A stretch of 64,000 nucleotides of DNA from Caldilineaceae bacterium (lineage in GTDB: Bacteria; Chloroflexota; Anaerolineae; Caldilineales; Caldilineaceae), in assembly GCA_022842065.1 (NCBI GenBank), contig JALHQH010000055.1:1-64000 (forward strand). Direction: 5' to 3'. Below are positions 1 through 64,000 of this stretch, piece after piece. How positions within the stretch are numbered: position 1 is the stretch's first letter; each line of letters starts with the position of its first letter. Under the pieces are notes generated by a model. That model was not told the DNA's origin and made no database searches. It saw only the letters and a program-made list of their open reading frames with translations. Position numbers and translations under genes: made by a program.

Positions 1-60
1 TCACCAACCAACTATACTGAAGTCAAGTTGAGAACCGGCGTTTTGCTGGCTAACGGGATC

Positions 61-126
61 GCGTGCGTCGCACTGCCCGCCAACTGTTTCCAGTCCGCTA
101 GATTCTTTGGTCAGTGCGACGCACGC
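61..126. repeat. Inverted repeat, 15-bp perfect arms
   Basis: The arms at 61-75 and 112-126 are exact reverse complements, separated by 36 bases. The repeat lies in the gene-free first 342 bases. It could be a terminator for a gene to the left of the window, but no T-run follows. Confidence 0.7.
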
Positions 127-163
127 TGACCGAAACTAGGGGTTTCATTCTGATTTGAGTATA

Positions 164-260
164 ACACCGAGAAGCCGCCTCAGCGGCTGGGCAATATTTA
201 GCTAGCCGCTGAGGCGGCTTCTCGATGTCAGGGCGGGATTTGAATCCCGTTGTAAGGTAG
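164..260. repeat. Palindromic element, copy 1 (GAAGCCGCCTCAGCGGCT arms)
   Basis: Arms of 25 bases at 164-188 and 204-228 differ at one position. They are followed by a direct segment reading GGGATTTGAATCCCGTTGT at 235-253. The same arms and the same trailing segment recur at 25250-25383, so this is one of two copies of a dispersed element. Apart from this and the hairpin at 61-126, bases 1-342 hold nothing recognisable. Confidence 0.8.
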
Positions 261-342
261 TGCAACAGTATCATCCTGTTATCCTGTCATCCTGTCATCA
301 CCCGAAACTGAGCGAAGCTACTATCCACAAAAAGGAGCTCTT

Positions 343-1371
343 ATGTCTACCCAACCACCGATTCGCTTTGCCGCCATTGGCCTAAATCACAACCATATCT
401 ATGGCCAGACGGGGCTCCTCTTGCGCGAGGGTGCGCAACTCGTCAGCTATTACGCCGCCGAAGATGAACTGGCCCACGAATATGGCAGCCGCTTCGACCA
501 AGGCACGCGGGTGGCCACGCCCGAAGCAATCTATGAAGATGAATCCATCGACCTGATCGTCAGTGCGGCGATTCCCTGTCAGCGCGCCGGCATTGGCATC
601 AAGGCGATGCAGCATGGTAAAGATTATATGAGTGACAAGCCCGCTTTTACCACACTTGATCAGCTGGCAGCCGCGCGCAAAGTACAGGCGGAAACCCGAC
701 GTATCTACTCGGTCAACTACAGCGAGCGTCTAGAGACGCGCACCTCCCAGCGCGCCGAAGATCTGATCCGCAGCGGCGCGATTGGCCGGGTGATTCAGAC
801 GTTGGGCCTTGGCCCCCACCGCACACGGCTGGAAACGCGCCCCTGGTGGTTCTTTGAACGGGATCAATATGGCGGCATCATCTGTGACATTGCCGCACAC
901 CAGTTTGATCAATATCTTCACTACACCGGCGCCACCGCGGCCGAGATCGTCCATGCCCAAGTGGCTAACTACAACCACCCAGCCTACCCTGGCTTTGAAG
1001 ATTTCGGTGATATCGTGCTGCGCAGTGAGGGCTGTACCGGCTACATCCGCGTTGACTGGTTCACGCCTGACGGCCTCTCCACTTGGGGCGATGGCCGCCT
1101 GGTGATCATGGGCACCGATGGGTATATTGAACTGCGCAAATATGTGGACATTGCCGGCCGCCCCGGCAGCGATCATCTTTTCCTGGTCACCCAGGAAAAG
1201 ACCGAGTATTTTGACTGTTCGCAGGATCCATTGCCCTATGGCGCACGCCTGATCGCCGACATCCGCAACCGCACGGAGACCGCCATGAGCCAGACCCATT
1301 GTTTTAAGGCCTCCGAGTTAGCCCTGACCGCACAGGCAATGGCGACGCGGGTGGGACATTTGCAACCATAG
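343..1371 (+). CDS. Gfo/Idh/MocA family oxidoreductase
   Basis: The 342-residue protein has the length and layout of NAD(P)-dependent sugar or inositol dehydrogenases: an N-terminal Rossmann fold (about 1-125) and a C-terminal alpha/beta substrate domain. The usual glycine-rich loop is altered to GLNHNHIYG. The EKP-type motif appears as DKPAFTT near residue 98, and DIAAHQFDQ near 185 supplies a conserved histidine of the active site. ATG is preceded by AAGGAG five bases away. The gene is single and convergent with the enolase-superfamily gene. Both could act on sugar acids, but the substrate cannot be read from sequence. The deviating nucleotide loop is typical of a divergent subfamily. Confidence 0.85.
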   Translation: MSTQPPIRFAAIGLNHNHIYGQTGLLLREGAQLVSYYAAEDELAHEYGSRFDQGTRVATPEAIYEDESIDLIVSAAIPCQRAGIGIKAMQHGKDYMSDKPAFTTLDQLAAARKVQAETRRIYSVNYSERLETRTSQRAEDLIRSGAIGRVIQTLGLGPHRTRLETRPWWFFERDQYGGIICDIAAHQFDQYLHYTGATAAEIVHAQVANYNHPAYPGFEDFGDIVLRSEGCTGYIRVDWFTPDGLSTWGDGRLVIMGTDGYIELRKYVDIAGRPGSDHLFLVTQEKTEYFDCSQDPLPYGARLIADIRNRTETAMSQTHCFKASELALTAQAMATRVGHLQP

Positions 1372-1426
1372 GGCGCAAAGGCGGCATTTAGGGGCCGACC
1401 AGCCGCGCGCCGATTATGTGCCTGCG

Positions 1427-1461
1427 TTTGTGGCGCAGGTGACTATCACCTGTGCCACAAA
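1427..1461. terminator. Bidirectional terminator hairpin
   Basis: Sixteen-base arms (1427-1442, 1446-1461; one mismatch) with a three-base loop sit between two converging genes and carry AAA/TTT ends. This is the expected place and form for a two-way terminator. Confidence 0.65.
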
Positions 1462-1562
1462 ACATGGGCACAATTTTTACGCACCCCGGCCAAGTGTGGC
1501 GGCTGAGTAACTGAAGGGAACTTACTGGTGATGTGAATGATGATTCCGCGCCGGCTGCTCCC

Positions 1563-2771
1563 CTACGGCCGCACCGGCGTCCCATCGGCCAACCGCGGCT
1601 GTGGCCAGATCGAAATCTCTTCGCGACAAGGAAACTCGGCGGCCAACTTTTCGTCGATATCGATGCCCAACCCTGGTTTATCATTGGGGTACATGTAGCC
1701 GTTGCGCACTTCGGGTAGACCAGGATAGATGGCGTAAACCTGTTCAGGGAAGCGACACCATTCCTGCACCCCAAAGTTGGGTGCCCACAGGTCGAGATGA
1801 AGATTAGCGGCATGGCCAATCGGCGAGGTATCAGCGGGACCATGCCAGGCGGTGCGCACCCCAAACATATTGGCGAAGAGGGTCACCGCGCGGGCAGGGG
1901 TAATGCCGCCCATCTGGCTCACATGCATGCGCAGAAAGTCGATCAGCGTGTTGGCGATCAGCGGCTGCCATTCGCGGGGATTATTAAAGAGTTCGCCCAT
2001 CGCAATTGGGGTTGCACACTGTTCGCGGATGCGGGTAAACCAGTCCAAATCTTCGGGGGCCAGCGGATCTTCGAGAAAGAAGAGGTTAAAGCGTTCCACA
2101 TCTTTGGCGAATTTGACCGCTTCAATCGGGTGCAGCCGCTCGTGGATGTCGTGCAGCAGTTCAACTTCTTCGCCCACTTCGGCGCGCACATGTTCCATCA
2201 TGCGCAGCGTGTTGCGCATATAAGCCTTGCGGTCAAAGTAGCCACCCGCGGCCGCGTTGTCGGGTTTGACGATGGCGTCTGACTTACCGCCGTAACCGCC
2301 CAGTTGAATCCGAATGTAGCGATAGCCCTCAGCCATCAGTTGTTTAACATTCTGGGCAACCTCTTGCGGTGTGTGGCCGTCGGCATGGGTATAGACATGG
2401 GCTGCCTCGCGCATCTTGCCGCCGAGCAATTGGTAGACCGGCATGTTCGCCTGTTTGCCCTGGATATCCCACAAGGCTTGGTCCACCCCCGAGACAGCAT
2501 TGTTCAAGACCGGGCCATTACGCCAATAGCCATGCAACATCGCCATTTGCCAGATCTCTTCAATCCGGGTGACATCGTGGCCGAGCAGATAGGGCTTGAG
2601 ATGTTTTTCCAGGGCGGTGACGACGGCGTGAAACTTGGTCGTAAAACTGGCACAGCCGACGCCATATAGCCCCGGCTCCGAGGTCAGCACTTTGACTACG
2701 ACATGGCGCGCATAACTGTAGGGCTGGGTGGTGATCACTTGGATGTCGCGAATGGTGATGGGTTTGGTCAT
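1563..2771 (-). CDS. Enolase-superfamily dehydratase, mannonate dehydratase (ManD/RspA) type
   Basis: From the ATG at 2771 the protein has 402 residues, matching the roughly 400-residue ManD family. The frame is open further upstream, but the added residues are not family-like. An N-terminal capping domain is followed by a barrel with metal-ligand segments HDIHERL, FFLEDPL and AMGELFNNP, then WHGPADTSPIGHAANLHLD with the catalytic-type histidine. Family members dehydrate D-mannonate or D-gluconate to the 2-keto-3-deoxy acid, and others are inactive on both. The gene is transcribed alone, divergent from the HD gene. I am confident of the family, less of the substrate. Confidence 0.88.
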   Translation of the reverse strand: MTKPITIRDIQVITTQPYSYARHVVVKVLTSEPGLYGVGCASFTTKFHAVVTALEKHLKPYLLGHDVTRIEEIWQMAMLHGYWRNGPVLNNAVSGVDQALWDIQGKQANMPVYQLLGGKMREAAHVYTHADGHTPQEVAQNVKQLMAEGYRYIRIQLGGYGGKSDAIVKPDNAAAGGYFDRKAYMRNTLRMMEHVRAEVGEEVELLHDIHERLHPIEAVKFAKDVERFNLFFLEDPLAPEDLDWFTRIREQCATPIAMGELFNNPREWQPLIANTLIDFLRMHVSQMGGITPARAVTLFANMFGVRTAWHGPADTSPIGHAANLHLDLWAPNFGVQEWCRFPEQVYAIYPGLPEVRNGYMYPNDKPGLGIDIDEKLAAEFPCREEISIWPQPRLADGTPVRP

Positions 2772-2972
2772 AGTGGCACGCTTTCGATTGGGTTTGGTGG
2801 TTTGGTGGGTAGGCGGGGAATCGTTAACGCGAGTATCATCTGATTGTCCCCACTTTGTCAAACCTCGCAAAATTGCGGCCTAATCAACCAACATAAATCT
2901 AATCAATGCAAGGTTATCGCGCGCAGCCTAACAATTGCAGATAACAGATAGATATTTTTTAGGATACCAACT

Positions 2973-3560
2973 ATGAATGAGCGACTGACCCAGCAGCTTG
3001 TCTTTCTAAACGAGATCGAAAAATTGAAGATCGTCTATCGCCGCAACCGCACGCTTGACCGGGTGCGCTTCGAGAACAGTGCCGAGCATTCGTGGCATGT
3101 CGCGCTGATGGCCCTTGTCCTGGCCGAGCATGCCAATACGCGTGATCTCGATCTGTTCAAGGTGGTGAAGATGCTCCTGATTCACGATCTGGTGGAGATC
3201 TATGCCGGCGATACGTGGTTATTTGATGTTGCGGCGGCCGATACACAAGCGGCACGCGAACAGGCGGGGGCGTCAACTTTGTATGCGTTGTTGCCGGCCA
3301 CCCAAGCGAGTGAATTCACCGCGCTGTGGGAAGAGTTTTCCGCCCGCAACACAGCGGAAGCAAAATTCGCCGTCGCCATTGACGCATTGCAGCCGCTCGC
3401 TAACCATCTGTTGACGGGTAGCCCCGACGACGACGGCCCGCGCCCGCAAGTGGCCGCAGTGCTTGCGCACAAGCAACAGATCGGCGAGAGCGCCCCAGCC
3501 CTGTGGGAACTGGCCAAGAGCATCATTGCGCAGTCCGCGCAAAGTGGTTTGTACGAGTAG
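2973..3560 (+). CDS. HD-domain 5'-deoxynucleotidase-like protein (YfbR/HDDC2 type)
   Basis: The 195-residue protein matches the YfbR/HDDC2 group of metal-dependent nucleoside 5'-monophosphatases. Visible HD-signature parts are ENSAEHSWHVA near residue 35, LIHDLVEIYAGD near 70, and the distal aspartate in AIDALQPLANHLL near 138. TAGGA lies eight bases upstream of the ATG. It is a single gene, divergent from the mannonate-dehydratase-like gene. Its likely role is nucleotide-pool cleaning in the cytoplasm. Confidence 0.85.
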   Translation: MNERLTQQLVFLNEIEKLKIVYRRNRTLDRVRFENSAEHSWHVALMALVLAEHANTRDLDLFKVVKMLLIHDLVEIYAGDTWLFDVAAADTQAAREQAGASTLYALLPATQASEFTALWEEFSARNTAEAKFAVAIDALQPLANHLLTGSPDDDGPRPQVAAVLAHKQQIGESAPALWELAKSIIAQSAQSGLYE

Positions 3561-3572
3561 TGTTATTTGGGA

Positions 3573-3795
3573 TCAATCAAGGTTGTCGCACACTCGTCCT
3601 AGTAGTGCGCACCGGCCAATCGTACTCAGTTCGGTAACGGCCGGGGTAAAATCCCACGGCACCCGTTCGGTTACCCGCATCCGGTTCACCACTGCAGCCA
3701 CATCCTGGGTATTGGGCGCCAGATCACCGGCCCAGGTGCGTTACTCTGTCCGTCCCGTCTGGTGATGGAGAAAGACGACGCCATCACGCACGGTC
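3573..3795 (-). pseudogene. Possible decayed coding fragment
   Basis: Read leftward, about 55 codons from 3740 to the stop at 3573 are open and protein-like (for example a stretch ending TPAVTELSTIGRCALLG). The same frame continues rightward across one stop at 3741-3743. No family was recognised and no start or ribosome site is present. It may be a gene remnant or chance. The rest of the 3561-3865 gap shows nothing. Confidence 0.25.
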
Positions 3796-3865
3796 TTCTG
3801 TGTTCTCTGTGACTAAGAATATGGAAACAACGCAATGGCTCCGATACAACATGCAAGGGGCAACT

Positions 3866-4552
3866 TCATCTTTGGTCGCGTTGTTGACACCACACCCCAA
3901 TCATCTGCGCCACTTCCCGTGCGCGCCGGCTTAACAGCGGCCCAACATGGCTCATGCCGTGATAGAGCATCACATCCGCCGCGGCCCAGTGGGCCAATGC
4001 CAGCCCCGTCTGATAGGGAATATCAGTGTCGTGTTCACTCAAGACGACCAGGGTGGGACAGGTGGGCGGTTGCGTGGGAATACCGGCCGCGATCTGGTTC
4101 AACACCGCGCCGGACTCATCACGCCAACGCGGCCACGCCCATTGGATCGTCGCATCGTCGCTGTCAAAGAGGGCGGCGCGGGTTTCGGCCAAAGGCCCAT
4201 TGGCCCAGCCCACAATGGCGGGATGTTGCTTGCCGATACGGGGCATTCCGACCCCATACGGTGGCACACTGTTCACCAGCACCAACGCTGCCGGGTTGAT
4301 CGCGGCGGCCACCTGCAAGGCCAGGATGCCCCCCATGCTCGCCCCCACCAGGATGATCGGTTCCCCAGCAGGCACCCAACTGATCACTTGCGCAAGATAG
4401 TCGTCAAAGGTCGTTGCCGCCAGGCCCGCCGCGACCGGCAACAGGTCGTGGGCAACCACCCGATAGCCGGCTGCGGTGAAAACTGGTTGCCACAGGGCAT
4501 ATTCCCAAGCACCGCCCCCGGCCCCATGAATCAGGATCAGCGTTTTTGTCAT
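3866..4552 (-). CDS. Alpha/beta hydrolase
   Basis: The 228-residue protein is a compact alpha/beta-hydrolase-fold enzyme of the salicylate-esterase/MenH-like kind. It begins LILIHGAGGGAWEY (oxyanion loop). The nucleophile serine lies in GASMGG near residue 90, the acid in SEHDTD near 178, and the histidine in GMSHVGPLL near 205. Its ATG overlaps the TGA of a 31-codon AraC-family relic (ATGA), so it may be expressed by translational coupling from that relic's start. The substrate is unknown. Neighbours do not help, since the flanking large gene is separated by a strong hairpin. Confidence 0.85.
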   Translation of the reverse strand: MTKTLILIHGAGGGAWEYALWQPVFTAAGYRVVAHDLLPVAAGLAATTFDDYLAQVISWVPAGEPIILVGASMGGILALQVAAAINPAALVLVNSVPPYGVGMPRIGKQHPAIVGWANGPLAETRAALFDSDDATIQWAWPRWRDESGAVLNQIAAGIPTQPPTCPTLVVLSEHDTDIPYQTGLALAHWAAADVMLYHGMSHVGPLLSRRAREVAQMIGVWCQQRDQR

Positions 4553-4644
4553 GAGCGGGGGCCGGCCTGCTCACGGTGTGTGCGCCAGATTGTTTCCACC
4601 AAGGGTGAAGCCGTCGCGCTTTCTGCAAAGCTAAATTTTGTCAT
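4549..4644 (-). pseudogene. N-terminal relic of an AraC-family regulator
   Basis: Only 31 codons remain, but they match the N-terminus of the intact AraC-type gene at 47992-48720 (SPLVETIWRTHREQA here, SPYVELIWRSQSTRA there). The frame then ends at a TGA that overlaps the hydrolase start. A good ribosome site (GGAAGAG) precedes the ATG at 4644. This appears to be a deletion fusion: the rest of the regulator has gone and its leader now drives the hydrolase. Confidence 0.65.
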
Positions 4645-4774
4645 TGTCTCTTCCATCCGCCTGGCGCTTCTCGACCAGTGATGCTGATTGTACACAGCAG
4701 ATTTGTTGGCAACATCGTAGCGCGAATGTTCTAGAACGGCAAATAGCATATAATTTAACATTGTCGGACGATAA

Positions 4775-4815
4775 ACAAAGGGAGGTGCCGACCTATGGCC
4801 GGCACCTCCCTTTGT
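4775..4815 (-). terminator. Terminator hairpin after the repeat-protein gene
   Basis: A perfect 16-base stem (4775-4790 with 4800-4815) and a nine-base loop lie 145 bases past the stop of the 1343-residue gene. On the minus strand the stem is followed by TTTAT. Confidence 0.65.
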
Positions 4816-4860
4816 GCTTGACAATCTATTGCTTGACAATCTATTGCTTGACAATCTATT
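4816..4860. repeat. Three perfect tandem copies of a 15-mer
   Basis: The unit GCTTGACAATCTATT occurs three times without change at 4816, 4831 and 4846, abutting the terminator hairpin exactly. Each copy contains TTGACA on the plus strand. Together with the hairpin it explains most of the 4645-4959 gap. Confidence 0.9.
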
Positions 4861-4959
4861 GCTTTGGACCTGCGCTCAAGCCAGGGAATTTCCAAATCGC
4901 AGCTAACCGTGGGGCCTGCGTAACCGGGAAACCTGGGCGCAGGCACACGAATCACTAGG

Positions 4960-7900
4960 CTACTTTTGGATTAACGGGATAAACACCTGTTGGAGCACAA
5001 TCACCTCATCGATCGTTTCGATTTGAAGCGCACGCCCTTCTTGGATGATCATCCGCCGGACGGTGTGACAAACCGTGGCGTTTGCACAACCCTCACGCAA
5101 GAGGACATTAGTCTGTTGGATCAAGGCAAAGTCACTGGTATAGGGTTTCACTTCCTGGACACCCTGTAAAAATAAGCCCGCTGGTGCCGGTCCCACAATG
5201 ACTACCATTGTATAGTTCTGTGCTGTCGCGGCCGTGCGCAAACTGGCCGCCAACTGAATATCACAACCAATATAGATGGTATTGGCTCGCGCCGGTTGCG
5301 GTGGCAGCAGGCCGCGATTGATCGGCGTGGTCAGGCTGGCCTGTGTCGTCGTAATGACCCCATTGGTGGCCGTACCGGTAATCGTGAGGCTATTGGTCAA
5401 AGACGACGCACTATCACACCGAGGCACAACGATTTGATGCCGCGCGGTGGCGGTTGTTTGCGGGGACAAATAGCGATCCGGCAAGAGCGGCGTGCCATCA
5501 GCCAGCTGCGTAAAGGCTGGGATCCCCAACTGCGCACTCAACGCTTGCACGGTCACGGAGAGATCGCCCGTATTCGTGATCTGGTATTGATAGGTCAGCA
5601 GTTGGCCGGCAGTCGCCACAACGGGCGAAGTGGTAATGGCCACGGACAAACTGACAACTGGCTCACCGGTAAAGGTGGCGGTGAGTTGTTTGCTGCTATC
5701 GATGTCGACCACACAGGGCCCTACACCACGACAGGCACCGGCCCACCCGGCAAAGAAAGAGCGTATGCCGGCCGTTGGCGTCAGGGTGATGGCGGTGCCA
5801 TCATCAATCAACGCCGTGCAGGTCAGGCCACAGTCGATCGCCGCCGGGATACTGGTTACCCAACCGGCTCCGCTGCCGTTTTTTGTCACGGTCAACGCAT
5901 ATTGCTTGCGGGTGAAGGTGGCGCTGAGGGTTTGCGTCGTCGTCAACGTCACCGTACAAGTGAAGGTCGTACCGGTACAGCCGCCTTGCCACCCGCCAAA
6001 GGTTGAGCGGCGATCGGGGGTAGCGGTCACGGTGATGACACTGCCATAGTCGGCTTGTCGCGTGCAGGTGAGGCCACAGTTAATCCCCGCGGGCAGGCTC
6101 GTGATCACACCGGCACCGGTGCCGATTTTGGTCACCGTTAGATCATACGCATTTAGATCAAAGGTCGCCGTGAGGGTTTGGGCACGATCCATTGTAATGA
6201 CGCAAAAGGGCGCAGCATTGGTACAAGCACCGTCCCATTGTCGTAAGGTTGAACTAATCGCCGCCGTCGCTGCGACGGTCACCACCGTGCCATGCTCTAA
6301 CTGTAGCGTACAGGTGAAAGGACAGGCCAAACCAGGCGGGACACTGGTCAGATTGCCGGCCCCATCGCCAGTTTGGCTAACCACCAACGGATACTGTTTG
6401 AGGACGAAAGTGGCAGTTACCGCCTGGGGGCTCGCGACGAGCAGCGTGCAGACCGGATCGACCCCGCTGCAAGCGCCCTGCCACCCCATAAAGAGCGAAC
6501 TGTTTTCTGGCGTTGCGGTCAAGGTCACGGGCGTACCGTGATCCACTGTGAGCGTACAGGTAAGGCCACAAGTGAGCCCAGCCGGGCTGCTTGCAATCAT
6601 CCCCGCCCCATTACCGGCCAATGTGGTACTGATGGCATATTGTTTTAAAGCGAAGGTGGCGGTCACTTGGGTCGCCGCGGTGACGGTGAGCGCACAGGTC
6701 GGCAACGCGCTGTTGCACGCGCCCTGCCACCCCCCAAAGGTTGAATCGTCAGCCGGGGTGGCGGTTAAGGTAATCGGCGTCCCATGCGCCACACTTTGCA
6801 GACAAGCCAGCAGACAGGTGATGCCGCTGGGCAGATTCACCACCGTGCCCGTCCCGTTGCCACTGCGATCCACCTGCAGCGCATATTGTTTGAGGGTAAA
6901 GGTGGCCGTGACACTTTGGGCGCTGGTCATTGTGAGCACACAGCGCGAATTAAATCCAGTGCAGGCTCCCTGCCAACCGGAAAAAACCGAACTGATGGCC
7001 GGCGTGGCCGTCAAGGTGACCATTGTACCGTGATCGAGCGCTTGGGTACAGGTGAAGGGGCAAATAATGCCGGCGGGAATTGAGCTGATCAGCCCCGCGC
7101 CGGTGCCCCCATTGTTCGCCGCCAGCGCATACTGTTTGAGGGTAAAATGGGCCGTGACCGTTTTGGCGGCGTCTAGTGACACGACACAGGTTGGCGCGAC
7201 CCCGGTACAACTCCCGGCCCAGCCGTCAAACAAGGAACTGCTCTCTGCGGTGGCCGTCAGCGTGATTACCGTACCATGATCATAGTTACTGCTGCAAAGC
7301 GTACCACAGTTGATGCCGACCGGGTTGGTGGTAATCAGGCCGGTACCGGTGCCGGTTTTGGTCACTGTCAGCGCATACTGTTTGAGCGTAAAATGGGCCG
7401 TGACGGTTTTGGCGGCGTCTAAATTAACGACACAGGTCGCCGTGCTCCCTGTACAACTTCCTTGCCAGCCGGTGAACAGGGAACTACTGTCCGCAGTGGC
7501 CGTCAGCGTAATCACCGTGCCATGTGCATAGAGACTATTGCACAGCAGGCCACAGTTAATGCCTGGTGGGGTTGACGCAATCAAGCCGCTGCCGTTGCCG
7601 GTTTTGGTCACCGTTAACGCATACTGCTTGAGCGTAAAGAGCGCGGTGACGGTTTTGGCGGCGTCCAAATTAATGACACAGGTGGCCGCGGTCCCCGTAC
7701 ATCCTCCTTGCCAACCGGTGAACAGGGAACTGCTGTCAGGCGTTGCCGTCAGTGTGATCAGGGTCCCATGATCATAGCGGCTGCTACAGAGCGTGCCACA
7801 GTCAATGCCCGCCGGTTGACTCGTAATCGTGCCGCTACCAGATCCTTGCGTGGTGACAATCAGCTCATATTGTTTGATGACAAAGGTTGCGATGACGGTT

Positions 7901-8991
7901 TGGGCAGCGGTGACGGTGACCGTACAAGTTGTTTCGCTGCCGGTACAGGCCCCGCTCCAGCCCGCAAACAGCGAATTGGCGGCCGGGCTGGCTGTCAACT
8001 GGACCAGGGCACCATAGTTGTAGAGGGTGCTACAGGTCGCGCCACAGTCAAGCCCGCTGGGGCTGCTAACGACCGTCCCACTACCGTTGCCGGTTTTCGT
8101 CACTCCGACCCCATACTGTTCCAGGGTGAAGAGCGCGGTCACGGCTTTGGCCATCTCCATCGTCACCACACAGGTGGTCGTCACGCCGCTACAAACCCCT
8201 TGCCAACCAGTAAAGGTGGAGCCGGGCACGGTGGCAGTCGCCGTCAATGTGATCACGGTGCCATGCGGATAGAGGGCACTGCAAGCGCTACCACAGTCGA
8301 TGCCACTGATCGTACTCTGCACGCTCCCGCTGCCATTGCCGGCTTTGGTCACCGTTAGCGCATATTGATTGAGGATAAAGATCGCCGTGACGCTTTTGGC
8401 CGCGTCCACCGTAACCAGACAGACCGGGTTTGCGCCACTGCACGCGCCACTCCACCCAGCAAAGGTTGCCGAGCTATCAGCGCTGGCCGTTAAAGTCAGT
8501 AGGGTCCCGTGTAGGTAAAATTCATTACAATCGTTGCCACAGTCGATCCCTGCTGGTGAGCTGATCACTTTGCCGCTGCCCGAGCCGGCCTTGGCAACCG
8601 TGAATTGGTACTGATTTAAGGTAAAAGTGGCGGTAACCGCTCGTAACGCATTCACGCCAACCGCACAGACCGCGCCAACGCCAGTGCATGCGCCCTCCCA
8701 ACCGGTAAAGGTGGAACTGCTATCTGCCGTGGCCGTTAAGGTTACCAAGGTATCTGGTGGGTACAGTTCAGTGCAATCATTACCGCAATCGATGCCCGCT
8801 GGTGTGCTGGCCACGCGGCCAAAGCCGTTCCCAGCTTTGGCAACGATCAAGTTAACCTCATCGGTGTCAGCATAAACCACCGCGCCCACACCGAGCAGCG
8901 CAAAGAATGCCAATAAAATAGCAATTCCCCAGCTTGCCCCCCACTGGTTCAGCAAAGGCGAGAAGCAAGCGCGCATTTTTTGTAAAAACAT
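4960..8991 (-). CDS. Exported protein with 13 Cys-containing InlB-B-like repeats
   Basis: The ATG at 8991 has AAGGA upstream and gives 1343 residues. A TTG 30 bases upstream is less likely. A signal peptide with a long hydrophobic core (about 18-40, ending AVVYADTD) leads into 13 tandem repeats of about 78 residues, roughly 5700-8870. Each follows the pattern: glycine-rich strand, GIDCGxxC, GTxxTLTAT, FxGWxGAC, a second Cys, then VTATFTLKQY, as in divergent InlB B-repeat/list-bacterial-repeat domains. Four cysteines per repeat suggest disulphides. About 110 residues of DUF11-like beta-sandwich follow, then a unique domain ending VFIPLIQK. It is probably a surface adhesin or scaffold. Repeat drift shows old duplication. 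Confidence 0.85.
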   Translation of the reverse strand: MFLQKMRACFSPLLNQWGASWGIAILLAFFALLGVGAVVYADTDEVNLIVAKAGNGFGRVASTPAGIDCGNDCTELYPPDTLVTLTATADSSSTFTGWEGACTGVGAVCAVGVNALRAVTATFTLNQYQFTVAKAGSGSGKVISSPAGIDCGNDCNEFYLHGTLLTLTASADSSATFAGWSGACSGANPVCLVTVDAAKSVTAIFILNQYALTVTKAGNGSGSVQSTISGIDCGSACSALYPHGTVITLTATATVPGSTFTGWQGVCSGVTTTCVVTMEMAKAVTALFTLEQYGVGVTKTGNGSGTVVSSPSGLDCGATCSTLYNYGALVQLTASPAANSLFAGWSGACTGSETTCTVTVTAAQTVIATFVIKQYELIVTTQGSGSGTITSQPAGIDCGTLCSSRYDHGTLITLTATPDSSSLFTGWQGGCTGTAATCVINLDAAKTVTALFTLKQYALTVTKTGNGSGLIASTPPGINCGLLCNSLYAHGTVITLTATADSSSLFTGWQGSCTGSTATCVVNLDAAKTVTAHFTLKQYALTVTKTGTGTGLITTNPVGINCGTLCSSNYDHGTVITLTATAESSSLFDGWAGSCTGVAPTCVVSLDAAKTVTAHFTLKQYALAANNGGTGAGLISSIPAGIICPFTCTQALDHGTMVTLTATPAISSVFSGWQGACTGFNSRCVLTMTSAQSVTATFTLKQYALQVDRSGNGTGTVVNLPSGITCLLACLQSVAHGTPITLTATPADDSTFGGWQGACNSALPTCALTVTAATQVTATFALKQYAISTTLAGNGAGMIASSPAGLTCGLTCTLTVDHGTPVTLTATPENSSLFMGWQGACSGVDPVCTLLVASPQAVTATFVLKQYPLVVSQTGDGAGNLTSVPPGLACPFTCTLQLEHGTVVTVAATAAISSTLRQWDGACTNAAPFCVITMDRAQTLTATFDLNAYDLTVTKIGTGAGVITSLPAGINCGLTCTRQADYGSVITVTATPDRRSTFGGWQGGCTGTTFTCTVTLTTTQTLSATFTRKQYALTVTKNGSGAGWVTSIPAAIDCGLTCTALIDDGTAITLTPTAGIRSFFAGWAGACRGVGPCVVDIDSSKQLTATFTGEPVVSLSVAITTSPVVATAGQLLTYQYQITNTGDLSVTVQALSAQLGIPAFTQLADGTPLLPDRYLSPQTTATARHQIVVPRCDSASSLTNSLTITGTATNGVITTTQASLTTPINRGLLPPQPARANTIYIGCDIQLAASLRTAATAQNYTMVVIVGPAPAGLFLQGVQEVKPYTSDFALIQQTNVLLREGCANATVCHTVRRMIIQEGRALQIETIDEVIVLQQVFIPLIQK

Positions 8992-9237
8992 AAATTTCCT
9001 TGAGATGCCTTCGGCCAACAACGGTTAGGGTTTAATCCTGCCGAAAGTAGCGGAGCAATGGAGATGGGTGAAACTATCCCTTCTCAGGTGTCTGTGTCGT
9101 GGGCATTAAGATTGCCAATAAATTACAAAATTTACCAGCAATGGCAGATGATCACTAAAATACCGCACTACAAAAAAAATGTCAAGCGATTGACTCTTGC
9201 GATTAGCTGACATTACTGTATGGTTTCCGGGAAATCC

Positions 9238-9303
9238 AGGTGACAGTCATTGCCCACAAATTGATTGCTTAACAGAATTGCCTGTGGGCAGTGACTGTCA
9301 CCT
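9238..9303 (-). terminator. Terminator-like hairpin overlapping the kinase stop
   Basis: Arms 9238-9258 and 9283-9303 (21 bases, one mismatch) flank a 24-base loop. The right arm contains the TGA of the hybrid kinase at 9298-9300. The remaining 8992-9297 gap shows no other element. Confidence 0.6.
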
Positions 9304-11121
9304 CGCGATCAGTCCGTTGATGGTTTGTTGCAACAGCGCAATGTCAATCGGTTTTTGCAGCCAGGTCACTTCACCGCCCTGCAGTTGGCTTTTGATGACG
9401 GCATCCGGTTGATAGCCGGTCGCAATAATCACTTTTACGTGTGGATTCAACGCCCGCAATGCGTTGGTCAACATAATCCCACTCATCTGCGGCATGGTGA
9501 GATCGGTAAGCACGAGCGCGATTTCATGGCGATGTTGCTGATAGAGTTTAAGCGCCTCATCACCGGCAAGGGCAGAAAAGACCTGATAGTCTAACATGCC
9601 TAACAAGTCGGTCAACATATTGACGACCATTTCATTGTCGTCAACGACAAGCAGTGTTGCGTGATTGCCGGTTGCCGGCAAAGCGCTAACGGCTATCGCG
9701 GCCTGAGCAGACACCATAGGGGACGCACCCGGTACAACCGCGCCCACAACCACGCCCGGTACAACCGCATCGGCCAGGCGTGGCAAATAAAGGATAAAAC
9801 TTGTCCCTTTGCCAAGTTCGGTCACGACCTCGATTTCGCCGCCATGCTGTTTGATAATGCCATACACCTGGGCCAACCCCAGCCCGCTGCCTTGTGGGGC
9901 GTGGGTCGTAAAAAAGGGTTCAAAAATATGTGGTAGCACCTCTGGTGCAATGCCCGGTCCGTTATCGGTGACAATCAGCATTACCCACGCGCCGGGGCCG
10001 ATCACGGTGGCGGCGGTGATCTCCTGCGCTGTGAGATCCAGCTGTGCCAAATCAATGCTCACCGCGCCACCTTGTGGCATCACATCCCTGGCATTGTTAA
10101 TCAGGTTAATCAGTACCTCTTGCAACTGGGCAATATTCCCATTGACATGACAATCTGCTTCACATGGATGCAACGTCAGTTGAATGTTGTTGCCCAAGCT
10201 GTGGGCGAGCATCGTCGTGAGGTTAACCAGCAAGGCGTACAGATCGAGCGGGCTGTGGACGGCCTTTGATTGCCGGCTGAAATCGAGGATCTGTTGCACC
10301 AACTTGGCGGCATAGGCGGCTTGCTCTTTAATGATCAGCAAGCGGCTGTGTGTGCTGCTTTCAACCGTCGTTTGGTGTAACAACAAGCCCGTATAACTGC
10401 TAATCACGGTCAAAATGTTATTAAAATCATGGGCAACGCCGGCGGCTAATTGGCCCACCGCGGCCAGCCGCTCTTGTTGCAGCAACTTTGCTTGGGCAGT
10501 ATGCAGTTGCGTCAATGCGCTGGTTAGCTGTTCGTTGCTGACCAGGAGTGCAGCCTCACTCTGCTTACGGGGGGTAATATCACTGATAATCGTGCGATAG
10601 CCCGCGTTTTGCCCTGGGCGGATGCTGATAGTGCGACTTTCCAGTTGGGCATAAAAAGGTGTGGCGTTGGCATAGGTCAGGCGTAATTCAACCCGCTGCA
10701 GCGCTTGGGGGTCGGCGAAGAGCCGGCGACGGTGTTGGTAGAGGAGATCTTGATCGGCCGGGAAAACAAAATTGGCTAAAGGTTGCTGGGCTAAATCGGC
10801 ACGCGGCACGCCCAATAACAGCGCGCTGGTGAGATTCGCTTGTTCAATCAGCCCGTTGACGCCAATGGTCAGATAACCAACCGGGGCAAAGTCATACAGC
10901 TCGCGATATTGATCGCGCGCTTCACTGAGCTGGACCTGGGTTTGCCGCAGCTCTTCGTTCTGCATCTCCAATTCAATTTGATGCACTTGCAATTCGTAGA
11001 TTAGTGCTTTTACCGCTTGTGGGTGATATGCTTCGCCGGCATTCAATTTGGACTGCACCGCAGCTTCGGCCTGTTGCCGTAAAACAGCCAATCGACCTGC
11101 CGAAATCTTATCGTTTGTCAT
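9298..11121 (-). CDS. PAS hybrid histidine kinase with C-terminal receiver
   Basis: The 607-residue protein has an N-terminal coiled coil (1-70), a PAS domain (about 72-190), a dimerisation/phosphoacceptor segment with GVAHDFNN (His231), then an ATPase domain with LINLINNARD (N box), VTDNGPGIAPEVLPHIFEPFF and GSGLGLAQVYGII. After a linker a receiver domain (about 483-605) carries the acidic pair in VVDDNE and the phospho-acceptor Asp540 in LTDLTMP. No membrane segment is present, so it is cytoplasmic. It overlaps the CheB-CheR gene by 14 bases, so the two are co-translated and probably work in one signalling path. Confidence 0.92.
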   Translation of the reverse strand: MTNDKISAGRLAVLRQQAEAAVQSKLNAGEAYHPQAVKALIYELQVHQIELEMQNEELRQTQVQLSEARDQYRELYDFAPVGYLTIGVNGLIEQANLTSALLLGVPRADLAQQPLANFVFPADQDLLYQHRRRLFADPQALQRVELRLTYANATPFYAQLESRTISIRPGQNAGYRTIISDITPRKQSEAALLVSNEQLTSALTQLHTAQAKLLQQERLAAVGQLAAGVAHDFNNILTVISSYTGLLLHQTTVESSTHSRLLIIKEQAAYAAKLVQQILDFSRQSKAVHSPLDLYALLVNLTTMLAHSLGNNIQLTLHPCEADCHVNGNIAQLQEVLINLINNARDVMPQGGAVSIDLAQLDLTAQEITAATVIGPGAWVMLIVTDNGPGIAPEVLPHIFEPFFTTHAPQGSGLGLAQVYGIIKQHGGEIEVVTELGKGTSFILYLPRLADAVVPGVVVGAVVPGASPMVSAQAAIAVSALPATGNHATLLVVDDNEMVVNMLTDLLGMLDYQVFSALAGDEALKLYQQHRHEIALVLTDLTMPQMSGIMLTNALRALNPHVKVIIATGYQPDAVIKSQLQGGEVTWLQKPIDIALLQQTINGLIAR

Positions 11122-14100
11122 TTTCTAGCCTATTCTGGGCGATTATACCCAGTCCCGATGGCAGTTGTTTTTCGGTGGTGGCGATGGCATAGGGCGCGCC
11201 ATTCTGATCCACCAAGATCGTGGCCGTGAGCAAGATATTCACGGTCGTTCCATTCCGACAACGATGGGCAATTTCCAAGGGGGATACAATATCGCCCTGC
11301 CGCAAGCGCGCAAGTAAATTGACGATGGCGGCCTGCGGCGCGAGGTCAATCATATCAAAAATCTTCATCGTCAGCGCGTCGCTTTCGCGCCAACCATAGA
11401 GCCGCTCTGCCCCAGGATTCCAGGCCAAAATTTCCCCATCAAAATTGAGCACAGTAATCGCATCATACGCATCGCGGACGACCACGGCCAAACGCTCAAT
11501 CATTTTACGCTCGGTAATATCTTCTTGCACAATCACCAGACCGGTAATCATCAGGTCGGCAGCCTTTAAAGGCGAGATCGAAACCGCGGCCCAATAGGGC
11601 GTACCCTGCTTCTTTTTACTTTGCCATTCGCCACGCCACGGTTGACCGGCCAGCGCTTGGGCGACGATCTGCGGGTAATGCGCTTGGTCGGCGGCCACCA
11701 ACCAGTCGGTCAGCGGTCGGCCGACGGCATCCGCCACTGTGTAGCCGGTTGTCGCCGTCACCTGTGTATTGATGTATTGGATGATGCCGGTGCGGTCGGT
11801 GATGATGACCAGATTGGGACTTTGCGCCACCACTTGGGTCAACTGGCGCAACGCATCTTCCACTTTTTTCTGCTCGGTAACGTTGACAAAGGTGATGACC
11901 GCGCCTTCAATCACATTGTTAACATTGCGGTAGGGGCTAATGCGCAACAGATACCAGCGCCCGGCAGTCGTCTCAACCGTGTGCTCCTGTGGAATCAAGG
12001 TCTCTAGTACCTGTTGGATATCTTGAATGAGCGTACTATACTTTAGATTGGTGACAATATGATGGACTGGGCGACCAACATCGCTCTGAATGAGATGAAT
12101 CACCTGGGTCACCGCCGGTGTAAAGCGCTGCACCCGGAGCTCGAAATCCAGAAAGATCATCCCAATTTGGGTGCCGGCCAATAGGTTACTCAAATCACCG
12201 TTGACGCGTGAGACTTCTTCAATTTTCTGCTGCAATTCAGTGTTAACGGTCAGTAATTCCTCATTGACCGATTGCAGTTCTTCTTTGGCGGTCTCCAGCT
12301 CTTCATTGGTTGATTGTAATTCTTCGTTGGCCGACTGCAACTCTTCATTCGTCGATTGCAGCTCTTCGTTAGCCGTTTCCAATTCCTCGACCGTCGTCTG
12401 TAAATACGCTTCTTTTGTTTGCAGCTCCCGTTCTAAACGCGCGATCTGCTCATCTTTATTCGGCAACGCGGGCGGCACGGCGCTTGCCCCGCGCGCCTGT
12501 GTACTGGCTGGCACGGCGGCAAGCACGACCAACACTAAACCAGGCATGGTCGCTGGTGTGGTGATTGGCTTCACCGTCAAGTTAACCCTGTGAATGGTCT
12601 CATCGACCTTGACCGATAACCCCTCAATGGTGACCGGCACTTTGTGCTGGAAAACTTTGCGCACAGCGGCCGTCAATTCCATGCGCAGGCCAGGACGCGC
12701 CATTTTCAGCAAATTGAGTGTTGCATCACCGGGTGATGGCTCCAAATAGTGGCCGGTTCGCCCATGCACATAGAGAATCTCAGCTTGTTCATTGATCAGA
12801 ATCGATGCAGGGGTGTGGTGCGTAAGCAATTCTTGCTCGGCCACCTGGCGAAAAGTGGGCTTGGGCAAGTTGTCGACGCTTCGGCTGGGCGCGGCCGCGG
12901 TTAGTGTGGGCCGGATCGCTGGTGTCGTAAAATTGAGCGCCGGTCGCGCTTTTCTGGCTAACCCTTGACGCTGGAAGAGCTTCCATTTACGGTCAAGCGT
13001 CATAAAAAGATCACCAAACTCACCGACTGTTTCCGAATTACCCAGCAATAAAAAGCCATCGGGATTCAGCGCATAGTGAAAGAGGGGAATGAGCTTCTGC
13101 TGCGCGGCGCTATCCAAGTAGATCAGCAGATTGCGACAGCTGATCAGATCAACCTTGGAGAAGGGCGGATCTTCCACTACATTTTGGGTGGCAAAGACGA
13201 TCATGTCGCGGATCGTCTTCTTGACGACAAATCCACCGTTTTCTTGCGTAAAAAAGCGCTGCAAGCGTTCTGGCGAGAGATCGGCGCTGATTCCTTCGGC
13301 ATAGATCCCGGCGCGCGCTTTGTTAATCGCCAGGTCATCAATATCCGTCGCAAAGATCAGCACTTTGGGTGAATGGTTAGATTGACCCTGCTGTTCGCGA
13401 AACAACATGGCCAACGAATAAGCTTCTTCACCGGTGGAACAGCCGGGTACCCAAATGCGCAGCGGCTGGTCAAAGGCAAGGTTAGCCAAAAGTTTGGGTA
13501 TGACTGTTTCGCCCAGCACCGCAAAGGCGTCCGGATCGCGAAAAAAGTGGGTAACACCAATCATTAAATCGCGAAAGAGGATTTCGATCTCTTGTGGATG
13601 TTCCTGTAAAAAGCGCACATAGTCGGCCAATTGCCCGATCTGATTAACCACCATGCGTCTTTCGATCCGGCGCTGGATCGTCTTCGGCTTGTAATAAGAA
13701 AAATCATGCCCCGTGTGCGCGCGCAACAAAATAAAGATCTTTTGCAGCGCGTCACTTGTAACCGCTTCGCGCAGCGGCACATCTGTCGTCATGCTGGTCG
13801 GTAACAGGTGACTAAAGAGCTGTTGGACATAGGCCAAAAGTTTGGCCGGCATCTGGGCCGGTGCTAAGACATAGTCGCTTACATCAGTGGCAATGGCGCT
13901 GCGCGGCATGCCATCATACTGGGCACTCTGCGGTTCTTGCACCATGACCATGCCCCCCTCACCCGCAATTGCGCGTGCGCCCAACGCGCCATCGCTGCCC
14001 GTCCCGGACAGGATAATGCCGATCGCGTGCTCATGTAAATCAGAAGCAAGGGAACGAAAAAAGCTATCGATCGGCAGGCGGTGACCACGCAATGCTTGCG

Positions 14101-14479
14101 GGGTAAAGAGATGTAGCCGCCCATGCAACAGTGCCATCTCATAATCTGGGGGAATAACATAGATGTGATTCGGCTCGATGGCCAGCCCATCGGTCACCTG
14201 GTGTACAGGCATTGGGGTAAAACGGCGAATCAGCTCCGCCAAGAGACTTTTTGTGGTTGGCTGGAGGTGCTGCACGAGGACAAAAGCGATGCCAGCCTGG
14301 GCCGGCATCGCCGTAAAAAATGCTTCAAAGGCTTCTAGCCCACCCGCCGACGCGCCGATCCCGACAATCGGAAAAGTCGGCGGTAACGACTGTACTTGTG
14401 GCACCGCGCTTGGTGTTTGGGCGCGGTTACGCGACGTACGCCGGCGCTTTACATCAGGCACTTTGGTTCGTTTATTCAT
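11108..14479 (-). CDS. CheB-CheR fusion with PAS domains
   Basis: From the ATG at 14479 (a GTG lies six codons upstream) there are 1123 residues. A CheB methylesterase domain (about 35-225) shows the catalytic serine in GIGASAGG (Ser44), histidine in VQHLQP and aspartate in GTGSDG. A CheR methyltransferase domain (about 245-520) follows, with VTHFFRDPDAF and the SAM loop VPGCSTGEEAYSLAM. A region around 640-760 forms a coiled coil of repeated ANEELQSTNEELQS-type heptads, followed by two to three PAS domains, the last clear one starting near 1000. No chemoreceptor or CheA lies nearby, so a non-chemotaxis sensory role with the overlapping kinase is likely. Confidence 0.92.
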   Translation of the reverse strand: MNKRTKVPDVKRRRTSRNRAQTPSAVPQVQSLPPTFPIVGIGASAGGLEAFEAFFTAMPAQAGIAFVLVQHLQPTTKSLLAELIRRFTPMPVHQVTDGLAIEPNHIYVIPPDYEMALLHGRLHLFTPQALRGHRLPIDSFFRSLASDLHEHAIGIILSGTGSDGALGARAIAGEGGMVMVQEPQSAQYDGMPRSAIATDVSDYVLAPAQMPAKLLAYVQQLFSHLLPTSMTTDVPLREAVTSDALQKIFILLRAHTGHDFSYYKPKTIQRRIERRMVVNQIGQLADYVRFLQEHPQEIEILFRDLMIGVTHFFRDPDAFAVLGETVIPKLLANLAFDQPLRIWVPGCSTGEEAYSLAMLFREQQGQSNHSPKVLIFATDIDDLAINKARAGIYAEGISADLSPERLQRFFTQENGGFVVKKTIRDMIVFATQNVVEDPPFSKVDLISCRNLLIYLDSAAQQKLIPLFHYALNPDGFLLLGNSETVGEFGDLFMTLDRKWKLFQRQGLARKARPALNFTTPAIRPTLTAAAPSRSVDNLPKPTFRQVAEQELLTHHTPASILINEQAEILYVHGRTGHYLEPSPGDATLNLLKMARPGLRMELTAAVRKVFQHKVPVTIEGLSVKVDETIHRVNLTVKPITTPATMPGLVLVVLAAVPASTQARGASAVPPALPNKDEQIARLERELQTKEAYLQTTVEELETANEELQSTNEELQSANEELQSTNEELETAKEELQSVNEELLTVNTELQQKIEEVSRVNGDLSNLLAGTQIGMIFLDFELRVQRFTPAVTQVIHLIQSDVGRPVHHIVTNLKYSTLIQDIQQVLETLIPQEHTVETTAGRWYLLRISPYRNVNNVIEGAVITFVNVTEQKKVEDALRQLTQVVAQSPNLVIITDRTGIIQYINTQVTATTGYTVADAVGRPLTDWLVAADQAHYPQIVAQALAGQPWRGEWQSKKKQGTPYWAAVSISPLKAADLMITGLVIVQEDITERKMIERLAVVVRDAYDAITVLNFDGEILAWNPGAERLYGWRESDALTMKIFDMIDLAPQAAIVNLLARLRQGDIVSPLEIAHRCRNGTTVNILLTATILVDQNGAPYAIATTEKQLPSGLGIIAQNRLENDKR

Positions 14480-14803
14480 TGATGAGGTGTCTTCCACATA
14501 AGCACCGATCCCTCGCTGCGGTTACAGGGTAGGTTGCTTATCTAAATGAAGAAAATCTTACCAATCGAATTATACTTCCCTGGCCTGGGAAACCCTAATG
14601 GCTATAAGTGTTAGTCATGTTGTCGCATATTTTGTTGGATATATTTAAGCAAAACCATCTTCCCACGTTGAGCAGGCAGTTGCTCCCTAAAACGCTGGCC
14701 CGTATGGATCAAATGGGATTGGTAAGTGCGCTCGTTTTGAAAAGGGTAGCAGCAACAATGTGGGCGGTCACAGCCGTCGACGCGCCGCCGGAAAGGCGGA
14801 TCT

Positions 14804-15937
14804 TCAGCCGCTGCCGGCAGCAGCGACGAGCGTGCCTAACTGCCCCGGCTCAAGCGCCACGCCCAACCCCGGCCCTTGGGGTACCCTGATCGACCAACCG
14901 GCGGTGATTAGTGGCTCCGTCAGAGCATGCGCCGTGTGAAAGAGCGGCCCGACAATGTCCGCCGCATAGCGTTCGACCGCGATGTTGGGCAAGGCGACAG
15001 TCACATGCGCCATCGCCGCCGAGGCAATATCCCACTCCAGATTGCTCCCAATCGTACAGTGGACCCCCGCCGCCTCGGCCATGCTCACAATCGCGACTGT
15101 GTTTAGGATGCCCCCATGTTTGCCAGGGTAGACGCTGATAATGTCCGCCGCGCCCTTTTGGATACAGGCCAAGGCATCTTGCATGGTAAAGATCGCCTCA
15201 TCGGCCATGACGGGGAGGCGGATCTGGCTACGCACGCGCGCCAGCCCGTCGAGATCCAGCCGATGGACCGGCTGCTCCACAAAGGCGACACCATACTCTT
15301 CCAGCCGAGGCGCGGCGCGGATTGCGTCGTTGACCGACCAGCCACCATTGGCATCCACCGTCAGCCGTATGTCGGGACCGATGGCGTCACGCACCTGCGC
15401 GATGCGCGCCAGGTCAAAATCGAGCGGATCATGCCCTACCTTTAGCTTGATCGTGCGGCAGCCCTCTTCGACAATGCGTTTGGCTGCCGCGGCTGATGCC
15501 ACCGGCCCAACCGGCATGACCGGGAAGCGCAGCGGCAGTTCAAAGGAGCGCACTGCGCCGCCGAGCAGTTGATAGAGCGGTACGTCCAACGCCTTCCCCA
15601 GAATGTCAAAGAGTGCCATTTCAAGCCCAGCTTTGGCAAAGGGGTTGGCAAAAGTCCGCCCGATCTTGGCCATACAGTGGCGGATCTGTCGTGGATCTTC
15701 CCCGATCAGCTTGGGCGCTAGATGTAGATCGATGACCGCCTGCGCCCCCAGGTAGGTCTCCCCACTCCAATCAGGTGAGCCATTGACCTCGCCAATGCCT
15801 TCAATGCCCGCATCGGTCTGTATGCGGATCAGCACAATGTGCGAGGTAAACCGAAAACCCTTCGTCTCTGTCACCTCCCCCACCCGCCGGTCAACGCCAA
15901 TGCGCAGGGGGATCGTTTCAATTGCCGTAATCTTCAT
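14804..15937 (-). CDS. Mandelate racemase/muconate lactonizing enzyme family protein
   Basis: The ATG at 15937 has AAGGA five bases upstream and gives 377 residues, typical of the family. The barrel shows the KLKVGHD lysine motif near residue 165 (general base), metal ligands in LTVDANGGW, VEQPV and MADEAI, and KHGGI near 270 as the second acid/base lysine. The family abstracts the proton alpha to a carboxylate, giving racemases, cycloisomerases, dipeptide epimerases or sugar-acid dehydratases. It is the last gene of the catabolic island. The 14480-14803 gap beyond it contains nothing recognised except a short GC-rich inverted repeat near 14790-14830. Confidence 0.88.
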   Translation of the reverse strand: MKITAIETIPLRIGVDRRVGEVTETKGFRFTSHIVLIRIQTDAGIEGIGEVNGSPDWSGETYLGAQAVIDLHLAPKLIGEDPRQIRHCMAKIGRTFANPFAKAGLEMALFDILGKALDVPLYQLLGGAVRSFELPLRFPVMPVGPVASAAAAKRIVEEGCRTIKLKVGHDPLDFDLARIAQVRDAIGPDIRLTVDANGGWSVNDAIRAAPRLEEYGVAFVEQPVHRLDLDGLARVRSQIRLPVMADEAIFTMQDALACIQKGAADIISVYPGKHGGILNTVAIVSMAEAAGVHCTIGSNLEWDIASAAMAHVTVALPNIAVERYAADIVGPLFHTAHALTEPLITAGWSIRVPQGPGLGVALEPGQLGTLVAAAGSG

Positions 15938-15960
15938 CGCAATCCTTCTTATCTGCTTAG

Positions 15961-16072
15961 TGACAAGGTGGCAGGGTGACATGGTGAAGGGGTGAAGGGG
16001 TGACAAGGTGAAATTTACCCTTCACCTTGTCACCCCTTCACCCTGCCACCATGTCACCCTGTCACCTTGTCA
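15961..16072. repeat. Palindrome built of GTGACAAG-like octamers
   Basis: Arms of 52 bases (15961-16012, 16021-16072) match with only a few mismatches around an eight-base loop. Each arm is itself a run of octamers of the type GTGACAAG, GTGACATG, GTGAAGGG. The right arm overlaps the creatininase stop codon. Confidence 0.85.
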
Positions 16073-16834
16073 TCTGCTCTCTCCATAAAACTCGACCATT
16101 GCCGCGGCCAGTGCTTCGACAATCGCGGTCCAGTACGCTTTGCCCAGGTCGGCGTCGCCGCGGTCGGGGCTGTCGCTGTAGCCGTCGATTGTTTGCCAAG
16201 AGCCATGTTGCTCGGCGCGATAGGGGCGATAGAAACTGCGCGGGTCAGAGCCAACCACGTGATCGCGATGGGGGCGCGGCTCTTGCACCAGATCGGGATA
16301 GAGTGCCAGGATCAACGAGGTCTCAAACGCGCCGGCGTGACCGGGCAAGCGCCCCGGCTGATGCGCATCGAGCGCCACTAGCGCATCCCAGGCCACCGTC
16401 CAATAGGAGGCGGCGGCGATGCTCACCGGGTGTTTGAGTGCCAGATCGCGGGCGACCAATTGCACCAATTCATTGTTACCCCCATGACCGTTGACAATAA
16501 AAATCTTGCGAAAGCCGCTGATAATCAACGACTCGGCCAGTTCATAGACAATGCGATAATAGCCCTCGGTGCTCAACGACATGGTGCCGCCAAAGGGCAG
16601 ATGATGTTGTGATGAGCCAAAGGGCAAAGTCGGCGCAACCAGGACAGGGATCTGCCCCGCGGCCTGTTGTGCCGCATTGCGCGCCAGCGATTCAACCGTG
16701 AGATAATCGGTCCCCACGGGCAGGTGTGGCCCATGTTGTTCCAACGCTCCCACCGGCCAGACGAGCAGCGTCTCGGCCGCCTGTTCGCGAGCAACGGTGC
16801 GGGTAATTTCCTGTAAGAGCAGACGCTTTGTCAT
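16070..16834 (-). CDS. Creatininase family amidohydrolase
   Basis: The 254-residue protein carries the creatininase metal-site motifs: EQHGPHLPVGTD near residue 32, SSQHHLPFGGT near 74, NGHGGN near 115, and GHAGAFETSL near 165. Family members hydrolyse cyclic or linear amides (creatinine, guanidino or formamide compounds, the 3-dehydro-scyllo-inosose hydrolase IolN) in the cytoplasm with Zn or Mn. AAGGA precedes the ATG. It lies within the island between the amidohydrolase and the enolase-superfamily gene. A second, distinct creatininase is at 39345. Confidence 0.9.
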   Translation of the reverse strand: MTKRLLLQEITRTVAREQAAETLLVWPVGALEQHGPHLPVGTDYLTVESLARNAAQQAAGQIPVLVAPTLPFGSSQHHLPFGGTMSLSTEGYYRIVYELAESLIISGFRKIFIVNGHGGNNELVQLVARDLALKHPVSIAAASYWTVAWDALVALDAHQPGRLPGHAGAFETSLILALYPDLVQEPRPHRDHVVGSDPRSFYRPYRAEQHGSWQTIDGYSDSPDRGDADLGKAYWTAIVEALAAAMVEFYGESR

Positions 16835-16857
16835 CGTACATGTTCCTTGCTAAGAAC

Positions 16858-16937
16858 AGAAGGCGGATTTGGCGGATTAGGCGGATTTTCGCTGATTTAT
16901 CCGCGTTCATCCGCCTAATCCGCCAAATCCGCCTTCT
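16858..16937. repeat. Palindrome of GGCGGATTT nonamers
   Basis: Perfect 29-base arms (16858-16886, 16909-16937) flank a 22-base loop. Each arm holds three tandem nonamers GGCGGATTT/GGCGGATTA. Confidence 0.9.
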
Positions 16938-16941
16938 ATTA

Positions 16942-17832
16942 CTACGCCCACTGCGGAAAAAAGCTCTTCCAATTTTCGTAGATGATCAGATCTTGAATCT
17001 CGGTCGGGATCTTGGGCAGCCCGGTGCCCTCCACCGGCTTATTGATCGCGCGCAGGCCGTTGATGACATTCGTGATCGTGCCGGAGGGGAAATCGGAGGC
17101 GAGCAGGATCTTGTGGACCACCCCATACTCCATCGCCGTCGCCATCGCTTGCCAGTAGCGCCAGGGGCGGTAGTGGACGGCGGAAATGTCGGTGTAAAGG
17201 TTGGGACATTTGCGCATCAGCACCACCGTATCGGTCTCCCACGGGTGGCCAAGGTGGGCGATGATCATCTTGAGATCAGGGAAATCCATTGCCACATCTT
17301 CCAATTGCAGGGGCAGCGCCCACTTAAGCTTGGCTTTGCTGGGAAAGGTCGTGCCCTGGTGCCACATGATCGGCAACCCATGCTCCTGGCACTTCTGGAA
17401 AAAGGGCCAATGTTGACGATCCTGCGGGTCAAAGTGCTGATAGGTTGGGCCGAGTTTCATGCCGCGCAGCCCCAGTGTTTTGACACAATAATCAATTTGG
17501 TCGAGACAGTCCGGCTCGTTCGGATCAACCGAAGCCCACCCTTCGAGCTTTTCCGGGTGTTGCCGCACATAGTCGGCGATCAGTTCATTTGGCACCCAGA
17601 TGCCGGTCGCCTTGGCTTGCAGGCCAAAGACCACCACTTTGTCCGCCGGCTGCGAGACCTCCCAATGGTTCTCCGGCGTTGAGTCATACGAGTGCAGATC
17701 CAGCCGCCCGACATAGGCCTCGCCCCCCGAATATTTGAGCTTGATCAACTTGGAGGCCAGCGCTTCCTGGGCATACTCTTCCGCGACGTGATCTGGGTAC
17801 CACATGAGGTGGGTGTGACAATCGACGATCAT
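16942..17832 (-). CDS. Amidohydrolase family 2 protein
   Basis: The 296-residue TIM-barrel protein starts with DCHTHL (first HxH metal pair), then shows MWHQGTT (about 165), AHLGHPW (about 198) and ASDFPSG (about 250), the usual amidohydrolase-2 metal and catalytic positions. Relatives are non-oxidative decarboxylases, hydratases or lactone hydrolases such as 2-pyrone-4,6-dicarboxylate lactonase. AGGAG precedes the ATG. In the island it may open a lactone or remove a carboxylate downstream of the dehydrating enzymes; that is inference. Confidence 0.88.
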   Translation of the reverse strand: MIVDCHTHLMWYPDHVAEEYAQEALASKLIKLKYSGGEAYVGRLDLHSYDSTPENHWEVSQPADKVVVFGLQAKATGIWVPNELIADYVRQHPEKLEGWASVDPNEPDCLDQIDYCVKTLGLRGMKLGPTYQHFDPQDRQHWPFFQKCQEHGLPIMWHQGTTFPSKAKLKWALPLQLEDVAMDFPDLKMIIAHLGHPWETDTVVLMRKCPNLYTDISAVHYRPWRYWQAMATAMEYGVVHKILLASDFPSGTITNVINGLRAINKPVEGTGLPKIPTEIQDLIIYENWKSFFPQWA

Positions 17833-17886
17833 ATTATCTTCTCTCCTGCATGGTTCTACAATGGCAACGTTATGGCTGGGTGGCGA

Positions 17887-17984
17887 CCGGGGTATAGACG
17901 CGGATTCAGGGGACGCGGATCATAGGAACACGGCAGGGGGATATTCGATAATCCGCACCGCCCGAATCCGCGTCTATACCCCGG
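17887..17984. repeat. Inverted repeat, 21-bp perfect arms
   Basis: Arms 17887-17907 and 17964-17984 match exactly and fill the gap between the SelA-like and amidohydrolase genes. The 56-base loop carries a partial second copy of the GACGCGGAT motif. Confidence 0.85.
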
Positions 17985-18000
17985 CTGTAACGCGACCATA

Positions 18001-19185
18001 TCAGTTACCGCCGACAATCGCTTTAACCCGCGCCGCAATCATCAGCTCCTCCCCCTCCTGCAAACCAAAGGGGTGAATGATCACTGCGCCTTGCGCCAAC
18101 TCCCGCTCACCGGGGTGGATCGACGGAGTGCCGGATTTGAGCGCCCAAATGAAATCGTTGCCACTCATGCCCAGCGCTGCCTGGTCGATCTGAATGCGCG
18201 CCAGCGGGAAACCGCCGCGATCCCCATCCGGCGTGATCAGCTCGGCGGTGACATGGGGCGTCCCGTGCAACTCTTCGCAGATGGTCTGGAGTTTGGCCCA
18301 ACAGGCCGCTTTTTCGGCCCCGTGATCGCGCTGAAAGTAGAGGCGCAGCGCCGTCACCAGCCCGATGATCTCCTCTTTGCCCGCTTTGTAACCACGTCCA
18401 ATGCCCTGGCGCGGAACAAAGGCCAAGGCTGCCGGGTCGAGCAGTTGCCGTGGCGCAGTCCATACTTCCGGCGTAAAATCCATATCGAGATGTTGCCAGG
18501 CAATCGCTGAGATCAACGCTTGGCGGCCACAGACAAAACCCGACGCCTGGGGGCCCCGGATATATTTACCCCCGCTAAAGCAGACCAGATCCGCGCCGGC
18601 GGCGACAAACTTGGTGAGATTCTGCGGATCGTCACAGCGCCCGGCTGCATCGACCACCACGGCGATGCCATGCTCGTGGGCCAGGGCGACGACATCCCCA
18701 ATCGCCAACTTGCTCTCCTGCCAGGGTAGGTGAAGAATCGCCACCGTCTGCGCATTGATCGCCGCGGCGATTTCAGCCAGACTGCACGCGTCGTCGCTGC
18801 CCACCTCAATGATCCGTCCACCGGCAGCTTCGACCGCGTGGTCATAATGGTTGCGATGAAAACGGGCCATGATCACTTCATTTTTCATGCCTGTGGTGTT
18901 GGGCAATTGGTCCATCTTGGCCGCATCCAGCCCGGTGATACAGGCTGCAATCGACAGCACCAGGGCGGCCTGCGCCCCCGAGGTGACATAGGCCGCTTCG
19001 GCCCCGGTCATGCCGGCAATCGCCTGGCCGGCGGCGTGCTGCAACTCTTCCATGCAGACAAATTCTCCAGCGGCGGCCTGCATTGCCGCGACGACTTCCG
19101 CGGGCATCAGGCTGCCGCCCAGGCGGGTGAAGGTGCCAATTGCGTTGATAATCGGCCGGACGCCGAGCGTAGCATAGATGCTCAT
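18001..19185 (-). CDS. SelA-like PLP-dependent enzyme
   Basis: The 394-residue fold-type I PLP protein begins GVRPIINAIGTFTRLGGS, as in selenocysteine synthase (SelA) relatives, and has the PLP lysine in CFSGGKYIRGP near residue 210. VVDAAGRCDD near 175 supplies the aspartate that contacts the ring nitrogen. No tRNA-Sec genes are nearby, and the sequence fits the subgroup of SelA-like lyases exemplified by D-glucosaminate-6-phosphate ammonia-lyase rather than true SelA. Its ATG overlaps the stop of the upstream dimethylformamidase-like gene, so they are co-translated. An amino-acid or amino-sugar-acid substrate is the best guess. Confidence 0.8.
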   Translation of the reverse strand: MSIYATLGVRPIINAIGTFTRLGGSLMPAEVVAAMQAAAGEFVCMEELQHAAGQAIAGMTGAEAAYVTSGAQAALVLSIAACITGLDAAKMDQLPNTTGMKNEVIMARFHRNHYDHAVEAAGGRIIEVGSDDACSLAEIAAAINAQTVAILHLPWQESKLAIGDVVALAHEHGIAVVVDAAGRCDDPQNLTKFVAAGADLVCFSGGKYIRGPQASGFVCGRQALISAIAWQHLDMDFTPEVWTAPRQLLDPAALAFVPRQGIGRGYKAGKEEIIGLVTALRLYFQRDHGAEKAACWAKLQTICEELHGTPHVTAELITPDGDRGGFPLARIQIDQAALGMSGNDFIWALKSGTPSIHPGERELAQGAVIIHPFGLQEGEELMIAARVKAIVGGN

Positions 19186-20828
19186 GCGCCCCCCAAAAAG
19201 CGGGTAATCACATTCGAGGTAATGCGCGAAATTGCATCATCGACCAGCAGACAGGGCACATAGGTGATCGAGCCGACGGAGAAGACGGCACCCTGTTGGC
19301 CGCTGGCGCTGGTCGTCTCGTAGTAGACAATTTCCGCGCCGCCGTCGTCGATGTTGGTGCCCTTGGCGAGCAGCACCGTGCCGGGCGGCGAGTGCGGACT
19401 CATCTTGTCGGTTTCGTGCCCGGAGGCCCCGCCGTTGACCCGCTCTTGCAGACTCTTTTCGCCAAAGATCGCGCCATTCTGCAACCCAGTGCCGGCAAAG
19501 ATCCAGTGGTCGGTGTTGATCGCACGGTAGGGTGCGGCGGTCATAATGCCCGTTTCAGTGCAGACGACGCCCAGCAGATTTGCCTCCGATTCGAAGGTGC
19601 GATGCATGCGGCTTTCCAAATAAATATCGGGGTTGTTGGGATCGGGCATGCCCAAGCCACCGCCGGTCGCGGGGGCCAGATGGGTTTTGAAGCGCATACG
19701 ATCTTCGCTTAGGAACTCGACTTCGCAGTTGAGGCCGTTGCCGCCCAGGTACATCAACTTGCCGCCCCGCTGCTGCACCCAATCCTTGACCTGCTGGTAC
19801 ATCTGGCGCGACCAATATTCTGGATGGACGCTGATGATCAGAATCTTGTAGGCATCGAGATCAAGGTCGCCATTGTGCAACTGCCATTCCGAGTAGTAGT
19901 CATAGGCAAAACCTTCGCGCTCTAGCCAGCCCAATAGCCGCCATTCCGCCGGGGCCATACCACAGGGTAAGCGCCCTTCAATCGGATCGGTCACCTCTTC
20001 GTGTTCGCGCACGACATTGCCCGGCTCAGGCCGTTCAAAGGAGAGCGGCAGATACTCTTCATCCTGAAAGCCCCAGACATTAAAGGAGCCAGCCATCGTA
20101 TAGCGGATCAGATCCTGGCGCGCATTCACCGTCGGTTCGGGCGGCAGTTGATGGGCGTTGATATAGTTGCTGCGCCCGCCAAAGTTGTTATAGGCCAGCC
20201 AGGTGTTGGACGAAGCGAGCACCGCAATTGGCGCGCTCGGTTCGGCCGGCGCGACAATCCACGGGAAGGAGAAAAACTCCCCCGACTTCTCGCCCTTGGC
20301 GTGGAAATAGTAGAGGCCGGAGCGTTGGGGACCAGGCACCAGTTGGGTATGGTGCGGGCTGCCATAGCCGGTCTTGTTCCACTGCACGCCGGTTTGGGTA
20401 TAGTCGCCATCGGGGGTAATCTGCATGACAGCGCGGGGGCCATGTTCGTCAAACCAACCCAAAAGTTTAACGAACTCCCGCTGCCAGCCATAACGCCAGA
20501 GGCTAAGGCGATAGGGCTCGGTGGCATGGACCCGAAATTCGGAGCGTTCGCCACTCTTCACCGCCCGCGGCCAGGCATAACCCATAATACAGTCCGTCAA
20601 GAGGCGGAAATGATAGGGTTGGGCGGGGTCGACGGTCATCGTCACACTTTTGGCGCCAAAGCCATCCTTGACCAGGGTGACATGGTATTCACCCGGCGCA
20701 ATTTCCGCCTGCACCGCCCCGCGTGGAGTCGAACGGACAATGGTGACCGTCTCGCCCCCCTGTTGAAATTCCAAGAGCACATCTGCCACGGCGACATAGC
20801 GCTCGTCACTGACATAGCCGATTAACAC
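19182..20828 (-). CDS. N,N-dimethylformamidase large-subunit-like protein (copy B)
   Basis: The protein has 548 residues and starts at GTG (20828) with AAGGAG upstream; the next codons match the start of its neighbour paralogue. Residues 1-85 form a beta-sandwich of carboxypeptidase-regulatory/PEGA type (APGEYHVTLVKDGFGAK). Residues 90-548 match the DmfA2-like domain, with STPRG, YYFHAKG, FGGRSNY and the strongly conserved SVHPEYWS and GGKLMYLGGNG segments. The known enzyme hydrolyses dimethylformamide using a mononuclear iron held by Tyr/Glu side chains. HPEYW supplies a Tyr and a Glu here. No small subunit gene is present. It is probably an amidase on another substrate. Confidence 0.8.
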   Translation of the reverse strand: MLIGYVSDERYVAVADVLLEFQQGGETVTIVRSTPRGAVQAEIAPGEYHVTLVKDGFGAKSVTMTVDPAQPYHFRLLTDCIMGYAWPRAVKSGERSEFRVHATEPYRLSLWRYGWQREFVKLLGWFDEHGPRAVMQITPDGDYTQTGVQWNKTGYGSPHHTQLVPGPQRSGLYYFHAKGEKSGEFFSFPWIVAPAEPSAPIAVLASSNTWLAYNNFGGRSNYINAHQLPPEPTVNARQDLIRYTMAGSFNVWGFQDEEYLPLSFERPEPGNVVREHEEVTDPIEGRLPCGMAPAEWRLLGWLEREGFAYDYYSEWQLHNGDLDLDAYKILIISVHPEYWSRQMYQQVKDWVQQRGGKLMYLGGNGLNCEVEFLSEDRMRFKTHLAPATGGGLGMPDPNNPDIYLESRMHRTFESEANLLGVVCTETGIMTAAPYRAINTDHWIFAGTGLQNGAIFGEKSLQERVNGGASGHETDKMSPHSPPGTVLLAKGTNIDDGGAEIVYYETTSASGQQGAVFSVGSITYVPCLLVDDAISRITSNVITRFLGGA

Positions 20829-20861
20829 AAGGTTCTCCTTTGTTGATGGTTAAAGGGGGAG

Positions 20862-20894
20862 GGATGAGGTGATGACAAGATCATCACCTCATCC
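20862..20894 (-). terminator. Hairpin between the two dimethylformamidase-like genes
   Basis: A 14-base perfect stem (20862-20875, 20881-20894) with a five-base loop lies ten bases past the upstream stop codon. It may attenuate or process the transcript. Confidence 0.6.
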
Positions 20895-20903
20895 TATCTT
20901 CTT

Positions 20904-22478
20904 TTATTTTTGCAAAAATCGCGTCAACACATTGCGCGTCACCTTGCTCACGCCATCGTCGACAATGATCGACAGGGTCCAGCAGAGGGAGCCGGTGGCA
21001 AAGACCGCGCCGCCACCGGGAGTTTCAAAGTAGGCTAGGTCAGCGCCGTCGCCGTCGGGCATGGCCGCGCCTGGCGTGGCACCGTTGATACCTTTAGCCA
21101 AGTGACAGATGTTGGCCGGCGAATGGGGCTGGATCTTGTCCAGTTCATGGCCGGACGCACCGCCGGGGCAGCGCTCATGCAAACTCGCTTGGCCGAAGAG
21201 ATCACCCCGCTTGAGCCCAGTGCCGGCAAAGGCCCAGTGGCTGTCATCGATCACCTGATAGGGCGCGCCGGATTGATAGCCGGAGTGGGTATACTCGACC
21301 CCCAGCAGCGTCGCCGCCGGTTCACCACGCAGATCCCATCTCTCTTCCTGGCGGCAGATCATGGTATATTCGTCGGCCATTTCAAATTCGGCGAGCAGCC
21401 CACAGCCGCCCAGGTACATCAGTTTGCCGCCCCGTTCATAGACCCAGGTCTTCACCTGATCGTACATCGCTTTGGACCAATATTCGGGGTGAGTGTTGAG
21501 GATCAGCACCTTGTAGTGATCGAGGTTGAGCCGCCCAAAGTGCAATTCAGTCTCAGCATAGAGGTCATAGGCGAAGCCCTCGCGCTCCAGCCAACCCAAG
21601 AGCCGCCACTCGGCCGGGGCCATTGCCGATTCGAGCCGCCCTTCGACGGGGTCGGTAATCTTTGCATCCTCCGGCACACAGTTAAAGCGCTCTGGGCGGT
21701 CAAATGAAAGGGGGGGCGCACTCACCTCAAAGGGCCAAACCGTAGGCGAGGTGTAACGCTTCAGATCCTGGCGCGCGTGAATCACCGGCTGCGGCGGCAA
21801 GGCATCCTGGTTGACATAGTTGCTGCGCCCGCCAAAGTTGTTATAGGCATTCCAGGTGCAATTCGAGGTGAGCACCGCGATCTCGGCCTGCGGCGTCGCG
21901 GGCATGACGATCCAGGGAAAGGAGAAAAAGCCACCCCCCTGGCTCTTGGCGTGAAAATAGTAGAGGCCACTGCGTTGGGGCGCGGTCACCCGCTGTTGAT
22001 GCCAGGCCGAGCCATAGCCAATCCGATTCCACTGCACACCCTTTTGGGTAAAGTCGCCATCGGGCAGCAGTTGCACCGTGACGCGCGGACCGTGATTGTC
22101 ATACCAGCCCAGGTTGCGGATCAACTCCTTTTGGTAGCCATAGCGCCAGAGGCCCAACTTGTACGCTTGGGGCGCATGGACACGGAACTCGGCCAGTTCC
22201 CCTGCCCGGCTCCACTTGGGCCAAACATAGCCTAACAGCTCATCGCGTAGGAGGCGAAAGTGGTGTGGTTGCTCGTTGCCGATGGTCACCTGTATCCGCT
22301 TGGCCCCATAGCCCGGCTTGTTGAGGATCACCTCGTAGTCACCCGGTGCAAGATCAGCCACTAACGCGCCGCTCGCAGTTGAATGGAGCGCCCACCGTTG
22401 TCCCGACCCATCAATCAACTCGACCGCCACATCGGGAATTGCCAAAAATTGTTCGTCGCTCACATAGCCGATTAGCAT
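20904..22478 (-). CDS. N,N-dimethylformamidase large-subunit-like protein (copy A)
   Basis: The ATG at 22478 gives 524 residues; the open frame upstream runs into hairpin DNA. The layout is the same as the adjacent copy B: an N-terminal beta-sandwich (GYVSDEQFLAIPDV..., APGDYEVILNKPGYGAK) and the large DmfA2-like domain with NTHPEYWSKAMYDQVKTW, GGKLMYLGGCG, FGGRSNYVN and LGWLEREGFAYDLY. The two copies are collinear throughout, so this is a tandem duplication that has diverged considerably. Different substrate ranges, or two subunits of one complex, are both possible. Confidence 0.8.
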   Translation of the reverse strand: MLIGYVSDEQFLAIPDVAVELIDGSGQRWALHSTASGALVADLAPGDYEVILNKPGYGAKRIQVTIGNEQPHHFRLLRDELLGYVWPKWSRAGELAEFRVHAPQAYKLGLWRYGYQKELIRNLGWYDNHGPRVTVQLLPDGDFTQKGVQWNRIGYGSAWHQQRVTAPQRSGLYYFHAKSQGGGFFSFPWIVMPATPQAEIAVLTSNCTWNAYNNFGGRSNYVNQDALPPQPVIHARQDLKRYTSPTVWPFEVSAPPLSFDRPERFNCVPEDAKITDPVEGRLESAMAPAEWRLLGWLEREGFAYDLYAETELHFGRLNLDHYKVLILNTHPEYWSKAMYDQVKTWVYERGGKLMYLGGCGLLAEFEMADEYTMICRQEERWDLRGEPAATLLGVEYTHSGYQSGAPYQVIDDSHWAFAGTGLKRGDLFGQASLHERCPGGASGHELDKIQPHSPANICHLAKGINGATPGAAMPDGDGADLAYFETPGGGAVFATGSLCWTLSIIVDDGVSKVTRNVLTRFLQK

Positions 22479-22515
22479 TGACTCTTTCCTCTGCTCACTT
22501 GGGGTTGGTTTTGCT

Positions 22516-22605
22516 GATTCCCACGCTCTGCGTGGGAATCCTGCGTGGACGCTCCGCGTCCAGGGCGCAGAGCGCCCCGTTGGGCATTCCACGCTGAGCG
22601 TGGAA
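22516..22605. repeat. Four consecutive small palindromes
   Basis: Four separate hairpins follow each other: 22516-22540 (GATTCCCACG arms), 22546-22562 (TGGACGC arms), 22563-22577 (GGGCGC arms) and 22587-22605 (TTCCACGCT arms). They fill the gap between the peptidase and copy A. Confidence 0.85.
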
Positions 22606-22616
22606 CGAGCAAACCC

Positions 22617-23996
22617 CTAAAAGACGCGCACCACCTGGCCGCGCTCGCGTTCCAGCCGTGCCAACACATCGGCCACGGTCACAGGGTTCGCCGGCCAATC
22701 GGCGGGGTCGACATAGGAAAGGCGCAACAGGAGGCGCGCCAGTTGCCCCACATACTCTTTCAGCTCGCGCGGGCGTACCTTGTCCGTCGTATCGCCCGGT
22801 TCATGGTGAAAATCGCTATCGGGGTGGCGACCCGCAAAGCGCCAGCGCCAGAGAAAGGCGGCGTCGATCCCCGCGCGCAGAAAAGGGTAGTGATCCGACG
22901 AGTAGTCGAGTTGGGCCATAACGTGACATTGCAACCCGTCTCCCATCTGGTCGAACTGCTGTTGAATCAGTGGGCGCAGGTGCGGAAAGCCGAGGACCAG
23001 CCCCTTCAGGTTGCCCGCGGCCAGTTCATCCAGGTTGATCGATAGGCGCGGGGGCGTTTCCGGGCCATAGTGCTGGTTGACAAAGGCATAGGCCCCTTGC
23101 AGCGTCTGCTCTTCGGCGCTATAGGTGGCAAAGCGGATGGTCCGCCCCGGCACAATGCCTAGCTCTTGTTGAAGGCGGGCGAGCACACGGGCCGTCTCTA
23201 AAACGACAATCGTACCCGACGCATTGTCATTGCCCCCCGGCGTGTCGTAGACCGTATCATGGTGACCGCCCAGCAGCAGGTGCTCGTCCGGCCAGTGTGT
23301 CCCCGGCAAGGCGGCCAGCACATTGTGCGCTGGTGCGGTGTAAAATTCACTTTCCACCTGTAAGTATAACGATTGCCCCAGGCGCGCCCGTTTGCGCAGC
23401 AGCCCGCCGACCTCACGCGTCACCGCCACCGCGGGCAGCGGATGTTCGTCGGGGCCAGGATCGATCCAGTCGCCGGCGCTGTGATATTCGACGCGGCCGC
23501 CGTCCTTGCGATCAACGACCACCGCGGCGACGGCACCCGCCGCGGCCAGCGCAGCCAGCCGGGTGGCGAGCGGCTGCGGGGGAGTAAAGGGTTCCAAGGT
23601 CAACGCCATGATCGCGATTGCGCCGCGCAGCCGCGCCCGTTGCTCGTCAATCAGGTGCGGCGTGCCAAAGCCGACATCCACCAGCGGCGCGGTCAGCGTC
23701 ACCGGCGGGCAGCGGTTAAAGGGCAAGATCAGCACAGGCGTCTCATCCTCGACGATCTGGGCCGCGGCCTCCGCCCAACGCCAACTGTGGAGGGCATACT
23801 CCTCCAGCGTCGCCTCGGCCAACCCACTGGCTGCGAACTGGTCGCGGATGTAGTTAACTGTCTGCCACTCGGCCGGCGACGAGGCCCAACGCGGGCCAAT
23901 CGTGTCACAGAGCATGGTAAGATGATCGGCGATGCGTGATCCCACCCACGCTTCCCCGATCAGAAACCGGTCGATCACTTGCCAATTCAACATCAT
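22617..23996 (-). CDS. M28 family metallopeptidase
   Basis: The 459-residue protein shows the di-zinc M28 pattern: GGHHDTVYDTPGGNDNASG near residue 240 (His, Asp), YSAEEQTLQGA near 290 (catalytic Glu and ligand Glu), INLDELAAG near 323 (Asp) and FHHEPGDTTDK near 400 (His). Residues 100-220 form a PA-type insertion. No signal peptide is seen, so it is probably cytoplasmic, trimming imported peptides or N-acyl compounds. AGGAG lies six bases from the ATG at 23996. It follows the two permeases in the same direction. Confidence 0.9.
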   Translation of the reverse strand: MMLNWQVIDRFLIGEAWVGSRIADHLTMLCDTIGPRWASSPAEWQTVNYIRDQFAASGLAEATLEEYALHSWRWAEAAAQIVEDETPVLILPFNRCPPVTLTAPLVDVGFGTPHLIDEQRARLRGAIAIMALTLEPFTPPQPLATRLAALAAAGAVAAVVVDRKDGGRVEYHSAGDWIDPGPDEHPLPAVAVTREVGGLLRKRARLGQSLYLQVESEFYTAPAHNVLAALPGTHWPDEHLLLGGHHDTVYDTPGGNDNASGTIVVLETARVLARLQQELGIVPGRTIRFATYSAEEQTLQGAYAFVNQHYGPETPPRLSINLDELAAGNLKGLVLGFPHLRPLIQQQFDQMGDGLQCHVMAQLDYSSDHYPFLRAGIDAAFLWRWRFAGRHPDSDFHHEPGDTTDKVRPRELKEYVGQLARLLLRLSYVDPADWPANPVTVADVLARLERERGQVVRVF

Positions 23997-24032
23997 TGTT
24001 GACTCCTACTTGCTTGGTTATACCAGCGGTTG

Positions 24033-24077
24033 TCATCATTTAACATTTTCTACACGAGTAATAATGTTAAATGATGA
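24033..24077. repeat. AT-rich inverted repeat
   Basis: Fifteen-base arms (TCATCATTTAACATT and its complement, 24033-24047 and 24063-24077) lie just upstream of the peptidase gene. Unlike the GC-rich palindromes this could be an operator. Confidence 0.6.
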
Positions 24078-24126
24078 TAGAGCCGAGCCATCCCCGCCCC
24101 GCCATAAACGCGGCCAGTGGGCACCC

Positions 24127-24195
24127 GGGCTAGAGAACGACGCCGGGTAAACCCGGCTAATGGAGCCGGGTTTACCCGGCGTCGTTCTCTAGCCC
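24127..24195. repeat. Perfect 32-bp-arm palindrome
   Basis: Arms 24127-24158 and 24164-24195 are exact complements around a five-base loop. The arms themselves include a nested GCCGGGTAAACCCGGC palindrome. Together with the AT-rich repeat they occupy most of the 23997-24323 gap. Confidence 0.92.
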
Positions 24196-24290
24196 TGTGG
24201 CTTTAGCCCAGGGCGAGCGTGTCAAACCCACGACTTCCCGCCGGCAGAACCCGTTGCATAATCACGTTTTTTCTTCGTGTGTCTTCGTGC

Positions 24291-24310
24291 CGGGAGCCCA
24301 TTGGGCGCGT
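24291..24310. repeat. Dispersed CGGGnGCCCnnnGGGCGCG element, copy 1
   Basis: The same about-19-base unit recurs at 40265-40283, 48891-48909 and 52318-52336, each time between genes, with changes only at the three-base centre and one flanking position. Confidence 0.65.
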
Positions 24311-24323
24311 GGAACATCGTTTT

Positions 24324-25205
24324 TTATTGCCGCAGCCGCGGGTCAAGGGCATCGCGCAGCGCATCACCAAAGAGATTCCAGCCCAGCACCGCCAGCGCAA
24401 TTGCCAGCCCTGGATAGATGGCGACCCAGGGGGCCAGTTCCATAAACTTGCGCCCCGTCCCAAGCATCGCGCCCCACGAGGGATCCGGCGGTTGGGTGCC
24501 CAGCCCCAGGAAGGAGAGGGTCGCTTCGGCCAGGATCGCGGTGGAAAAGGAGAGGGTCGCCTGCACGATGATCGGCGCGGCAATGTTGGGCAACACATAG
24601 CGCCACATTACTTGGAACTGCCGTGCGCCAATCGCGTGGGCACCCTCCACATATTGTTGCTGCATCACCGCCAGGGTGGGGCCACGTACAATGCGTGCAA
24701 ATTGGGGCGCATAGACGATCCCAATCGCCAACATCGCGGTGGAGATGCTTGGCCCTAACACGCCGGCCAATACAATAATCAGAATGACGGTCGGGAAGGC
24801 AAACATAATATCCACGACCCGGCCAATAATGCTGTCGAGCCAGCCGCGGTAGTAGCCGGCGACCAACCCCAGCGCGCCACCAAGCAGCAGGGCAATCCCC
24901 ACCGAGATTACCCCGACCTGGAGCGAGACACGCGCGCCATAGATCAGCCGACTCAGAATATCGCGCCCAAATTCATCGGCCCCCAACCAATAGGTGCCAT
25001 CGGGCGGGAGCAGGCGCTCAGCCGGCTGGGCAATCGGATCATGGGGGGCTACCCAAGGGGCCACCCCAGCCAGCACGATAAAAAAGAGCACCAGCAGCAG
25101 CCCGACCACGCCCGAGGTGCGGCGTCGCCACATCTGCACGACGGCACGCAAGCGACTGCGCTCTTTGCCCAACGCCATTGGTTGTTTTAGTTCAAGTGTA
25201 GCCAT
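24324..25205 (-). CDS. ABC transporter permease (DppC-type)
   Basis: The 293-residue membrane protein of the family 5 (oligopeptide/dipeptide/nickel) system has an N-terminal OppC_N segment with one membrane helix (about 30-52), then a five-helix BPD_transp_1 domain. The EAA loop is visible as YVEGAHAIGARQFQVMWRYV. The ATG at 25205 is preferred to a TTG two codons earlier. It pairs with the DppB-type permease upstream; the cognate ATPases are absent from the window. Confidence 0.92.
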   Translation of the reverse strand: MATLELKQPMALGKERSRLRAVVQMWRRRTSGVVGLLLVLFFIVLAGVAPWVAPHDPIAQPAERLLPPDGTYWLGADEFGRDILSRLIYGARVSLQVGVISVGIALLLGGALGLVAGYYRGWLDSIIGRVVDIMFAFPTVILIIVLAGVLGPSISTAMLAIGIVYAPQFARIVRGPTLAVMQQQYVEGAHAIGARQFQVMWRYVLPNIAAPIIVQATLSFSTAILAEATLSFLGLGTQPPDPSWGAMLGTGRKFMELAPWVAIYPGLAIALAVLGWNLFGDALRDALDPRLRQ

Positions 25206-25249
25206 TAGCAAGATAACTCAATGGTAAGTGGTGATTGGCGATGCTGTTG

Positions 25250-25383
25250 GTCTACCCTACGCAATGGGGTTGAAACCCCTTGCTAACACCGAGAAGCCGC
25301 CTCAGCGGCTGCATGCGATTGACCAGCCGCTGAGGCGGCTTCTCGGTGTTAGCAAGGGATTTGAATCCCGTTGTAAGGTAGAC
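25250..25383. repeat. Palindromic element, copy 2 (about 60-bp arms)
   Basis: Arms 25250-25311 and 25324-25383 pair imperfectly over their whole length, and the inner 35 bases pair perfectly. The inner part is the same hairpin as at 164-228, and the trailing GGGATTTGAATCCCGTTGT is shared too. It fills most of the gap between the two permease genes. Confidence 0.88.
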
Positions 25384-25431
25384 CAACCGTATGACTAGAG
25401 ATTGGGTGATTTTGCGCCCAATCACCAATCT

Positions 25432-26382
25432 CTAATCATACCGAATCCGTGGGTCAACATAGGCATAGAGCACATCGACCAGCAGGTTGATCAGGACAAA
25501 AACGACGGCGATAAAGAAGACACCGCCCTGGACCAGGGTGTAATCACGCTGGTAGATGCCGTTGAGGATCATCCAGCCGATGCCGGGCAGGCCAAAGATC
25601 TGCTCGATCACCACCGCGCCGCCCAAGAGCAAGCCGAGTTGCACCCCCATCACGGTCACGACGGGGATAAAGGCATTCTTCAGGGCATGGCGCACCAGGA
25701 TCACGCGCCCGCCCAAGCCTTTGGCGTGCGCCGTGCGAATGTAATCCTGCCCCAATACTTCCAACATGGAGGAACGCACCATGCGCATAATCGCCGCGAC
25801 CAACGCTGCGCTTAGCGCGATCACCGGCATGATCATCATCTGTAGATTGGTAACGGGATCTTTGAAGATGCTCACCCAGAGCGGTGACGGTTGCCAGCGC
25901 AGCCAGAGCGAAGTGCCCAGCAAGAGCATCGTCGCCAGCCAGAAGTTGGGCACAGAAAGGCCGATCAACCCGACAACCTGTGAGGTAAATTCGGCCATGC
26001 CCCGCCGCCGCACCGCGGCCCAGATCCCCAACGGCACGGCGATCAACCAGGAGACGAGCAACGAAAGCAAGCTCAACTCCAGCGTAATCGGGAAGCGCTG
26101 TTGGATGATCGCGAGCACCGGTTGGCTGCTGCGCAGGGAAAGGCCAAAGTCGCCCTGCAAGACCGCACCCAGCCAGCGGAAATATTGAATATGGAGAGGG
26201 GCATCCAAGCCCAACATCCGTTCCAACGTCGCCCGCTGTTCTGCCGAAATATTCAGTTCAGGACCAACCAAGACGCGCACCACATCACCCGGCAGCAGGC
26301 GCATCAGCCCAAAGACCAAAAGGGAGATGCCCAACAGGGTTGGGATCAGTTGCACCAGTCGGCGCAGGATATATTTGCTCAT
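25432..26382 (-). CDS. ABC transporter permease (DppB-type)
   Basis: The 316-residue protein has the standard OppB/DppB start (ILRRLVQLIPTLLGISLLVFGLMRLLPGD), an N-terminal periplasmic region to about 95, and five further helices. The EAA loop is visible as YIRTAHAKGLGGRVILVRHALKNA. It forms the permease heterodimer with the DppC-type gene and receives substrate from the upstream binding protein. Confidence 0.93.
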   Translation of the reverse strand: MSKYILRRLVQLIPTLLGISLLVFGLMRLLPGDVVRVLVGPELNISAEQRATLERMLGLDAPLHIQYFRWLGAVLQGDFGLSLRSSQPVLAIIQQRFPITLELSLLSLLVSWLIAVPLGIWAAVRRRGMAEFTSQVVGLIGLSVPNFWLATMLLLGTSLWLRWQPSPLWVSIFKDPVTNLQMMIMPVIALSAALVAAIMRMVRSSMLEVLGQDYIRTAHAKGLGGRVILVRHALKNAFIPVVTVMGVQLGLLLGGAVVIEQIFGLPGIGWMILNGIYQRDYTLVQGGVFFIAVVFVLINLLVDVLYAYVDPRIRYD

Positions 26383-26385
26383 AGG

Positions 26386-26511
26386 GTAAATCAGTAAATC
26401 AGTAAATCAGTAAATCAGTAAATCAGTAGATTGGTAAATCGGTAGATCAGTTCAGCTGTCCCGATTTACCGATTTACTGATCTACTGATCTACCGATTTA
26501 CCAATCTACTG
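26386..26511. repeat. Octamer array and palindrome (GTAAATCA units)
   Basis: Eight tandem octamers run from 26386 to 26449, the first five being perfect GTAAATCA and the rest variants such as GTAGATTG. The 26460-26511 segment is made of the same octamers in reverse orientation, and 28 bases pair exactly with 26424-26451. The structure fills the space between the permease and the binding-protein genes. Confidence 0.92.
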
Positions 26512-26514
26512 TGC

Positions 26515-28173
26515 TCACTTATCCAGCCAGACGTGCTTCAGCGACCAGGAGCGGCGGGTGAAGGCGCTTTGCTCGTAGTCTTTGACATAGGGTTGCAGCC
26601 CTTCGACCATGTTGTCAACCGCGACCCAGATCATGGGTGATTCGGTGAGCAGGATTTCCTGTGCTTCGCGGTAGAGGGCATGGCGCTTTTCCAGGTCCAA
26701 CTCGGCGCGGGCCGCGGGTAGGATCTCGTCCATACGCTCGTTTTTGTAGCCGACCGCATAGGGATTTTCCGAGAAGAAACGGGCCCAAACGAAGCCATCC
26801 GGATCGTGGCGGGGGCTAAAGGCGTTGATGCCCACGTCGTAGTTCCAGTTGCCGTCGGGGCTGGCTTCCTGGATGTAAACGCCCTGTTCCACCAGCCGAA
26901 TCTGCACATCGATGCCAATGCGGGCCAGTTGTTCTTTCCAAACGACGCCGGCCCCGGTATAGAAGCCGGAACCGCCAAAGTCGGCGACGAGCAGATCCAT
27001 TTGCTGCCCTTCGGCAACGCCAGCCTCTTGCAACAATGCCTTGGCCTTCTCCAGATCTTCCTGGTAATATTTTTCGCGCAATTCGTCCGGCGGGATAAAC
27101 CAATCGCCAAAGCCGGTCGGAATCGGGCCGGAGATCGTGCCGGCGCCCAGCAGCGCCTTTTCGATCAACTCATCGCGGTTGGTGGCAAGACTGATGGCCT
27201 GGCGGACCCGTACATCACTCCAAGGCTCGCGCAACATGTTAAAGACAAAGATAAAGAGGAAGGTGCGTGGCCCTTTGAGCAGCACCAGATTTTGATCATC
27301 GGCCAGGCGCTGTTCGCCTAAGGCAGTGAGGAAGGCATAGTCGACCTGACTGGCGCGCAGGGCGGCAATGCGGGTATCCTCGTCGACGAGGATCTTGAAG
27401 GTGACCTTGTCCAGGTAGGGCAGCGGCGCGCCCCAGTAATCGGGGAATTTTTCTAGTTCAATCACATCCTGCGGCACATATTGGATCAACTTGTAGGGGC
27501 CGGTGCCGATAATCTCACTGTCGAGATTCGTCTCTTCCATCGCGCCCTTTTTGATAATCGCCGAACTGCGCAGAATCGCAAAGGCACCGAGCAGCGGTGG
27601 GAAGGGCGCTTTGGTGGTGAACTTGATGGTGTGCGTGTCAACAATCTCGACTGATTCGACCTGGTCAAAATTACTGCGCCAGACCGCAGGACCGTCAGGG
27701 TCGAGCACAATGTCAAAGGTGTATTTCACATCCTCCGCGGTGAAGTCGGAACCGTCATGCCACTTGACCCCCTGGCGCAACTTGAAGATATAGGTCAGAT
27801 CGTCGGGTTGCTCCCATGATTCGGCCAGCGAGGGGATAATGCTGAGCTTGGCGTCGTAGGCGGTCAGGCTTTCGTAACAATGTTCAAAGCCCTGGGTCGA
27901 AGCAAAGTTGGAGTTGGTGATCGGGTTGAGGGCGACCGGGTCGCTTTCGGCGGCCCAGATCGACTCGCCGCCGGCCACGGGGCCGGTTGGCGCGGCCGCC
28001 GTATCACCACCTGGCGCGGGCGCTGCCGCCGGCACAGCACAGGCGGCGAGTAAATTGACCACTGCCGGCAATCCTAGCCCTAAAAGTGCCGCCCGTCGCA
28101 TTAACTCGCGGCGGGAAAGCCGACTGTTGCGCAAATCCTCGGTCAAACGCTGAAGTGAATCTTGATCGTTCAT
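26515..28173 (-). CDS. ABC transporter substrate-binding protein, family 5
   Basis: The 552-residue protein has an N-terminal twin-arginine region (LSRRELMRRAALLGLGLP), a lipobox LLAAC near residue 45 and an Ala/Pro-rich linker, so it is a Tat-exported lipoprotein. The mature part follows the SBP_bac_5 pattern: YESLTAYDAKLSIIPSLAESW, FKLRQGVKWHDGSDFTAEDVKYTFD, and ETNLDSEIIGTGPYKL. Family members bind peptides, but also sugars and opines. Directly downstream of the GntR gene, it is the first structural gene of the island. Confidence 0.93.
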   Translation of the reverse strand: MNDQDSLQRLTEDLRNSRLSRRELMRRAALLGLGLPAVVNLLAACAVPAAAPAPGGDTAAAPTGPVAGGESIWAAESDPVALNPITNSNFASTQGFEHCYESLTAYDAKLSIIPSLAESWEQPDDLTYIFKLRQGVKWHDGSDFTAEDVKYTFDIVLDPDGPAVWRSNFDQVESVEIVDTHTIKFTTKAPFPPLLGAFAILRSSAIIKKGAMEETNLDSEIIGTGPYKLIQYVPQDVIELEKFPDYWGAPLPYLDKVTFKILVDEDTRIAALRASQVDYAFLTALGEQRLADDQNLVLLKGPRTFLFIFVFNMLREPWSDVRVRQAISLATNRDELIEKALLGAGTISGPIPTGFGDWFIPPDELREKYYQEDLEKAKALLQEAGVAEGQQMDLLVADFGGSGFYTGAGVVWKEQLARIGIDVQIRLVEQGVYIQEASPDGNWNYDVGINAFSPRHDPDGFVWARFFSENPYAVGYKNERMDEILPAARAELDLEKRHALYREAQEILLTESPMIWVAVDNMVEGLQPYVKDYEQSAFTRRSWSLKHVWLDK

Positions 28174-28241
28174 CGCTTTGTCCTTTGCTCTGCATTTGGA
28201 TGGTCTAACGCTTGTTGCGGGGGGTGGGTATGTCGGTGCTG

Positions 28242-28949
28242 TCAGCTAAAGAAATCTTCGGCAACGTTGTTGATGTGTTGCAACATCGCCGCGGCGGCGG
28301 TGCTGGGATTGCGCTCCCGGATCGCGTGATAGATGCGCTGGTGATCCGCCAGAAATTTCTGGGCGAGCACCCGATCTTTCGGGGTACGTTGATTCAGTGA
28401 GGTCCAGAGTTGGCTTTGCATGGTCGCCACCAATAGTTGTACCTGGCGCACTAAAACACTATTGCCGGCCGCATTGGCAATCGCCAGGTGAAAGCTACTG
28501 TCTGCTGCTGTTCGCTCAGCCTCGATTGCAACGGCATCGGTCAATGTTTGCAATGCACGCTCAATCTGGCTCAGTTGTTCATCGGTTGCCCGCTCGGCGG
28601 CGAGTTGGGCAACCATTGGTTCCAACAAGCGGCGTGCCTCCAAAACTTCATGGGGGCTATCCTCGCGCGCCAAAAATTCCTCAAAGATGGTACCTAAATA
28701 GGTCCATTCGGTGGGTAGCCGCCGCACAAAAGTGCCATTGCCGGAGCGGCTTTCGACAATTCCCAAAATTTCCAGCGCACTCAACGCCTCGCGCACCGAA
28801 GCGCGGCTGACATTCAACTCTTCGGCCAATGTCCGTTCCGGGGGTAAGCGGTCACCCACTTTGAATTGCGCTTGTTGCACCGCTTCGGCGATCTGACGCG
28901 CAATTTGCACATAAAGGCGGGTGGTGCCAACCGGCTTCAATAAAGACAA
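28242..28949 (-). CDS. GntR/FadR-type transcriptional regulator
   Basis: The 235-residue protein has a winged helix at 10-75 (RLPPERTLAEELNVSRASVREALSAL split by turns) and an FCD effector domain with conserved acid and histidines (DSSFHLAI, DHQRIYHAI, MLQHINNV) that bind a metal and usually a carboxylate ligand. The best frame starts at TTG (28949) with AAAGG about 11 bases upstream. It is the first gene of the island and most likely a local repressor induced by a sugar acid or organic acid. A weak half-palindrome TTGGTCAGGCCACCA lies just upstream (28973-28988). Confidence 0.88.
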   Translation of the reverse strand: MSLLKPVGTTRLYVQIARQIAEAVQQAQFKVGDRLPPERTLAEELNVSRASVREALSALEILGIVESRSGNGTFVRRLPTEWTYLGTIFEEFLAREDSPHEVLEARRLLEPMVAQLAAERATDEQLSQIERALQTLTDAVAIEAERTAADSSFHLAIANAAGNSVLVRQVQLLVATMQSQLWTSLNQRTPKDRVLAQKFLADHQRIYHAIRERNPSTAAAAMLQHINNVAEDFFS

Positions 28950-28972
28950 AACAAAAGTTACCTTTGCAGAAT

Positions 28973-28988
28973 TGGTCAGGCCACCAGG
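28973..28988. promoter_or_regulatory. Possible FadR-type operator
   Basis: TTGGTCAGGCCACCAG resembles the TGGTnnnnnCCA arrangement of FadR-subfamily operators and lies about 25 bases upstream of the regulator start. This is a pattern match only. Confidence 0.3.
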
Positions 28989-29237
28989 CAGTCAGGCCAC
29001 AATTTAATCGTAACATGGGCGATTGAGCCTTGTCAACCGTTGAAAATTGGGTGCTGCCATAAAGCATCTGTGGCTTTGGTGGCGTTTCGAATAGGGTTAT
29101 CCTATAATAGGTTAGCTGTTACTTGTAAACAAGACACGAAAAGTCCAAAGAGTTTCTCCTTTTCATTGTACACATTGATGAATCAAAATGATACAAATGG
29201 AATAGCGAACAAATGTGCGGTCTGCTATAGTACCCCC

Positions 29238-30119
29238 ATGGGCATTGATCAAGGACTAAACCATTACGAACGTATCAATCAAGTCAGGGATTATATCCGT
29301 TTGCATATGGATGAACCGCTCAACCGCGAGGAATTGGCGCGCTTGGCCGGCTATTCGGTCATTCACTTTCACCGGATCTTTAGTGCACATGTGGGCGAAC
29401 CGGTGAACGCATATGTGCGTCGCGTGCGAATGGAACGGGCTGCGCGCCAACTGCTGGCAAATCGGCTGAATATTACCGCAATCGCCCTGGCTTCCGGCTA
29501 TGAAACGCCGGCCTCCTTTGGCAAAGCGTTCAAACAGACCTTTGGTCATAGTCCCAGTGAGTTTCGCGAACTCCATCCGCTGGTGGCCGGCCACCTCATC
29601 TATCGCCAGTTTTTGTACAATCGAAAGGAACAGATCATGCAACCTTTGGAAATTCGCACCCTGCCGGATCTGCAGGTGCTTTATGCCCGTGCCACCGAAG
29701 TGATGACCACGCCGGCCTTCCAGACGGCTAACCAGGCCGCCTTTGGCCAGTTGATGCGCTATCTGGGTGAACATAACCTGATGGGGAAAATGCGTCACTG
29801 TGTGGCCATCTACCCCGATCCAGTCGAGGTCGGCAAGGAAGCACGGTTTGATGCCGGCGCGATCTTTGCTGAGGGCGTCGAACCAGCTGCAACGGATGGC
29901 CTCGCCTATCAAACCCTACCCGGCGGGCGCTGGGCCGTCTTCCGTCACGTGGGACCCTATGACACGCTCTGGCAGACCTGGCAGACCACCTACCGCGACT
30001 GGCTGCCCACCGCCGGCGAAGAGCTGCGCGACGCCATCCCCTTTGAAGATTATGTGAATGACGCCAGCCAGATCGCACCGGAGGAGCTGCTTACGGATAT
30101 CTTTATCCCGATCAAGTAG
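29238..30119 (+). CDS. AraC-family regulator with GyrI-like effector domain
   Basis: The ATG at 29238 gives 293 residues. An N-terminal pair of AraC helix-turn-helices (about 10-110; LARLAGYSVIHFHRIF and IALASGYETPASFGKAFK) is followed by a GyrI-like small-molecule-binding domain (about 135-293), as in Rob/SoxS-Rob fusions that sense hydrophobic drugs. A Pribnow-like TATAAT lies at 29104. The gene is divergent from the GntR gene. It probably regulates itself or the following gene, separated by a palindrome. Confidence 0.9.
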   Translation: MGIDQGLNHYERINQVRDYIRLHMDEPLNREELARLAGYSVIHFHRIFSAHVGEPVNAYVRRVRMERAARQLLANRLNITAIALASGYETPASFGKAFKQTFGHSPSEFRELHPLVAGHLIYRQFLYNRKEQIMQPLEIRTLPDLQVLYARATEVMTTPAFQTANQAAFGQLMRYLGEHNLMGKMRHCVAIYPDPVEVGKEARFDAGAIFAEGVEPAATDGLAYQTLPGGRWAVFRHVGPYDTLWQTWQTTYRDWLPTAGEELRDAIPFEDYVNDASQIAPEELLTDIFIPIK

Positions 30120-30120
30120 G

Positions 30121-30223
30121 CCGACGACTGACGACTGATGACCACCGGCGATCTTCCAAGAGCAGACCGAGAAGTTTGCTATTGTTGGTCGTCAGTCGTC
30201 AGTCGTCGGTCGTCGGTCGTCGT
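30121..30223. repeat. Palindrome with tandem GTCGTCA/GTCGTCG heptamers
   Basis: Arms 30121-30144 and 30186-30209 pair with one mismatch. The right arm continues as five heptamers of the GTCGTCA/GTCGTCG type. Related heptamers occur at 52291-52318 and 53218-53270. Confidence 0.85.
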
Positions 30224-30244
30224 CTGTAAACAAGCGAGGCAAAC

Positions 30245-31102
30245 ATGTCTGACTACTATATTGCACAAAGTCCCACCTCTGATCCGGGACGCTACGGCGA
30301 TCTCTTCAATAGCCTGTCCCCCGACTTGATGGGGATCGCGCAGGTGACGCAGGGGTTGGTCTATCACTACTTTGCCGATCAGTATCAGTATGGCTGGCAG
30401 CCACCGCAGGAACGGTTGCCGGAGATCAACACGCGGACCGTGGAAAAGATCCTGGCGGCGCTGCTGGAAAAGGACGACCGTCCACTGACCGTGGCACGAC
30501 AGTACGAAGATCGCGTCGTCGGCTGTTGTCGCGACTTCTCGCTGCTCGCCTGTGCCATGTTACGCCATCAACGGCGCGCGGCGCGGCTCCGTTATGGCTT
30601 TGCCGGCTACTTTGACAAAGGCTATTGGGGGGACCATGTTATCGTCGAAGTGTGGAACGGTGACCGCTGGCAACGTTTTGATCCCCAAGTAGTCGGCAAG
30701 CGCGATTGGGGCGTTGATCTGCTCGACATTCCTGCCACAGCTTTTGCCACTGGCGGTCGCGCTTGGCAGATGTGCCGCCAGGAAGGGGCCGACCCTGATC
30801 GTTTTGGCCTGGGGCCGGATGCAACCGATGTGCGTGGCTGGTGGTTTGTGCGTGAGCGGCTACAACTGGATGTCGCCGCGCTCAACAAAATCGAGTTACT
30901 CTGCTGGGATGGGATCGCCGGGCTCCAGGAAGGCGAACCAGCCGACGACGCGATTCTGGATGAAATAGCGGCCATGTCGCTCGATCCGGAAAGCAGCGCC
31001 CTACGCGCCCGCTGCCAGACCGATGCCCGCTGGCAACTGCCCACCACGGTTAGCTGTTTTCACCCAGCAATTGGCCCCGCTTTCGCAGTTGAGGTCGCTT
31101 AA
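30245..31102 (+). CDS. Transglutaminase-like superfamily protein
   Basis: The 285-residue protein has a papain-like triad in the usual order: cysteine in GCCRDFSLLACAMLR near residue 98, histidine in WGDHVIVEVW near 130 and aspartate in RFDPQVVG near 142. These match the transglutaminase-like core (about 85-150). There is no signal peptide. Such bacterial proteins are mostly peptidases or amidases of unknown target. It follows the AraC-GyrI gene in the same direction, separated by 125 bases of palindrome, and is closed by a strong terminator. Confidence 0.78.
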   Translation: MSDYYIAQSPTSDPGRYGDLFNSLSPDLMGIAQVTQGLVYHYFADQYQYGWQPPQERLPEINTRTVEKILAALLEKDDRPLTVARQYEDRVVGCCRDFSLLACAMLRHQRRAARLRYGFAGYFDKGYWGDHVIVEVWNGDRWQRFDPQVVGKRDWGVDLLDIPATAFATGGRAWQMCRQEGADPDRFGLGPDATDVRGWWFVRERLQLDVAALNKIELLCWDGIAGLQEGEPADDAILDEIAAMSLDPESSALRARCQTDARWQLPTTVSCFHPAIGPAFAVEVA

Positions 31103-31123
31103 TTATGTATTAGCCACAGAGGG

Positions 31124-31165
31124 CACAGAGCACACCGAGCCAAGCTTGGCTCGGTGTGCTCTGTG
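31124..31165 (+). terminator. Perfect 42-bp palindrome terminator
   Basis: The 42 bases centred on AAGCTT are an exact palindrome 21 bases after the stop codon. The left side continues as CACAGAG-type near-repeats. Confidence 0.75.
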
Positions 31166-31319
31166 GCTAAGCTAAAATCTGCGTAGGCTCTATTGCCGCA
31201 GTGCGCATTATTGCTGGTGCCATGAGGGGTAATCGGGCAAGATTTGACATGGCGGTAGCGGTGTGTAATACTGATCGATAGAACTTTTGTTTGCCTGGCC
31301 TGTCTGATTAGGAGTAGTC

Positions 31320-31907
31320 ATGATTGCCGCAAGAATGAAACCGCGCTGGATCAGCCCAGAAGAATATCTCGAGCAAGAGGAAACAGCCACTGATCGCCAT
31401 GAATATTTTAATGGTCAGATCTACTTGATGGCAGGGGGAACATACAATCATGAGGTGATCGGCGTCAACATTATTTCTGCTTTACGCCAACATGGCCGCT
31501 CTAGAAAATGTATTGCCTTTGGCAGTAATATGAAGATTCTGGTCAAACAAAATGGCCTGTATACCTATCCGGATGCGATGTTGGTCTGCGGTAAACCTGA
31601 GTTTGCCGCAGATCGCAATGATATTATTACCAATCCCTTGCTGATTGTTGAGGTACTATCCGATTCAACTCAGTCCTATGATCGGGGCGATAAGTTTGCG
31701 CTCTACCGTGCGATCCCTGCCTTTGCCCACTATCTGCTGATCCACCAGGATCGCCTGCTGATCGAGTATCACCAAAAGACCAGTCGCGGTTGGTTGTTGA
31801 CTGAGTTGACTGGATTAGAGACGGTGCTGACGTTGGTAGAACTCGAATTCCAACTGCCATTCACCGAGTTATATGCTGATGTTGATTGGCTACCCGCGAA
31901 CGCGTAA
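31320..31907 (+). CDS. Uma2 family (DUF820) putative restriction-type endonuclease
   Basis: The 195-residue protein fits the PD-(D/E)XK-fold Uma2 family, abundant in Cyanobacteria and Chloroflexota. It shows YPDAMLVCG (acidic residue) and LLIVEVLSDSTQSYDRGDKFALY (E-x-L plus the following lysine), with the N-terminal WISPEEYLEQEE typical of the family. The gene stands alone, with no modification enzyme or antitoxin beside it, so its role is unknown. An earlier start is not supported. Confidence 0.85.
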   Translation: MIAARMKPRWISPEEYLEQEETATDRHEYFNGQIYLMAGGTYNHEVIGVNIISALRQHGRSRKCIAFGSNMKILVKQNGLYTYPDAMLVCGKPEFAADRNDIITNPLLIVEVLSDSTQSYDRGDKFALYRAIPAFAHYLLIHQDRLLIEYHQKTSRGWLLTELTGLETVLTLVELEFQLPFTELYADVDWLPANA

Positions 31908-31990
31908 ATCGCTTTGGCTTTTTATCCAGCATATCAATCGATGCACCAAATTGTTGCCATATTACTTTGCCTTTCTCCGGTTACTATCGC

Positions 31991-32542
31991 CTATACCTGA
32001 GCGGTTAGTGAGCTGGCCAGATCCAGCAACGTACTGACCGTGCGCCAATTGCGGGCGGTGATATTCACCTGCCAACCACGCCCAAACTTCTCTGCCAACT
32101 TTGAACGGCCGATGCCATCCGGCGCGTGGAGATAGAAAACTTTATCAAGCAGGGCAAAGCGCTCGCTTTCTGCTTTTAACGCGGTGAGTGCATCCAGATC
32201 GGGATTAACAGGCACCCCATCCATAAAAAAGAGATGCAGTGATTTGTGGTCAGCCTCGCCCTCCGGAAAAGGATTGTCCTGCATGGCTTGCTGCAACTCG
32301 GCAATCGTTAACAAGAGAATTGCCGGCGCAAACCCATGACTTTGTCCAATTGCAGCCGTAATTTCGGCTGATAGGGCAGCGAGATCGGTGCGTTCGCTCT
32401 GGAAAACCACATTGCCACTTTGGATATAGGTTTTGACCTGTTGTAAGCCCAAACCTTCGAGCACGGCTACCAGTTCGCGCATGGGGAGTTTATTGTTGCC
32501 GCCGACGTTGATGCCGCGCAGCAGACCAATGTAGATGTTCAT
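31991..32542 (-). CDS. DUF1697 family protein
   Basis: From the ATG at 32542 the protein has 183 residues and opens with YIGLLRGINVGGNNKLPM, the signature of DUF1697. Further family features are LQQVKTYIQSGNVVF and IGRSKLAEKFGRGWQVNITARNW. The function is not established. The first bases of the frame upstream overlap the metallo-hydrolase end. The gene lies 16 bases after it and is probably co-transcribed. Confidence 0.88.
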   Translation of the reverse strand: MNIYIGLLRGINVGGNNKLPMRELVAVLEGLGLQQVKTYIQSGNVVFQSERTDLAALSAEITAAIGQSHGFAPAILLLTIAELQQAMQDNPFPEGEADHKSLHLFFMDGVPVNPDLDALTALKAESERFALLDKVFYLHAPDGIGRSKLAEKFGRGWQVNITARNWRTVSTLLDLASSLTAQV

Positions 32543-32558
32543 GAAGTCCCTTTGGCGC

Positions 32559-33209
32559 TCACAATTTTGCAATGATCGATTCGATGAATGCCGCCCGCGT
32601 TTCGGGCGTGACGGTGACCGCACAGGTTTCATTGCTGACCATCGTGTTGGCTAGCAGCACCTGCCAGTCCAACGCCGCCACTGTGCGCAGGCTGGTAATC
32701 AGCTCTTGGCGTCCGGCCTTGGTGGGAAAGGCGCCCCACGCATCGCCAGTGTGCCAGATAAAATCGCCGGCCCACAAAACTGTCTGTTGCGCCATTGTCA
32801 CCAAATAACAGACGCCACCGGGGCGATGACCGGGCGTGGGGATGACTTCGAGATCCGGCGCTAGCTTGTGTTGGGTGAAGGGAAAGATTTTAACATGGGT
32901 CAGCTTGGGGGCCACATCGGGGGCTTCCTTTTCGCTGACATAGAGGGGCGCGTTAAACCGGGTGGCAACGGTATCGCAGTAGGGCGACTTGAAGTGCGAA
33001 TCACCCAACAATTGATAAGCGAGGCCACCGCGGCGGTCGAACTCGTCAAAACTGCTATCAATCGTGCTGCTACTGCTGTAACAGGGAAAGAGTAAATTGC
33101 CATCCTGACGCTCGATAAAAAACGAGATGTACTTTTTCGGCGTGGGTTTACTCGGTAGAACCTTATACACACCTGGGAAAAGCGCTTCCATGATCACCGC
33201 ATCTTTCAT
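32559..33209 (-). CDS. Divergent metallo-beta-lactamase-fold hydrolase
   Basis: The 216-residue protein follows the MBL fold through IPTPGHRPGGVCYLV (second histidine, near residue 125) and LWAGDFIWHTG (bridging aspartate, near 145). The HxHxDH motif is replaced by LLGDSHFKSPYCD, which keeps one histidine and possibly one aspartate. It may bind a single metal or have lost activity. The start at 33209 is uncertain: an ATG six codons later is equally plausible. It is in an operon with the DUF1697 gene. Confidence 0.72.
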   Translation of the reverse strand: MKDAVIMEALFPGVYKVLPSKPTPKKYISFFIERQDGNLLFPCYSSSSTIDSSFDEFDRRGGLAYQLLGDSHFKSPYCDTVATRFNAPLYVSEKEAPDVAPKLTHVKIFPFTQHKLAPDLEVIPTPGHRPGGVCYLVTMAQQTVLWAGDFIWHTGDAWGAFPTKAGRQELITSLRTVAALDWQVLLANTMVSNETCAVTVTPETRAAFIESIIAKL

Positions 33210-33278
33210 CAGTTATCTAGCCCCACGTAGAGGCATGATATTGTAGATTTACAAATTTACGCCAGCAGCGGGCTTACT

Positions 33279-33344
33279 GTAGGTCAGCGCCTTCGGCGTG
33301 ACAGTCTGCTCAAGTGCGCTGTCACGCCGAAGGCGCTGACCTAC
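33279..33344. repeat. Perfect 26-bp-arm palindrome
   Basis: Arms 33279-33304 and 33319-33344 are exact complements with a 14-base loop. The repeat lies between the MoaD-like gene (ending at 33402) and the metallo-hydrolase gene and may terminate the propeller-MoaD transcript. Confidence 0.9.
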
Positions 33345-33401
33345 GTGATACCAATACTATTTTCTAAATCTGCATTATCATGCCCCGACGCGAGCGAGAT
33401 G

Positions 33402-33698
33402 TCAACCGCCGGCCATCGCGCCCACAATCAGAAATGGCTCTTTGCCGGCCACGACTTCAGCGGGCAGCGGGGCATCCGGCGCTTCGTGGGAGAGATCTTG
33501 TTCACAGGCGAAGAAGCGGATGAAGGGGCGCCGTTTCTTGGTCGTGTGATCGCGGATCGTGCCGCGCAACATAGGATATGCGGCTTCCAGTGCATCCAGT
33601 ACCGCTTGTTGGGTCACTGGTTCAGCCACGGCAAGTTCAACTTCTTTGCCAACCCCTGACAAATTTCGCAAATGGTGTGGGAGAATGACGCGTATCAT
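33402..33698 (-). CDS. MoaD/ThiS-like ubiquitin-fold protein ending in Gly-Gly
   Basis: The 98-residue beta-grasp protein begins [14 protein letters not shown] and ends [10 protein letters not shown], with the free C-terminal diglycine needed for adenylation and thiocarboxylate or isopeptide chemistry. It is longer than canonical MoaD and resembles small archaeal modifier proteins. Its ATG overlaps the stop of the beta-propeller gene (ATGA), so the pair is co-translated. No MoeB/ThiF E1, JAMM protease, MoaE or ThiG lies in the window. Confidence 0.85.
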
Positions 33699-34810
33699 GC
33701 GAGGGTTTGCACCTCCACCGAGAGCACCTTGGGCAGATCGCGCACAATCGCTTCCCAGTGATCACCGCCATCAGTCGAGGCGTAGACCTGGCCGCCGGTC
33801 GTGCCAAAGTAGATGCCACACTCATCAAGTTTATCAACCGCCATCGCGTCACGCAAAATGTTGACGTAACAATCGCTTTGGGGCAGGCCATCGGTCAGCG
33901 CTTCCCACTCGTTACCGCCGGTGCGGCTGCGGTAGACGCGCAATTTGCCTTCGGGCGGATAGTGCTCGGAATCGCTCTTGATCGGCACGACATAAATGGT
34001 CTCCGGCTCGTGGGCGTGGACGGCAATCGGGAAACCAAAGTCGCTGGGCAAGTTGCCGCTGACCTCATGCCACATGTCGCCGGCATCGTCGGTGCGCATC
34101 ACATCCCAGTGTTTCTGCATAAAGAGCACATCGGGCTGTGACGGGTGCATGGCCAGGTTGTGGACACAGTGGCCGACATCGGCATCACCATCGGGCAATT
34201 CATATTGGGAGAGCAGCCCCTTGTTGATCGGTAACCAGGTGGCACCACCATCATCGGTGCGGAAGGCCCCGGCCGCGGAGATGGCGACAAAGATCCGGTT
34301 AGGATTGTTGGGGTCCAACACAATTGTGTGTAGACACATACCCCCGGCCCCCGGTTGCCAGAGATGACCTTTGGCCGCGCGCAGCCCTTCCAGCTCTGTC
34401 CAACTCTGCCCACCATCGGTCGATTTGAAGAGCGCGGCATCTTCCACCCCAGCATAGACTGTATCGGCATCTGTCAGCGACGGCTCCAGATGCCAGACGC
34501 GCTTGAACTCCCACGGGTGTTGGGTGCCGTCATACCACTGATGGGTGCCAGGGTTGCCCGTATAGGCAAATTCATTGCCCACCGGCTGCCACGTCTGACC
34601 GCCGTCATCGGAACGCTGAATCAACTGCCCAAACCAACCGGTTGACTGCGACGCATAGATACGGTTGGTATCAACCGGTGAACCCTTAAGATGATACATC
34701 TCCCAGCCGGCCAAGTGCGGCCCACTAATGTCCCAATCTTTGCGTTTTGCATCCGAGGTGAGAATAAAGGCACCCTTTTGGGTACCGACCAGCACACGTA
34801 CACCACTCAT
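33695..34810 (-). CDS. BNR/sortilin-type beta-propeller (sialidase-like) protein
   Basis: The ATG at 34810 (AAGGAG seven bases upstream) gives 371 residues. Repeated S/T-x-D-G-G-x-x-W units ([48 protein letters not shown]) mark BNR repeats of a propeller. There is no signal peptide, and no Arg triad of true sialidases was seen. It is translationally coupled to the MoaD-like gene, a pairing I recall in other genomes, which suggests a joint function. Nothing was recognised in the 34811-35212 gap upstream. Confidence 0.82.
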
Positions 34811-35212
34811 GGTTTTGCTCCTTTTGCACGCTCTATGATACGCTTTTAACGACACGCTTTGTCTCACACAAGCCGCCGCTGAGGTTGCCAAAGTTGTGTT
34901 GCGCTGACCCAACAATGGCTGCGCCGATCTGCCTGAAACAGTGAATTGCTAAACGCTCATGTTACCAATACCCAATCACATCCTGCCACCACCGGCCGCC
35001 TAAAGGGCGGACGATATCCACGATGACTGTACTTCTTTATACTTTACGCTGAGTGCATAGCGGCGTTGTTACGCGGACAAAAGCGCCGCTCGCTTCAAGC
35101 ACAGTATAACCACAGATATTTGTGCCGCCTTCCTTCGCGCCGTGCGCACCGCAGTGGTTGCGCACGCAATTCCAAAACCAATTTCTCATCGATTTCTAGG
35201 AAGGCATTTCCC

Positions 35213-36118
35213 ATGCAATACAAGAATAAATTACACTCTGCGCGCACCGGGCTTTTTCTGGTGATGCTGGCCTCTGTCCTCTGGGGGACAGGCAACCCCG
35301 TCGCCGGCTCGATCTACGATCTGGCCGATACCAATGCCATTTCGGTGGCTTTTTTACGCATGGCCTTGTCGGTGCCGGCGCTGTTACTCGTCTGCTATTT
35401 CACCTTGGGCCGGCGCATGTGGGCAATCCAGCGACAGGATCTTCCTTTCATGTTGAGTGCCGGCACGTTGGTGGCGCTTTATCAAGTTTCCTTTTATGCC
35501 AGCCTACCCAAGGTCGGCGTGGCGATTGCGACGGTAGTTGCCCTCTGTAGCGCGCCGGTGGTCGTCGCAGTTTTGTCTGCGTTGGTCACTCGTGAACGAC
35601 CGACACGCAGCACATTGATTGCCTTGACCTGTGCCCTGATCGGCACTTGGTTGCTCGTCAGTGTCGAACCGACGGCCCAACAGCGTGATGTCTTTGGCGG
35701 CGTGCTGCTGGCACTCTTGTCCGGCACCCTCTATGCGATCAACACCTTGATCGGGCGCAAGTTGGGCAGTGACCGCCGCGCCCATCCCTTACAGACCATC
35801 ACGGTCGGCTTTACCTTTGGCGCCGTGCTCTTGTTTGTGATTGCCCTGGCCTCTGGTTTAGTCTTGAATTATCCGGCGGCGGGTTGGTTACGCCTCACCT
35901 ATCTGGGCCTCTTCCCCACGGCGGTGGGGTATAGCATCTTCTATACCGGGATGCAGACAACTACCGCGGCGGCGGCCAGCATTGCTACCTTGCTTGAACC
36001 GTTGACCTCGACCCTGATCGCAGTTACCTTGTTGCATGAACCACTCAGCACCCAGACGATCAGCGGCGGCGGCTTGCTGATCGGGGCGATGTGTTTGCTG
36101 CTCTTTAGCCGACGCTAA
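35213..36118 (+). CDS. EamA/DMT family transporter
   Basis: The ATG at 35213 has AGGAAGG eight bases upstream; a longer open frame before it is not transporter-like. The 301-residue protein has ten predicted helices as two EamA repeats (first: LFLVMLASVLWGTGNPVAG; second from about residue 160). It is most likely an exporter of amino acids or other small metabolites. It is a single gene closed by its own terminator. Confidence 0.9.
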   Translation: MQYKNKLHSARTGLFLVMLASVLWGTGNPVAGSIYDLADTNAISVAFLRMALSVPALLLVCYFTLGRRMWAIQRQDLPFMLSAGTLVALYQVSFYASLPKVGVAIATVVALCSAPVVVAVLSALVTRERPTRSTLIALTCALIGTWLLVSVEPTAQQRDVFGGVLLALLSGTLYAINTLIGRKLGSDRRAHPLQTITVGFTFGAVLLFVIALASGLVLNYPAAGWLRLTYLGLFPTAVGYSIFYTGMQTTTAAAASIATLLEPLTSTLIAVTLLHEPLSTQTISGGGLLIGAMCLLLFSRR

Positions 36119-36141
36119 GCCGAGGGTTAAAACCCTCGGCT
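36118..36141 (+). terminator. Terminator hairpin after the EamA gene
   Basis: AGCCGAGGGTT and its complement form an 11-base stem directly at the stop codon, followed by a second small hairpin (CAGTC...GACTG) at 36149-36166. Confidence 0.6.
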
Positions 36142-36208
36142 ACCTTCAGTCGTCACTCCGTGACTGGCTCTGGTGGGTAACCTACTTTGTTACAAGCAAA
36201 TCACTGCC

Positions 36209-36811
36209 CTAACCCCAATCTTCCCGCCGGTTGGTCCAGGGGAACGGCTGCTCAGGCACAGGCACGTCGAGGGCGCGACAGAGCGGTTCCCAGCCTTCTA
36301 TGGCATGCCAGACCAGCAAGCGGTGCCGCGGCATTGCCTGCTGCACTGTGGCATTGTGCCGTTCATAAGCGGCCATCAACGTCGCCGGATCATCCCATTC
36401 CTTACTGCCTGTGAAGCGTTCCAGCAGGTCAACTAAGCCACGGCCCTCGGTCCAGTTCGGGGCCAGTGCCAGCCGTGCCACGGGAAGGATGGTCTGATTG
36501 GCACTTTGCCACCAGGTCTTGGCGTTGTCGCGCAGGGAGAGCAGCACAAGCGCTTCGGGGTAAGCTGCGCTCAGTTCGTGCCAAAACAGCGAGGCCGGCC
36601 AATCCACGGCGGCGACAAATCCGTCCAACAGCTGATCCCAAACGGGCATGTCATCTGCTAACGCCTGGTTCCAACCGGCCCCAAGGTCAAAGGGATGACC
36701 GGGGATCGTGCTCATATGCGCAATGCGACCGCCAAGCAGTTGTTCCAGCGCGCTAGTCAGCGAAGATGTCCCTGTGCGCGGTAGACCTGCCCCAACAACC
36801 CGTAATGTCAT
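36209..36811 (-). CDS. Sulfotransferase family protein
   Basis: The 200-residue protein has the PAPS 5'-phosphosulfate loop GLPRTGTSSLTSAL near residue 8 and the 3'-phosphate segment LVLLSLRDNAKTWWQSANQT near 88, as in the P-loop sulfotransferases with a tryptophan-rich acceptor pocket. It is short but complete, ending in WTNRRED. It lies 12 bases after the GyrI-like gene and is probably co-transcribed. The acceptor is unknown. Confidence 0.82.
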   Translation of the reverse strand: MTLRVVGAGLPRTGTSSLTSALEQLLGGRIAHMSTIPGHPFDLGAGWNQALADDMPVWDQLLDGFVAAVDWPASLFWHELSAAYPEALVLLSLRDNAKTWWQSANQTILPVARLALAPNWTEGRGLVDLLERFTGSKEWDDPATLMAAYERHNATVQQAMPRHRLLVWHAIEGWEPLCRALDVPVPEQPFPWTNRREDWG

Positions 36812-36823
36812 CTGCTTTGCGCC

Positions 36824-37276
36824 TTATGCCTTCTGCTCGACGGGAAGGTAGATCGACAGGGTTGGATTGTCGGGGCTAAAATCCTCACCGTAACGCTCAA
36901 AATAGGGGGCGTTGACGGGCTGATACGCTGCCGTGGGCAACCAGGTGTTGAAGATGTAGCCAAAGGTCTCGCTGAGCGTGGGGATGGTCGTCTCAAAGAC
37001 CGCATAGGTATTGGCGGGGATATCCCAGCGGCTTAGCCCTGCGGGTAGTTCATCCACCTGGGTGACGGCGTTCCCGGCCATATAATCCAACTGGCTCATC
37101 GCTTCGTTATGCGCCATCACCCCGTAGCTGACATGTGGCTCTGCCTCATGTTTGATCTCGGCCATGCGCCCGACAAATTTGTCCCAGAGTTGCGGAATTT
37201 CCGGTGTCATCGGTTTGGTATGGATCAACAGGCCAACGACAGTGAAAGCTGGTTTGGTTACAAACTGTGGTTGCAT
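36824..37276 (-). CDS. GyrI-like effector-binding protein
   Basis: A start at 37276 has GGAGG eight bases upstream and gives 150 residues, all of one GyrI/SRPBCC-like effector-binding domain (FVTKPAFTVVGLLIHTK at the start, IPANTYAVFETTIPTLSETF in the second half). Stand-alone relatives bind hydrophobic or cationic compounds and can hydrolyse them. It lacks a DNA-binding domain, unlike the AraC fusion at 29238. It heads a two-gene operon with the sulfotransferase, suggesting handling of a xenobiotic. Confidence 0.82.
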   Translation of the reverse strand: MQPQFVTKPAFTVVGLLIHTKPMTPEIPQLWDKFVGRMAEIKHEAEPHVSYGVMAHNEAMSQLDYMAGNAVTQVDELPAGLSRWDIPANTYAVFETTIPTLSETFGYIFNTWLPTAAYQPVNAPYFERYGEDFSPDNPTLSIYLPVEQKA

Positions 37277-37339
37277 CGTTTCTTCCTCCATGCTTGCGCT
37301 TGGTCAACGTTGGTCGGCAGGCAAGCGCCGATCGGTTGG

Positions 37340-37597
37340 TTAAAATTGAACTAAGTGAACATCTAAACTTAACTTCCCGATTCGCTCGCAAGGGATCGTC
37401 AGATTCCGGCTGGGATCTGACGATCCCTTGCGAGCGAATCGGGAACTTGTTTTCGTCGTCATCAGTTGATGAATGGGGATTTGCGCGATTAACGCAGCTA
37501 CCGTTGCTGGACAGGGGCGCAACATTTTACCCCTTGTGTCAAAGAATTTAACGCGCTCGGCAGGAATATCCATGATTAAATCCGCTTGTATGGTCAT
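37340..37597 (-). CDS. Possible small protein interrupted by a palindrome
   Basis: An ATG at 37597 has AGGGA five to six bases upstream and opens 85 codons. The first 50 residues (MTIQADLIMDIPAERVKFFD at the start) look protein-like. The remainder is encoded by the palindrome at 37374-37445. No family was recognised. Either a short gene has taken up a palindrome in its 3' end or the frame is fortuitous. The remainder of the 37277-37982 gap holds nothing recognisable except the promoter below. Confidence 0.4.
   Translation of the reverse strand: MTIQADLIMDIPAERVKFFDTRGKMLRPCPATVAALIAQIPIHQLMTTKTSSRFARKGSSDPSRNLTIPCERIGKLSLDVHLVQF
37374..37445. repeat. Perfect 31-bp-arm palindrome
   Basis: Arms 37374-37404 and 37415-37445 are exact complements around ten bases. 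The inner part AAGGGATCGTCAGAT is shared with the palindrome at 56571-56630. Confidence 0.92.
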
Positions 37598-37899
37598 GTT
37601 GTTCCCTACATAGATAAGTGCGTAACGCAACCAAAACCTTATGGCATTTTCAGCCTTGTCTCTGCGTGTGGAGAGGTATTGCAGATTACAAAACTCAATC
37701 TAAATTATAGAACATGCATTCTGGTTTCGCTAATTGAGCATGGGCCGTTTTTGCGGTGAACAGGCGATGCACATTGTCTAAGATTGATTAGCACATTTGT
37801 TCCGTCAACATGATATTACAATTAGTTCAAAATGTCAAGTAAAAAATTCAAAAACGATAGTTGCTTGCTTGCGCGCTATCGCGCTAGACTGGAGTTTGG

Positions 37900-37928
37900 T
37901 TGACAACTTGTACGCCTTCCTGTACTCT
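37900..37928 (+). promoter_or_regulatory. Possible promoter of the MFS gene
   Basis: TTGACA at 37900-37905 is followed after 17 bases by TACTCT (37923-37928), about 55 bases before the start codon. The -35 box is perfect and the -10 box is weak. Confidence 0.35.
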
Positions 37929-37982
37929 ACAATGCGCCTACTGGGTAAACCATACGACCATACTATTACACAAGGAGCTTTC

Positions 37983-39179
37983 ATGCAGGTTGATGCCACC
38001 ACCAGTTCACCGATCCGCCCACTCGCCCTTTGGCTGGCGACCGCGGGCGGTTTTTTTGCTTTTTTCACCTTTGGCTTTGTTGATAATATTAAAGGGCCGA
38101 CGCTGCCCAATCTGTTGCAGGAATTAAATTTTAGTTATAGCCAGGGGGGCGGCATTCTCTTTGGGGCCTATTTTGGTTTTGTGATTGCCACCCTGATCGC
38201 TGGTCCCTTATCCGACCGGCTGGGCAATCGGTTGATCCTGTTGGCTGCAGGGCTTTTGATTGCAGGGGGCACGCTGGGGCTGAGCATGGTCACGACCTAT
38301 GGGTTACTTTTTACCATGATGCTTGTGATCGGGTTGGGGACGGGTGCCATTGAAGTCGGCGGCAATGGGTTGATTGTTGCGCTGCATCGCCAGGCGCAGG
38401 GACGCTTCTTGAACCTGCTTGCCACCTTTCATGGCGTTGGCGCGATGATCGCCCCCCTCTATGCGGCCTGGATCTTGAGTGCAACAGGAGATTGGCGGCA
38501 GGTCTTTCTGTACAGTGTACCGCTGGCCGTACTGATGGTGCTGATCTTTTTGGTGACCCCTGTGGGGACAACCATTCAACGTGAGCCACAACCCTTTGAT
38601 TGGGCCACGCTGCGGCGTACCGGTTTTAGCCAGACGATGCTTACCTTCTACTTGGCGATTGGCCTCTACGTCGCGACCGAGCTGGGGATCGCCGCCTGGA
38701 TTGTTGAATATTTGATTAAGAGCAAAGGTCTTGCCCAAACCACCGCGGCCTATTATCTGTCCGGCTTCTTTGCCTTTGTGATCGTCGGTCGGCTGCTGGG
38801 TAGTATTTTTGTCGAACGGATTGGTTATCTGCGTTCGGTGCTAGTGGCACTGGTGGGCACCCTGCTTTGTATTCTGGGCGCGCTCTTTGCGCCGCCCGCC
38901 CTGGCCTTTTTGTTGCCATTGAGCGGGCTCTTCTGTTCCATCATTTTCCCCACGATCACTGCGGCGGTTTCGCGTTTGCATCCACAAAATACTGGCACGA
39001 TTCTCGGTTTACTCTTCACCGCGGCCGGTTTGGGGGGGACGCTTGGCCCCGCGGCCATCGGTGTGGCCGGCGATCTGGTGGGCATGCAATGGGGCTTTGG
39101 CCTCAACGCGCTCTTCTGCGCTGGTTCGATCGTGGCGATTGGGGTGTTGCTACGCACCCGGCGCGCCACCCTGGCTTAG
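37983..39179 (+). CDS. MFS transporter (FucP-like)
   Basis: The ATG at 37983, with AAGGAG seven bases upstream, gives 398 residues and twelve helices. The A-loop motif is visible between helices 2 and 3 as GPLSDRLGNRLIL, and a pseudo-symmetric copy later as GRLLGSIFVERIGYLRS. The start FFAFFTFGFVDNIKGPTLP resembles sugar-type MFS proteins. The creatininase gene follows after 165 bases in the same direction, and the two may form an uptake-and-hydrolysis unit. Confidence 0.9.
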   Translation: MQVDATTSSPIRPLALWLATAGGFFAFFTFGFVDNIKGPTLPNLLQELNFSYSQGGGILFGAYFGFVIATLIAGPLSDRLGNRLILLAAGLLIAGGTLGLSMVTTYGLLFTMMLVIGLGTGAIEVGGNGLIVALHRQAQGRFLNLLATFHGVGAMIAPLYAAWILSATGDWRQVFLYSVPLAVLMVLIFLVTPVGTTIQREPQPFDWATLRRTGFSQTMLTFYLAIGLYVATELGIAAWIVEYLIKSKGLAQTTAAYYLSGFFAFVIVGRLLGSIFVERIGYLRSVLVALVGTLLCILGALFAPPALAFLLPLSGLFCSIIFPTITAAVSRLHPQNTGTILGLLFTAAGLGGTLGPAAIGVAGDLVGMQWGFGLNALFCAGSIVAIGVLLRTRRATLA

Positions 39180-39236
39180 CGAAATTATACCCAATTGGGC
39201 AAGGGGTTCGCGGCCATTTTCTCTGGTAATGGATTC

Positions 39237-39281
39237 TCATCTAGTCCGAGCTGTGTCTAATACACAGCCTGGACTAGATGA
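39237..39281. terminator. Hairpin between MFS and creatininase genes
   Basis: Twenty-base arms (39237-39256, 39262-39281; two mismatches) with a five-base loop follow the MFS gene. It could act as an attenuator if the two genes share a transcript. Confidence 0.6.
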
Positions 39282-39344
39282 ATAGTGGACGCAAGCGACG
39301 CCGATTTGCCAAGCGTAAAATCAATATTCAAGAAAGGAACAACC

Positions 39345-40166
39345 ATGCGTTGGGAAGAACTAACCGGCGACCGCTTTGCTGCGGCCGTCACCGAATGCGA
39401 AGGGGTCTGTTTGATCGCGCTTTCCGTGGTCGAGCGCCACGGCCATCATCTGCCGATGGGGACGGATATGTATGAGGGGCGGGGCATTTTAGAGCGGGTC
39501 GCCGCGCAGGAGAAGGTCATCCTTTTCCCCGACTATATCTTCACCCAGATCCCCGAGGCGCGCCATCTGGCGGGCACGATCAGCATCGACCCGGACCTGA
39601 TGATCAAGTTACTCGACAATGTTTGCCGGGAGATCGCGCGCAATGGGTTGAAGAAGATTGTGCTGGTCAATGCGCATGGGGGCAACAATGGACTGGTCGC
39701 CTTCTACAACATGATCCAACTCTATCAGCCGCGCGACTATGTGGTCTATCTGGTGAATCCCTTTTTTGCGGCCTTTGGCGGAGACTTACAGCTGCCCTGG
39801 CCGCGCGAAGAAGATGGCCATGCCGGCCCTGGTGAAACGAGCATGGTGCTGGCGCTGCGTCCCGACCTGGTCCAGATGGATCTGGTCCCTACCGATGACG
39901 AAGGCAAGGCGCGCAATCAGCTCCAACCGCTCCGTGAAGCGGGCGTGCAGACCGGCATCTGGTGGTATGCCGATCACCCGACCCACTATGCCGGCAATGC
40001 CGCCTACGCCACGGCAGGGGCAGGGGAACAGATGTTGGATGTGATGGCCGCGGCCGTTGTGCGTGCGGTACGTGCCATCAAGGCGGACACGGTCGCCAAA
40101 CAACTGCAAGATGAGTTCTTTGCTGGCTCAGCCGTGCCGGGCGTTGGGCCGCAGCCATCGCACTAA
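39345..40166 (+). CDS. Creatininase family amidohydrolase (second copy)
   Basis: The ATG at 39345 (AAGGA upstream) gives 273 residues; the open frame begins 20 codons earlier at a GTG without a ribosome site. Creatininase metal-site motifs are VVERHGHHLPMGTDMYEG, IPEARHLAGT, VNAHGGNNG and GHAGPGETSMVLAL. The first motif has RHG where the other copy has QHG, so the two are not recent duplicates. The substrate, probably a cyclic or linear amide, may be brought in by the preceding MFS transporter. Confidence 0.9.
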   Translation: MRWEELTGDRFAAAVTECEGVCLIALSVVERHGHHLPMGTDMYEGRGILERVAAQEKVILFPDYIFTQIPEARHLAGTISIDPDLMIKLLDNVCREIARNGLKKIVLVNAHGGNNGLVAFYNMIQLYQPRDYVVYLVNPFFAAFGGDLQLPWPREEDGHAGPGETSMVLALRPDLVQMDLVPTDDEGKARNQLQPLREAGVQTGIWWYADHPTHYAGNAAYATAGAGEQMLDVMAAAVVRAVRAIKADTVAKQLQDEFFAGSAVPGVGPQPSH

Positions 40167-40234
40167 CCACGCCGCGTAAGCAAGATCGATTCCACTCCAC
40201 TGACTAAAGACACTGGTATTCAGGACAAAATCAC

Positions 40235-40311
40235 ATAGGACTTACGCAGCGTACGGCGGCTGAGCGGGGGCCCTTCGGGCGCGAAGCCAGAGTACGCTGC
40301 GTAAGTCCTAT
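40235..40311. repeat. Palindrome carrying the dispersed CGGGnGCCC element (copy 2)
   Basis: Perfect 20-base arms (40235-40254, 40292-40311) enclose a loop that contains the 19-base dispersed unit at 40265-40283. Nothing else was recognised in the 40167-40523 gap except the AGGGGGA ribosome site of the next gene. Confidence 0.85.
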
Positions 40312-40523
40312 CACAATCAGGCCTTTCCCGTAAAATGGCTGATTGTTGTGTTTATGCTGGATATCCAGTGTGAGCTGCCTTTGTAATGCGCAGGCGGCTC
40401 CGCTACAATCGTGTGGTGCTCAATCCAGTTAATGGTGTATAATAACAACTCTTCTCAACCGGGCGGTTAGGTTGCCCAGGAAAGAGCGCCACCCGTGAAT
40501 ATCAGCAGGAAATAGGGGGATCG

Positions 40524-42878
40524 ATGGCTTCTCAGTTGCGCGCAGCGCGCGGTGTCCTACTCTGTGGTTTGGTCGGTCTCTTGCTCACTAGTTTGCCGCG
40601 TGACTTGGGCGTCCTGGCGGCCCCTCGTCAACAGCCGCTGACCATTCCCAATCCCATCCTCTTTGTGACCCAGGTGCCGATTGTCGCCGATTTTACGACG
40701 ATTGGCTCCACCTTTGGCAACCACCTGGGCCAAATGAGTAGCGTTGGGCGCGGGGGTGATCTGTGGATTCGCTATCCGGATGGCACGCTCAAGAACCTCA
40801 CCGCCGCCGCCGGCTATGGCATCGCGACGGGGTTACAAGCGGGGGCGAATGCGATTGCGGTGCGCGATCCTGCTGTCCACTGGAGCGGGAGCAAGGCAAT
40901 CTTTAGCATGGTCATGGGCGCGCCACCGGCACAGTTTGACAACACGGGGCAGGATGCGCGCTGGCAGTTGTATGAGATCACGGGCTTGGGGCAAAGCGAT
41001 ACACCGGTGATTACCAAAGTACCCAATCAACCGGCAGACTTTAACAACATCAGCCCGATCTATGGCAGTGACGACCGCATCATCTTTACCACCGACCGCC
41101 CGCGCAACGGCGCGGCCCACCTCTATCCACAACTGGATGAATATGAGTTGTCGCCCACTGTCACAGGGCTATGGCGCCTCGACCCGGCGACCGGTGAGCT
41201 GCGGCTGCTCAACCACGCGCCTTCCGGTGATTTTACGCCCATCGTTGATTCCTATGGCCGTCTGCTCTTTACACAGTGGGATCACATGCAGCGCGATCAA
41301 CAGGCCGATGCCGATGATGACGACAGCCTGGGCGACAATCAATGTAACGATCCCGGCAACCGCTATGGCACCTTTAACTACAGCGATGAAAGCGCCGCCG
41401 CGACCTATACCCTGGGTGTGCGCGGCGAACTCTTTCCCGAGCCGCGCCGCTGTCGCCAGGATCTCTTGGCTGGCACGGGCATTCAAGGCCACGACTTTAA
41501 TCAATTTTTCCCCTGGATGATCAACCAAGACGGCACCGAGGGCGAGATTCTCAATCATCTGGGCCGCCATGAATTGCATACCTTTGTCGAGCGCGCCTTT
41601 ACCGATGACGATAATTTGGTCGACTATTATGGGCAATTAGAACGCTTTAATTCGAACCCCATTCTCAACCTGTTCCAGATCAAAGAGGACGGGCTGGTGC
41701 AAGGGCGCTACTATGGGGTCGATGCGCCGGAGTTTGGCACCCACGCCGCCGGGCCGCTGGTCCGTCTGGATGCCCCCCCAACGCTTGATGCCGATCACAT
41801 TCAGATCACCTATCTCACTCGCCGCTCCGAGAGTGATGATCCCACCCATCCCGGCCTCTTCCGCGAACCGCTGCCCCTGCGCAATGGCACCTTGCTGGCC
41901 GTCCACACCGCTGATACCGGCGACGAGGCGGGGGATGGCGCGACCAATTCGAGCTATGCGTTTCGGATCAAGGTGTTGACCCAAGGATCCAATGACTTCT
42001 GGACGGCTGGTACGCCTCTAACCAACGGCATCACCAAGAACTTGAGCTACTGGTCACCCGATGAGTTGGTAACCTATAACGGCATCCTGTGGGAGCTCAA
42101 TCCGGTAGAAGTGCGCGCCCGGCAGGCACCACCGTTGACCAGTGCACCGCCCATCGCGGCGCCCGAACAGCAGATCATCACCCAAGCCGGGGTCAATCTT
42201 GCTACCCTCCAGGCCTATCTGGTGCAGAACAATCTGGCCCTGGCTGTGGTGCGCAATGTCACCGAGCGTGATGATTTTGATCTCCAACAACCCTTCAACC
42301 TGCGGGTGCCTGGTGGCGTGGAAGGCATCAACCCCAATCTGCCAGGGACGGTCTATCCCGTAACCGCGCTGCAATTCTTTCAGGGCGATCAGCTGCGCGG
42401 CATGACCGGCTGCTGTGCCACCGAACCGATGGCGGGCCGCCGCGTGATTGCACAATTTTTGCATGATCCGGCCGCCGTGCGCGCCAACGCGAGCTTGCCG
42501 GCGAATGGCGCGACGGGGCAGATGCGGGTGGCGGCCGATGGTTCGGTGGCGGCGTTTGTCCCGGCCGGGCGCGCGCTCTCCTGGCAGTTGACCAACGCTG
42601 CGGGCGCGGGCGTCGTCCGCGAACGGTATTGGATCACCTTTCAAGCCGGCGAAATTCGCACCTGTCCCGCCTGTCATGGCCTCAGTGACAAGGACCAGAT
42701 GGGCAACGACGAATCAACGAATGCCCCGCAGGCGCTGTTGACCTTGTTACAAACCTGGCAGGGCCAACAAAGTGGCCAACCCACCGTGACGCCAACCCCG
42801 GTTGCCACGCCAAGTGTGACGCCGACGCCGATACCAGGCTTGGATCAAAAAGTCTTTTTACCGGCAACCATGCGCTAG
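40524..42878 (+). CDS. Exported mono-haem HzsA-like protein
   Basis: The 784-residue protein has a signal peptide (1-33), a TolB/WD40-like propeller region with FNNISPIYGSDDRIIFTTDR, and from about residue 590 a segment like the middle domain of hydrazine synthase alpha (QMRVAADGSVAAFVPAGRAL, ERYWITFQAGEIRTCPACHG). One CxxCH haem site is present (Cys714-His718), against several haems in true HzsA. A proline/threonine linker (about 750-778) precedes the tail VFLPATMR. This is not evidence of anammox: such homologues are scattered in other phyla. It is likely an extracytoplasmic redox or binding protein. Confidence 0.78.
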   Translation: MASQLRAARGVLLCGLVGLLLTSLPRDLGVLAAPRQQPLTIPNPILFVTQVPIVADFTTIGSTFGNHLGQMSSVGRGGDLWIRYPDGTLKNLTAAAGYGIATGLQAGANAIAVRDPAVHWSGSKAIFSMVMGAPPAQFDNTGQDARWQLYEITGLGQSDTPVITKVPNQPADFNNISPIYGSDDRIIFTTDRPRNGAAHLYPQLDEYELSPTVTGLWRLDPATGELRLLNHAPSGDFTPIVDSYGRLLFTQWDHMQRDQQADADDDDSLGDNQCNDPGNRYGTFNYSDESAAATYTLGVRGELFPEPRRCRQDLLAGTGIQGHDFNQFFPWMINQDGTEGEILNHLGRHELHTFVERAFTDDDNLVDYYGQLERFNSNPILNLFQIKEDGLVQGRYYGVDAPEFGTHAAGPLVRLDAPPTLDADHIQITYLTRRSESDDPTHPGLFREPLPLRNGTLLAVHTADTGDEAGDGATNSSYAFRIKVLTQGSNDFWTAGTPLTNGITKNLSYWSPDELVTYNGILWELNPVEVRARQAPPLTSAPPIAAPEQQIITQAGVNLATLQAYLVQNNLALAVVRNVTERDDFDLQQPFNLRVPGGVEGINPNLPGTVYPVTALQFFQGDQLRGMTGCCATEPMAGRRVIAQFLHDPAAVRANASLPANGATGQMRVAADGSVAAFVPAGRALSWQLTNAAGAGVVRERYWITFQAGEIRTCPACHGLSDKDQMGNDESTNAPQALLTLLQTWQGQQSGQPTVTPTPVATPSVTPTPIPGLDQKVFLPATMR

Positions 42879-43053
42879 GATAGTTGCGCTGGTAGCCGTC
42901 GCTGTCACCTGCTGCTAATGACCCCAGGCTTGGCTGGGCAGACGACTCACGTCCGCCCCCATGCCCTGTTGTTGGCCATTGGCAGCAGCGTTGGCCTACT
43001 CGTGAAAACGGTGATATACTCTCCCCAACCTACCTGTTGGAGCAATCACCTCA

Positions 43054-45171
43054 ATGAGTCTTTTCTATCTGGACTTTGATTTACAAATCGATGAACTGGC
43101 CGATGGCAGCTATCGGGCCCGCGTTTTAAACTCGCCTGCCGGTCAAGCGGAGACGCTTTTTGTTTTGCCCTTTTCCGATTTGGAAATCGAAAACTTCTTT
43201 CTGCGTATTGGTCGTCCCCGCCGCGGGGTGCGGCGTGCGAACTCGCCGGAGCTTGATGAAGCGCGCAAGTTTGGCAGCAAGCTATACGATGCCGTTTTTC
43301 AGGACGATTTGCAAAGTTGTCTCTTACGGAGTCTTGACTATGTCGAACAGCAAGAGCAAGGCATCCGGTTGCGCTTGCGGCTGCCGCCTTCCTTGATTGA
43401 GCTGCCGTGGGAGTATCTCTATGACACCACTCGCAACCGCTTCCTGGCCCATTCAACCAGCACACCGATTGTCCGCTATTTAGATCTACCTGAGAGCCTC
43501 AGACCATTGATTGTCCCGCCGCCGCTCAAGGCATTGGTCGTTATCGCCAGTCCGCGCGACTACGAGTTGTTAGATGTCGAAGCCGAATGGCAAAAACTAA
43601 AAACTGCCGTGGCGACATTAGAACAACGGGGCATTTTGAAACTTACTCGTCTCCCCGCCGAAGAGCAAACAGGGGCGACACTGGCCGCATTGCAAAAACA
43701 ACTGCGCCAGGAACAATATCATATCTTCCATTTTATCGGCCATGGCGGCTTTGACCAACAGACCCAGGATGGCGTATTACTCTTCGAAACGGAGGATGGG
43801 CGCAGCCGCCTGGTCAGCGGCAACTTTCTCGGTACATTACTGCACGATGAACAGTCGCTGCGGCTGGCGATCCTCAACGCCTGTGAAGGCGCGCGTACGA
43901 CCAAAAGCGATCCCTTTGCCGGGGTGGCGCAACAACTGGTGCGCCAGGGTATTCCGGCGGTACTCGCCATGCAGTTTGAAATTACCGATAACGCCGCCAT
44001 CCAATTGACGCGCGAATTTTACGACGCGCTGGTCAACGGCTACCCAGTCGAAGGGGCATTGGCCGAAGCGCGTAAGGCACTTTTTACGGAGGAGAAGGAT
44101 ATTGAGTGGGGGACGCCTGTACTCTATTTGCAGGCGGTGGACGGTCATCTTTTTGACATCACGGACCAAGCGCATAACGCCGTAACCCAACAAAATCCGC
44201 CAAGTTCGGCGCAGACGGCGGCGGGCAAGGTTATGGTCTACACGCTTGCAGCGGCTGCACAACAAGCGGTTAAGCGATTGCAACCGTGGCAGGTGGCGTT
44301 GCTGCTGGCCTTGCTCCTGGCTGTGAGTGGGATCGCTTTACGGTCATTGCTGAACCGTGGGGCAGCGAACCCACCGGCAGCGACACCGTCGCCATCTATC
44401 CCACAAACGGCGGCATCAACCGCGACGAATACGATGACACCTGACACACCAGCGGTTTCCAATCTTAACCCGGTGAGCCAGACGCTCTGGTTGGTTGAAG
44501 CGGAAACGCTTATGAACAACAACGATTATGCGGCTGCCCAGCGCGTTTATGAACGGCTGTTAGCTGTCGACCCAGAAAACGTTGAGGGCTTGTTGGGGCT
44601 GGGGCTGGCGCTGCGTTACACAGAGGGTGGTGCGCAAGCAGCGCTGCGTCTCCTCTATGAAGCCGCTGAACTTCAACCCGACAACCCAGCGGTCAATGCC
44701 GCCCTTGGCAATCTCTTGCGTGAAACCTTTGATCGCCACCAAGACGCGATTCCTTATTACTCACGGGCGATCTCGCAAACGGTTGCCGCCCAACGCGCCC
44801 CGCTCTATGGGGCGCGCGGGTGGGCCTACCAGGCTGTCGGTGACGATGAACAGGCAATCGCTGATTGGAATGAAGTGATCCGGCTTGATCCAGGCAATGA
44901 GAATTATTTTCATCGCGCTGAAATCTACAAGGCCTTGGGGCAGGATCGCGCCGCCATCGAAGACTATGGACGCGCCATCGAACTTTTACCCACGGATGCC
45001 AAATATTATTTTTATCGCGCTGAAGCCTATGCGCGGTTAAATCAGGTGGATGAAGCAGTGAGCGATTACGACGCTTTCCTACGCCTGCAAGACCCATCAA
45101 CGCCGCCGGCAGCCATTGACCAAGCCCAACGCTATCTTGCCACACACGGGGCGACGCCGACACCCTCTTGA
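43054..45171 (+). CDS. Membrane CHAT-domain peptidase with C-terminal TPRs
   Basis: The 705-residue protein has a CHAT caspase-like domain (about 130-375) with catalytic histidine in FHFIGHGGFD (His230) and cysteine in AILNACEGA (Cys277), both intact. A single membrane segment (about 412-433, WQVALLLALLLAVSGIALRSL) is followed by a Thr/Ala/Pro-rich linker and five or so TPRs (480-700). With no signal peptide, the CHAT domain should be cytoplasmic and the TPRs external, reversing the usual HetF order. Caspase-like CHAT proteins serve in cell death and defence, but no effector substrate is adjacent. Confidence 0.88.
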   Translation: MSLFYLDFDLQIDELADGSYRARVLNSPAGQAETLFVLPFSDLEIENFFLRIGRPRRGVRRANSPELDEARKFGSKLYDAVFQDDLQSCLLRSLDYVEQQEQGIRLRLRLPPSLIELPWEYLYDTTRNRFLAHSTSTPIVRYLDLPESLRPLIVPPPLKALVVIASPRDYELLDVEAEWQKLKTAVATLEQRGILKLTRLPAEEQTGATLAALQKQLRQEQYHIFHFIGHGGFDQQTQDGVLLFETEDGRSRLVSGNFLGTLLHDEQSLRLAILNACEGARTTKSDPFAGVAQQLVRQGIPAVLAMQFEITDNAAIQLTREFYDALVNGYPVEGALAEARKALFTEEKDIEWGTPVLYLQAVDGHLFDITDQAHNAVTQQNPPSSAQTAAGKVMVYTLAAAAQQAVKRLQPWQVALLLALLLAVSGIALRSLLNRGAANPPAATPSPSIPQTAASTATNTMTPDTPAVSNLNPVSQTLWLVEAETLMNNNDYAAAQRVYERLLAVDPENVEGLLGLGLALRYTEGGAQAALRLLYEAAELQPDNPAVNAALGNLLRETFDRHQDAIPYYSRAISQTVAAQRAPLYGARGWAYQAVGDDEQAIADWNEVIRLDPGNENYFHRAEIYKALGQDRAAIEDYGRAIELLPTDAKYYFYRAEAYARLNQVDEAVSDYDAFLRLQDPSTPPAAIDQAQRYLATHGATPTPS

Positions 45172-45213
45172 TATAGCCAACTGCCTAGGCCTATGATTGG
45201 AGAAGGTTCTACG

Positions 45214-45738
45214 ATGATCATTCTCGAAACCGAACGCCTGCTGTTACGTCATCTAGAGTTGGGCGACCTAGACGATCTCTACGCGCTCTATCGCGACCCA
45301 GAAATGCGCCGCTATTTTCCCGAGGGGACGCTGAGTTATGCCGAGACCAAAGAAGAGTTGGCGTGGTTTCTCAATGGTCACCCCCGGCATCCCGAGTTAG
45401 GGCTGTGGGCGACCATTCACAAGGCAGATCACCGCTTTATTGGGCGCTGCGGCCTCTTGCCGTGGACGCTTGCTGGGCAGGACGAAGTCGAAGTCGCGTA
45501 CATGATTGACAAGGCGTACTGGGGACAAGGACTAGGGGCCGAGGCCGCCCTGGCGGTGCGCGATTACGGCTTCAACACCTTGCAGTTGCCGCGGCTGATC
45601 TGCTTGATCGATCAGGCTAACCTGGCATCGATCAAGACGGCCCAGAAGATCGGCATGGCCTTTGAAAAAACGGGCGAGGATGAGCACGGCCCCTACCTCC
45701 TCTACGCCATGACCAGCCCGCGCAAGGCCGGGGGTTAA
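45214..45738 (+). CDS. GNAT family N-acetyltransferase
   Basis: The ATG at 45214 gives 174 residues of the RimJ/RimL-like Acetyltransf_3 type: TERLLLRHLELGDLDDLYAL at the start, the acetyl-CoA loop region DKAYWGQGLGAEAALAVRDY near residue 100, and LICLIDQANLASIKTAQKIGM. An ATG seven codons earlier lacks a ribosome site as good as GGAGAAGG. The substrate is unknown. Confidence 0.9.
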   Translation: MIILETERLLLRHLELGDLDDLYALYRDPEMRRYFPEGTLSYAETKEELAWFLNGHPRHPELGLWATIHKADHRFIGRCGLLPWTLAGQDEVEVAYMIDKAYWGQGLGAEAALAVRDYGFNTLQLPRLICLIDQANLASIKTAQKIGMAFEKTGEDEHGPYLLYAMTSPRKAGG

Positions 45739-45754
45739 GCCGACGCGACGGCGC

Positions 45755-46318
45755 TCACTTAACGCCTTTCCACACCCCGGCGTACTTCTTACGATATTTG
45801 GTATCTTCTTCACGGTCGATCAGCGCCAGCGCCTTGCTCTTCACCCCCTCATCGCCCACGGCCGCATAGAGGTGATGTAGCCCTTGGATGATGTCAAAGC
45901 GGATGAGGCTCCAATTCTTTTCGGCCAAACACTCGAAATAGCGTGTTTCCAACTCGCCTAACAAACGCGCCCGTTGGGTTGGGCCCGCCACGCCCACTTT
46001 CCACAAATTTTGGAGACAATGGCGGGCCGTGACAAAGCGCTCATCTTTGGTAACTGCCAGCAACTTGTCCAAATCAGACAAGATGCGTTCCTCGGGATCG
46101 CTCTTGGCCAGGTTGCAGAGCAGTTGCGCGGCGATGGCGCGGTTGTGGTTATCCTGGTGGGTGAGGTTGGCCACGGCCTGATCCCAGACCAGATAAGCCC
46201 AATCAACTGGCTGTTCGGTCGCCGCCATGATCGCCGCATAGGCTTCATTTTGTCCTGGGCGGTCATTCCCCCACAAGGCAGCGAGATCCGCAGGGATTTG
46301 TGTCACCAGCGTGCTCAT
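45755..46318 (-). CDS. Conserved alpha-helical (HEAT-like) protein
   Basis: The 187-residue protein is all-helical in appearance, with WDQAVANLTHQDNHNRAIAAQ and two further helix pairs of HEAT type, and ends in a Lys-rich KYRKKYAGVWKGVK. I do not recognise a named family. It lies two bases after the VOC gene and is the last of a three-gene operon with AraC and VOC. Confidence 0.7.
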   Translation of the reverse strand: MSTLVTQIPADLAALWGNDRPGQNEAYAAIMAATEQPVDWAYLVWDQAVANLTHQDNHNRAIAAQLLCNLAKSDPEERILSDLDKLLAVTKDERFVTARHCLQNLWKVGVAGPTQRARLLGELETRYFECLAEKNWSLIRFDIIQGLHHLYAAVGDEGVKSKALALIDREEDTKYRKKYAGVWKGVK

Positions 46319-46320
46319 TG

Positions 46321-46719
46321 TTACCCCATCAGCTGATAAATCTGGATCAAGTTGCCACAGGTGTCGTTGAGGATGGCAATGGTCGTCGTCCCCATAGTGG
46401 TTGGCTCCATCGTGAACTCTACGCCGAGCGTCTGCATCCGTTCGTACTCGGCGTAGACATCATCGACCTGAAAGGCGGTAAAGGGGATGCCATCACGCAT
46501 GAGATCAGCTTTGAGCGCTTTCATCGCCGGATACTCGGCGTTGGGTTCGAGCAGCACCTCGGTCCCATCCGGCTCTGCCGGCGACACAACGGTCAGCCAG
46601 CGTGCGCCGCCACCAAAATCAATATCATGTTTTTTCACAAAGCCCAGCTTTTCGGTGTAAAAGGCTAAGGCTTTGTCATAGTCAATAATCGATACGCTGT
46701 TGAGTTTAATTTTGATCAT
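46321..46719 (-). CDS. VOC/glyoxalase-like protein
   Basis: The 132-residue protein has the paired beta-alpha-beta-beta-beta modules of the vicinal oxygen chelate superfamily (SIIDYDKALAFYTEKLGF; later VDDVYAEYERMQTLGVEF and NDTCGNLIQIYQ). The first-strand histidine ligand is an asparagine or serine here, so metal chemistry is doubtful and a binding role is possible. It lies two bases after the AraC gene. Confidence 0.85.
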   Translation of the reverse strand: MIKIKLNSVSIIDYDKALAFYTEKLGFVKKHDIDFGGGARWLTVVSPAEPDGTEVLLEPNAEYPAMKALKADLMRDGIPFTAFQVDDVYAEYERMQTLGVEFTMEPTTMGTTTIAILNDTCGNLIQIYQLMG

Positions 46720-46721
46720 CG

Positions 46722-47120
46722 TTACCGTTTGCTCCTATCCTGAGAAGTGGTTAATCGTTGTGTCGCCGCCGCACAGCCCAGTTCACGAAAAGCTTGGGGG
46801 GAGAGGCCAAAGTGCTGCTTGAAGGCCTTGCTAAACGCATTGTGACTGCCATACCCCGCGGCCAACGCCACTTCGCCAATGTCGCTCGCCCCCATGCGTA
46901 ACTTGCGCCCAGCCCGCTCCAAGCGTAACCGGCGGAGATAAGCAGTGGGGCTTTCACCCACTTGCGCCAGAAAGACGCGGTGAAAGTGGGGTAGCGAAAA
47001 GCCGGCCAGGGCGGCTAACTCGGCGCGGTCGAGCGTCTCGGTGATATGGCGCTGCATATGGCGTTTCACCGCCTCAATGCGCTGTTGTTCACTTTGATTG
47101 GGTGGCATTTCACAAGACAT
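46722..47120 (-). CDS. AraC-family regulator, DNA-binding domain only
   Basis: The 132-residue protein is little more than the two AraC helix-turn-helices (LAALAGFSLPHFHRVFLAQV; VALAAGYGSHNAFSKAFKQHFG). It has no effector domain, like SoxS/MarA, so control is probably by abundance. An ATG four codons later is an alternative start. It heads the AraC-VOC-helical operon with two-base spacings. Confidence 0.88.
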   Translation of the reverse strand: MSCEMPPNQSEQQRIEAVKRHMQRHITETLDRAELAALAGFSLPHFHRVFLAQVGESPTAYLRRLRLERAGRKLRMGASDIGEVALAAGYGSHNAFSKAFKQHFGLSPQAFRELGCAAATQRLTTSQDRSKR

Positions 47121-47344
47121 GGCAGCAGTGTACCATAACAGAATGTTTGTTCGTTATTCCAAAAGTATCATGGTAACGCACCATTTATAGGTGGTGATCG
47201 GCCTCAACCGGCGCTGCCGACAAGGCTCACATCAGCCCCCATAACGATAAAAATCTTTTGCCACAGATGGACGCAGATAAACGCAGATGTTTGTCGGTGG
47301 TCATCTACGACGATTTACCGAACAGCTATTTTAGACCTTCCAAG

Positions 47345-47881
47345 CTAAACCGGCTGATAGATCAGCGCAGTAACCCCAGAACGAAAGGGTTGGCTTTCCA
47401 TCAGCTTCAACTTGAGCGTGCGTTCTGCCCGAAAGAGCCGTTGCCCTTTCCCCAGCACCACCGGATAGATCAGCAAGCGATATTCGTCGACCAGACGCCG
47501 CGCCGCCAAGTAAGCAACCAATTCGCCGCTGCCAAAGACCAACAGATTGCCCCCGGGTTGGGCTTTTAGGTGTTGGATCGCAGCCGCAACGTCGCCGCTG
47601 ATAATCGTCGAGTTCTGCCACGGGGCGCATTGGAGCGTGGTGGAGACAACATGTTTGGGCAACTGGTTCATGCGATCGGCATAATCATCAACCCCGGCGC
47701 GCCGGGGCCAGGCCTGGGCAAAGCTGGCATAGGTCTTTCGCCCCAGCAGGAGCCCATCACCCGCCACCAGCTCTGCATATTTGAACTGCGCGATCTCCTC
47801 GTGCCAGTAAGGGAAGGTCCATGTCGGCGCAGCCATGACTCCATCCAGCGATAGAAATTCGGCAACCGTGATCTTCCCCAT
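47345..47881 (-). CDS. RibD C-terminal/dihydrofolate-reductase-like protein
   Basis: The ATG at 47881 with a GGGGGAG upstream gives 178 residues. ITVAEFLSLDGVMAAP, GDGLLLGRKTYASF and NLLVFGSGELVAYL are the NADPH-binding landmarks of the RibD_C reductase fold, seen in many small DHFR-like proteins of unknown substrate. It is located 110 bases downstream of an AraC-type gene, a common arrangement in accessory regions. Confidence 0.88.
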   Translation of the reverse strand: MGKITVAEFLSLDGVMAAPTWTFPYWHEEIAQFKYAELVAGDGLLLGRKTYASFAQAWPRRAGVDDYADRMNQLPKHVVSTTLQCAPWQNSTIISGDVAAAIQHLKAQPGGNLLVFGSGELVAYLAARRLVDEYRLLIYPVVLGKGQRLFRAERTLKLKLMESQPFRSGVTALIYQPV

Positions 47882-47991
47882 CTTGCTCCCCCCGCCCCAT
47901 CTACCGGCCCCATTGCTTGACCGCCCTAGCATACAACCGTGACCCACCCCTTGTCTTGAACGAAAACGACAGTTGGACACTGTCCACTGCC

Positions 47992-48720
47992 TCACTCGGC
48001 CAGCCCCGTCATAGAGAGGAATGACATGCCCTGCTGGTGCGCAGGGGCAAGCAGCTGGGTTGGCGTCTGGCCGATGAAGCGTTTGAGCGAGCGGGTGAGA
48101 TGGGGCTGATCGGCGTAGCCAGCCTGATCGACGGTATCAAGGATCGGGACGCCCTGCTTTAACAGCGCGACGGCTAAGCGCGCCCGTTCGATCTGGGTGA
48201 CGAGCCCTTGGGTTAAACCGGTGGCGTGGAGAAAGCGCCGTTGGACGGAGCGCGGGGAGAGATCCGTAGTCTGGTTTTGCAGCGCGGCGGCCACAACCGG
48301 CTCATGGACCAGTAACCCTTCCCGCACGAGCTGCGCAACAAAAACATCGACGTTGGCAAAGGTGGGGAATTCCCAGGCCGCCCCGTGGAGCCAGAAGGAG
48401 CGATCTCCGGCGCCGGCCAAATTAACCTCACCGTTGACCAGCTTGATCGTGGGCAGGTGCGGCATATACGTGCCCAATTTGAAGATAACGCCCAGCCACT
48501 CACCGTCGGCAGGACAGTGAGCGGGGGTGGATTGAGTCTCCGGCCCGCGTACGGTCAGCTGAATCTTACCGTCAAGCTGCGTGATCACCATCTCCCAGTT
48601 GCTGGCCGCGACGGAAAGAAATGTTTGCGCCCGCGTGCTTTGACTCCGCCAGATCAGTTCGACATAGGGTGAATCAATCGGGGTGTCTTCAAAGGCAATG
48701 AGTTCGTTTGTTTCGTTCAT
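47992..48720 (-). CDS. AraC-family regulator with DUF6597-like N-domain
   Basis: The 242-residue protein has a sensor domain with SPYVELIWRSQS and an AraC helix-turn-helix (about 150-230; SVQRRFLHATGLTQGLV, DTVDQAGYADQPHLTRSLKRF). It is the intact relative of the truncated leader at 4549-4644. It probably controls the RibD-like gene downstream. Confidence 0.85.
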   Translation of the reverse strand: MNETNELIAFEDTPIDSPYVELIWRSQSTRAQTFLSVAASNWEMVITQLDGKIQLTVRGPETQSTPAHCPADGEWLGVIFKLGTYMPHLPTIKLVNGEVNLAGAGDRSFWLHGAAWEFPTFANVDVFVAQLVREGLLVHEPVVAAALQNQTTDLSPRSVQRRFLHATGLTQGLVTQIERARLAVALLKQGVPILDTVDQAGYADQPHLTRSLKRFIGQTPTQLLAPAHQQGMSFLSMTGLAE

Positions 48721-48851
48721 AATAGGAGTCTAGCGTATTTTTGTCGCTATGTCTAGGCTTCCTTGCGCCGCAAAAGTTACGCGCAGCAGCGCGCTGGTGA
48801 CGACGGACAAAATGGATATCATGGGCGCGAGTACGTCCCTATCCCTGATGG

Positions 48852-48950
48852 AAGTTAAGAAATAAATTCGGTAATCGAGCGGACCCTGAGCGGGTGCCCT
48901 CTGGGCGCGAAGGGGAAGCGGCGCCATTTGCCGAATTATTTGCTTAATCT
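48852..48950. repeat. Imperfect palindrome with dispersed element (copy 3)
   Basis: AT-rich arms around AATAAATTCGG (48860-48874) and CCGAATTATT (48928-48941) pair imperfectly. Between them lies the dispersed unit at 48891-48909. This is the main content of the 48721-48960 gap. Confidence 0.55.
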
Positions 48951-48960
48951 CCATAAGGGA

Positions 48961-50028
48961 TTATTCACCGCGCAGCGGTAGATCCAAAAACTGGCTATAA
49001 CGCTGTGCAGTCACGGTCAGCGCGGCTGTCTGTGCGGGGGTAAAGGGTTGGAATGGCGTCCACTCGACCATCACCCCCTTTTTCTTCAACGTCCGTTTCC
49101 AAGTGCCGGCAATCCTGCCATCGATCACGACCGTGGGGCTAAAGACGCCGTTGCCACCAGGACAGATGCGGTTGGCATAAATCGGCTCAAGCACTGCGCT
49201 GCGCTCGCCATAGCCGAGAACAAATTCATCAAAGCCCGGCAACAGATAGACCACCGTGGCACTAGTGGCAGTAGCAGGGATGCTGTGCGGCAACCAGTAC
49301 GCTTGACCAGCGACCGTCTCTTGCTGCAATTCGTGCTGGATGGCGGCCAATCCTTGGCGCGCATCCGTCAGGGTGATCCCCGCCCAGCGCGCCAGATCCG
49401 GTACCGTGGCAGGGCCGTGGCTGGTGAAGTAGCGCCGCGCCAACGCGGCCAACGCTTCGTCGCGCGCCAACGGCGGGGTTGGCCCAAGCCATTCATCGAG
49501 CAGGACAAAGGTCTGTTGCGTCCCACTCGGCGCGCCAAAACAGATCAACCCATCTTGCGCGGCGCGCAAGAGCAGATGATAGCCACGCTGACCGGCGGTA
49601 GCAATGTTATCTTGCTCCAGCAATTGGTACATTTCATCACGCGTGAACGCTTTGCCCCCTTGTAACGCTTGGGCAAAGCGCACCTTGCTGCGGCTAAAGC
49701 TGGCTTCATCCAAGGCCAGTTGGCGGTAACGACCGGCCGATTGCGCGATCATGCGCGGGGTCAGCAGTGTGAGCAGCCAGCGCGCATCCGCCGCCGCGAC
49801 AAAGTGCAGGGTGCCGCGCATGGGCCAGGTGCGAATGATGGTGCGATCGACCAGCGCCTGGATCACCGTCTGCTCGGTTGCCGCGGCCATTCGCAGCCCA
49901 ATCGCCCATAACCCACCAAGATAATCTTGCGCCTGCAACGCCCCTAACCAGGCAACCACTTGGGCTGGTTGGGTAAAGGAAGGTTCAAGCACGCCCTGGT
50001 TCGCAAGTCGTGTCAAGCCGATGTTCAT
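48961..50028 (-). CDS. Winged-helix AlkZ-like protein (HTH_42)
   Basis: The ATG at 50028 gives 355 residues. The family has three winged-helix domains and includes DNA glycosylases for bulky or crosslinked bases (AlkZ, YcaQ). GALQAQDYLGGLWAIGLRM near residue 30 places Q-A-Q-D at the position of the QxQ/QxD catalytic motif. WPMRGTLHFVAAADARWLL is a family landmark, as is FDEFVLGYGERSAVL near 265. The motif is compatible with activity, but most members are uncharacterised. Confidence 0.82.
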   Translation of the reverse strand: MNIGLTRLANQGVLEPSFTQPAQVVAWLGALQAQDYLGGLWAIGLRMAAATEQTVIQALVDRTIIRTWPMRGTLHFVAAADARWLLTLLTPRMIAQSAGRYRQLALDEASFSRSKVRFAQALQGGKAFTRDEMYQLLEQDNIATAGQRGYHLLLRAAQDGLICFGAPSGTQQTFVLLDEWLGPTPPLARDEALAALARRYFTSHGPATVPDLARWAGITLTDARQGLAAIQHELQQETVAGQAYWLPHSIPATATSATVVYLLPGFDEFVLGYGERSAVLEPIYANRICPGGNGVFSPTVVIDGRIAGTWKRTLKKKGVMVEWTPFQPFTPAQTAALTVTAQRYSQFLDLPLRGE

Positions 50029-50230
50029 AGGTCTGCGCTTCTTACCCTTCCGCCGCTTGGCGTTGACGACATTCCACCCAGTGCAGTAGAACGAACAAGA
50101 ACACGAATGAATTAAACAACCCATCAAGAAGTAACATTACCGCAGGAGGCGTCTCTTGCGTTACGGTCAAATCCACGTCACCATTATAGACTTGTTCATA
50201 CGAGCTCGGTTCAAGCTTGGCCTGTCCAAA

Positions 50231-50677
50231 TTAGCCTTTGCCCGTGCGCAGTTGGCTGATTGTTTTGTCAATGCGCTGCTGGCGCGTCTCGGCGGTCTTG
50301 GCCTCTGCGATGGAGAGTACATGCCGCGACTTGTTGCTGTATGACAGCCCATCAAAGGTCTGTTTGGCATCATCGTTTTGATCGAGTGCCGCCTGGAAAT
50401 CGGCTGGAACCGTAACCACCCGTGGCTCAGTATCGAGCTCGATCGCCACCTCGATCTCATCGCCGCCAGCCACGCCGGCCCCCTTGCGATGCTCGGCGCT
50501 GACACCCACCATGTAGACCCCACCCATTACCGCTACTGTGTTGCGATAGGTATAACCATTGATTGTCACGCGCACCGGTGGGCGTTTGCCCGCGCCCAGG
50601 CTCTCCACGACTGCGTCGGGAATTTGGATGCCGGTCGCGTTTTTGTCTGCCTGGAGCAGGGTGGTGCGAAATTTCAT
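50231..50677 (-). CDS. DUF1905 / YdeI-OmpD-associated family protein
   Basis: The ATG at 50677, with GGAGG seven bases upstream, gives 148 residues. The N-terminal half (FRTTLLQADKNATGIQIPD) is DUF1905, and the C-terminal half (DAKQTFDGLSYSNKSRHVLS...ETRQQRIDK) is the bacteriocin-protection YdeI/OmpD-associated domain. Its function is unclear. The start overlaps the DUF998 stop by four bases, so the two are co-translated. Confidence 0.85.
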   Translation of the reverse strand: MKFRTTLLQADKNATGIQIPDAVVESLGAGKRPPVRVTINGYTYRNTVAVMGGVYMVGVSAEHRKGAGVAGGDEIEVAIELDTEPRVVTVPADFQAALDQNDDAKQTFDGLSYSNKSRHVLSIAEAKTAETRQQRIDKTISQLRTGKG

Positions 50678-51372
50678 CGATTTCCCTCCCTGGTCGAACG
50701 TGCGTTCAGTAATCGGGCCGATAGGGCTGAAAGCCATGACCAGGCTAGCACGATCCCGATCCAAAAACCCAGGATGGTCCACGGGTTGCCGGCACCCGCG
50801 CCAATGCCGACAAATGCGGCAAAGAAGATCACGCCCGTGAGAATCGAAAAGCGGCTCCAGCCTTTTTGTTGTCGCAGGGCAAAGCGGCGGGCGAAGATAA
50901 AACAGGCTGCGATCAACGCCAAAAAGCCAATGCCGCCGCTGACAAAGTGCAGGATGCCATGGGTGGTGACAGTATTGGTGTCGGCCGGTGTCCCTATGGG
51001 AAAACCTAACCCTGGATCCGCTTTAAAAATGCCGGCACCGATCAAGCTCACCCCGTAAATGCCGATGAGCAATGGACCCCAGTGCCGCCCATAACCATGC
51101 GGTAATGCCCGTCGCAGCCCGAGCGCAGCACCAATCACCAACAGGCCACTGAGCCAAAAGTTGGCAACTTGGATCCAGCCCAGGTCGCCATTGCTCAACA
51201 TGCTGAGGGGATGACGCGTAATGTCGAACCCAGGCCGGGTGAAGGCTTGGAGCAGCCCCACAACTAAGTAAAGCGGGCCGGCAACGATGCCGCCCCCAAG
51301 TAACATGCGTGTGCTGTTTGCACTTGGCTTAGTTGCACTGGTGGTCATGTTTGCGTCTGCTACACTTTGCAT
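50674..51372 (-). CDS. DUF998 membrane protein
   Basis: The ATG at 51372 has AAAGG eight bases upstream and gives 232 residues with six predicted membrane helices. FDITRHPLSMLSNGDLGWIQVANFWLSG (in two parts) and THGILHFVSGGIGFLALI are DUF998 landmarks. The function is unknown. Coupled to the DUF1905 gene. Confidence 0.85.
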   Translation of the reverse strand: MQSVADANMTTSATKPSANSTRMLLGGGIVAGPLYLVVGLLQAFTRPGFDITRHPLSMLSNGDLGWIQVANFWLSGLLVIGAALGLRRALPHGYGRHWGPLLIGIYGVSLIGAGIFKADPGLGFPIGTPADTNTVTTHGILHFVSGGIGFLALIAACFIFARRFALRQQKGWSRFSILTGVIFFAAFVGIGAGAGNPWTILGFWIGIVLAWSWLSALSARLLNARSTREGNR

Positions 51373-51439
51373 AAAATCTGCCTTTCTAAATTGGGACTGG
51401 CCAGTGAAGTCTAAGTTCATCTTCACCGGCCAGAGGGTG

Positions 51440-51784
51440 TTATTCCGCAAGGGGCCGTACCTCAATCACACTGTAACTTGCCTGCCCCAACTGAGTGGCC
51501 ACCTGAATGGCTTCGTTGAGATCGCGCACAGCAATCAAGTAAAAGGCGCTAAGTTGCCGCTCAGTTTCCTGCAAAGGACCAGCCGCTAACGTGATCGCGG
51601 TTTGCTGAACACAAACGGTCGTGACCGCACTGCCAGCTTGCAACTGCGCGCCTGCCAACAGACGGCCACTCGCCCGCAACCACTCCTCGTTGCTGCGTCC
51701 GGCCTCGGCGACAAGGCTGCGATCACTGGGCGACAACGCGGCCAACTGCTGCGCATCAGTATAAATCAAAAGTAGATATTTCAT
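51440..51784 (-). CDS. YciI/DGPF-family protein (copy 1)
   Basis: The 114-residue protein begins KYLLLIYTDAQQL, with the ferredoxin-like YCII fold. The signature is ATQLGQASYSVIEVRPL at its end rather than the DGPF motif. It belongs to the group encoded beside ECF42 sigma genes. The frame extends 30 codons upstream without a ribosome site. It lies 109 bases downstream of a second YciI gene. Confidence 0.82.
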   Translation of the reverse strand: MKYLLLIYTDAQQLAALSPSDRSLVAEAGRSNEEWLRASGRLLAGAQLQAGSAVTTVCVQQTAITLAAGPLQETERQLSAFYLIAVRDLNEAIQVATQLGQASYSVIEVRPLAE

Positions 51785-51893
51785 ATCCATTTCGGGTTGG
51801 TCAAACCGCCCTGTGGCCCCGTCGCACAGAAGCTTTTCAGTAACAATTGTCAATTGACCATTCTCAATTAACAATCGTTACTCAGTTCAGGAC

Positions 51894-52250
51894 TCAGTGC
51901 ATCCCCATATCGCCTGGCCCCATGATCCGCACAATCTCGCTTTCGCCGTCACCGATGATCTGGCGGAAGCGTTTGCACCATTCAACCGCAGCTTCGAGCG
52001 AATCGGTCTGGAGCAGGGCAAAGCCGGCCGTTAACTCTTTCAATTCGATAAAGGGGCCATCGGTCACGGTGAACTTGCCATCGGCCAGCTTGAGCCGCGC
52101 CCCGGTCGGCATTGCCCCGCCGGTGGCGACAACAATGCCGGCTTGCATGGCCTCGCCGATAAACTGACCCATCTCCATCATCATTTCTGGTGTCGGCAGC
52201 GGGCCAGGGTTGTTGGGGTCCCAATGGGGATCATAAACGAGAAATTGCAT
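51894..52250 (-). CDS. YciI/DGPF-family protein (copy 2)
   Basis: The 118-residue protein contains the DGPF motif in LADGKFTVTDGPFIELKELT and the catalytic-type His/Asp region at its start (LVYDPHWDPNN). A leader with AAGGAGCAACC is nearly identical to that of copy 3 at 53658, so the two are duplicates. ECF42-associated DGPF proteins are widespread, with no settled activity. Confidence 0.88.
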   Translation of the reverse strand: MQFLVYDPHWDPNNPGPLPTPEMMMEMGQFIGEAMQAGIVVATGGAMPTGARLKLADGKFTVTDGPFIELKELTAGFALLQTDSLEAAVEWCKRFRQIIGDGESEIVRIMGPGDMGMH

Positions 52251-52290
52251 GATCGGTTGCTCCTTTTTGTTTAAAGATTAACGCACATAT

Positions 52291-52336
52291 CAGTCGTCAG
52301 GCATCGGTCGTCAGTCGCGGGTGCCCACTGGGCGCG
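52291..52336. repeat. Heptamer run plus dispersed element (copy 4)
   Basis: CAGTCGTCAGGCATCGGTCG-type heptamers (52291-52318), related to those at 30186-30223, run directly into the CGGGTGCCCACTGGGCGCG unit at 52318-52336, ending where the DUF6958-like gene stops. Confidence 0.65.
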
Positions 52337-52639
52337 TCAGGCGGCCCGATACCAGCGCAACGGTTTACTTTTTTCGCGAATCAGGTTGCCTTTGGCCTCC
52401 TGATCCAGTTGGACTCCCTTCGCCCACCAGCCTGCCTTGGCCCCACCAGGGAACAGATCCGCCGGCAAGTGGGGCATGACCGCGTCGTAGATCTCCTTCT
52501 GGGTCAGGCCCGGTGACGTTGTCGGCAGCACGGTCCACATCGCCTGGTGCATGGCGTCATACATCGTTTTGCTGACACGCGTGGTCTGGCCTGGGGTATT
52601 CACATTTTCCATTATAATCTTTTCATCAGGACTGCTCAT
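52337..52639 (-). CDS. DUF6958-like small protein
   Basis: The 100-residue protein (ENVNTPGQTTRVSKTMYDAM near the start, PGGAKAGWWAKGVQLDQEA near the end) matches a small family often found beside DinB and DGPF genes. Its function is unknown. GGAGG lies four bases from the ATG. The C-terminal part is basic and rich in tryptophan. Confidence 0.75.
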   Translation of the reverse strand: MSSPDEKIIMENVNTPGQTTRVSKTMYDAMHQAMWTVLPTTSPGLTQKEIYDAVMPHLPADLFPGGAKAGWWAKGVQLDQEAKGNLIREKSKPLRWYRAA

Positions 52640-52673
52640 TATGCCTCCGTTTCAGTCTCTATTTATTGATCGG

Positions 52674-53195
52674 TTATACGGGAAGGTCACCCTCATCAGG
52701 AAAGTCCACATAGGTGAGAAAGTCGGTGTCGCCGGGTGGGTAGCCCACGTCGGTGAGCATGCGCGCCAGTTCGCTGTGATGCTGCATCCCATGCAAGATC
52801 ACATGTTGTAAGGTCGTCCACATTGTAAAGGTATGACTACCCCAAGGCGTCTCGCGGGCGAAGGTTTCAAACAGGGTCGGCGTGTCAAAGGCTGCTAATA
52901 GTTCATGCCACCCTTGGCGTTCGACCGCAAGCCAGGCGTCAACTGCCTCAATGTCGGCACTTCCCGGCAAACGTTCCGGGTCCGGCAGATTTGCAATCAC
53001 TTTACGCCAGAGTTGGTCGGCCCCCAGCAGGTGAACAAAGGTGTTGTGAATGCTGCCGTGGCTATAGCTGCTCGGCGCATGGTAGAGCTCGGCAGGCAAG
53101 GCGCGTGCCAACGTCAGCAGGCGTTGGGTTAGCGCAAAATGAAAGTCGAATTGAATTTGATAGGTCTGGGGAATAGTCGTAGCGGAGTTGATCAT
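52674..53195 (-). CDS. DinB-family protein
   Basis: The 173-residue four-helix-bundle protein has the metal-binding histidines in HNTFVHLLGADQLW near residue 50 and VILHGMQHHSELARML near 137 (HxxxH). AAGGAGG precedes the ATG. DinB/YfiT proteins are thiol S-transferases or hydrolases using mycothiol or bacillithiol. In the ECF42 neighbourhood it suggests a detoxification response. Confidence 0.9.
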   Translation of the reverse strand: MINSATTIPQTYQIQFDFHFALTQRLLTLARALPAELYHAPSSYSHGSIHNTFVHLLGADQLWRKVIANLPDPERLPGSADIEAVDAWLAVERQGWHELLAAFDTPTLFETFARETPWGSHTFTMWTTLQHVILHGMQHHSELARMLTDVGYPPGDTDFLTYVDFPDEGDLPV

Positions 53196-53217
53196 GTTTT
53201 TCCTCCTTTTAATTTAT

Positions 53218-53270
53218 CGACGACGGAGACCGGCGCGCCCGACACAGCGGACGTCGGTCGTCCGTCGTCT
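53218..53270. repeat. Imperfect GACGACGGA/TCCGTCGTC palindrome
   Basis: Arms near 53218-53231 and 53253-53269 pair imperfectly and share the GTCGTC heptamer character of the elements at 30121 and 52291. Confidence 0.5.
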
Positions 53271-53271
53271 C

Positions 53272-53658
53272 TTACCCCAGCAGCGGGACAAGCATCGATT
53301 CGCCATCGCCATTCAGGTGCTGCCACTGTTTGCAGAACTCGATGGCCTCGGCCAGTGAGGCGGCTTGCACCACCCCAAAACCGCCCGTTAACTCCTTCAG
53401 CTCGATAAAGGGACCATCCGTCACCGTAAATTTCCCGTCGGCGAGACGCAGGCTTGTGCCCTTTGGGGGCAGCGCGCCGGTTGGCGCCAGTCCGCCAGCC
53501 TTCTGCGCTTCTTCGGCTAAGTCGCCATAGCCAGTGGCAACCAGCCAACCGGCCGCCATCCCTTCGGTTTCTAATTTCCCCATTGCGGCCTCCACTTCCG
53601 GGCTGAGCGGGGGGGCAGTTGTGGGGTCCCAGTTGGGATCATAAACAAAGAATTTCAT
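53272..53658 (-). CDS. YciI/DGPF-family protein (copy 3)
   Basis: The 128-residue protein is closest to copy 2 (LADGKFTVTDGPFIELKELT is identical) but has a ten-residue insertion around residue 55. AAGGAGCAACC precedes its ATG at 53658. It is the YciI gene nearest the ECF42 sigma factor, likely its co-transcribed partner. Confidence 0.88.
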   Translation of the reverse strand: MKFFVYDPNWDPTTAPPLSPEVEAAMGKLETEGMAAGWLVATGYGDLAEEAQKAGGLAPTGALPPKGTSLRLADGKFTVTDGPFIELKELTGGFGVVQAASLAEAIEFCKQWQHLNGDGESMLVPLLG

Positions 53659-53828
53659 GCGTGGTTGCTCCTTCAATTTTATCGCAGACTAAGCTTGTAC
53701 CAGCTTCGCCCGGTGAAACGATGCCCGGTGGAACTACCCTGACACAATGACTTGCAGCCAATAGTCGTTTGGCCAGACGCCAAATCGACAAGTGGTTTGA
53801 CGAGTTTTGAAAATTGGTTTTTTCTCGT

Positions 53829-55100
53829 TCAGTCAACCAGTTCTTGTAGCCGGCGTGTCAGATAGCGCTGCTCTGGTTCTTGCTGCGTGAGGCGGATCGC
53901 ATGTTCATAAGCGGTGCGTGCGGCGGCGATGTTGCCCAGCCGTCGGTATAAATCTGCCCGCGCCGTATGAGCGAGATGATAGTCGGCCAGCTTGCCATCG
54001 GTCATAATTTGGTCAATCAGATCCAGCCCGGCCGCCGGGCCAGCGTGCATCGCCACAGCCACCGCGCGGTTGAGCGCCACTACAGGCGAGGGCGCAACTT
54101 GGAGCAGCAGATCGTACAACTGAATGATTTGTGGCCAGTTGGTTGCCCCAAAGTTGGGGGCCGTGGCATGGGTGGCGGTAATCGCCGCCTGCAGCGTATA
54201 CAAGCCATAGTGCCGCGCCGCCAATGCCCCGTGGGCCAGCCTAACCCCCTCACTGATCTGCGCCTGATCCCATAGCGTCCGATCTTGCTCCTCCAAGAGC
54301 ACCAGATCGCCAGTTGGCGTGGTGCGCGCCCCACGCCGTGCTTCGTTCAGCAACATGAGTGCTAACAAGCCCAACGCTTCGGGCTGGGGCAGCAGTTCAA
54401 CTAACAGCCACCCCAGGCGTAATGCCTCACCGGAGAGATCGGTGCGGGTTAAGGTTGCGCCGGATGTGGCATAATACCCTTCGTTAAAGACCAGGTAGAT
54501 CACTTGCAGCACGGTGTCGAGCCGGGCGGACAATTCGGCCTGCGCCGGCACTTCATAGGGAATCCCCGCCTCGCGAATTTTGGCTTTCGCCCGGACAATG
54601 CGCTGGGCCAAGGTGGTAGGGGTGGTGAGGAAGGCATGGGCAATCGCTTCGGTGGTCAGGCCGCAGAGCTCGCGCAGGGTGAGGGCGACCCGGGCTTCGG
54701 GCGCTAATACGGGGTGGCAACAGGTGAAGATCAGCCGTAGCCGATCATCCTCAATGGTTTGATCCGGCTGCTGGGCCGGGTCACTGGCGGTGTGGTCGAT
54801 CCGTTCGGCCAGTTCCCCCAACAGTGCATCAAAGCGGCTGCGCCGACGCAGGGTGTCGATGGCCTTAAACCGCCCGGTCGAAACGAGCCAGGCGCGCGGG
54901 TTGGCGGGAATGCCGTCCTTTGCCCACTGCTCGGCGGCCGCGCGAAAGGCATCATGCAAGGCGTCTTCAGCCAAATCGAAGTCGCCCAGCAGGCGGATTA
55001 GGGTAGCCAGCACGCGCCGCGATTCGGTCTGATAGATGATTTCGAGCACTTGGTTCAATTGTGTACTGCTCGGTTTAGCGGGGGCAGATGTATCAGTCAT
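53829..55100 (-). CDS. ECF42-type RNA polymerase sigma factor
   Basis: The 423-residue protein has sigma region 2 (about 15-85: RRVLATLIRLLGDFDLAEDA, NPRAWLVSTGRFKAIDTLRR) and region 4 (about 120-175: LTLRELCGLTTEAIAHAFL). A 240-residue C-terminal extension (YLVFNEGYYATSGATL; TPR-like at 380-415) takes the place of an anti-sigma factor. This is the architecture of group ECF42, known to be encoded with DGPF proteins, as here. AAAGGA lies eight bases from the ATG. It probably directs the YciI, DinB and DUF6958 genes, whose promoters I could not define. Confidence 0.92.
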   Translation of the reverse strand: MTDTSAPAKPSSTQLNQVLEIIYQTESRRVLATLIRLLGDFDLAEDALHDAFRAAAEQWAKDGIPANPRAWLVSTGRFKAIDTLRRRSRFDALLGELAERIDHTASDPAQQPDQTIEDDRLRLIFTCCHPVLAPEARVALTLRELCGLTTEAIAHAFLTTPTTLAQRIVRAKAKIREAGIPYEVPAQAELSARLDTVLQVIYLVFNEGYYATSGATLTRTDLSGEALRLGWLLVELLPQPEALGLLALMLLNEARRGARTTPTGDLVLLEEQDRTLWDQAQISEGVRLAHGALAARHYGLYTLQAAITATHATAPNFGATNWPQIIQLYDLLLQVAPSPVVALNRAVAVAMHAGPAAGLDLIDQIMTDGKLADYHLAHTARADLYRRLGNIAAARTAYEHAIRLTQQEPEQRYLTRRLQELVD

Positions 55101-55225
55101 GCAGCCTGTCCTTTCGTTCAGATCGGTTGCTGATCCTTGGTGCGTTGCCGTGTCTGTTCGCTGCGTCTATTATTGCTTGTAGCATCGTCTTTCGGTAACA
55201 CTGTACTATTATAACGAGGCAAATC

Positions 55226-56083
55226 ATGACCGATAATACGACACAACCAGTTGAGCAAGCCGCTCCCAGCAGCGCACCCCTTGATCTCGACGCCTACTTT
55301 GCGCGCATCGGTTATCACGGCTCCCGTACTCCAACCTTGGCAACCCTACAAGCCATTGTACAACAGCACACCCAAACGATCCCATTTGAGAATCTGAATC
55401 CTTTCTTGCGCCTGCCGGTTAAACTGGATATTGACGCGTTACAAACCAAGTTGGTGCACAGCCGACGCGGTGGCTTCTGTTTTGAACAGAATGGCCTGCT
55501 GCGCCAAGTCCTGCTGGCGTTGGGCTTCCAGAACAAGCCGCTCGGTGCACGGGTCGTGTGGAATCATGCGTCGGGTGACCTGCCACCGCGGTCGCACATG
55601 GTGCAGCTTTTAACCATCGACGGGCAACCTTATATCGCCGATGTTGGCTTTGGCGGCATGACACCAACGGCGCCGTTATGCCTCGCACCGGGGCTGGTGC
55701 AGGAGACGCCGCACGAGCCCTATCGTTTTGTTCCCGCAGGTGAGGATTATATTTTAGAGGCGTTGGTGGGCGAAAGTTGGCAGGCGCTCTATCGCTTTGA
55801 CCTGGCAGAACAACAGCCGGCTGACTATGAGGTGAGCAACTTCTGGGTCTGTCATCACCCCTTGTCGCACTTTATCCGCGGCCTTAGCGCAGCGCGGGCT
55901 GCACCAGGACGGCGCTATGCGCTGCGGGATAACAGGTTGACGATTCACCATACCGGCGGGGTAAGTGAGACGCGGGTGTTGACGAGCGTGGCTGAATTGT
56001 GCGAGGTGCTGGATACGATCTTTTATATCACCGTGCCGACTGAAGTCGATAGCGCGGCGGCCTTACAGCGGCTCATTCCCTAG
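55226..56083 (+). CDS. nat: Arylamine N-acetyltransferase
   Basis: The 285-residue protein shows the NAT catalytic triad in order: cysteine in RRGGFCFEQNGLLRQVL near residue 89, histidine in RSHMVQLL near 127 and aspartate in YIADVGFGGMTP near 142. IPFENLNPFLRLPVKLD near 50 is also diagnostic. It transfers acetyl from acetyl-CoA to arylamines or hydrazines. Divergent from the ECF42 gene with a 125-base spacer, it may be under its control. Confidence 0.93.
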   Translation: MTDNTTQPVEQAAPSSAPLDLDAYFARIGYHGSRTPTLATLQAIVQQHTQTIPFENLNPFLRLPVKLDIDALQTKLVHSRRGGFCFEQNGLLRQVLLALGFQNKPLGARVVWNHASGDLPPRSHMVQLLTIDGQPYIADVGFGGMTPTAPLCLAPGLVQETPHEPYRFVPAGEDYILEALVGESWQALYRFDLAEQQPADYEVSNFWVCHHPLSHFIRGLSAARAAPGRRYALRDNRLTIHHTGGVSETRVLTSVAELCEVLDTIFYITVPTEVDSAAALQRLIP

Positions 56084-56217
56084 CCGGAGTGGCGAGCCGC
56101 AGGCTGCGCGCAATCGCGGCGTGGCTTCATGACTAAGCGACGATGCGACTGCGGGTTACGGATAAGCTACCTGGCAACTGCGAGCTTCCAGGCAGCTCAT
56201 CCGTGGTGCAGGCGCGC

Positions 56218-56514
56218 TTACCGGACAATGATGGGCAGGAAGAGCTGGTTGGCGCTAGTGCTGTTGGCCGATGTTACGGCGCCCCAGAAGCCGCCGCTGT
56301 GGGTGTATGGTCCAGCCGCCAGCACGGGGGTGCTATCCGCCTGACCGATGGTGCCGCTGAGTTGAAAGCGCTGGCCACTGTTGCCCAATCGCGCGCTGCC
56401 GCCATCAATCGTGTAGTTGCTGATCTGGTACGGCTGCGTGGGGGCTGCTGTCGCCGGCAGTGTCCCCAGCAAGAGCAACGCCACCAGGCCAAGGGTAATT
56501 CTAATTTGCTTCAT
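56218..56514 (-). CDS. Short exported protein with FLPIIVR tail
   Basis: The ATG at 56514 (GAGGAG seven bases upstream) gives 98 residues. A signal peptide (about 1-25) is followed by a glycine-rich beta segment (YTIDGGSARLGNSGQRFQL, GGFWGAV) and the C-terminal tail NQLFLPIIVR. The tail matches those of two large exported proteins in this window. The YxIDGG...GGFW module recurs in many Chloroflexota exported proteins as I recall them; the function is unknown. Confidence 0.75.
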   Translation of the reverse strand: MKQIRITLGLVALLLLGTLPATAAPTQPYQISNYTIDGGSARLGNSGQRFQLSGTIGQADSTPVLAAGPYTHSGGFWGAVTSANSTSANQLFLPIIVR

Positions 56515-56570
56515 CGGTAGTCTCCTCAACTTAGTTGTTTTGTGAAATAGGTTGTGATAGGTTGCGGAGT

Positions 56571-56630
56571 GCGCTAAGGGGATCGTCAGATCCCCGTTGT
56601 GGATCGGGGATCTGGCGATCCCCTTAGCGC
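56571..56630. repeat. 26-bp-arm palindrome
   Basis: Arms 56571-56596 and 56605-56630 differ at one position. Each arm carries its own GGGGATCGTCAGATCCCC-type small palindrome. It lies downstream of the 56680-57639 gene on the minus strand and upstream of the next gene. Confidence 0.88.
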
Positions 56631-56679
56631 GATTTCACCTATCATAACTTTCTTGACAGAACATTAACCATTTGCGTTT

Positions 56680-57639
56680 TTAATTAGTGAAGGTCAAATT
56701 GATCTCGCCAAATTCCAGGGCGACGGGGCTGGCGGTGATCTTGAAACGCACCCACAGCGATCCATCCACGGTAACCGGCGCATCAGCGTTGATGGTCACA
56801 CAGGTATCGTCGGCGCTCAATGGTGAGTTGTAGGTAGCCGCCAACAGCGTACTGACCGTCATCTGGTTGATCTGGCGGACGCCCGCTTCTTGAATCCCCG
56901 CCAAGGTGCCGACGACGTTATCGGCATGACCGTTGTAGCAGAAGCTCAACGCCGTCAACTTTTGGTTCATGCCCATCATCTGCGCCGGCACATCAACCGG
57001 AATGAAGACAAAGGCGTCGCCGGCACCACTGGGGCGCTTGACTTCCAGCCGGCCTGTGCCCTTGGTCGCAAAGGTTAAGGTGCTGGCGCCGTCGGATTCC
57101 GCCATGGCAAAGGTGGCAACCTGGATGACCGTTGCTTGGCCACTTTGCAACGTTGCTGCGGTCTCAGCCGCGCCGGCCGTTGCCGCGTGGTTGGCCTGGC
57201 GGGCGTAGAACGCATAGGGCGCCGGCTGAATTTCGACGGGTTCGCCAATCGCCACATAATCGGTTTCCCCATCCGCCCGCGCCGCGACCCCTAAGAAGCG
57301 CCGTTGCCCATTCCACATCCCGCTGCCGGTGATGCCTACGGTCGTCGCAAACAACCCGTCTGTCACCTGAACATTCTCCGCCTGATACTCGGTGCCGACA
57401 ATCCCCCCTTCCGCTAACAGCTGAAAGCGAAAGTCATAGAGCCCATTCGCCGGTTGACCGCCGTCGGTCAGCGTGCCCTGATAGGTGAAACCCGTATCAA
57501 AGGCACTGGCGGCGTTGGCGCTTAACGCGAGCGCGGCCGCATCGACGGGCGGTGTGCTAGGGCTGCTCAGCAGTAAAGTCAGTGCCAAGCCAGCTATAAG
57601 CGCCCAGCGCAGTGGTGCGTGAAAGAAAATTCTGTTCAT
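56680..57639 (-). CDS. Exported beta-rich protein
   Basis: The 319-residue protein has a signal peptide (1-36, ending VDAAALA) and an N-terminal module FDTGFTYQGTLTDGGQPANG that I associate with exported Chloroflexota and planctomycete proteins. A linker (EIQPAPYAFYARQANHAATA) and a C-terminal beta domain without a catalytic signature follow. It lacks the [VL]F[IL]P tail. It may share a transcript with the short exported gene, 166 bases away across a palindrome. Confidence 0.75.
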   Translation of the reverse strand: MNRIFFHAPLRWALIAGLALTLLLSSPSTPPVDAAALALSANAASAFDTGFTYQGTLTDGGQPANGLYDFRFQLLAEGGIVGTEYQAENVQVTDGLFATTVGITGSGMWNGQRRFLGVAARADGETDYVAIGEPVEIQPAPYAFYARQANHAATAGAAETAATLQSGQATVIQVATFAMAESDGASTLTFATKGTGRLEVKRPSGAGDAFVFIPVDVPAQMMGMNQKLTALSFCYNGHADNVVGTLAGIQEAGVRQINQMTVSTLLAATYNSPLSADDTCVTINADAPVTVDGSLWVRFKITASPVALEFGEINLTFTN

Positions 57640-57811
57640 GATCTATCCCCTTGTTAAATGAACTTGCCTGATTGCATAATCAGCGGTCGTATCGTGTACG
57701 AAACTGATGGCGTGATTATGACATGGGCTGGCCGCGGTGAATGCCTCACATCGGGGCGTCTATGCATCAGCAAGTGCGCGGTAAAAGGGGAAACGGGTCG
57801 GCTGTCGCGTA

Positions 57812-57950
57812 GTCGCGTGGTCTGGATGACGCGACCACGCGACGATTTTCAGGATAGTGAGCTGCGGTGGGAACGGCTGAGGATTGGTCGGCTGTTATCT
57901 GCTTGACGGCGATGCCATAGAAACTGAGCTTCTCCAAGAAACTCAGTTTC
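57812..57950. repeat. Two hairpins in a gene-free stretch
   Basis: A perfect 11-base stem (57812-57822, 57833-57843; GTCGCGTGGTC) and a nine-base stem (57920-57928, 57942-57950; GAAACTGAG) are the only structures in 57640-58003. No convincing coding frame exists there. Confidence 0.6.
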
Positions 57951-58003
57951 TGGTCTCAAGGGCGTACAACGACAGACGATAGCGCAGATTTATCAAATGC
58001 TAG

Positions 58004-58390
58004 CCTTGTATAGCGATCCGAGCGGGGGCGGCCGGCTATCTGCTCAAGGATATCGCGCCGGAGGAGTTACGCCGCGCCGTCCACTTGGTTGCTGGCGGCG
58101 AAGCACTTTTGGCACCGGCGATCACGCGGCGCGTCATGCAAAAACTGGCCGCGGCCCCGACCAGCGTCACCAATCCGGCGCTACTCGCCGACCTGACCGT
58201 GCGCGAACAAGAGATCCTGCGCCACATTGGCCTGGGTGAATCCAACGAAGAGATCGCCGATAACCTAACCATCAGTCCCGCCACCGCCCGCCCCTATGTC
58301 AGCCGGTTGCTGGGTAAACTTGCGGCGCGGGATCGGTCGCAGTTGGTGATTATCGCCTATGAAAGTGGGTTGGTGCGGCCAAGCGGATAA
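58004..58390 (+). pseudogene. Decayed NarL/LuxR-type response regulator
   Basis: The frame after a stop at 58001-58003 reads AIRAGAAGYLLKDIAPEELR, the end of a receiver domain, then a full LuxR helix-turn-helix (LTVREQEILRHIGLGESNEE...; YVSRLLGKLAARDRSQLV). The first 85 or so residues of the receiver, including the phospho-acceptor aspartate, are gone. A truncated protein could still be made from a TTG near 58085. The regulator probably once paired with a kinase, possibly the adjacent one. Confidence 0.75.
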
Positions 58391-58707
58391 TGTGATCGCG
58401 CCGGGGTGGGTGAAAATTTTCGCTAAGGATGTTAAACAAAATTGACCTATTTTCGTCAGGAAACTTGTCATTTTTGGCGACGATCATTTGTTAATTAAGA
58501 TGTAAACAAATTGATGCATAACGTAAACAACATTGCTATTACAACAGACTACAAGCCTTATGTTACAATAGCGATTGATTATGCGGCAATCGTCAATCTT
58601 AATGCCATCCTGCAATTCGGCCCTGGCGCGGTCACGACACTGATGGCCAAGCTGGCCACAGAAAAGCGCAGGATGGCGACTTGGCGTCGAATGAAAAGAG
58701 CGTCGTC

Positions 58708-61700
58708 ATGAAATACCTTACACCTGCTATGGTCGCCCCTCAGACTCGCCCATCATCAAAAGCATTCGCCGCGCTACAAGCAGAGCTCCAGACGGTAAAA
58801 GAACAGTTGCGGCAAACAGAAGAGCAGCGGGCATTACTACAGAGCGCATTCGATGCCTTGCCGGTGGGTGCGGTTATGGTGGCAGCCGATGGCACGATTC
58901 TACAAGCCAATCCGACCTGGCTGCGCGCTCATCACGCGCAGGAACCCCGCAGCGATAGCGGCTATTTAGGGCAGCACCATCATAGCCTTTGTGAGGCACC
59001 ATCGCCGCTCGTGACCGCAGCGCCATCCGTTGCCACTGGCATCCACACCATGATCGCCGGACAGGAATTAGAATTCCGCCTAGAGTTTCCTTGGTCCGAC
59101 GGCAACCAATGGTTGACCCTTCAAGCCGCACCTGTTGGCGAACCAGCACCCTGCCGGGTTGTCGTTACGCAGCCTGATTGTACCGTCTGTAAAATCGCAG
59201 AAGCCACCGAACGCGCCCAGCGCGCCTACACCGAAGCGCTGCTCCACGCGTTGACCGCGCTGAACAGTTCGCTCGATGTCGAAGCGATCATGAAACAGAT
59301 TTTGGCGTCAGCGGCAATGGTGGTCCCCAGCGAAGCGGGCAGCATCATCTTGTTCGAGGGGGAAGTGGCACGGGTTGCCTACTCGCGCAATTTTTCAGCG
59401 GAAGCAATGGCCCTTTTCCAAAGCCATCGCTTCCGCTGTGAAGAAATTATCCCCCGCGGCAACGTGGCCCACGCCCAATCCTACTTCATCCCCGATACAA
59501 CACGTTGGCCGAATTGGCTCCCGTTGCGCGACACCGAGTGGATTCGCGCTTCGATTGGCGTACCGATTACGATTCGTGGGGAAGTGATCGGTTTGCTGGT
59601 GGCCGATAGTGCAACGCCGCACCACTTTCAGCATGTTGATCTGGAGAAACTCCAGGCCTTTGCCCACTATGCCGGCTTGGCGCTGGAAAATGCGCAACAT
59701 GTACAGCAACTTGAAGCGCATGTACAAGAGCGCACCACCGCGTTGCAAACCGCCGTCGAACAGACCGAGGCCATTTTACATAATAGCCTTGACAGCATCT
59801 TACTGATTCACCCCAATCTCGAAATCCAGCGCGTCAATCAGACCTTTCATCGACTCTTTGCCTGTACCCGTGAGCAAACGGGGGGCGAATCGTTGCGCTA
59901 CTTTATCGACAAGGCTGATACCGCGACGGTGGTGGCGGCGGTCCAAACAGTGCGGGCAAACGGCACCGGCCACCTGTGTGAAGTGCGGGCGCGCCGCTGC
60001 GACGGCACGGTCTTTGATGCCGAACTCAGTCTTGGGCCACTCAATCACAATGGCTTGGTCTGTACCATCCGTGATATTAGCGAACGGAAACAGGCGCAGC
60101 TGGCCTTGGCCGAAGAGCGCAATCTGCTGCGCACGCTCATTGATGCAATCCCCGATGTGGTTTTTGTCAAGGATCGCGATCATCGCGTGCTCCTGCGCAA
60201 CCAGGCACGGGGCGTGCTTTTACCCTCCGTCCCCCCGGCAACGCTCGTTGGGAAAATCGGTGCCGACTTCTTCTCGGCGGCAGATGCGGCAGCGACCCGC
60301 GCCGAAGAGAGCCAAATTTTGGAAACCGGCGAGTCTGTTCTGCACCACGAACGACAAGTCACGCGGGCGGATGGTAGCAAAGCCTGGGTGTCGCGCACCA
60401 AGGTGCCATTGCGCAATCTCCAAGGTGAAATTATTGGCTTAGCCGGCATTATACAGGATATCAGCCAACGCAAGGAACATGAGCAACAGTTGCGTTTTTA
60501 TGCCAGCTTGCAAGAAAATGTCAGTGATGCGGTGCTCACGACCGATTTAGACTTTCGGATCCAGAGTTGGAATCGCGCGGCGGAGACTATCTACGGCTGG
60601 CACGCGGAAGAAGTGATTGGGCGCTGCGCCAGAGATGTGTTGCGTACCCAGTACCCAACGGATATCACCCCACAGGAAGCCAAGCGCATGCTCCAGGAAC
60701 AAGGTAGTATTGCTGGTGAAATTCTCCAGCACCGGAAAGATGGTACACCCATTTATGTCTTCATTTCGGTAACCCTGCTCAAAGATCCTCAGGGCATGCC
60801 CTACGGACTCGTGAGCATCAACCGCGATATTACCGAACAGAAATTGGCCACCGAAGCCCTGCACGCCCAACATGATCTGCTACAACAGGTCATTGATGTC
60901 GTACCGGCGTTTATCGTAGTGACAGATGCCGGCGGTACCATCCAGCTGGCCAATCAATATACGGCGCAACAGGTTAATCTGACGCCAATGCAACTGGTAG
61001 GGATGCACGCGATTGAGATCGGCCACTACGCGCAGGATGAGCCTAACTTGCAGCGGCTCTGGTATCAGGCGATGGTCACCGGAGAACCGCTGCAACAAGA
61101 GCAGCCAATCAGCGGTCGGCTCTATCAGGTGGCCATGATCCCGCTCAAGAATCAACAGGGGCAGCACGATCGGCTGCTCTTGGTCGCCAATGATATCACC
61201 AATCACAAAGAAGCCGAAGCCACGTTGCGCGAGGCCCTACAAAAAGAAAAGGAGTTAGGCGAACTCAAATCGCGCTTCCTTTCGATTGCCTCCCACGAAT
61301 TTCGCACCCCCCTGACCACCATTTTAGGACAAACCGAACTGTTGCGCCGCCTGCATCCACGGCTGACCAGTGAACAAATGGTGCAGCGGCTGGATAAAAT
61401 CCAAGGTCAGGTGAATCACATTACCCTGATTATGGACGATGTTCTCCTGCTGTCGCAGTCGCAACGGGGTATCTTTGCCCCCATTGCGATTAATCTTGAT
61501 GCGCTTTGTCAAACCATCATTGACGACCTACGCAGCAATCCGGAGCATGCATCCCGGCTTGACTACCGCTGCGTCGGCCCCACGCCACACCTCCTCTTGG
61601 ATCAACGGCTGCTTCGCCAGGTCATCACCAACTTGATCACCAATGCACTCAAATACTCGCCACCGGAGAAGCAGGTTCACATCGTGCTTGAACGGCGGGG

Positions 61701-61938
61701 GACAAAGCTGGTTTTGGCCGTGTGTGATGAGGGTATCGGCATCCCCGCGGCAGATATCAGCTACCTTTTCCGGCCCTTTTACCGGGCCGGGAATGTTGGT
61801 AAGATTTCCGGCACCGGCTTGGGCTTAGCCATTGCCAAAGAGGCGGTTGAACGACATGGCGGCACGATTGCCGTGCAAAGCGAGCAGAGTGTTGGCACCA
61901 TGTTTACGGTGAGCTTGCCGGTGCCGGAAACGATTTAG
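58708..61938 (+). CDS. Multi-PAS/GAF sensor histidine kinase
   Basis: Starting at the ATG at 58708 (1076 residues; a TTG nine codons earlier is less likely), an N-terminal coiled coil leads to a PAS domain (about 35-125), a GAF domain (about 170-325), then four PAS domains (about 335-455, 465-580, 590-710, 715-830). The HisKA segment contains SIASHEFRTPLTTILGQTEL (His863) and the ATPase domain LITNALKYSPPEKQVHI, CDEGIGIPAADISYLFRPFYR and GTGLGLAIAKEAVERHGG. There is no membrane segment, so sensing is cytoplasmic. No receiver domain or intact response regulator is adjacent; only the decayed one upstream. Confidence 0.92.
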   Translation: MKYLTPAMVAPQTRPSSKAFAALQAELQTVKEQLRQTEEQRALLQSAFDALPVGAVMVAADGTILQANPTWLRAHHAQEPRSDSGYLGQHHHSLCEAPSPLVTAAPSVATGIHTMIAGQELEFRLEFPWSDGNQWLTLQAAPVGEPAPCRVVVTQPDCTVCKIAEATERAQRAYTEALLHALTALNSSLDVEAIMKQILASAAMVVPSEAGSIILFEGEVARVAYSRNFSAEAMALFQSHRFRCEEIIPRGNVAHAQSYFIPDTTRWPNWLPLRDTEWIRASIGVPITIRGEVIGLLVADSATPHHFQHVDLEKLQAFAHYAGLALENAQHVQQLEAHVQERTTALQTAVEQTEAILHNSLDSILLIHPNLEIQRVNQTFHRLFACTREQTGGESLRYFIDKADTATVVAAVQTVRANGTGHLCEVRARRCDGTVFDAELSLGPLNHNGLVCTIRDISERKQAQLALAEERNLLRTLIDAIPDVVFVKDRDHRVLLRNQARGVLLPSVPPATLVGKIGADFFSAADAAATRAEESQILETGESVLHHERQVTRADGSKAWVSRTKVPLRNLQGEIIGLAGIIQDISQRKEHEQQLRFYASLQENVSDAVLTTDLDFRIQSWNRAAETIYGWHAEEVIGRCARDVLRTQYPTDITPQEAKRMLQEQGSIAGEILQHRKDGTPIYVFISVTLLKDPQGMPYGLVSINRDITEQKLATEALHAQHDLLQQVIDVVPAFIVVTDAGGTIQLANQYTAQQVNLTPMQLVGMHAIEIGHYAQDEPNLQRLWYQAMVTGEPLQQEQPISGRLYQVAMIPLKNQQGQHDRLLLVANDITNHKEAEATLREALQKEKELGELKSRFLSIASHEFRTPLTTILGQTELLRRLHPRLTSEQMVQRLDKIQGQVNHITLIMDDVLLLSQSQRGIFAPIAINLDALCQTIIDDLRSNPEHASRLDYRCVGPTPHLLLDQRLLRQVITNLITNALKYSPPEKQVHIVLERRGTKLVLAVCDEGIGIPAADISYLFRPFYRAGNVGKISGTGLGLAIAKEAVERHGGTIAVQSEQSVGTMFTVSLPVPETI

Positions 61939-62542
61939 CCGCGGCCGGTCAAGCTGCGCGGTTTGCGATTGGCAAGGGACAAATCTGCGGCGACCAACCA
62001 CCGGCCCAACGTTGGTAAGGCCGCAAAGGCGCGGTAGAATTCCTCGCCAGCCGCCGTTGGCGTCGGATACGAGCTAACTTTGGCCACCACCAACTGCGCC
62101 ACGGGGTCGATGTAGAGGCTCTGTCCCCCATAGCCCAGCGCGAGATCGGCACTGTGATCATTGTGCGTCAGCCACCACTGCTGGTGATAGGATCAGCCTT
62201 GATTGCCCGGTTCGGCGGCTGGGCCACAGGCAAAGGCGGCCTGATCCCCGCCCCGTTCGAGTTTGGCAACCACCGCTACCGGCACAATCTGTTGACCGTT
62301 AAGGTGCCCCTTTTGCAGCAGCAGCTGTCCAAAGCGTGCCATATCGCGCACGGTGGTGACCAGCCCCGAACCAGCCGTCGCCACGACCGCCGGCCCGACA
62401 ATTCAGAAGGCATCGCACGCGGCCCCCAACTTGGACCAAATCCGCGCCTACATGACCTCGGCTAGCGACTGCCCCGTTACGCGCATGATGAGCCAGGCCA
62501 GCACGTCGGTGTTTGGCGTCAGGTAGGCAAAGCGGTGACCGT
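61935..62542 (-). pseudogene. Decayed beta-lactamase-family serine hydrolase (C-terminal half)
   Basis: One frame reads HRFAYLTPNTDVLAWLIMRV, then a stop, ARIWSKLGAACDAF, another stop, TAGSGLVTTVRDMARFGQLL, a third stop and YHQQWWLTHNDHSADLALGY to the end. These are successive parts of a class C beta-lactamase-like esterase. In-frame stops lie at 62448-62450, 62403-62405 and 62193-62195. The N-terminal half with the SxxK nucleophile is missing. The remaining part starts inside the last codons of the NRPS gene. The final stop touches the histidine-kinase stop. Confidence 0.85.
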
Positions 62543-64000
62543 GATTTCCTCAGTCAAGCCTTCTAAGTCGCTGATGATTGCTTCCAGCGTAGATGGATCG
62601 AGCTGCTGCGCTTGCAATCGGGTAATCAGCAACGCCATTTCGGCGATGGTGGGTCGATCAAAGAGGGCGCGCAAGGGAAATTCTACCCCGAAGCGCTGAT
62701 TGACATGGCTCACAATGCGCGTGGCCAATAACGAATGTCCACCCCATTCAAAAAAATCATCATGGACGCCAATCGCCCGTACTTGCAGCAGTTCACACCA
62801 AATGGTGGCAATTTGTGTCTCCACTGCATTGCGCGGGGTCACAAAACAGGCCGTCACTGCCATCCGGTTGAAATCGGGCACCGGCAAGGCCAGCCGATTG
62901 ATTTTGCCATTCGCGGTCATCGGCATGGTCTCGATCAACACAAAGTTTTGGGGGATCATGTAGTTGGGTAACTGTTGTTTGAGATAGTGACGCAGCTGTG
63001 GCCCGTTGATCAGCGCGCCCGGCGCCGGGACAAGATAGGCCACCAGTTGCTCTGCGGCCTGATCCCTGTGCGCGACGACAACCGCGGCGGTGACGGTTGG
63101 GTGCGCCATTAACTGTTGCTCAATCTCCTGTAACTCGATGCGAAAGCCCCGAATTTTCACCTGGTGGTCTTGCCGACCCAGAAAGTCAAGTTGCCCGTCC
63201 GGCAGGTAACGGGCCAGATCGCCGGTCTTGTAGAGGGTCCCGGCCCCATAGGGGTTCGCGATAAATTTTTCTGCCGTTTGCGTGGGCTGATTGCAATAAC
63301 CGTGGGCCACACCAGCCCCGCCAATGTAGATCTCGCCGGTGACCCCAATCGGCACCGGCTGCAGGGCCGGATCCAACAGATAGATTTGGGTATTGGGAAT
63401 GGGCCGCCCAATCGGAATGCGCGCCAAGGGTTCTGTGCTCGCAAAATCGGCTTCGTACCAGCTGCTCGCGCAGGTGGTCTCGGCTGGTCCATATAAATTG
63501 ATCCAACGCAGTCGTTTGCCGATCTTTGTTTGCCACAGGGCGAATGGTGCTGGTTTCACGACATCCATGCCCGTAATCACCAGCCGCAGGCGTGACGGGA
63601 TGGGCAACGGTTCTTCGGCCAGGGCGAGCGCCCACTGTTGCCAATACGCGCTGGGCAAAGAGGCAATCGAAATTTGTTGCGTTTCCAGAAATGCGAGAAA
63701 GTCCCCCAGCACCAGGGCTTCCTCGGCTGGCCGAAAAACCAAGGCCGCGCCATAGGCTAAATAAACGAGCATATCCGCAATGAAATGTTCCGAGCCAAAC
63801 GAACTAAATTGTAACCGGCGGTCGGTGTGGCAAATCGCAAAGGTCTGGGCGGAAAAGGCGGCATAATTGCTGATCGCCCGCTGGGGTACCATAATACATT
63901 TGGGGATGCCCGTGGAACCGGAGGTGGTAACAACATAGGCCAGATCTGCTGGGTCAATCGCAACCGCTGGATTGGTCGTGGGCGCTTGCCGGATTTGCTC
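62519..64000 (-). CDS. Non-ribosomal peptide synthetase, 3' end (adenylation plus carrier domain)
   Basis: The frame is open to the window edge, so only 493 residues are seen. Adenylation-domain motifs include TTSGSTGIPKCIM (A3, at about 63920-63880), NLYGPAETTCASSW (A5), YKTGDLARYLPDGQLDFLGR (A7), QVKIRGFRIEL (A8) and ANGKINRLAL with the catalytic lysine (A10). A peptidyl-carrier domain has the phosphopantetheine serine in EWGGHSLLAT. No condensation or thioesterase domain follows; the protein ends at the TGA at 62519 with an unusual tail. Initiating or condensation parts would be to the right of the window. Confidence 0.9.
   Translation of the reverse strand, partial: EQIRQAPTTNPAVAIDPADLAYVVTTSGSTGIPKCIMVPQRAISNYAAFSAQTFAICHTDRRLQFSSFGSEHFIADMLVYLAYGAALVFRPAEEALVLGDFLAFLETQQISIASLPSAYWQQWALALAEEPLPIPSRLRLVITGMDVVKPAPFALWQTKIGKRLRWINLYGPAETTCASSWYEADFASTEPLARIPIGRPIPNTQIYLLDPALQPVPIGVTGEIYIGGAGVAHGYCNQPTQTAEKFIANPYGAGTLYKTGDLARYLPDGQLDFLGRQDHQVKIRGFRIELQEIEQQLMAHPTVTAAVVVAHRDQAAEQLVAYLVPAPGALINGPQLRHYLKQQLPNYMIPQNFVLIETMPMTANGKINRLALPVPDFNRMAVTACFVTPRNAVETQIATIWCELLQVRAIGVHDDFFEWGGHSLLATRIVSHVNQRFGVEFPLRALFDRPTIAEMALLITRLQAQQLDPSTLEAIISDLEGLTEEITVTALPT

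Follow-up and report, generated by a model that had tools for sequence, protein, structure and literature searches.

A long inverted repeat lies in nearly every gap of one gene run of a Caldilineaceae bacterium, and the question is what such palindromes do between genes and how they come to be there. The window, meaning the whole stretch of DNA analyzed, comprises 64,000 nt. Within it, ten genes that are presumably co-transcribed were taken as an operon; they encode an SBP_bac_5 protein (SBP), permeases B and C, an M28 peptidase, two DMFA2_C proteins, a SelA-like protein, an Amidohydro_2 protein, a creatininase and an MR/MLE protein. Two ORF starts in this region need correction. The start listed for DMFA1, 22592, is too early, as the database entry P0001 (524 aa, DMFA1 itself) begins at 22478, and the MR/MLE start at 16006 is probably too early as well, an ATG at 15937 behind AGAAGG being preferred in our reading. 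Palindromes were scored without gaps (+1 per match, -2 per mismatch, loop of at most 60). The operon and its hairpins are as follows.

14804..28173, minus strand: ten-gene run taken as the operon, presumed co-transcribed
15961..16072, minus strand: hairpin in the creatininase/MR/MLE gap; arms of 52 nt, 92% complementary, of degenerate 8-nt units resembling GTGACAAG
16855..16940, minus strand: hairpin in the amidohydrolase/creatininase gap; arms of 42 nt, 88%, with 9-nt units GGCGGATTT
17871..18000, minus strand: hairpin in the SelA-like/amidohydrolase gap; arms of 53 nt, 77%
20862..20894, minus strand: short perfect hairpin between the two DMFA2_C genes; arms of 14 nt, 100%, 9 nt past the stop
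22516..22605, minus strand: group of short side-by-side hairpins, M28 peptidase/DMFA1; best score 12
24033..24077, minus strand: perfect hairpin in the permC/M28 gap; arms of 15 nt, 100%
24127..24195, minus strand: perfect hairpin in the permC/M28 gap; arms of 32 nt, 100%
25241..25392, minus strand: compound hairpin in the permB/permC gap; its part 25262-25373 has arms of 50 nt, 92%, and a core that recurs at 164-228
26386..26511, minus strand: hairpin at the SBP-to-permB junction, 3 nt past the SBP stop; 8-nt units resembling GTAAATCA

Several of these elements start almost exactly where translation ends. The creatininase stop TGA (16072-16070) forms the opening three bases of its hairpin, and the 29-bp perfect part of 16855-16940 begins 4 nt past the stop. 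The best part of 17871-18000 has GCGGAT motifs in both arms, and behind the SBP gene 26400-26511 has arms of 56 nt that are 80% complementary, with perfect arms of 28 nt at 26424-26511. Folded as transcript, the eight occupied gaps gave -28.6 to -164.4 kcal/mol (energies of the real sequence only). The SBP/GntR gap, 28174-28241, contains no palindrome and folds at -5.2 kcal/mol. The sequence-only reading had assigned a long inverted repeat to eight of the nine gaps from GntR to MR/MLE. That proportion holds for the junctions among the ten genes from SBP to MR/MLE, but it becomes eight of ten once GntR is counted, because the SBP/GntR gap carries none, and 22516-22605 had to be rejected as one long palindrome, consisting instead of several short hairpins.

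All of the palindromes that had been listed were found again, far above shuffled sequence: the window holds 20 of score at least 14, compared with 0, 0, 1, 0 and 0 in five dinucleotide-preserving shuffles, and a chance origin is excluded. What recurs near base 164, as had been reported for one of them, is a core of 25 nt common to 164-228 and 25262-25373. Eight gaps of the window outside the operon also have a palindrome of score at least 14, and the elements located elsewhere, for which no strand is assigned, are these.

164..228: palindrome outside the operon; 25-nt core also present in 25262-25373
9238..9303: palindrome outside the operon, at the 3′ end of ORF 9298-11121; score 18
30121..30209: hairpin with arms of 7-nt units (GACGACT), 1 nt past a stop codon, outside the operon
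31124..31165: 21-bp perfect palindrome, 21 nt past a stop codon, outside the operon
33279..33344: 26-bp perfect palindrome, outside the operon
37374..37445: 31-bp perfect palindrome; core GGGATCGTCAGAT common to 56571-56630
39237..39281: palindrome outside the operon; score 14
40235..40311: 20-bp perfect palindrome, outside the operon
56571..56630: palindrome between convergent genes; core GGGATCGTCAGAT common to 37374-37445

At the same threshold, seven of ten operon gaps (22516-22605 falling below it) and eight of 44 gaps outside were occupied (Fisher p = 0.0027), and the permuted maximum over 9 successive gaps gave p = 0.024; both values are post hoc, since its palindromes were the reason for choosing this region. 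A wider set was drawn from relatives, chiefly G001, a Chloroflexota-like genome in which 1.39 Mb of 8.7 Mb, sampled non-randomly, yielded 160 distinct palindromes of score at least 18.

A link between palindromes and operon structure, as the sequence-only reading had proposed, did not survive this comparison, and the condition that it had itself named as refuting applied: in G001, at score at least 18, inner codirectional gaps were occupied less often (20/173) than convergent gaps (22/85). At score at least 14 the corresponding figures were 51/132 for convergent, 156/694 for codirectional and 18/146 for divergent gaps. On five contigs of relatives hairpins were not clustered in successive gaps. 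Among 56 codirectional hairpins of G001 and the window, 36 lie nearer the stop and 20 nearer the start (p = 0.044), and 22 fall -20 to +10 nt from the upstream stop, compared with 2 likewise placed from the downstream start. This placement may merely reflect tolerance of insertions. Arms also have a polarity. The 5′ arm is purine-rich in 143/160 G001 palindromes of score at least 18 and, more weakly, in 10/14 palindromes in G044 (p = 0.09), compared with 3/15 palindromes of score at least 16 at 21 loci from other phyla; in the window it is purine-rich in 13/14, yet G exceeds C in only 7/14. Of 49 neighboring array pairs, 32 are inverted with the G-rich array before the C-rich one and 2 the opposite way. 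Because the window may be a metagenome record, inverted chimeras produced by assembly or amplification had to be considered; with like elements found again in further genomes, where their location and polarity are defined, and no palindrome of score at least 18 in 150 kb of an E. coli control, we regard such an artefact as extremely improbable.

One kind of junction stood out. At score at least 14, SBP-to-permease junctions of G001 were occupied in 21/40 cases, compared with 5/47 permease-to-permease (p = 3.8e-5), 5/33 X-to-SBP (p = 0.0013) and 103/457 other-to-other junctions (p = 9e-5). The median gap is 134 nt at SBP-to-permease and 16 nt at permease-to-permease junctions; when only net gaps of 20-250 nt were considered, the excess gave p = 0.016, 0.0014 and 0.018, respectively. 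At score at least 18 it shrinks to 11/40 vs. 3/47 for permease-to-permease (p = 0.0093; net-gap matched, p = 0.28), with p = 0.012 (matched, 0.11) relative to other-to-other junctions. A second genome, G381, in which long palindromes are few (1 of score at least 18 in 108 kb), repeats the pattern with 5/8 vs. 0/9 permease-to-permease junctions (p = 0.009). Four of its five occupied SBP-like junctions have short hairpins without evident tandem units, so that the junction effect is separable from the growth of tandem arms described below. These excesses support the earlier idea of signals setting protein ratios, where it could be tested. In the window the single SBP-to-permease junction is occupied, as are most other operon junctions, and seven of the eight occupied ones are of other kinds. 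The need for hairpins at permC/M28 and amidohydrolase/creatininase is left unexplained by a reading based on SBP ratios.

An intrinsic (Rho-independent) terminator is a GC-rich stem with a U-tract directly behind it. In transcript direction, no T-run of at least 4 follows any of the nine operon hairpins or any of the 21 scored hairpins at SBP-to-permease junctions of G001, whereas one follows 17/143 other codirectional hairpins of that genome. The operon hairpins were thus rejected as intrinsic terminators, in line with the earlier remark that ordinary terminators would cut the operon apart. Internal partial terminators could still set transcript ratios, as reported downstream of Ruminiclostridium SBP genes. 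In cellulolytic Clostridia, stem-loops behind SBP genes were found to yield SBP excess, and compared with canonical terminators the internal ones of Ruminiclostridium have longer stems and lower-U tracts (PMC9045158). Our hairpins share the SBP-to-translocator site with them, and are commoner there than elsewhere (21/40 vs. 5/47 in G001), and in the relative L001 the SBP/permB hairpin (3997-4102) is followed by a T-run, the one such case noticed at a G001 SBP/permease junction and one lying outside the set of 21 because it scores below 14. However, in contrast to the putative internal terminators with U-rich tracts described in PMC9045158, the scored hairpins here lack T-runs and their stems are often mirrored repeats. 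Eight partial terminators in succession would also be expected to starve the distal genes, and we judge this explanation quite unlikely.

How the stems arise is suggested by their inner order. About a third of the G001 palindromes (51/160) have arms of several degenerate tandem units, mostly of 7-9 nt (period 7 in 29, 8 in 11, 9 in 10 and 6 in 1), and the tandem arms of the window have periods of 8, 9, 8 and 7. Variants of the unit were mirrored in the opposite arm at 250 positions, against 18, and arm identity was 0.945 in register vs. 0.754 after a shift by one unit (48/51). The second arm thus repeats the first as its reverse complement, down to the unit variants, as expected of hairpins made by template switching, which creates and repairs hairpin stems (PMC8794818). 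Identical tandem units at many loci suggest dispersal in trans, which slippage and template switching alone would not give.

Evidence on the turnover of these hairpins comes from genus-mates. Among 27 adjacent reciprocal-best-hit junctions of G001 (contig C94) and G044 (contig C72), 19 have no palindrome in either, 5 have one in only one genome and 3 in both; at one of these three, both have tandem arms, of unrelated sequence. This junction lies ahead of an ABC permease and behind its putative SBP gene. Together with the mirrored variants, it backs the suggestion that a process grows palindromes between genes. In L001, whose proteins are 72-88% identical over six genes, the permB/permC and DMFA1/DMFA2 gaps are compact (48 and 35 nt) and free of hairpins, although it is too distant for an ancestral event to be read. 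If growth by slippage and template switching were neutral, palindromes would arise wherever they are tolerated, mostly right after stops. Their occurrence in every gap class including divergent gaps, the mirrored arms, and the range of density, from 0 to 1.5 per 10 kb, among the members of the family that were sampled fit such growth; neither the SBP-to-permease excess over permease-to-permease and X-to-SBP junctions nor the contrast in polarity between G001 and other phyla would be expected from it, and we consider it unlikely.

Alternatively, the palindromes may be dispersed mobile elements of REP/BIME or MITE-like type, for which sites behind stop codons are either preferred for insertion or best for survival, with any effect on mRNA being incidental. 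The pairs 164/25262 and 37374/56571 with their common cores point this way, as do the 65/160 G001 palindromes that belong to families of at least 2 members (at least 85% over at least 30 nt), among them non-tandem families with 8, 4 and 4 members, and, as candidates for a RAYT gene, matches to the Y1_Tnp domain in G001 (3) and G044 (1). GTAG REPs have been reported in Chloroflexi and other phyla, and REP termini often give flanking ORFs a TAG stop (PMC3733652); inspection by eye found GTAG beside 25250-25383 and 33279. Against this, 95/160 G001 palindromes, and 29/51 of the tandem type, are singletons by the same criterion, REPs are 20-40 bp long and of high copy number, plain insertion is not expected to mirror unit variants, and G031, with seven Y1_Tnp matches, has fewer palindromes (0.75 per 10 kb) than G001 with three. 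On balance we find a mobile origin rather unlikely.

The reading that we prefer, and to which we give about an even chance, is that these are 3′-end hairpins of single cistrons, which would give the upstream cistron protection or partial termination and be renewed by slippage and template switching. The transcript hairpin would fold right behind the translated cistron and block 3′-to-5′ exonucleases, perhaps also terminating in part, and the upstream cistron would then decay more slowly, or gain more copies, than the next. A short post-stop sequence may grow by replication slippage into a degenerate array of 7-9-nt units, and hairpin-primed template switching would then transfer one arm, together with its variants, to the other and so create the mirror order. 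Selection would retain the hairpin at useful sites rather than its letters, so that position is kept while sequence turns over; some palindromes, such as the 164/25262 pair, may be copies of dispersed REP/MITE-like elements in similar places. More tentatively, and on balance doubtfully, the element could be a regulatory one whose place is inherited in this Chloroflexota lineage and whose sequence is not, with a long hairpin kept at chosen cistron 3′ ends, above all of SBP genes, its letters swapped by slippage and hairpin-templated copying until orthologous junctions bear tandem-unit hairpins of unrelated sequence, and with purine-first polarity and stop codons in the 5′ arm as part of a design in which translation ends as the stem begins.

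In the E. coli gap from malE to malF, REP sequences are credited with protecting the upstream cistron against decay. Like these and other REP/BIME elements, the palindromes here are extragenic, near ORF ends, and also occur at an SBP-to-permease junction; most of them are mutually dissimilar and a minority form families, unlike the short, high-copy REPs such as the GTAG/CGTC REPs (PMC3733652). The operon palindromes were rejected as conserved high-copy REPs, as they differ from each other, with one core recurring at 164. In cyanobacteria, the short tandemly repeated repetitive (STRR) sequences are likewise degenerate heptamers lying between genes. The closest known kinds are the Clostridia SBP stem-loops and the G-rich heptamers of Xanthomonas (GGGAATC) and Nostoc (GGGGA(T/C)T); PMC4692102, which also mentions tandem heptanucleotides in Calothrix, reports 70 and 75 convergent inverted pairs in two Xanthomonas genomes. 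With these heptamers our elements share degenerate 7-nt units in gaps, scarcity between divergent ORFs, sense-strand placement after stops (22/56 vs. 2) and convergent inverted pairs (32 vs. 2 of 49). Unlike the heptamers described in PMC4692102, they comprise several unit families within a single genome (7, 8 and 9 nt, some having GG runs only), form long stems whose arms mirror each other unit by unit, and show the SBP-to-permease excess. The TAACTGA heptamers of Beggiatoaceae are likewise patchily distributed intergenic 7-nt arrays, which PMC4679880 describes as direct, mostly upstream of start codons, and with one inverted repeat only.

These observations join two subjects that are usually kept apart, post-stop tandem repeats of the heptamer type and operon hairpins setting protein ratios. 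Mirrored unit order is a readable trace of hairpin-templated copying, and G001, with perhaps a thousand elements (160 in 1.39 Mb, the sampling not being random), would therefore show the birth and replacement of RNA hairpins. Sequence conservation may also be a poor guide to 3′-end signals, as a site may persist without its letters.

The operon, an inferred ten-gene run on the minus strand from 28173 to 14804, encodes in order a family-5 solute-binding protein (SBP), two permeases, an M28 peptidase, two DMFA2_C proteins, a SelA-like PLP enzyme, an amidohydrolase, a creatininase and an MR/MLE enzyme. A sequence-only reading had placed inverted repeats in eight gaps of this island, and we found them at eight of the nine junctions between SBP and MR/MLE, the ninth junction being an overlap; the gap towards the GntR gene, which adjoins the SBP gene, has no inverted repeat. 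Palindromes were searched ungapped, with loops of up to 60 nt, and scored +1 per match and -2 per mismatch. At a score of at least 14 there were 20 in the window versus 1 in total over five dinucleotide shuffles of it, and at a score of at least 18 there were 14 in the 64-kb window versus none in 150 kb of E. coli, a control limited to strain K-12. Folding of the transcript across the occupied operon gaps gave energies of -28.6 to -164.4 kcal/mol. Taking the repeat edges from the earlier reading, the hairpins start -3, 4, 16, 9, 11, 128, 48 and 3 nt from the upstream stop codon, and the stop TGA at 16072 supplies the opening three bases of its stem. In line with the earlier reading, they do not resemble ordinary terminators, with a T-run of at least four following none of the nine operon hairpins tested. 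Outside the operon, the only window match to Rfam at gathering scores was RF01687 (Acido-Lenti-1 RNA; 36120-36165, 44 bits), directly past the stop of ORF 35066-36118 in what looks like Chloroflexota DNA. Two long palindromes 19 kb apart (37374-37445 and 56571-56630) have the core GGGATCGTCAGAT in common and different outer arms, and are probably a dispersed element. The window also contains a perfect 15-bp tandem repeat of 3.3 copies behind a palindrome (4815-4864) and, within the long ORF 4960-9021, a 246-bp repeat present roughly three times (7112-7909).

The window's sigma factor matches proteins labelled Chloroflexi, Caldilineaceae and Anaerolineales at 69-72%. Near relatives of the window are represented by proteins P0002-P0005, at 78-85% identity. 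In our genome collection, the nearest relative of the operon lies on contig WGMT01000093.1 (L001; isolate RI_153) of an 8.7-Mb palindrome-rich genome, G001, with protein identities to the window of 72-88% across SBP, the permeases permB and permC, M28, and the two DMFA2_C genes, DMFA1 and DMFA2. The earlier reading had proposed checking whether relatives have palindromes of different sequence at the same junctions; this applies to the SBP/permB gap of L001 (106 nt), which holds an imperfect hairpin unrelated to that of the window and then a T-run, and does not apply to permB/permC (48 nt) or DMFA1/DMFA2 (35 nt), where only the window has a hairpin. A search of 46 genomes of the order with the core of the window repeat gave a single hit, in one genome, which differed by one mismatch. 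Comparing 27 adjacent reciprocal-best-hit junctions between a G001 contig (C94) and one of its genus-mate G044 (C72), we found 19 without a hairpin in either genome, 5 with a hairpin in just one of them and 3 occupied in both. The latter comprised a convergent junction with a shared core, a convergent junction with different hairpins and a junction before an ABC permease. This last one has unrelated tandem-arm hairpins in the two genomes, with units that are GGGGATT-like in G001 and ATTGGGT-like in G044; it is absent from the G001 SBP→permease list used below, its upstream gene being read as an SBP from the translation and its downstream gene matching PF00528.

Specificity of the palindromes for operons, as the earlier reading had suggested, was rejected for G001. 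Among 86 palindromes of score at least 18 in 664 kb, 22 lay in 87 convergent gaps, 51 in 335 codirectional gaps, 9 in 87 divergent gaps and 4 inside ORFs. Inner codirectional gaps were occupied less often (20/173) than convergent gaps (22/85), and clustering of hairpins in successive gaps was absent on three G001 contigs (C67, C94 and C99) and two G044 contigs (p-values 0.15-1.0). Palindromes inside ORFs (4 in G001, 1 in the window) were excluded from gap counts, and distance counts excluded hairpins lying deeper than 80 nt within a gene or at least 500 nt away. Within the window, gaps of the operon were occupied more often (7/10) than other gaps (8/44; p = 0.0027, a post hoc comparison). Given that G001 shows no operon preference, we consider the window operon to be a dense patch of a wider feature. 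Palindrome density differed among members of the family: per 10 kb it was 0.43 in G044 and 0.75 in another family genome, G031, and 100 kb sampled from G039 held no palindromes. Of 396 genomes from the class, 85 contained a GTGATTN heptamer array when two mismatches were allowed, and G001 had 625 overlapping matches versus 32 with a reversed control pattern. Two G001 contigs terminate within long heptamer arrays, of 22 copies at the end of C67 (L126) and 19 at the start of C99 (L127); such arrays may break assemblies and hence be undercounted.

Genome-level causes were also considered. Loss of Rho was rejected as the reason in G001, Rho_RNA_bind being matched in 44 of 46 family genomes (strongly in 42, weakly only in G035 and G044, not in G006 and G024). 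In 16 of the 46 a second weak match (about 22-50 bits) accompanies the strong one, e.g., G001:C18:241846-242058. As to a loss of SbcCD, SbcD was matched above the NCBIfam cut-off in one of the 46, more weakly and mostly partially in 42, perhaps reflecting another phosphoesterase, and not at all in 3; the pattern was alike in palindrome-rich and palindrome-poor genomes. RAYT was also considered as a driver, and Y1_Tnp domains were matched three times in G001, once in G044 and seven times in G031.

Clearly tandem arms occur in 4 of the 14 window palindromes of score at least 18, with units of 8, 9, 8 and 7 nt. Arm-to-arm identity was 0.970 in register versus 0.761 after a one-unit shift, so the two arms show their unit variants in mirrored order. 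In 1.39 Mb of G001 we found 160 distinct palindromes, identical sequences being counted once, of which 51 had tandem arms, with periods of 7 (29), 8 (11), 9 (10) and 6 nt (1); at positions that set a unit apart from its neighbours, the opposite arm mirrored the unit variant in 250 cases and carried the neighbour's state in 18. Ninety-five of the 160 were singletons and 65 fell into families, some of which are non-tandem dispersed elements. The 5′ arm was purine-rich in 143, purine-poor in 16 and tied in 1. It was likewise purine-rich in 13 of 14 window palindromes, although G exceeded C in only 7, in 10/14 from G044, and in 9/12 from other stretches of the family, versus 3 of 15 palindromes of score at least 16 from 21 loci of other phyla. 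Neighbouring intergenic array pairs (n = 49) were inverted with the G-rich array first in 32 cases and with the C-rich array first in 2. Stops in all frames were present in the 5′ arm of 10 of 35 tandem hairpins (shuffled mean 2.3) and in the 3′ arm of none, an excess that is only suggestive because shuffling removes periodicity.

Because the hairpin with the longest array sits at the window's SBP→permease junction, we compared junction types in G001.

Occupancy of G001 junction types by hairpins. ABC-rich stretches were deliberately sampled, gaps >700 nt were excluded, and ORFs came from a simple longest-ORF caller, making starts and some gaps approximate.
Junction type: score at least 14; score at least 18
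SBP→permease: 21/40; 11/40
permease→permease: 5/47; 3/47
X→SBP: 5/33; 1/33
other→other: 103/457; 55/457
other→permease: 9/14; 6/14

To be classed as an SBP, a gene had to adjoin a permease and fit in length, low number of membrane spans and recurrence, with no profile being used (43 of 48 candidates kept), and at least one SBP-junction hairpin (C94 200202-200303) was overlooked owing to ORF overlap. For net gaps of 20-250 nt, the SBP→permease excess at scores of at least 14 held against permease→permease (p = 0.016), X→SBP (p = 0.0014) and other→other (p = 0.018); at scores of at least 18 it remained only against X→SBP (p = 0.016; the other two 0.28 and 0.11). The other→permease class, occupied more often still, perhaps consists partly of unrecognised SBP genes. 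A stricter gene classifier, later replaced, gave 6/9 for SBP→permease and 0/4 for permease→permease. In G381, a second genome of the class, again after excluding gaps >700 nt, SBP-like→permease junctions were occupied in 5/8 cases versus 0/9 for permease→permease (p = 0.009), where upstream genes counted as SBP-like if they lacked a Walker motif and had no more than two membrane spans; these hairpins were mostly shorter and non-tandem. At G001 SBP→permease junctions, 21 hairpins were scored, and a T-run of at least four was seen in none of them.

In the literature on repeats, palindromes and operon stem-loops, covered at title and abstract level with few subscription journals, we found no account of long hairpins in Chloroflexota whose arms mirror units of 7-9 nt. 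In Xanthomonas and Nostoc, G-rich heptamer repeats have been described right behind stop codons, on the sense strand and in convergent inverted pairs (PMC4692102), and perfect inverted repeats are reported to be generally enriched +50 to +80 bp past bacterial stop codons (PMC13155455). We infer the growth process and the function of the hairpins from their anatomy and position. As variant order is mirrored between arms, the mirrored variants may have been produced by template switching, which is described as creating and correcting stems in a single step and is tied to unequal stem base-pair orientation, with G-C and U-A favoured (PMC8794818). The stems of G001 agree with the G-C half of that bias (844 G-C versus 341 C-G) but not with the U-A half (674 A-T versus 477 T-A). 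Stem-loops behind SBP genes are reported to favour the upstream cistron in Clostridia (PMC9045158), and 3′ hairpins to impede 3′-to-5′ exonucleases (PMC7509114). The post-stop position, the lack of a U-tract and the SBP→permease excess suggest that a hairpin directly past the stop may act as an mRNA 3′-end barrier or a partial terminator, which would favour the upstream cistron.
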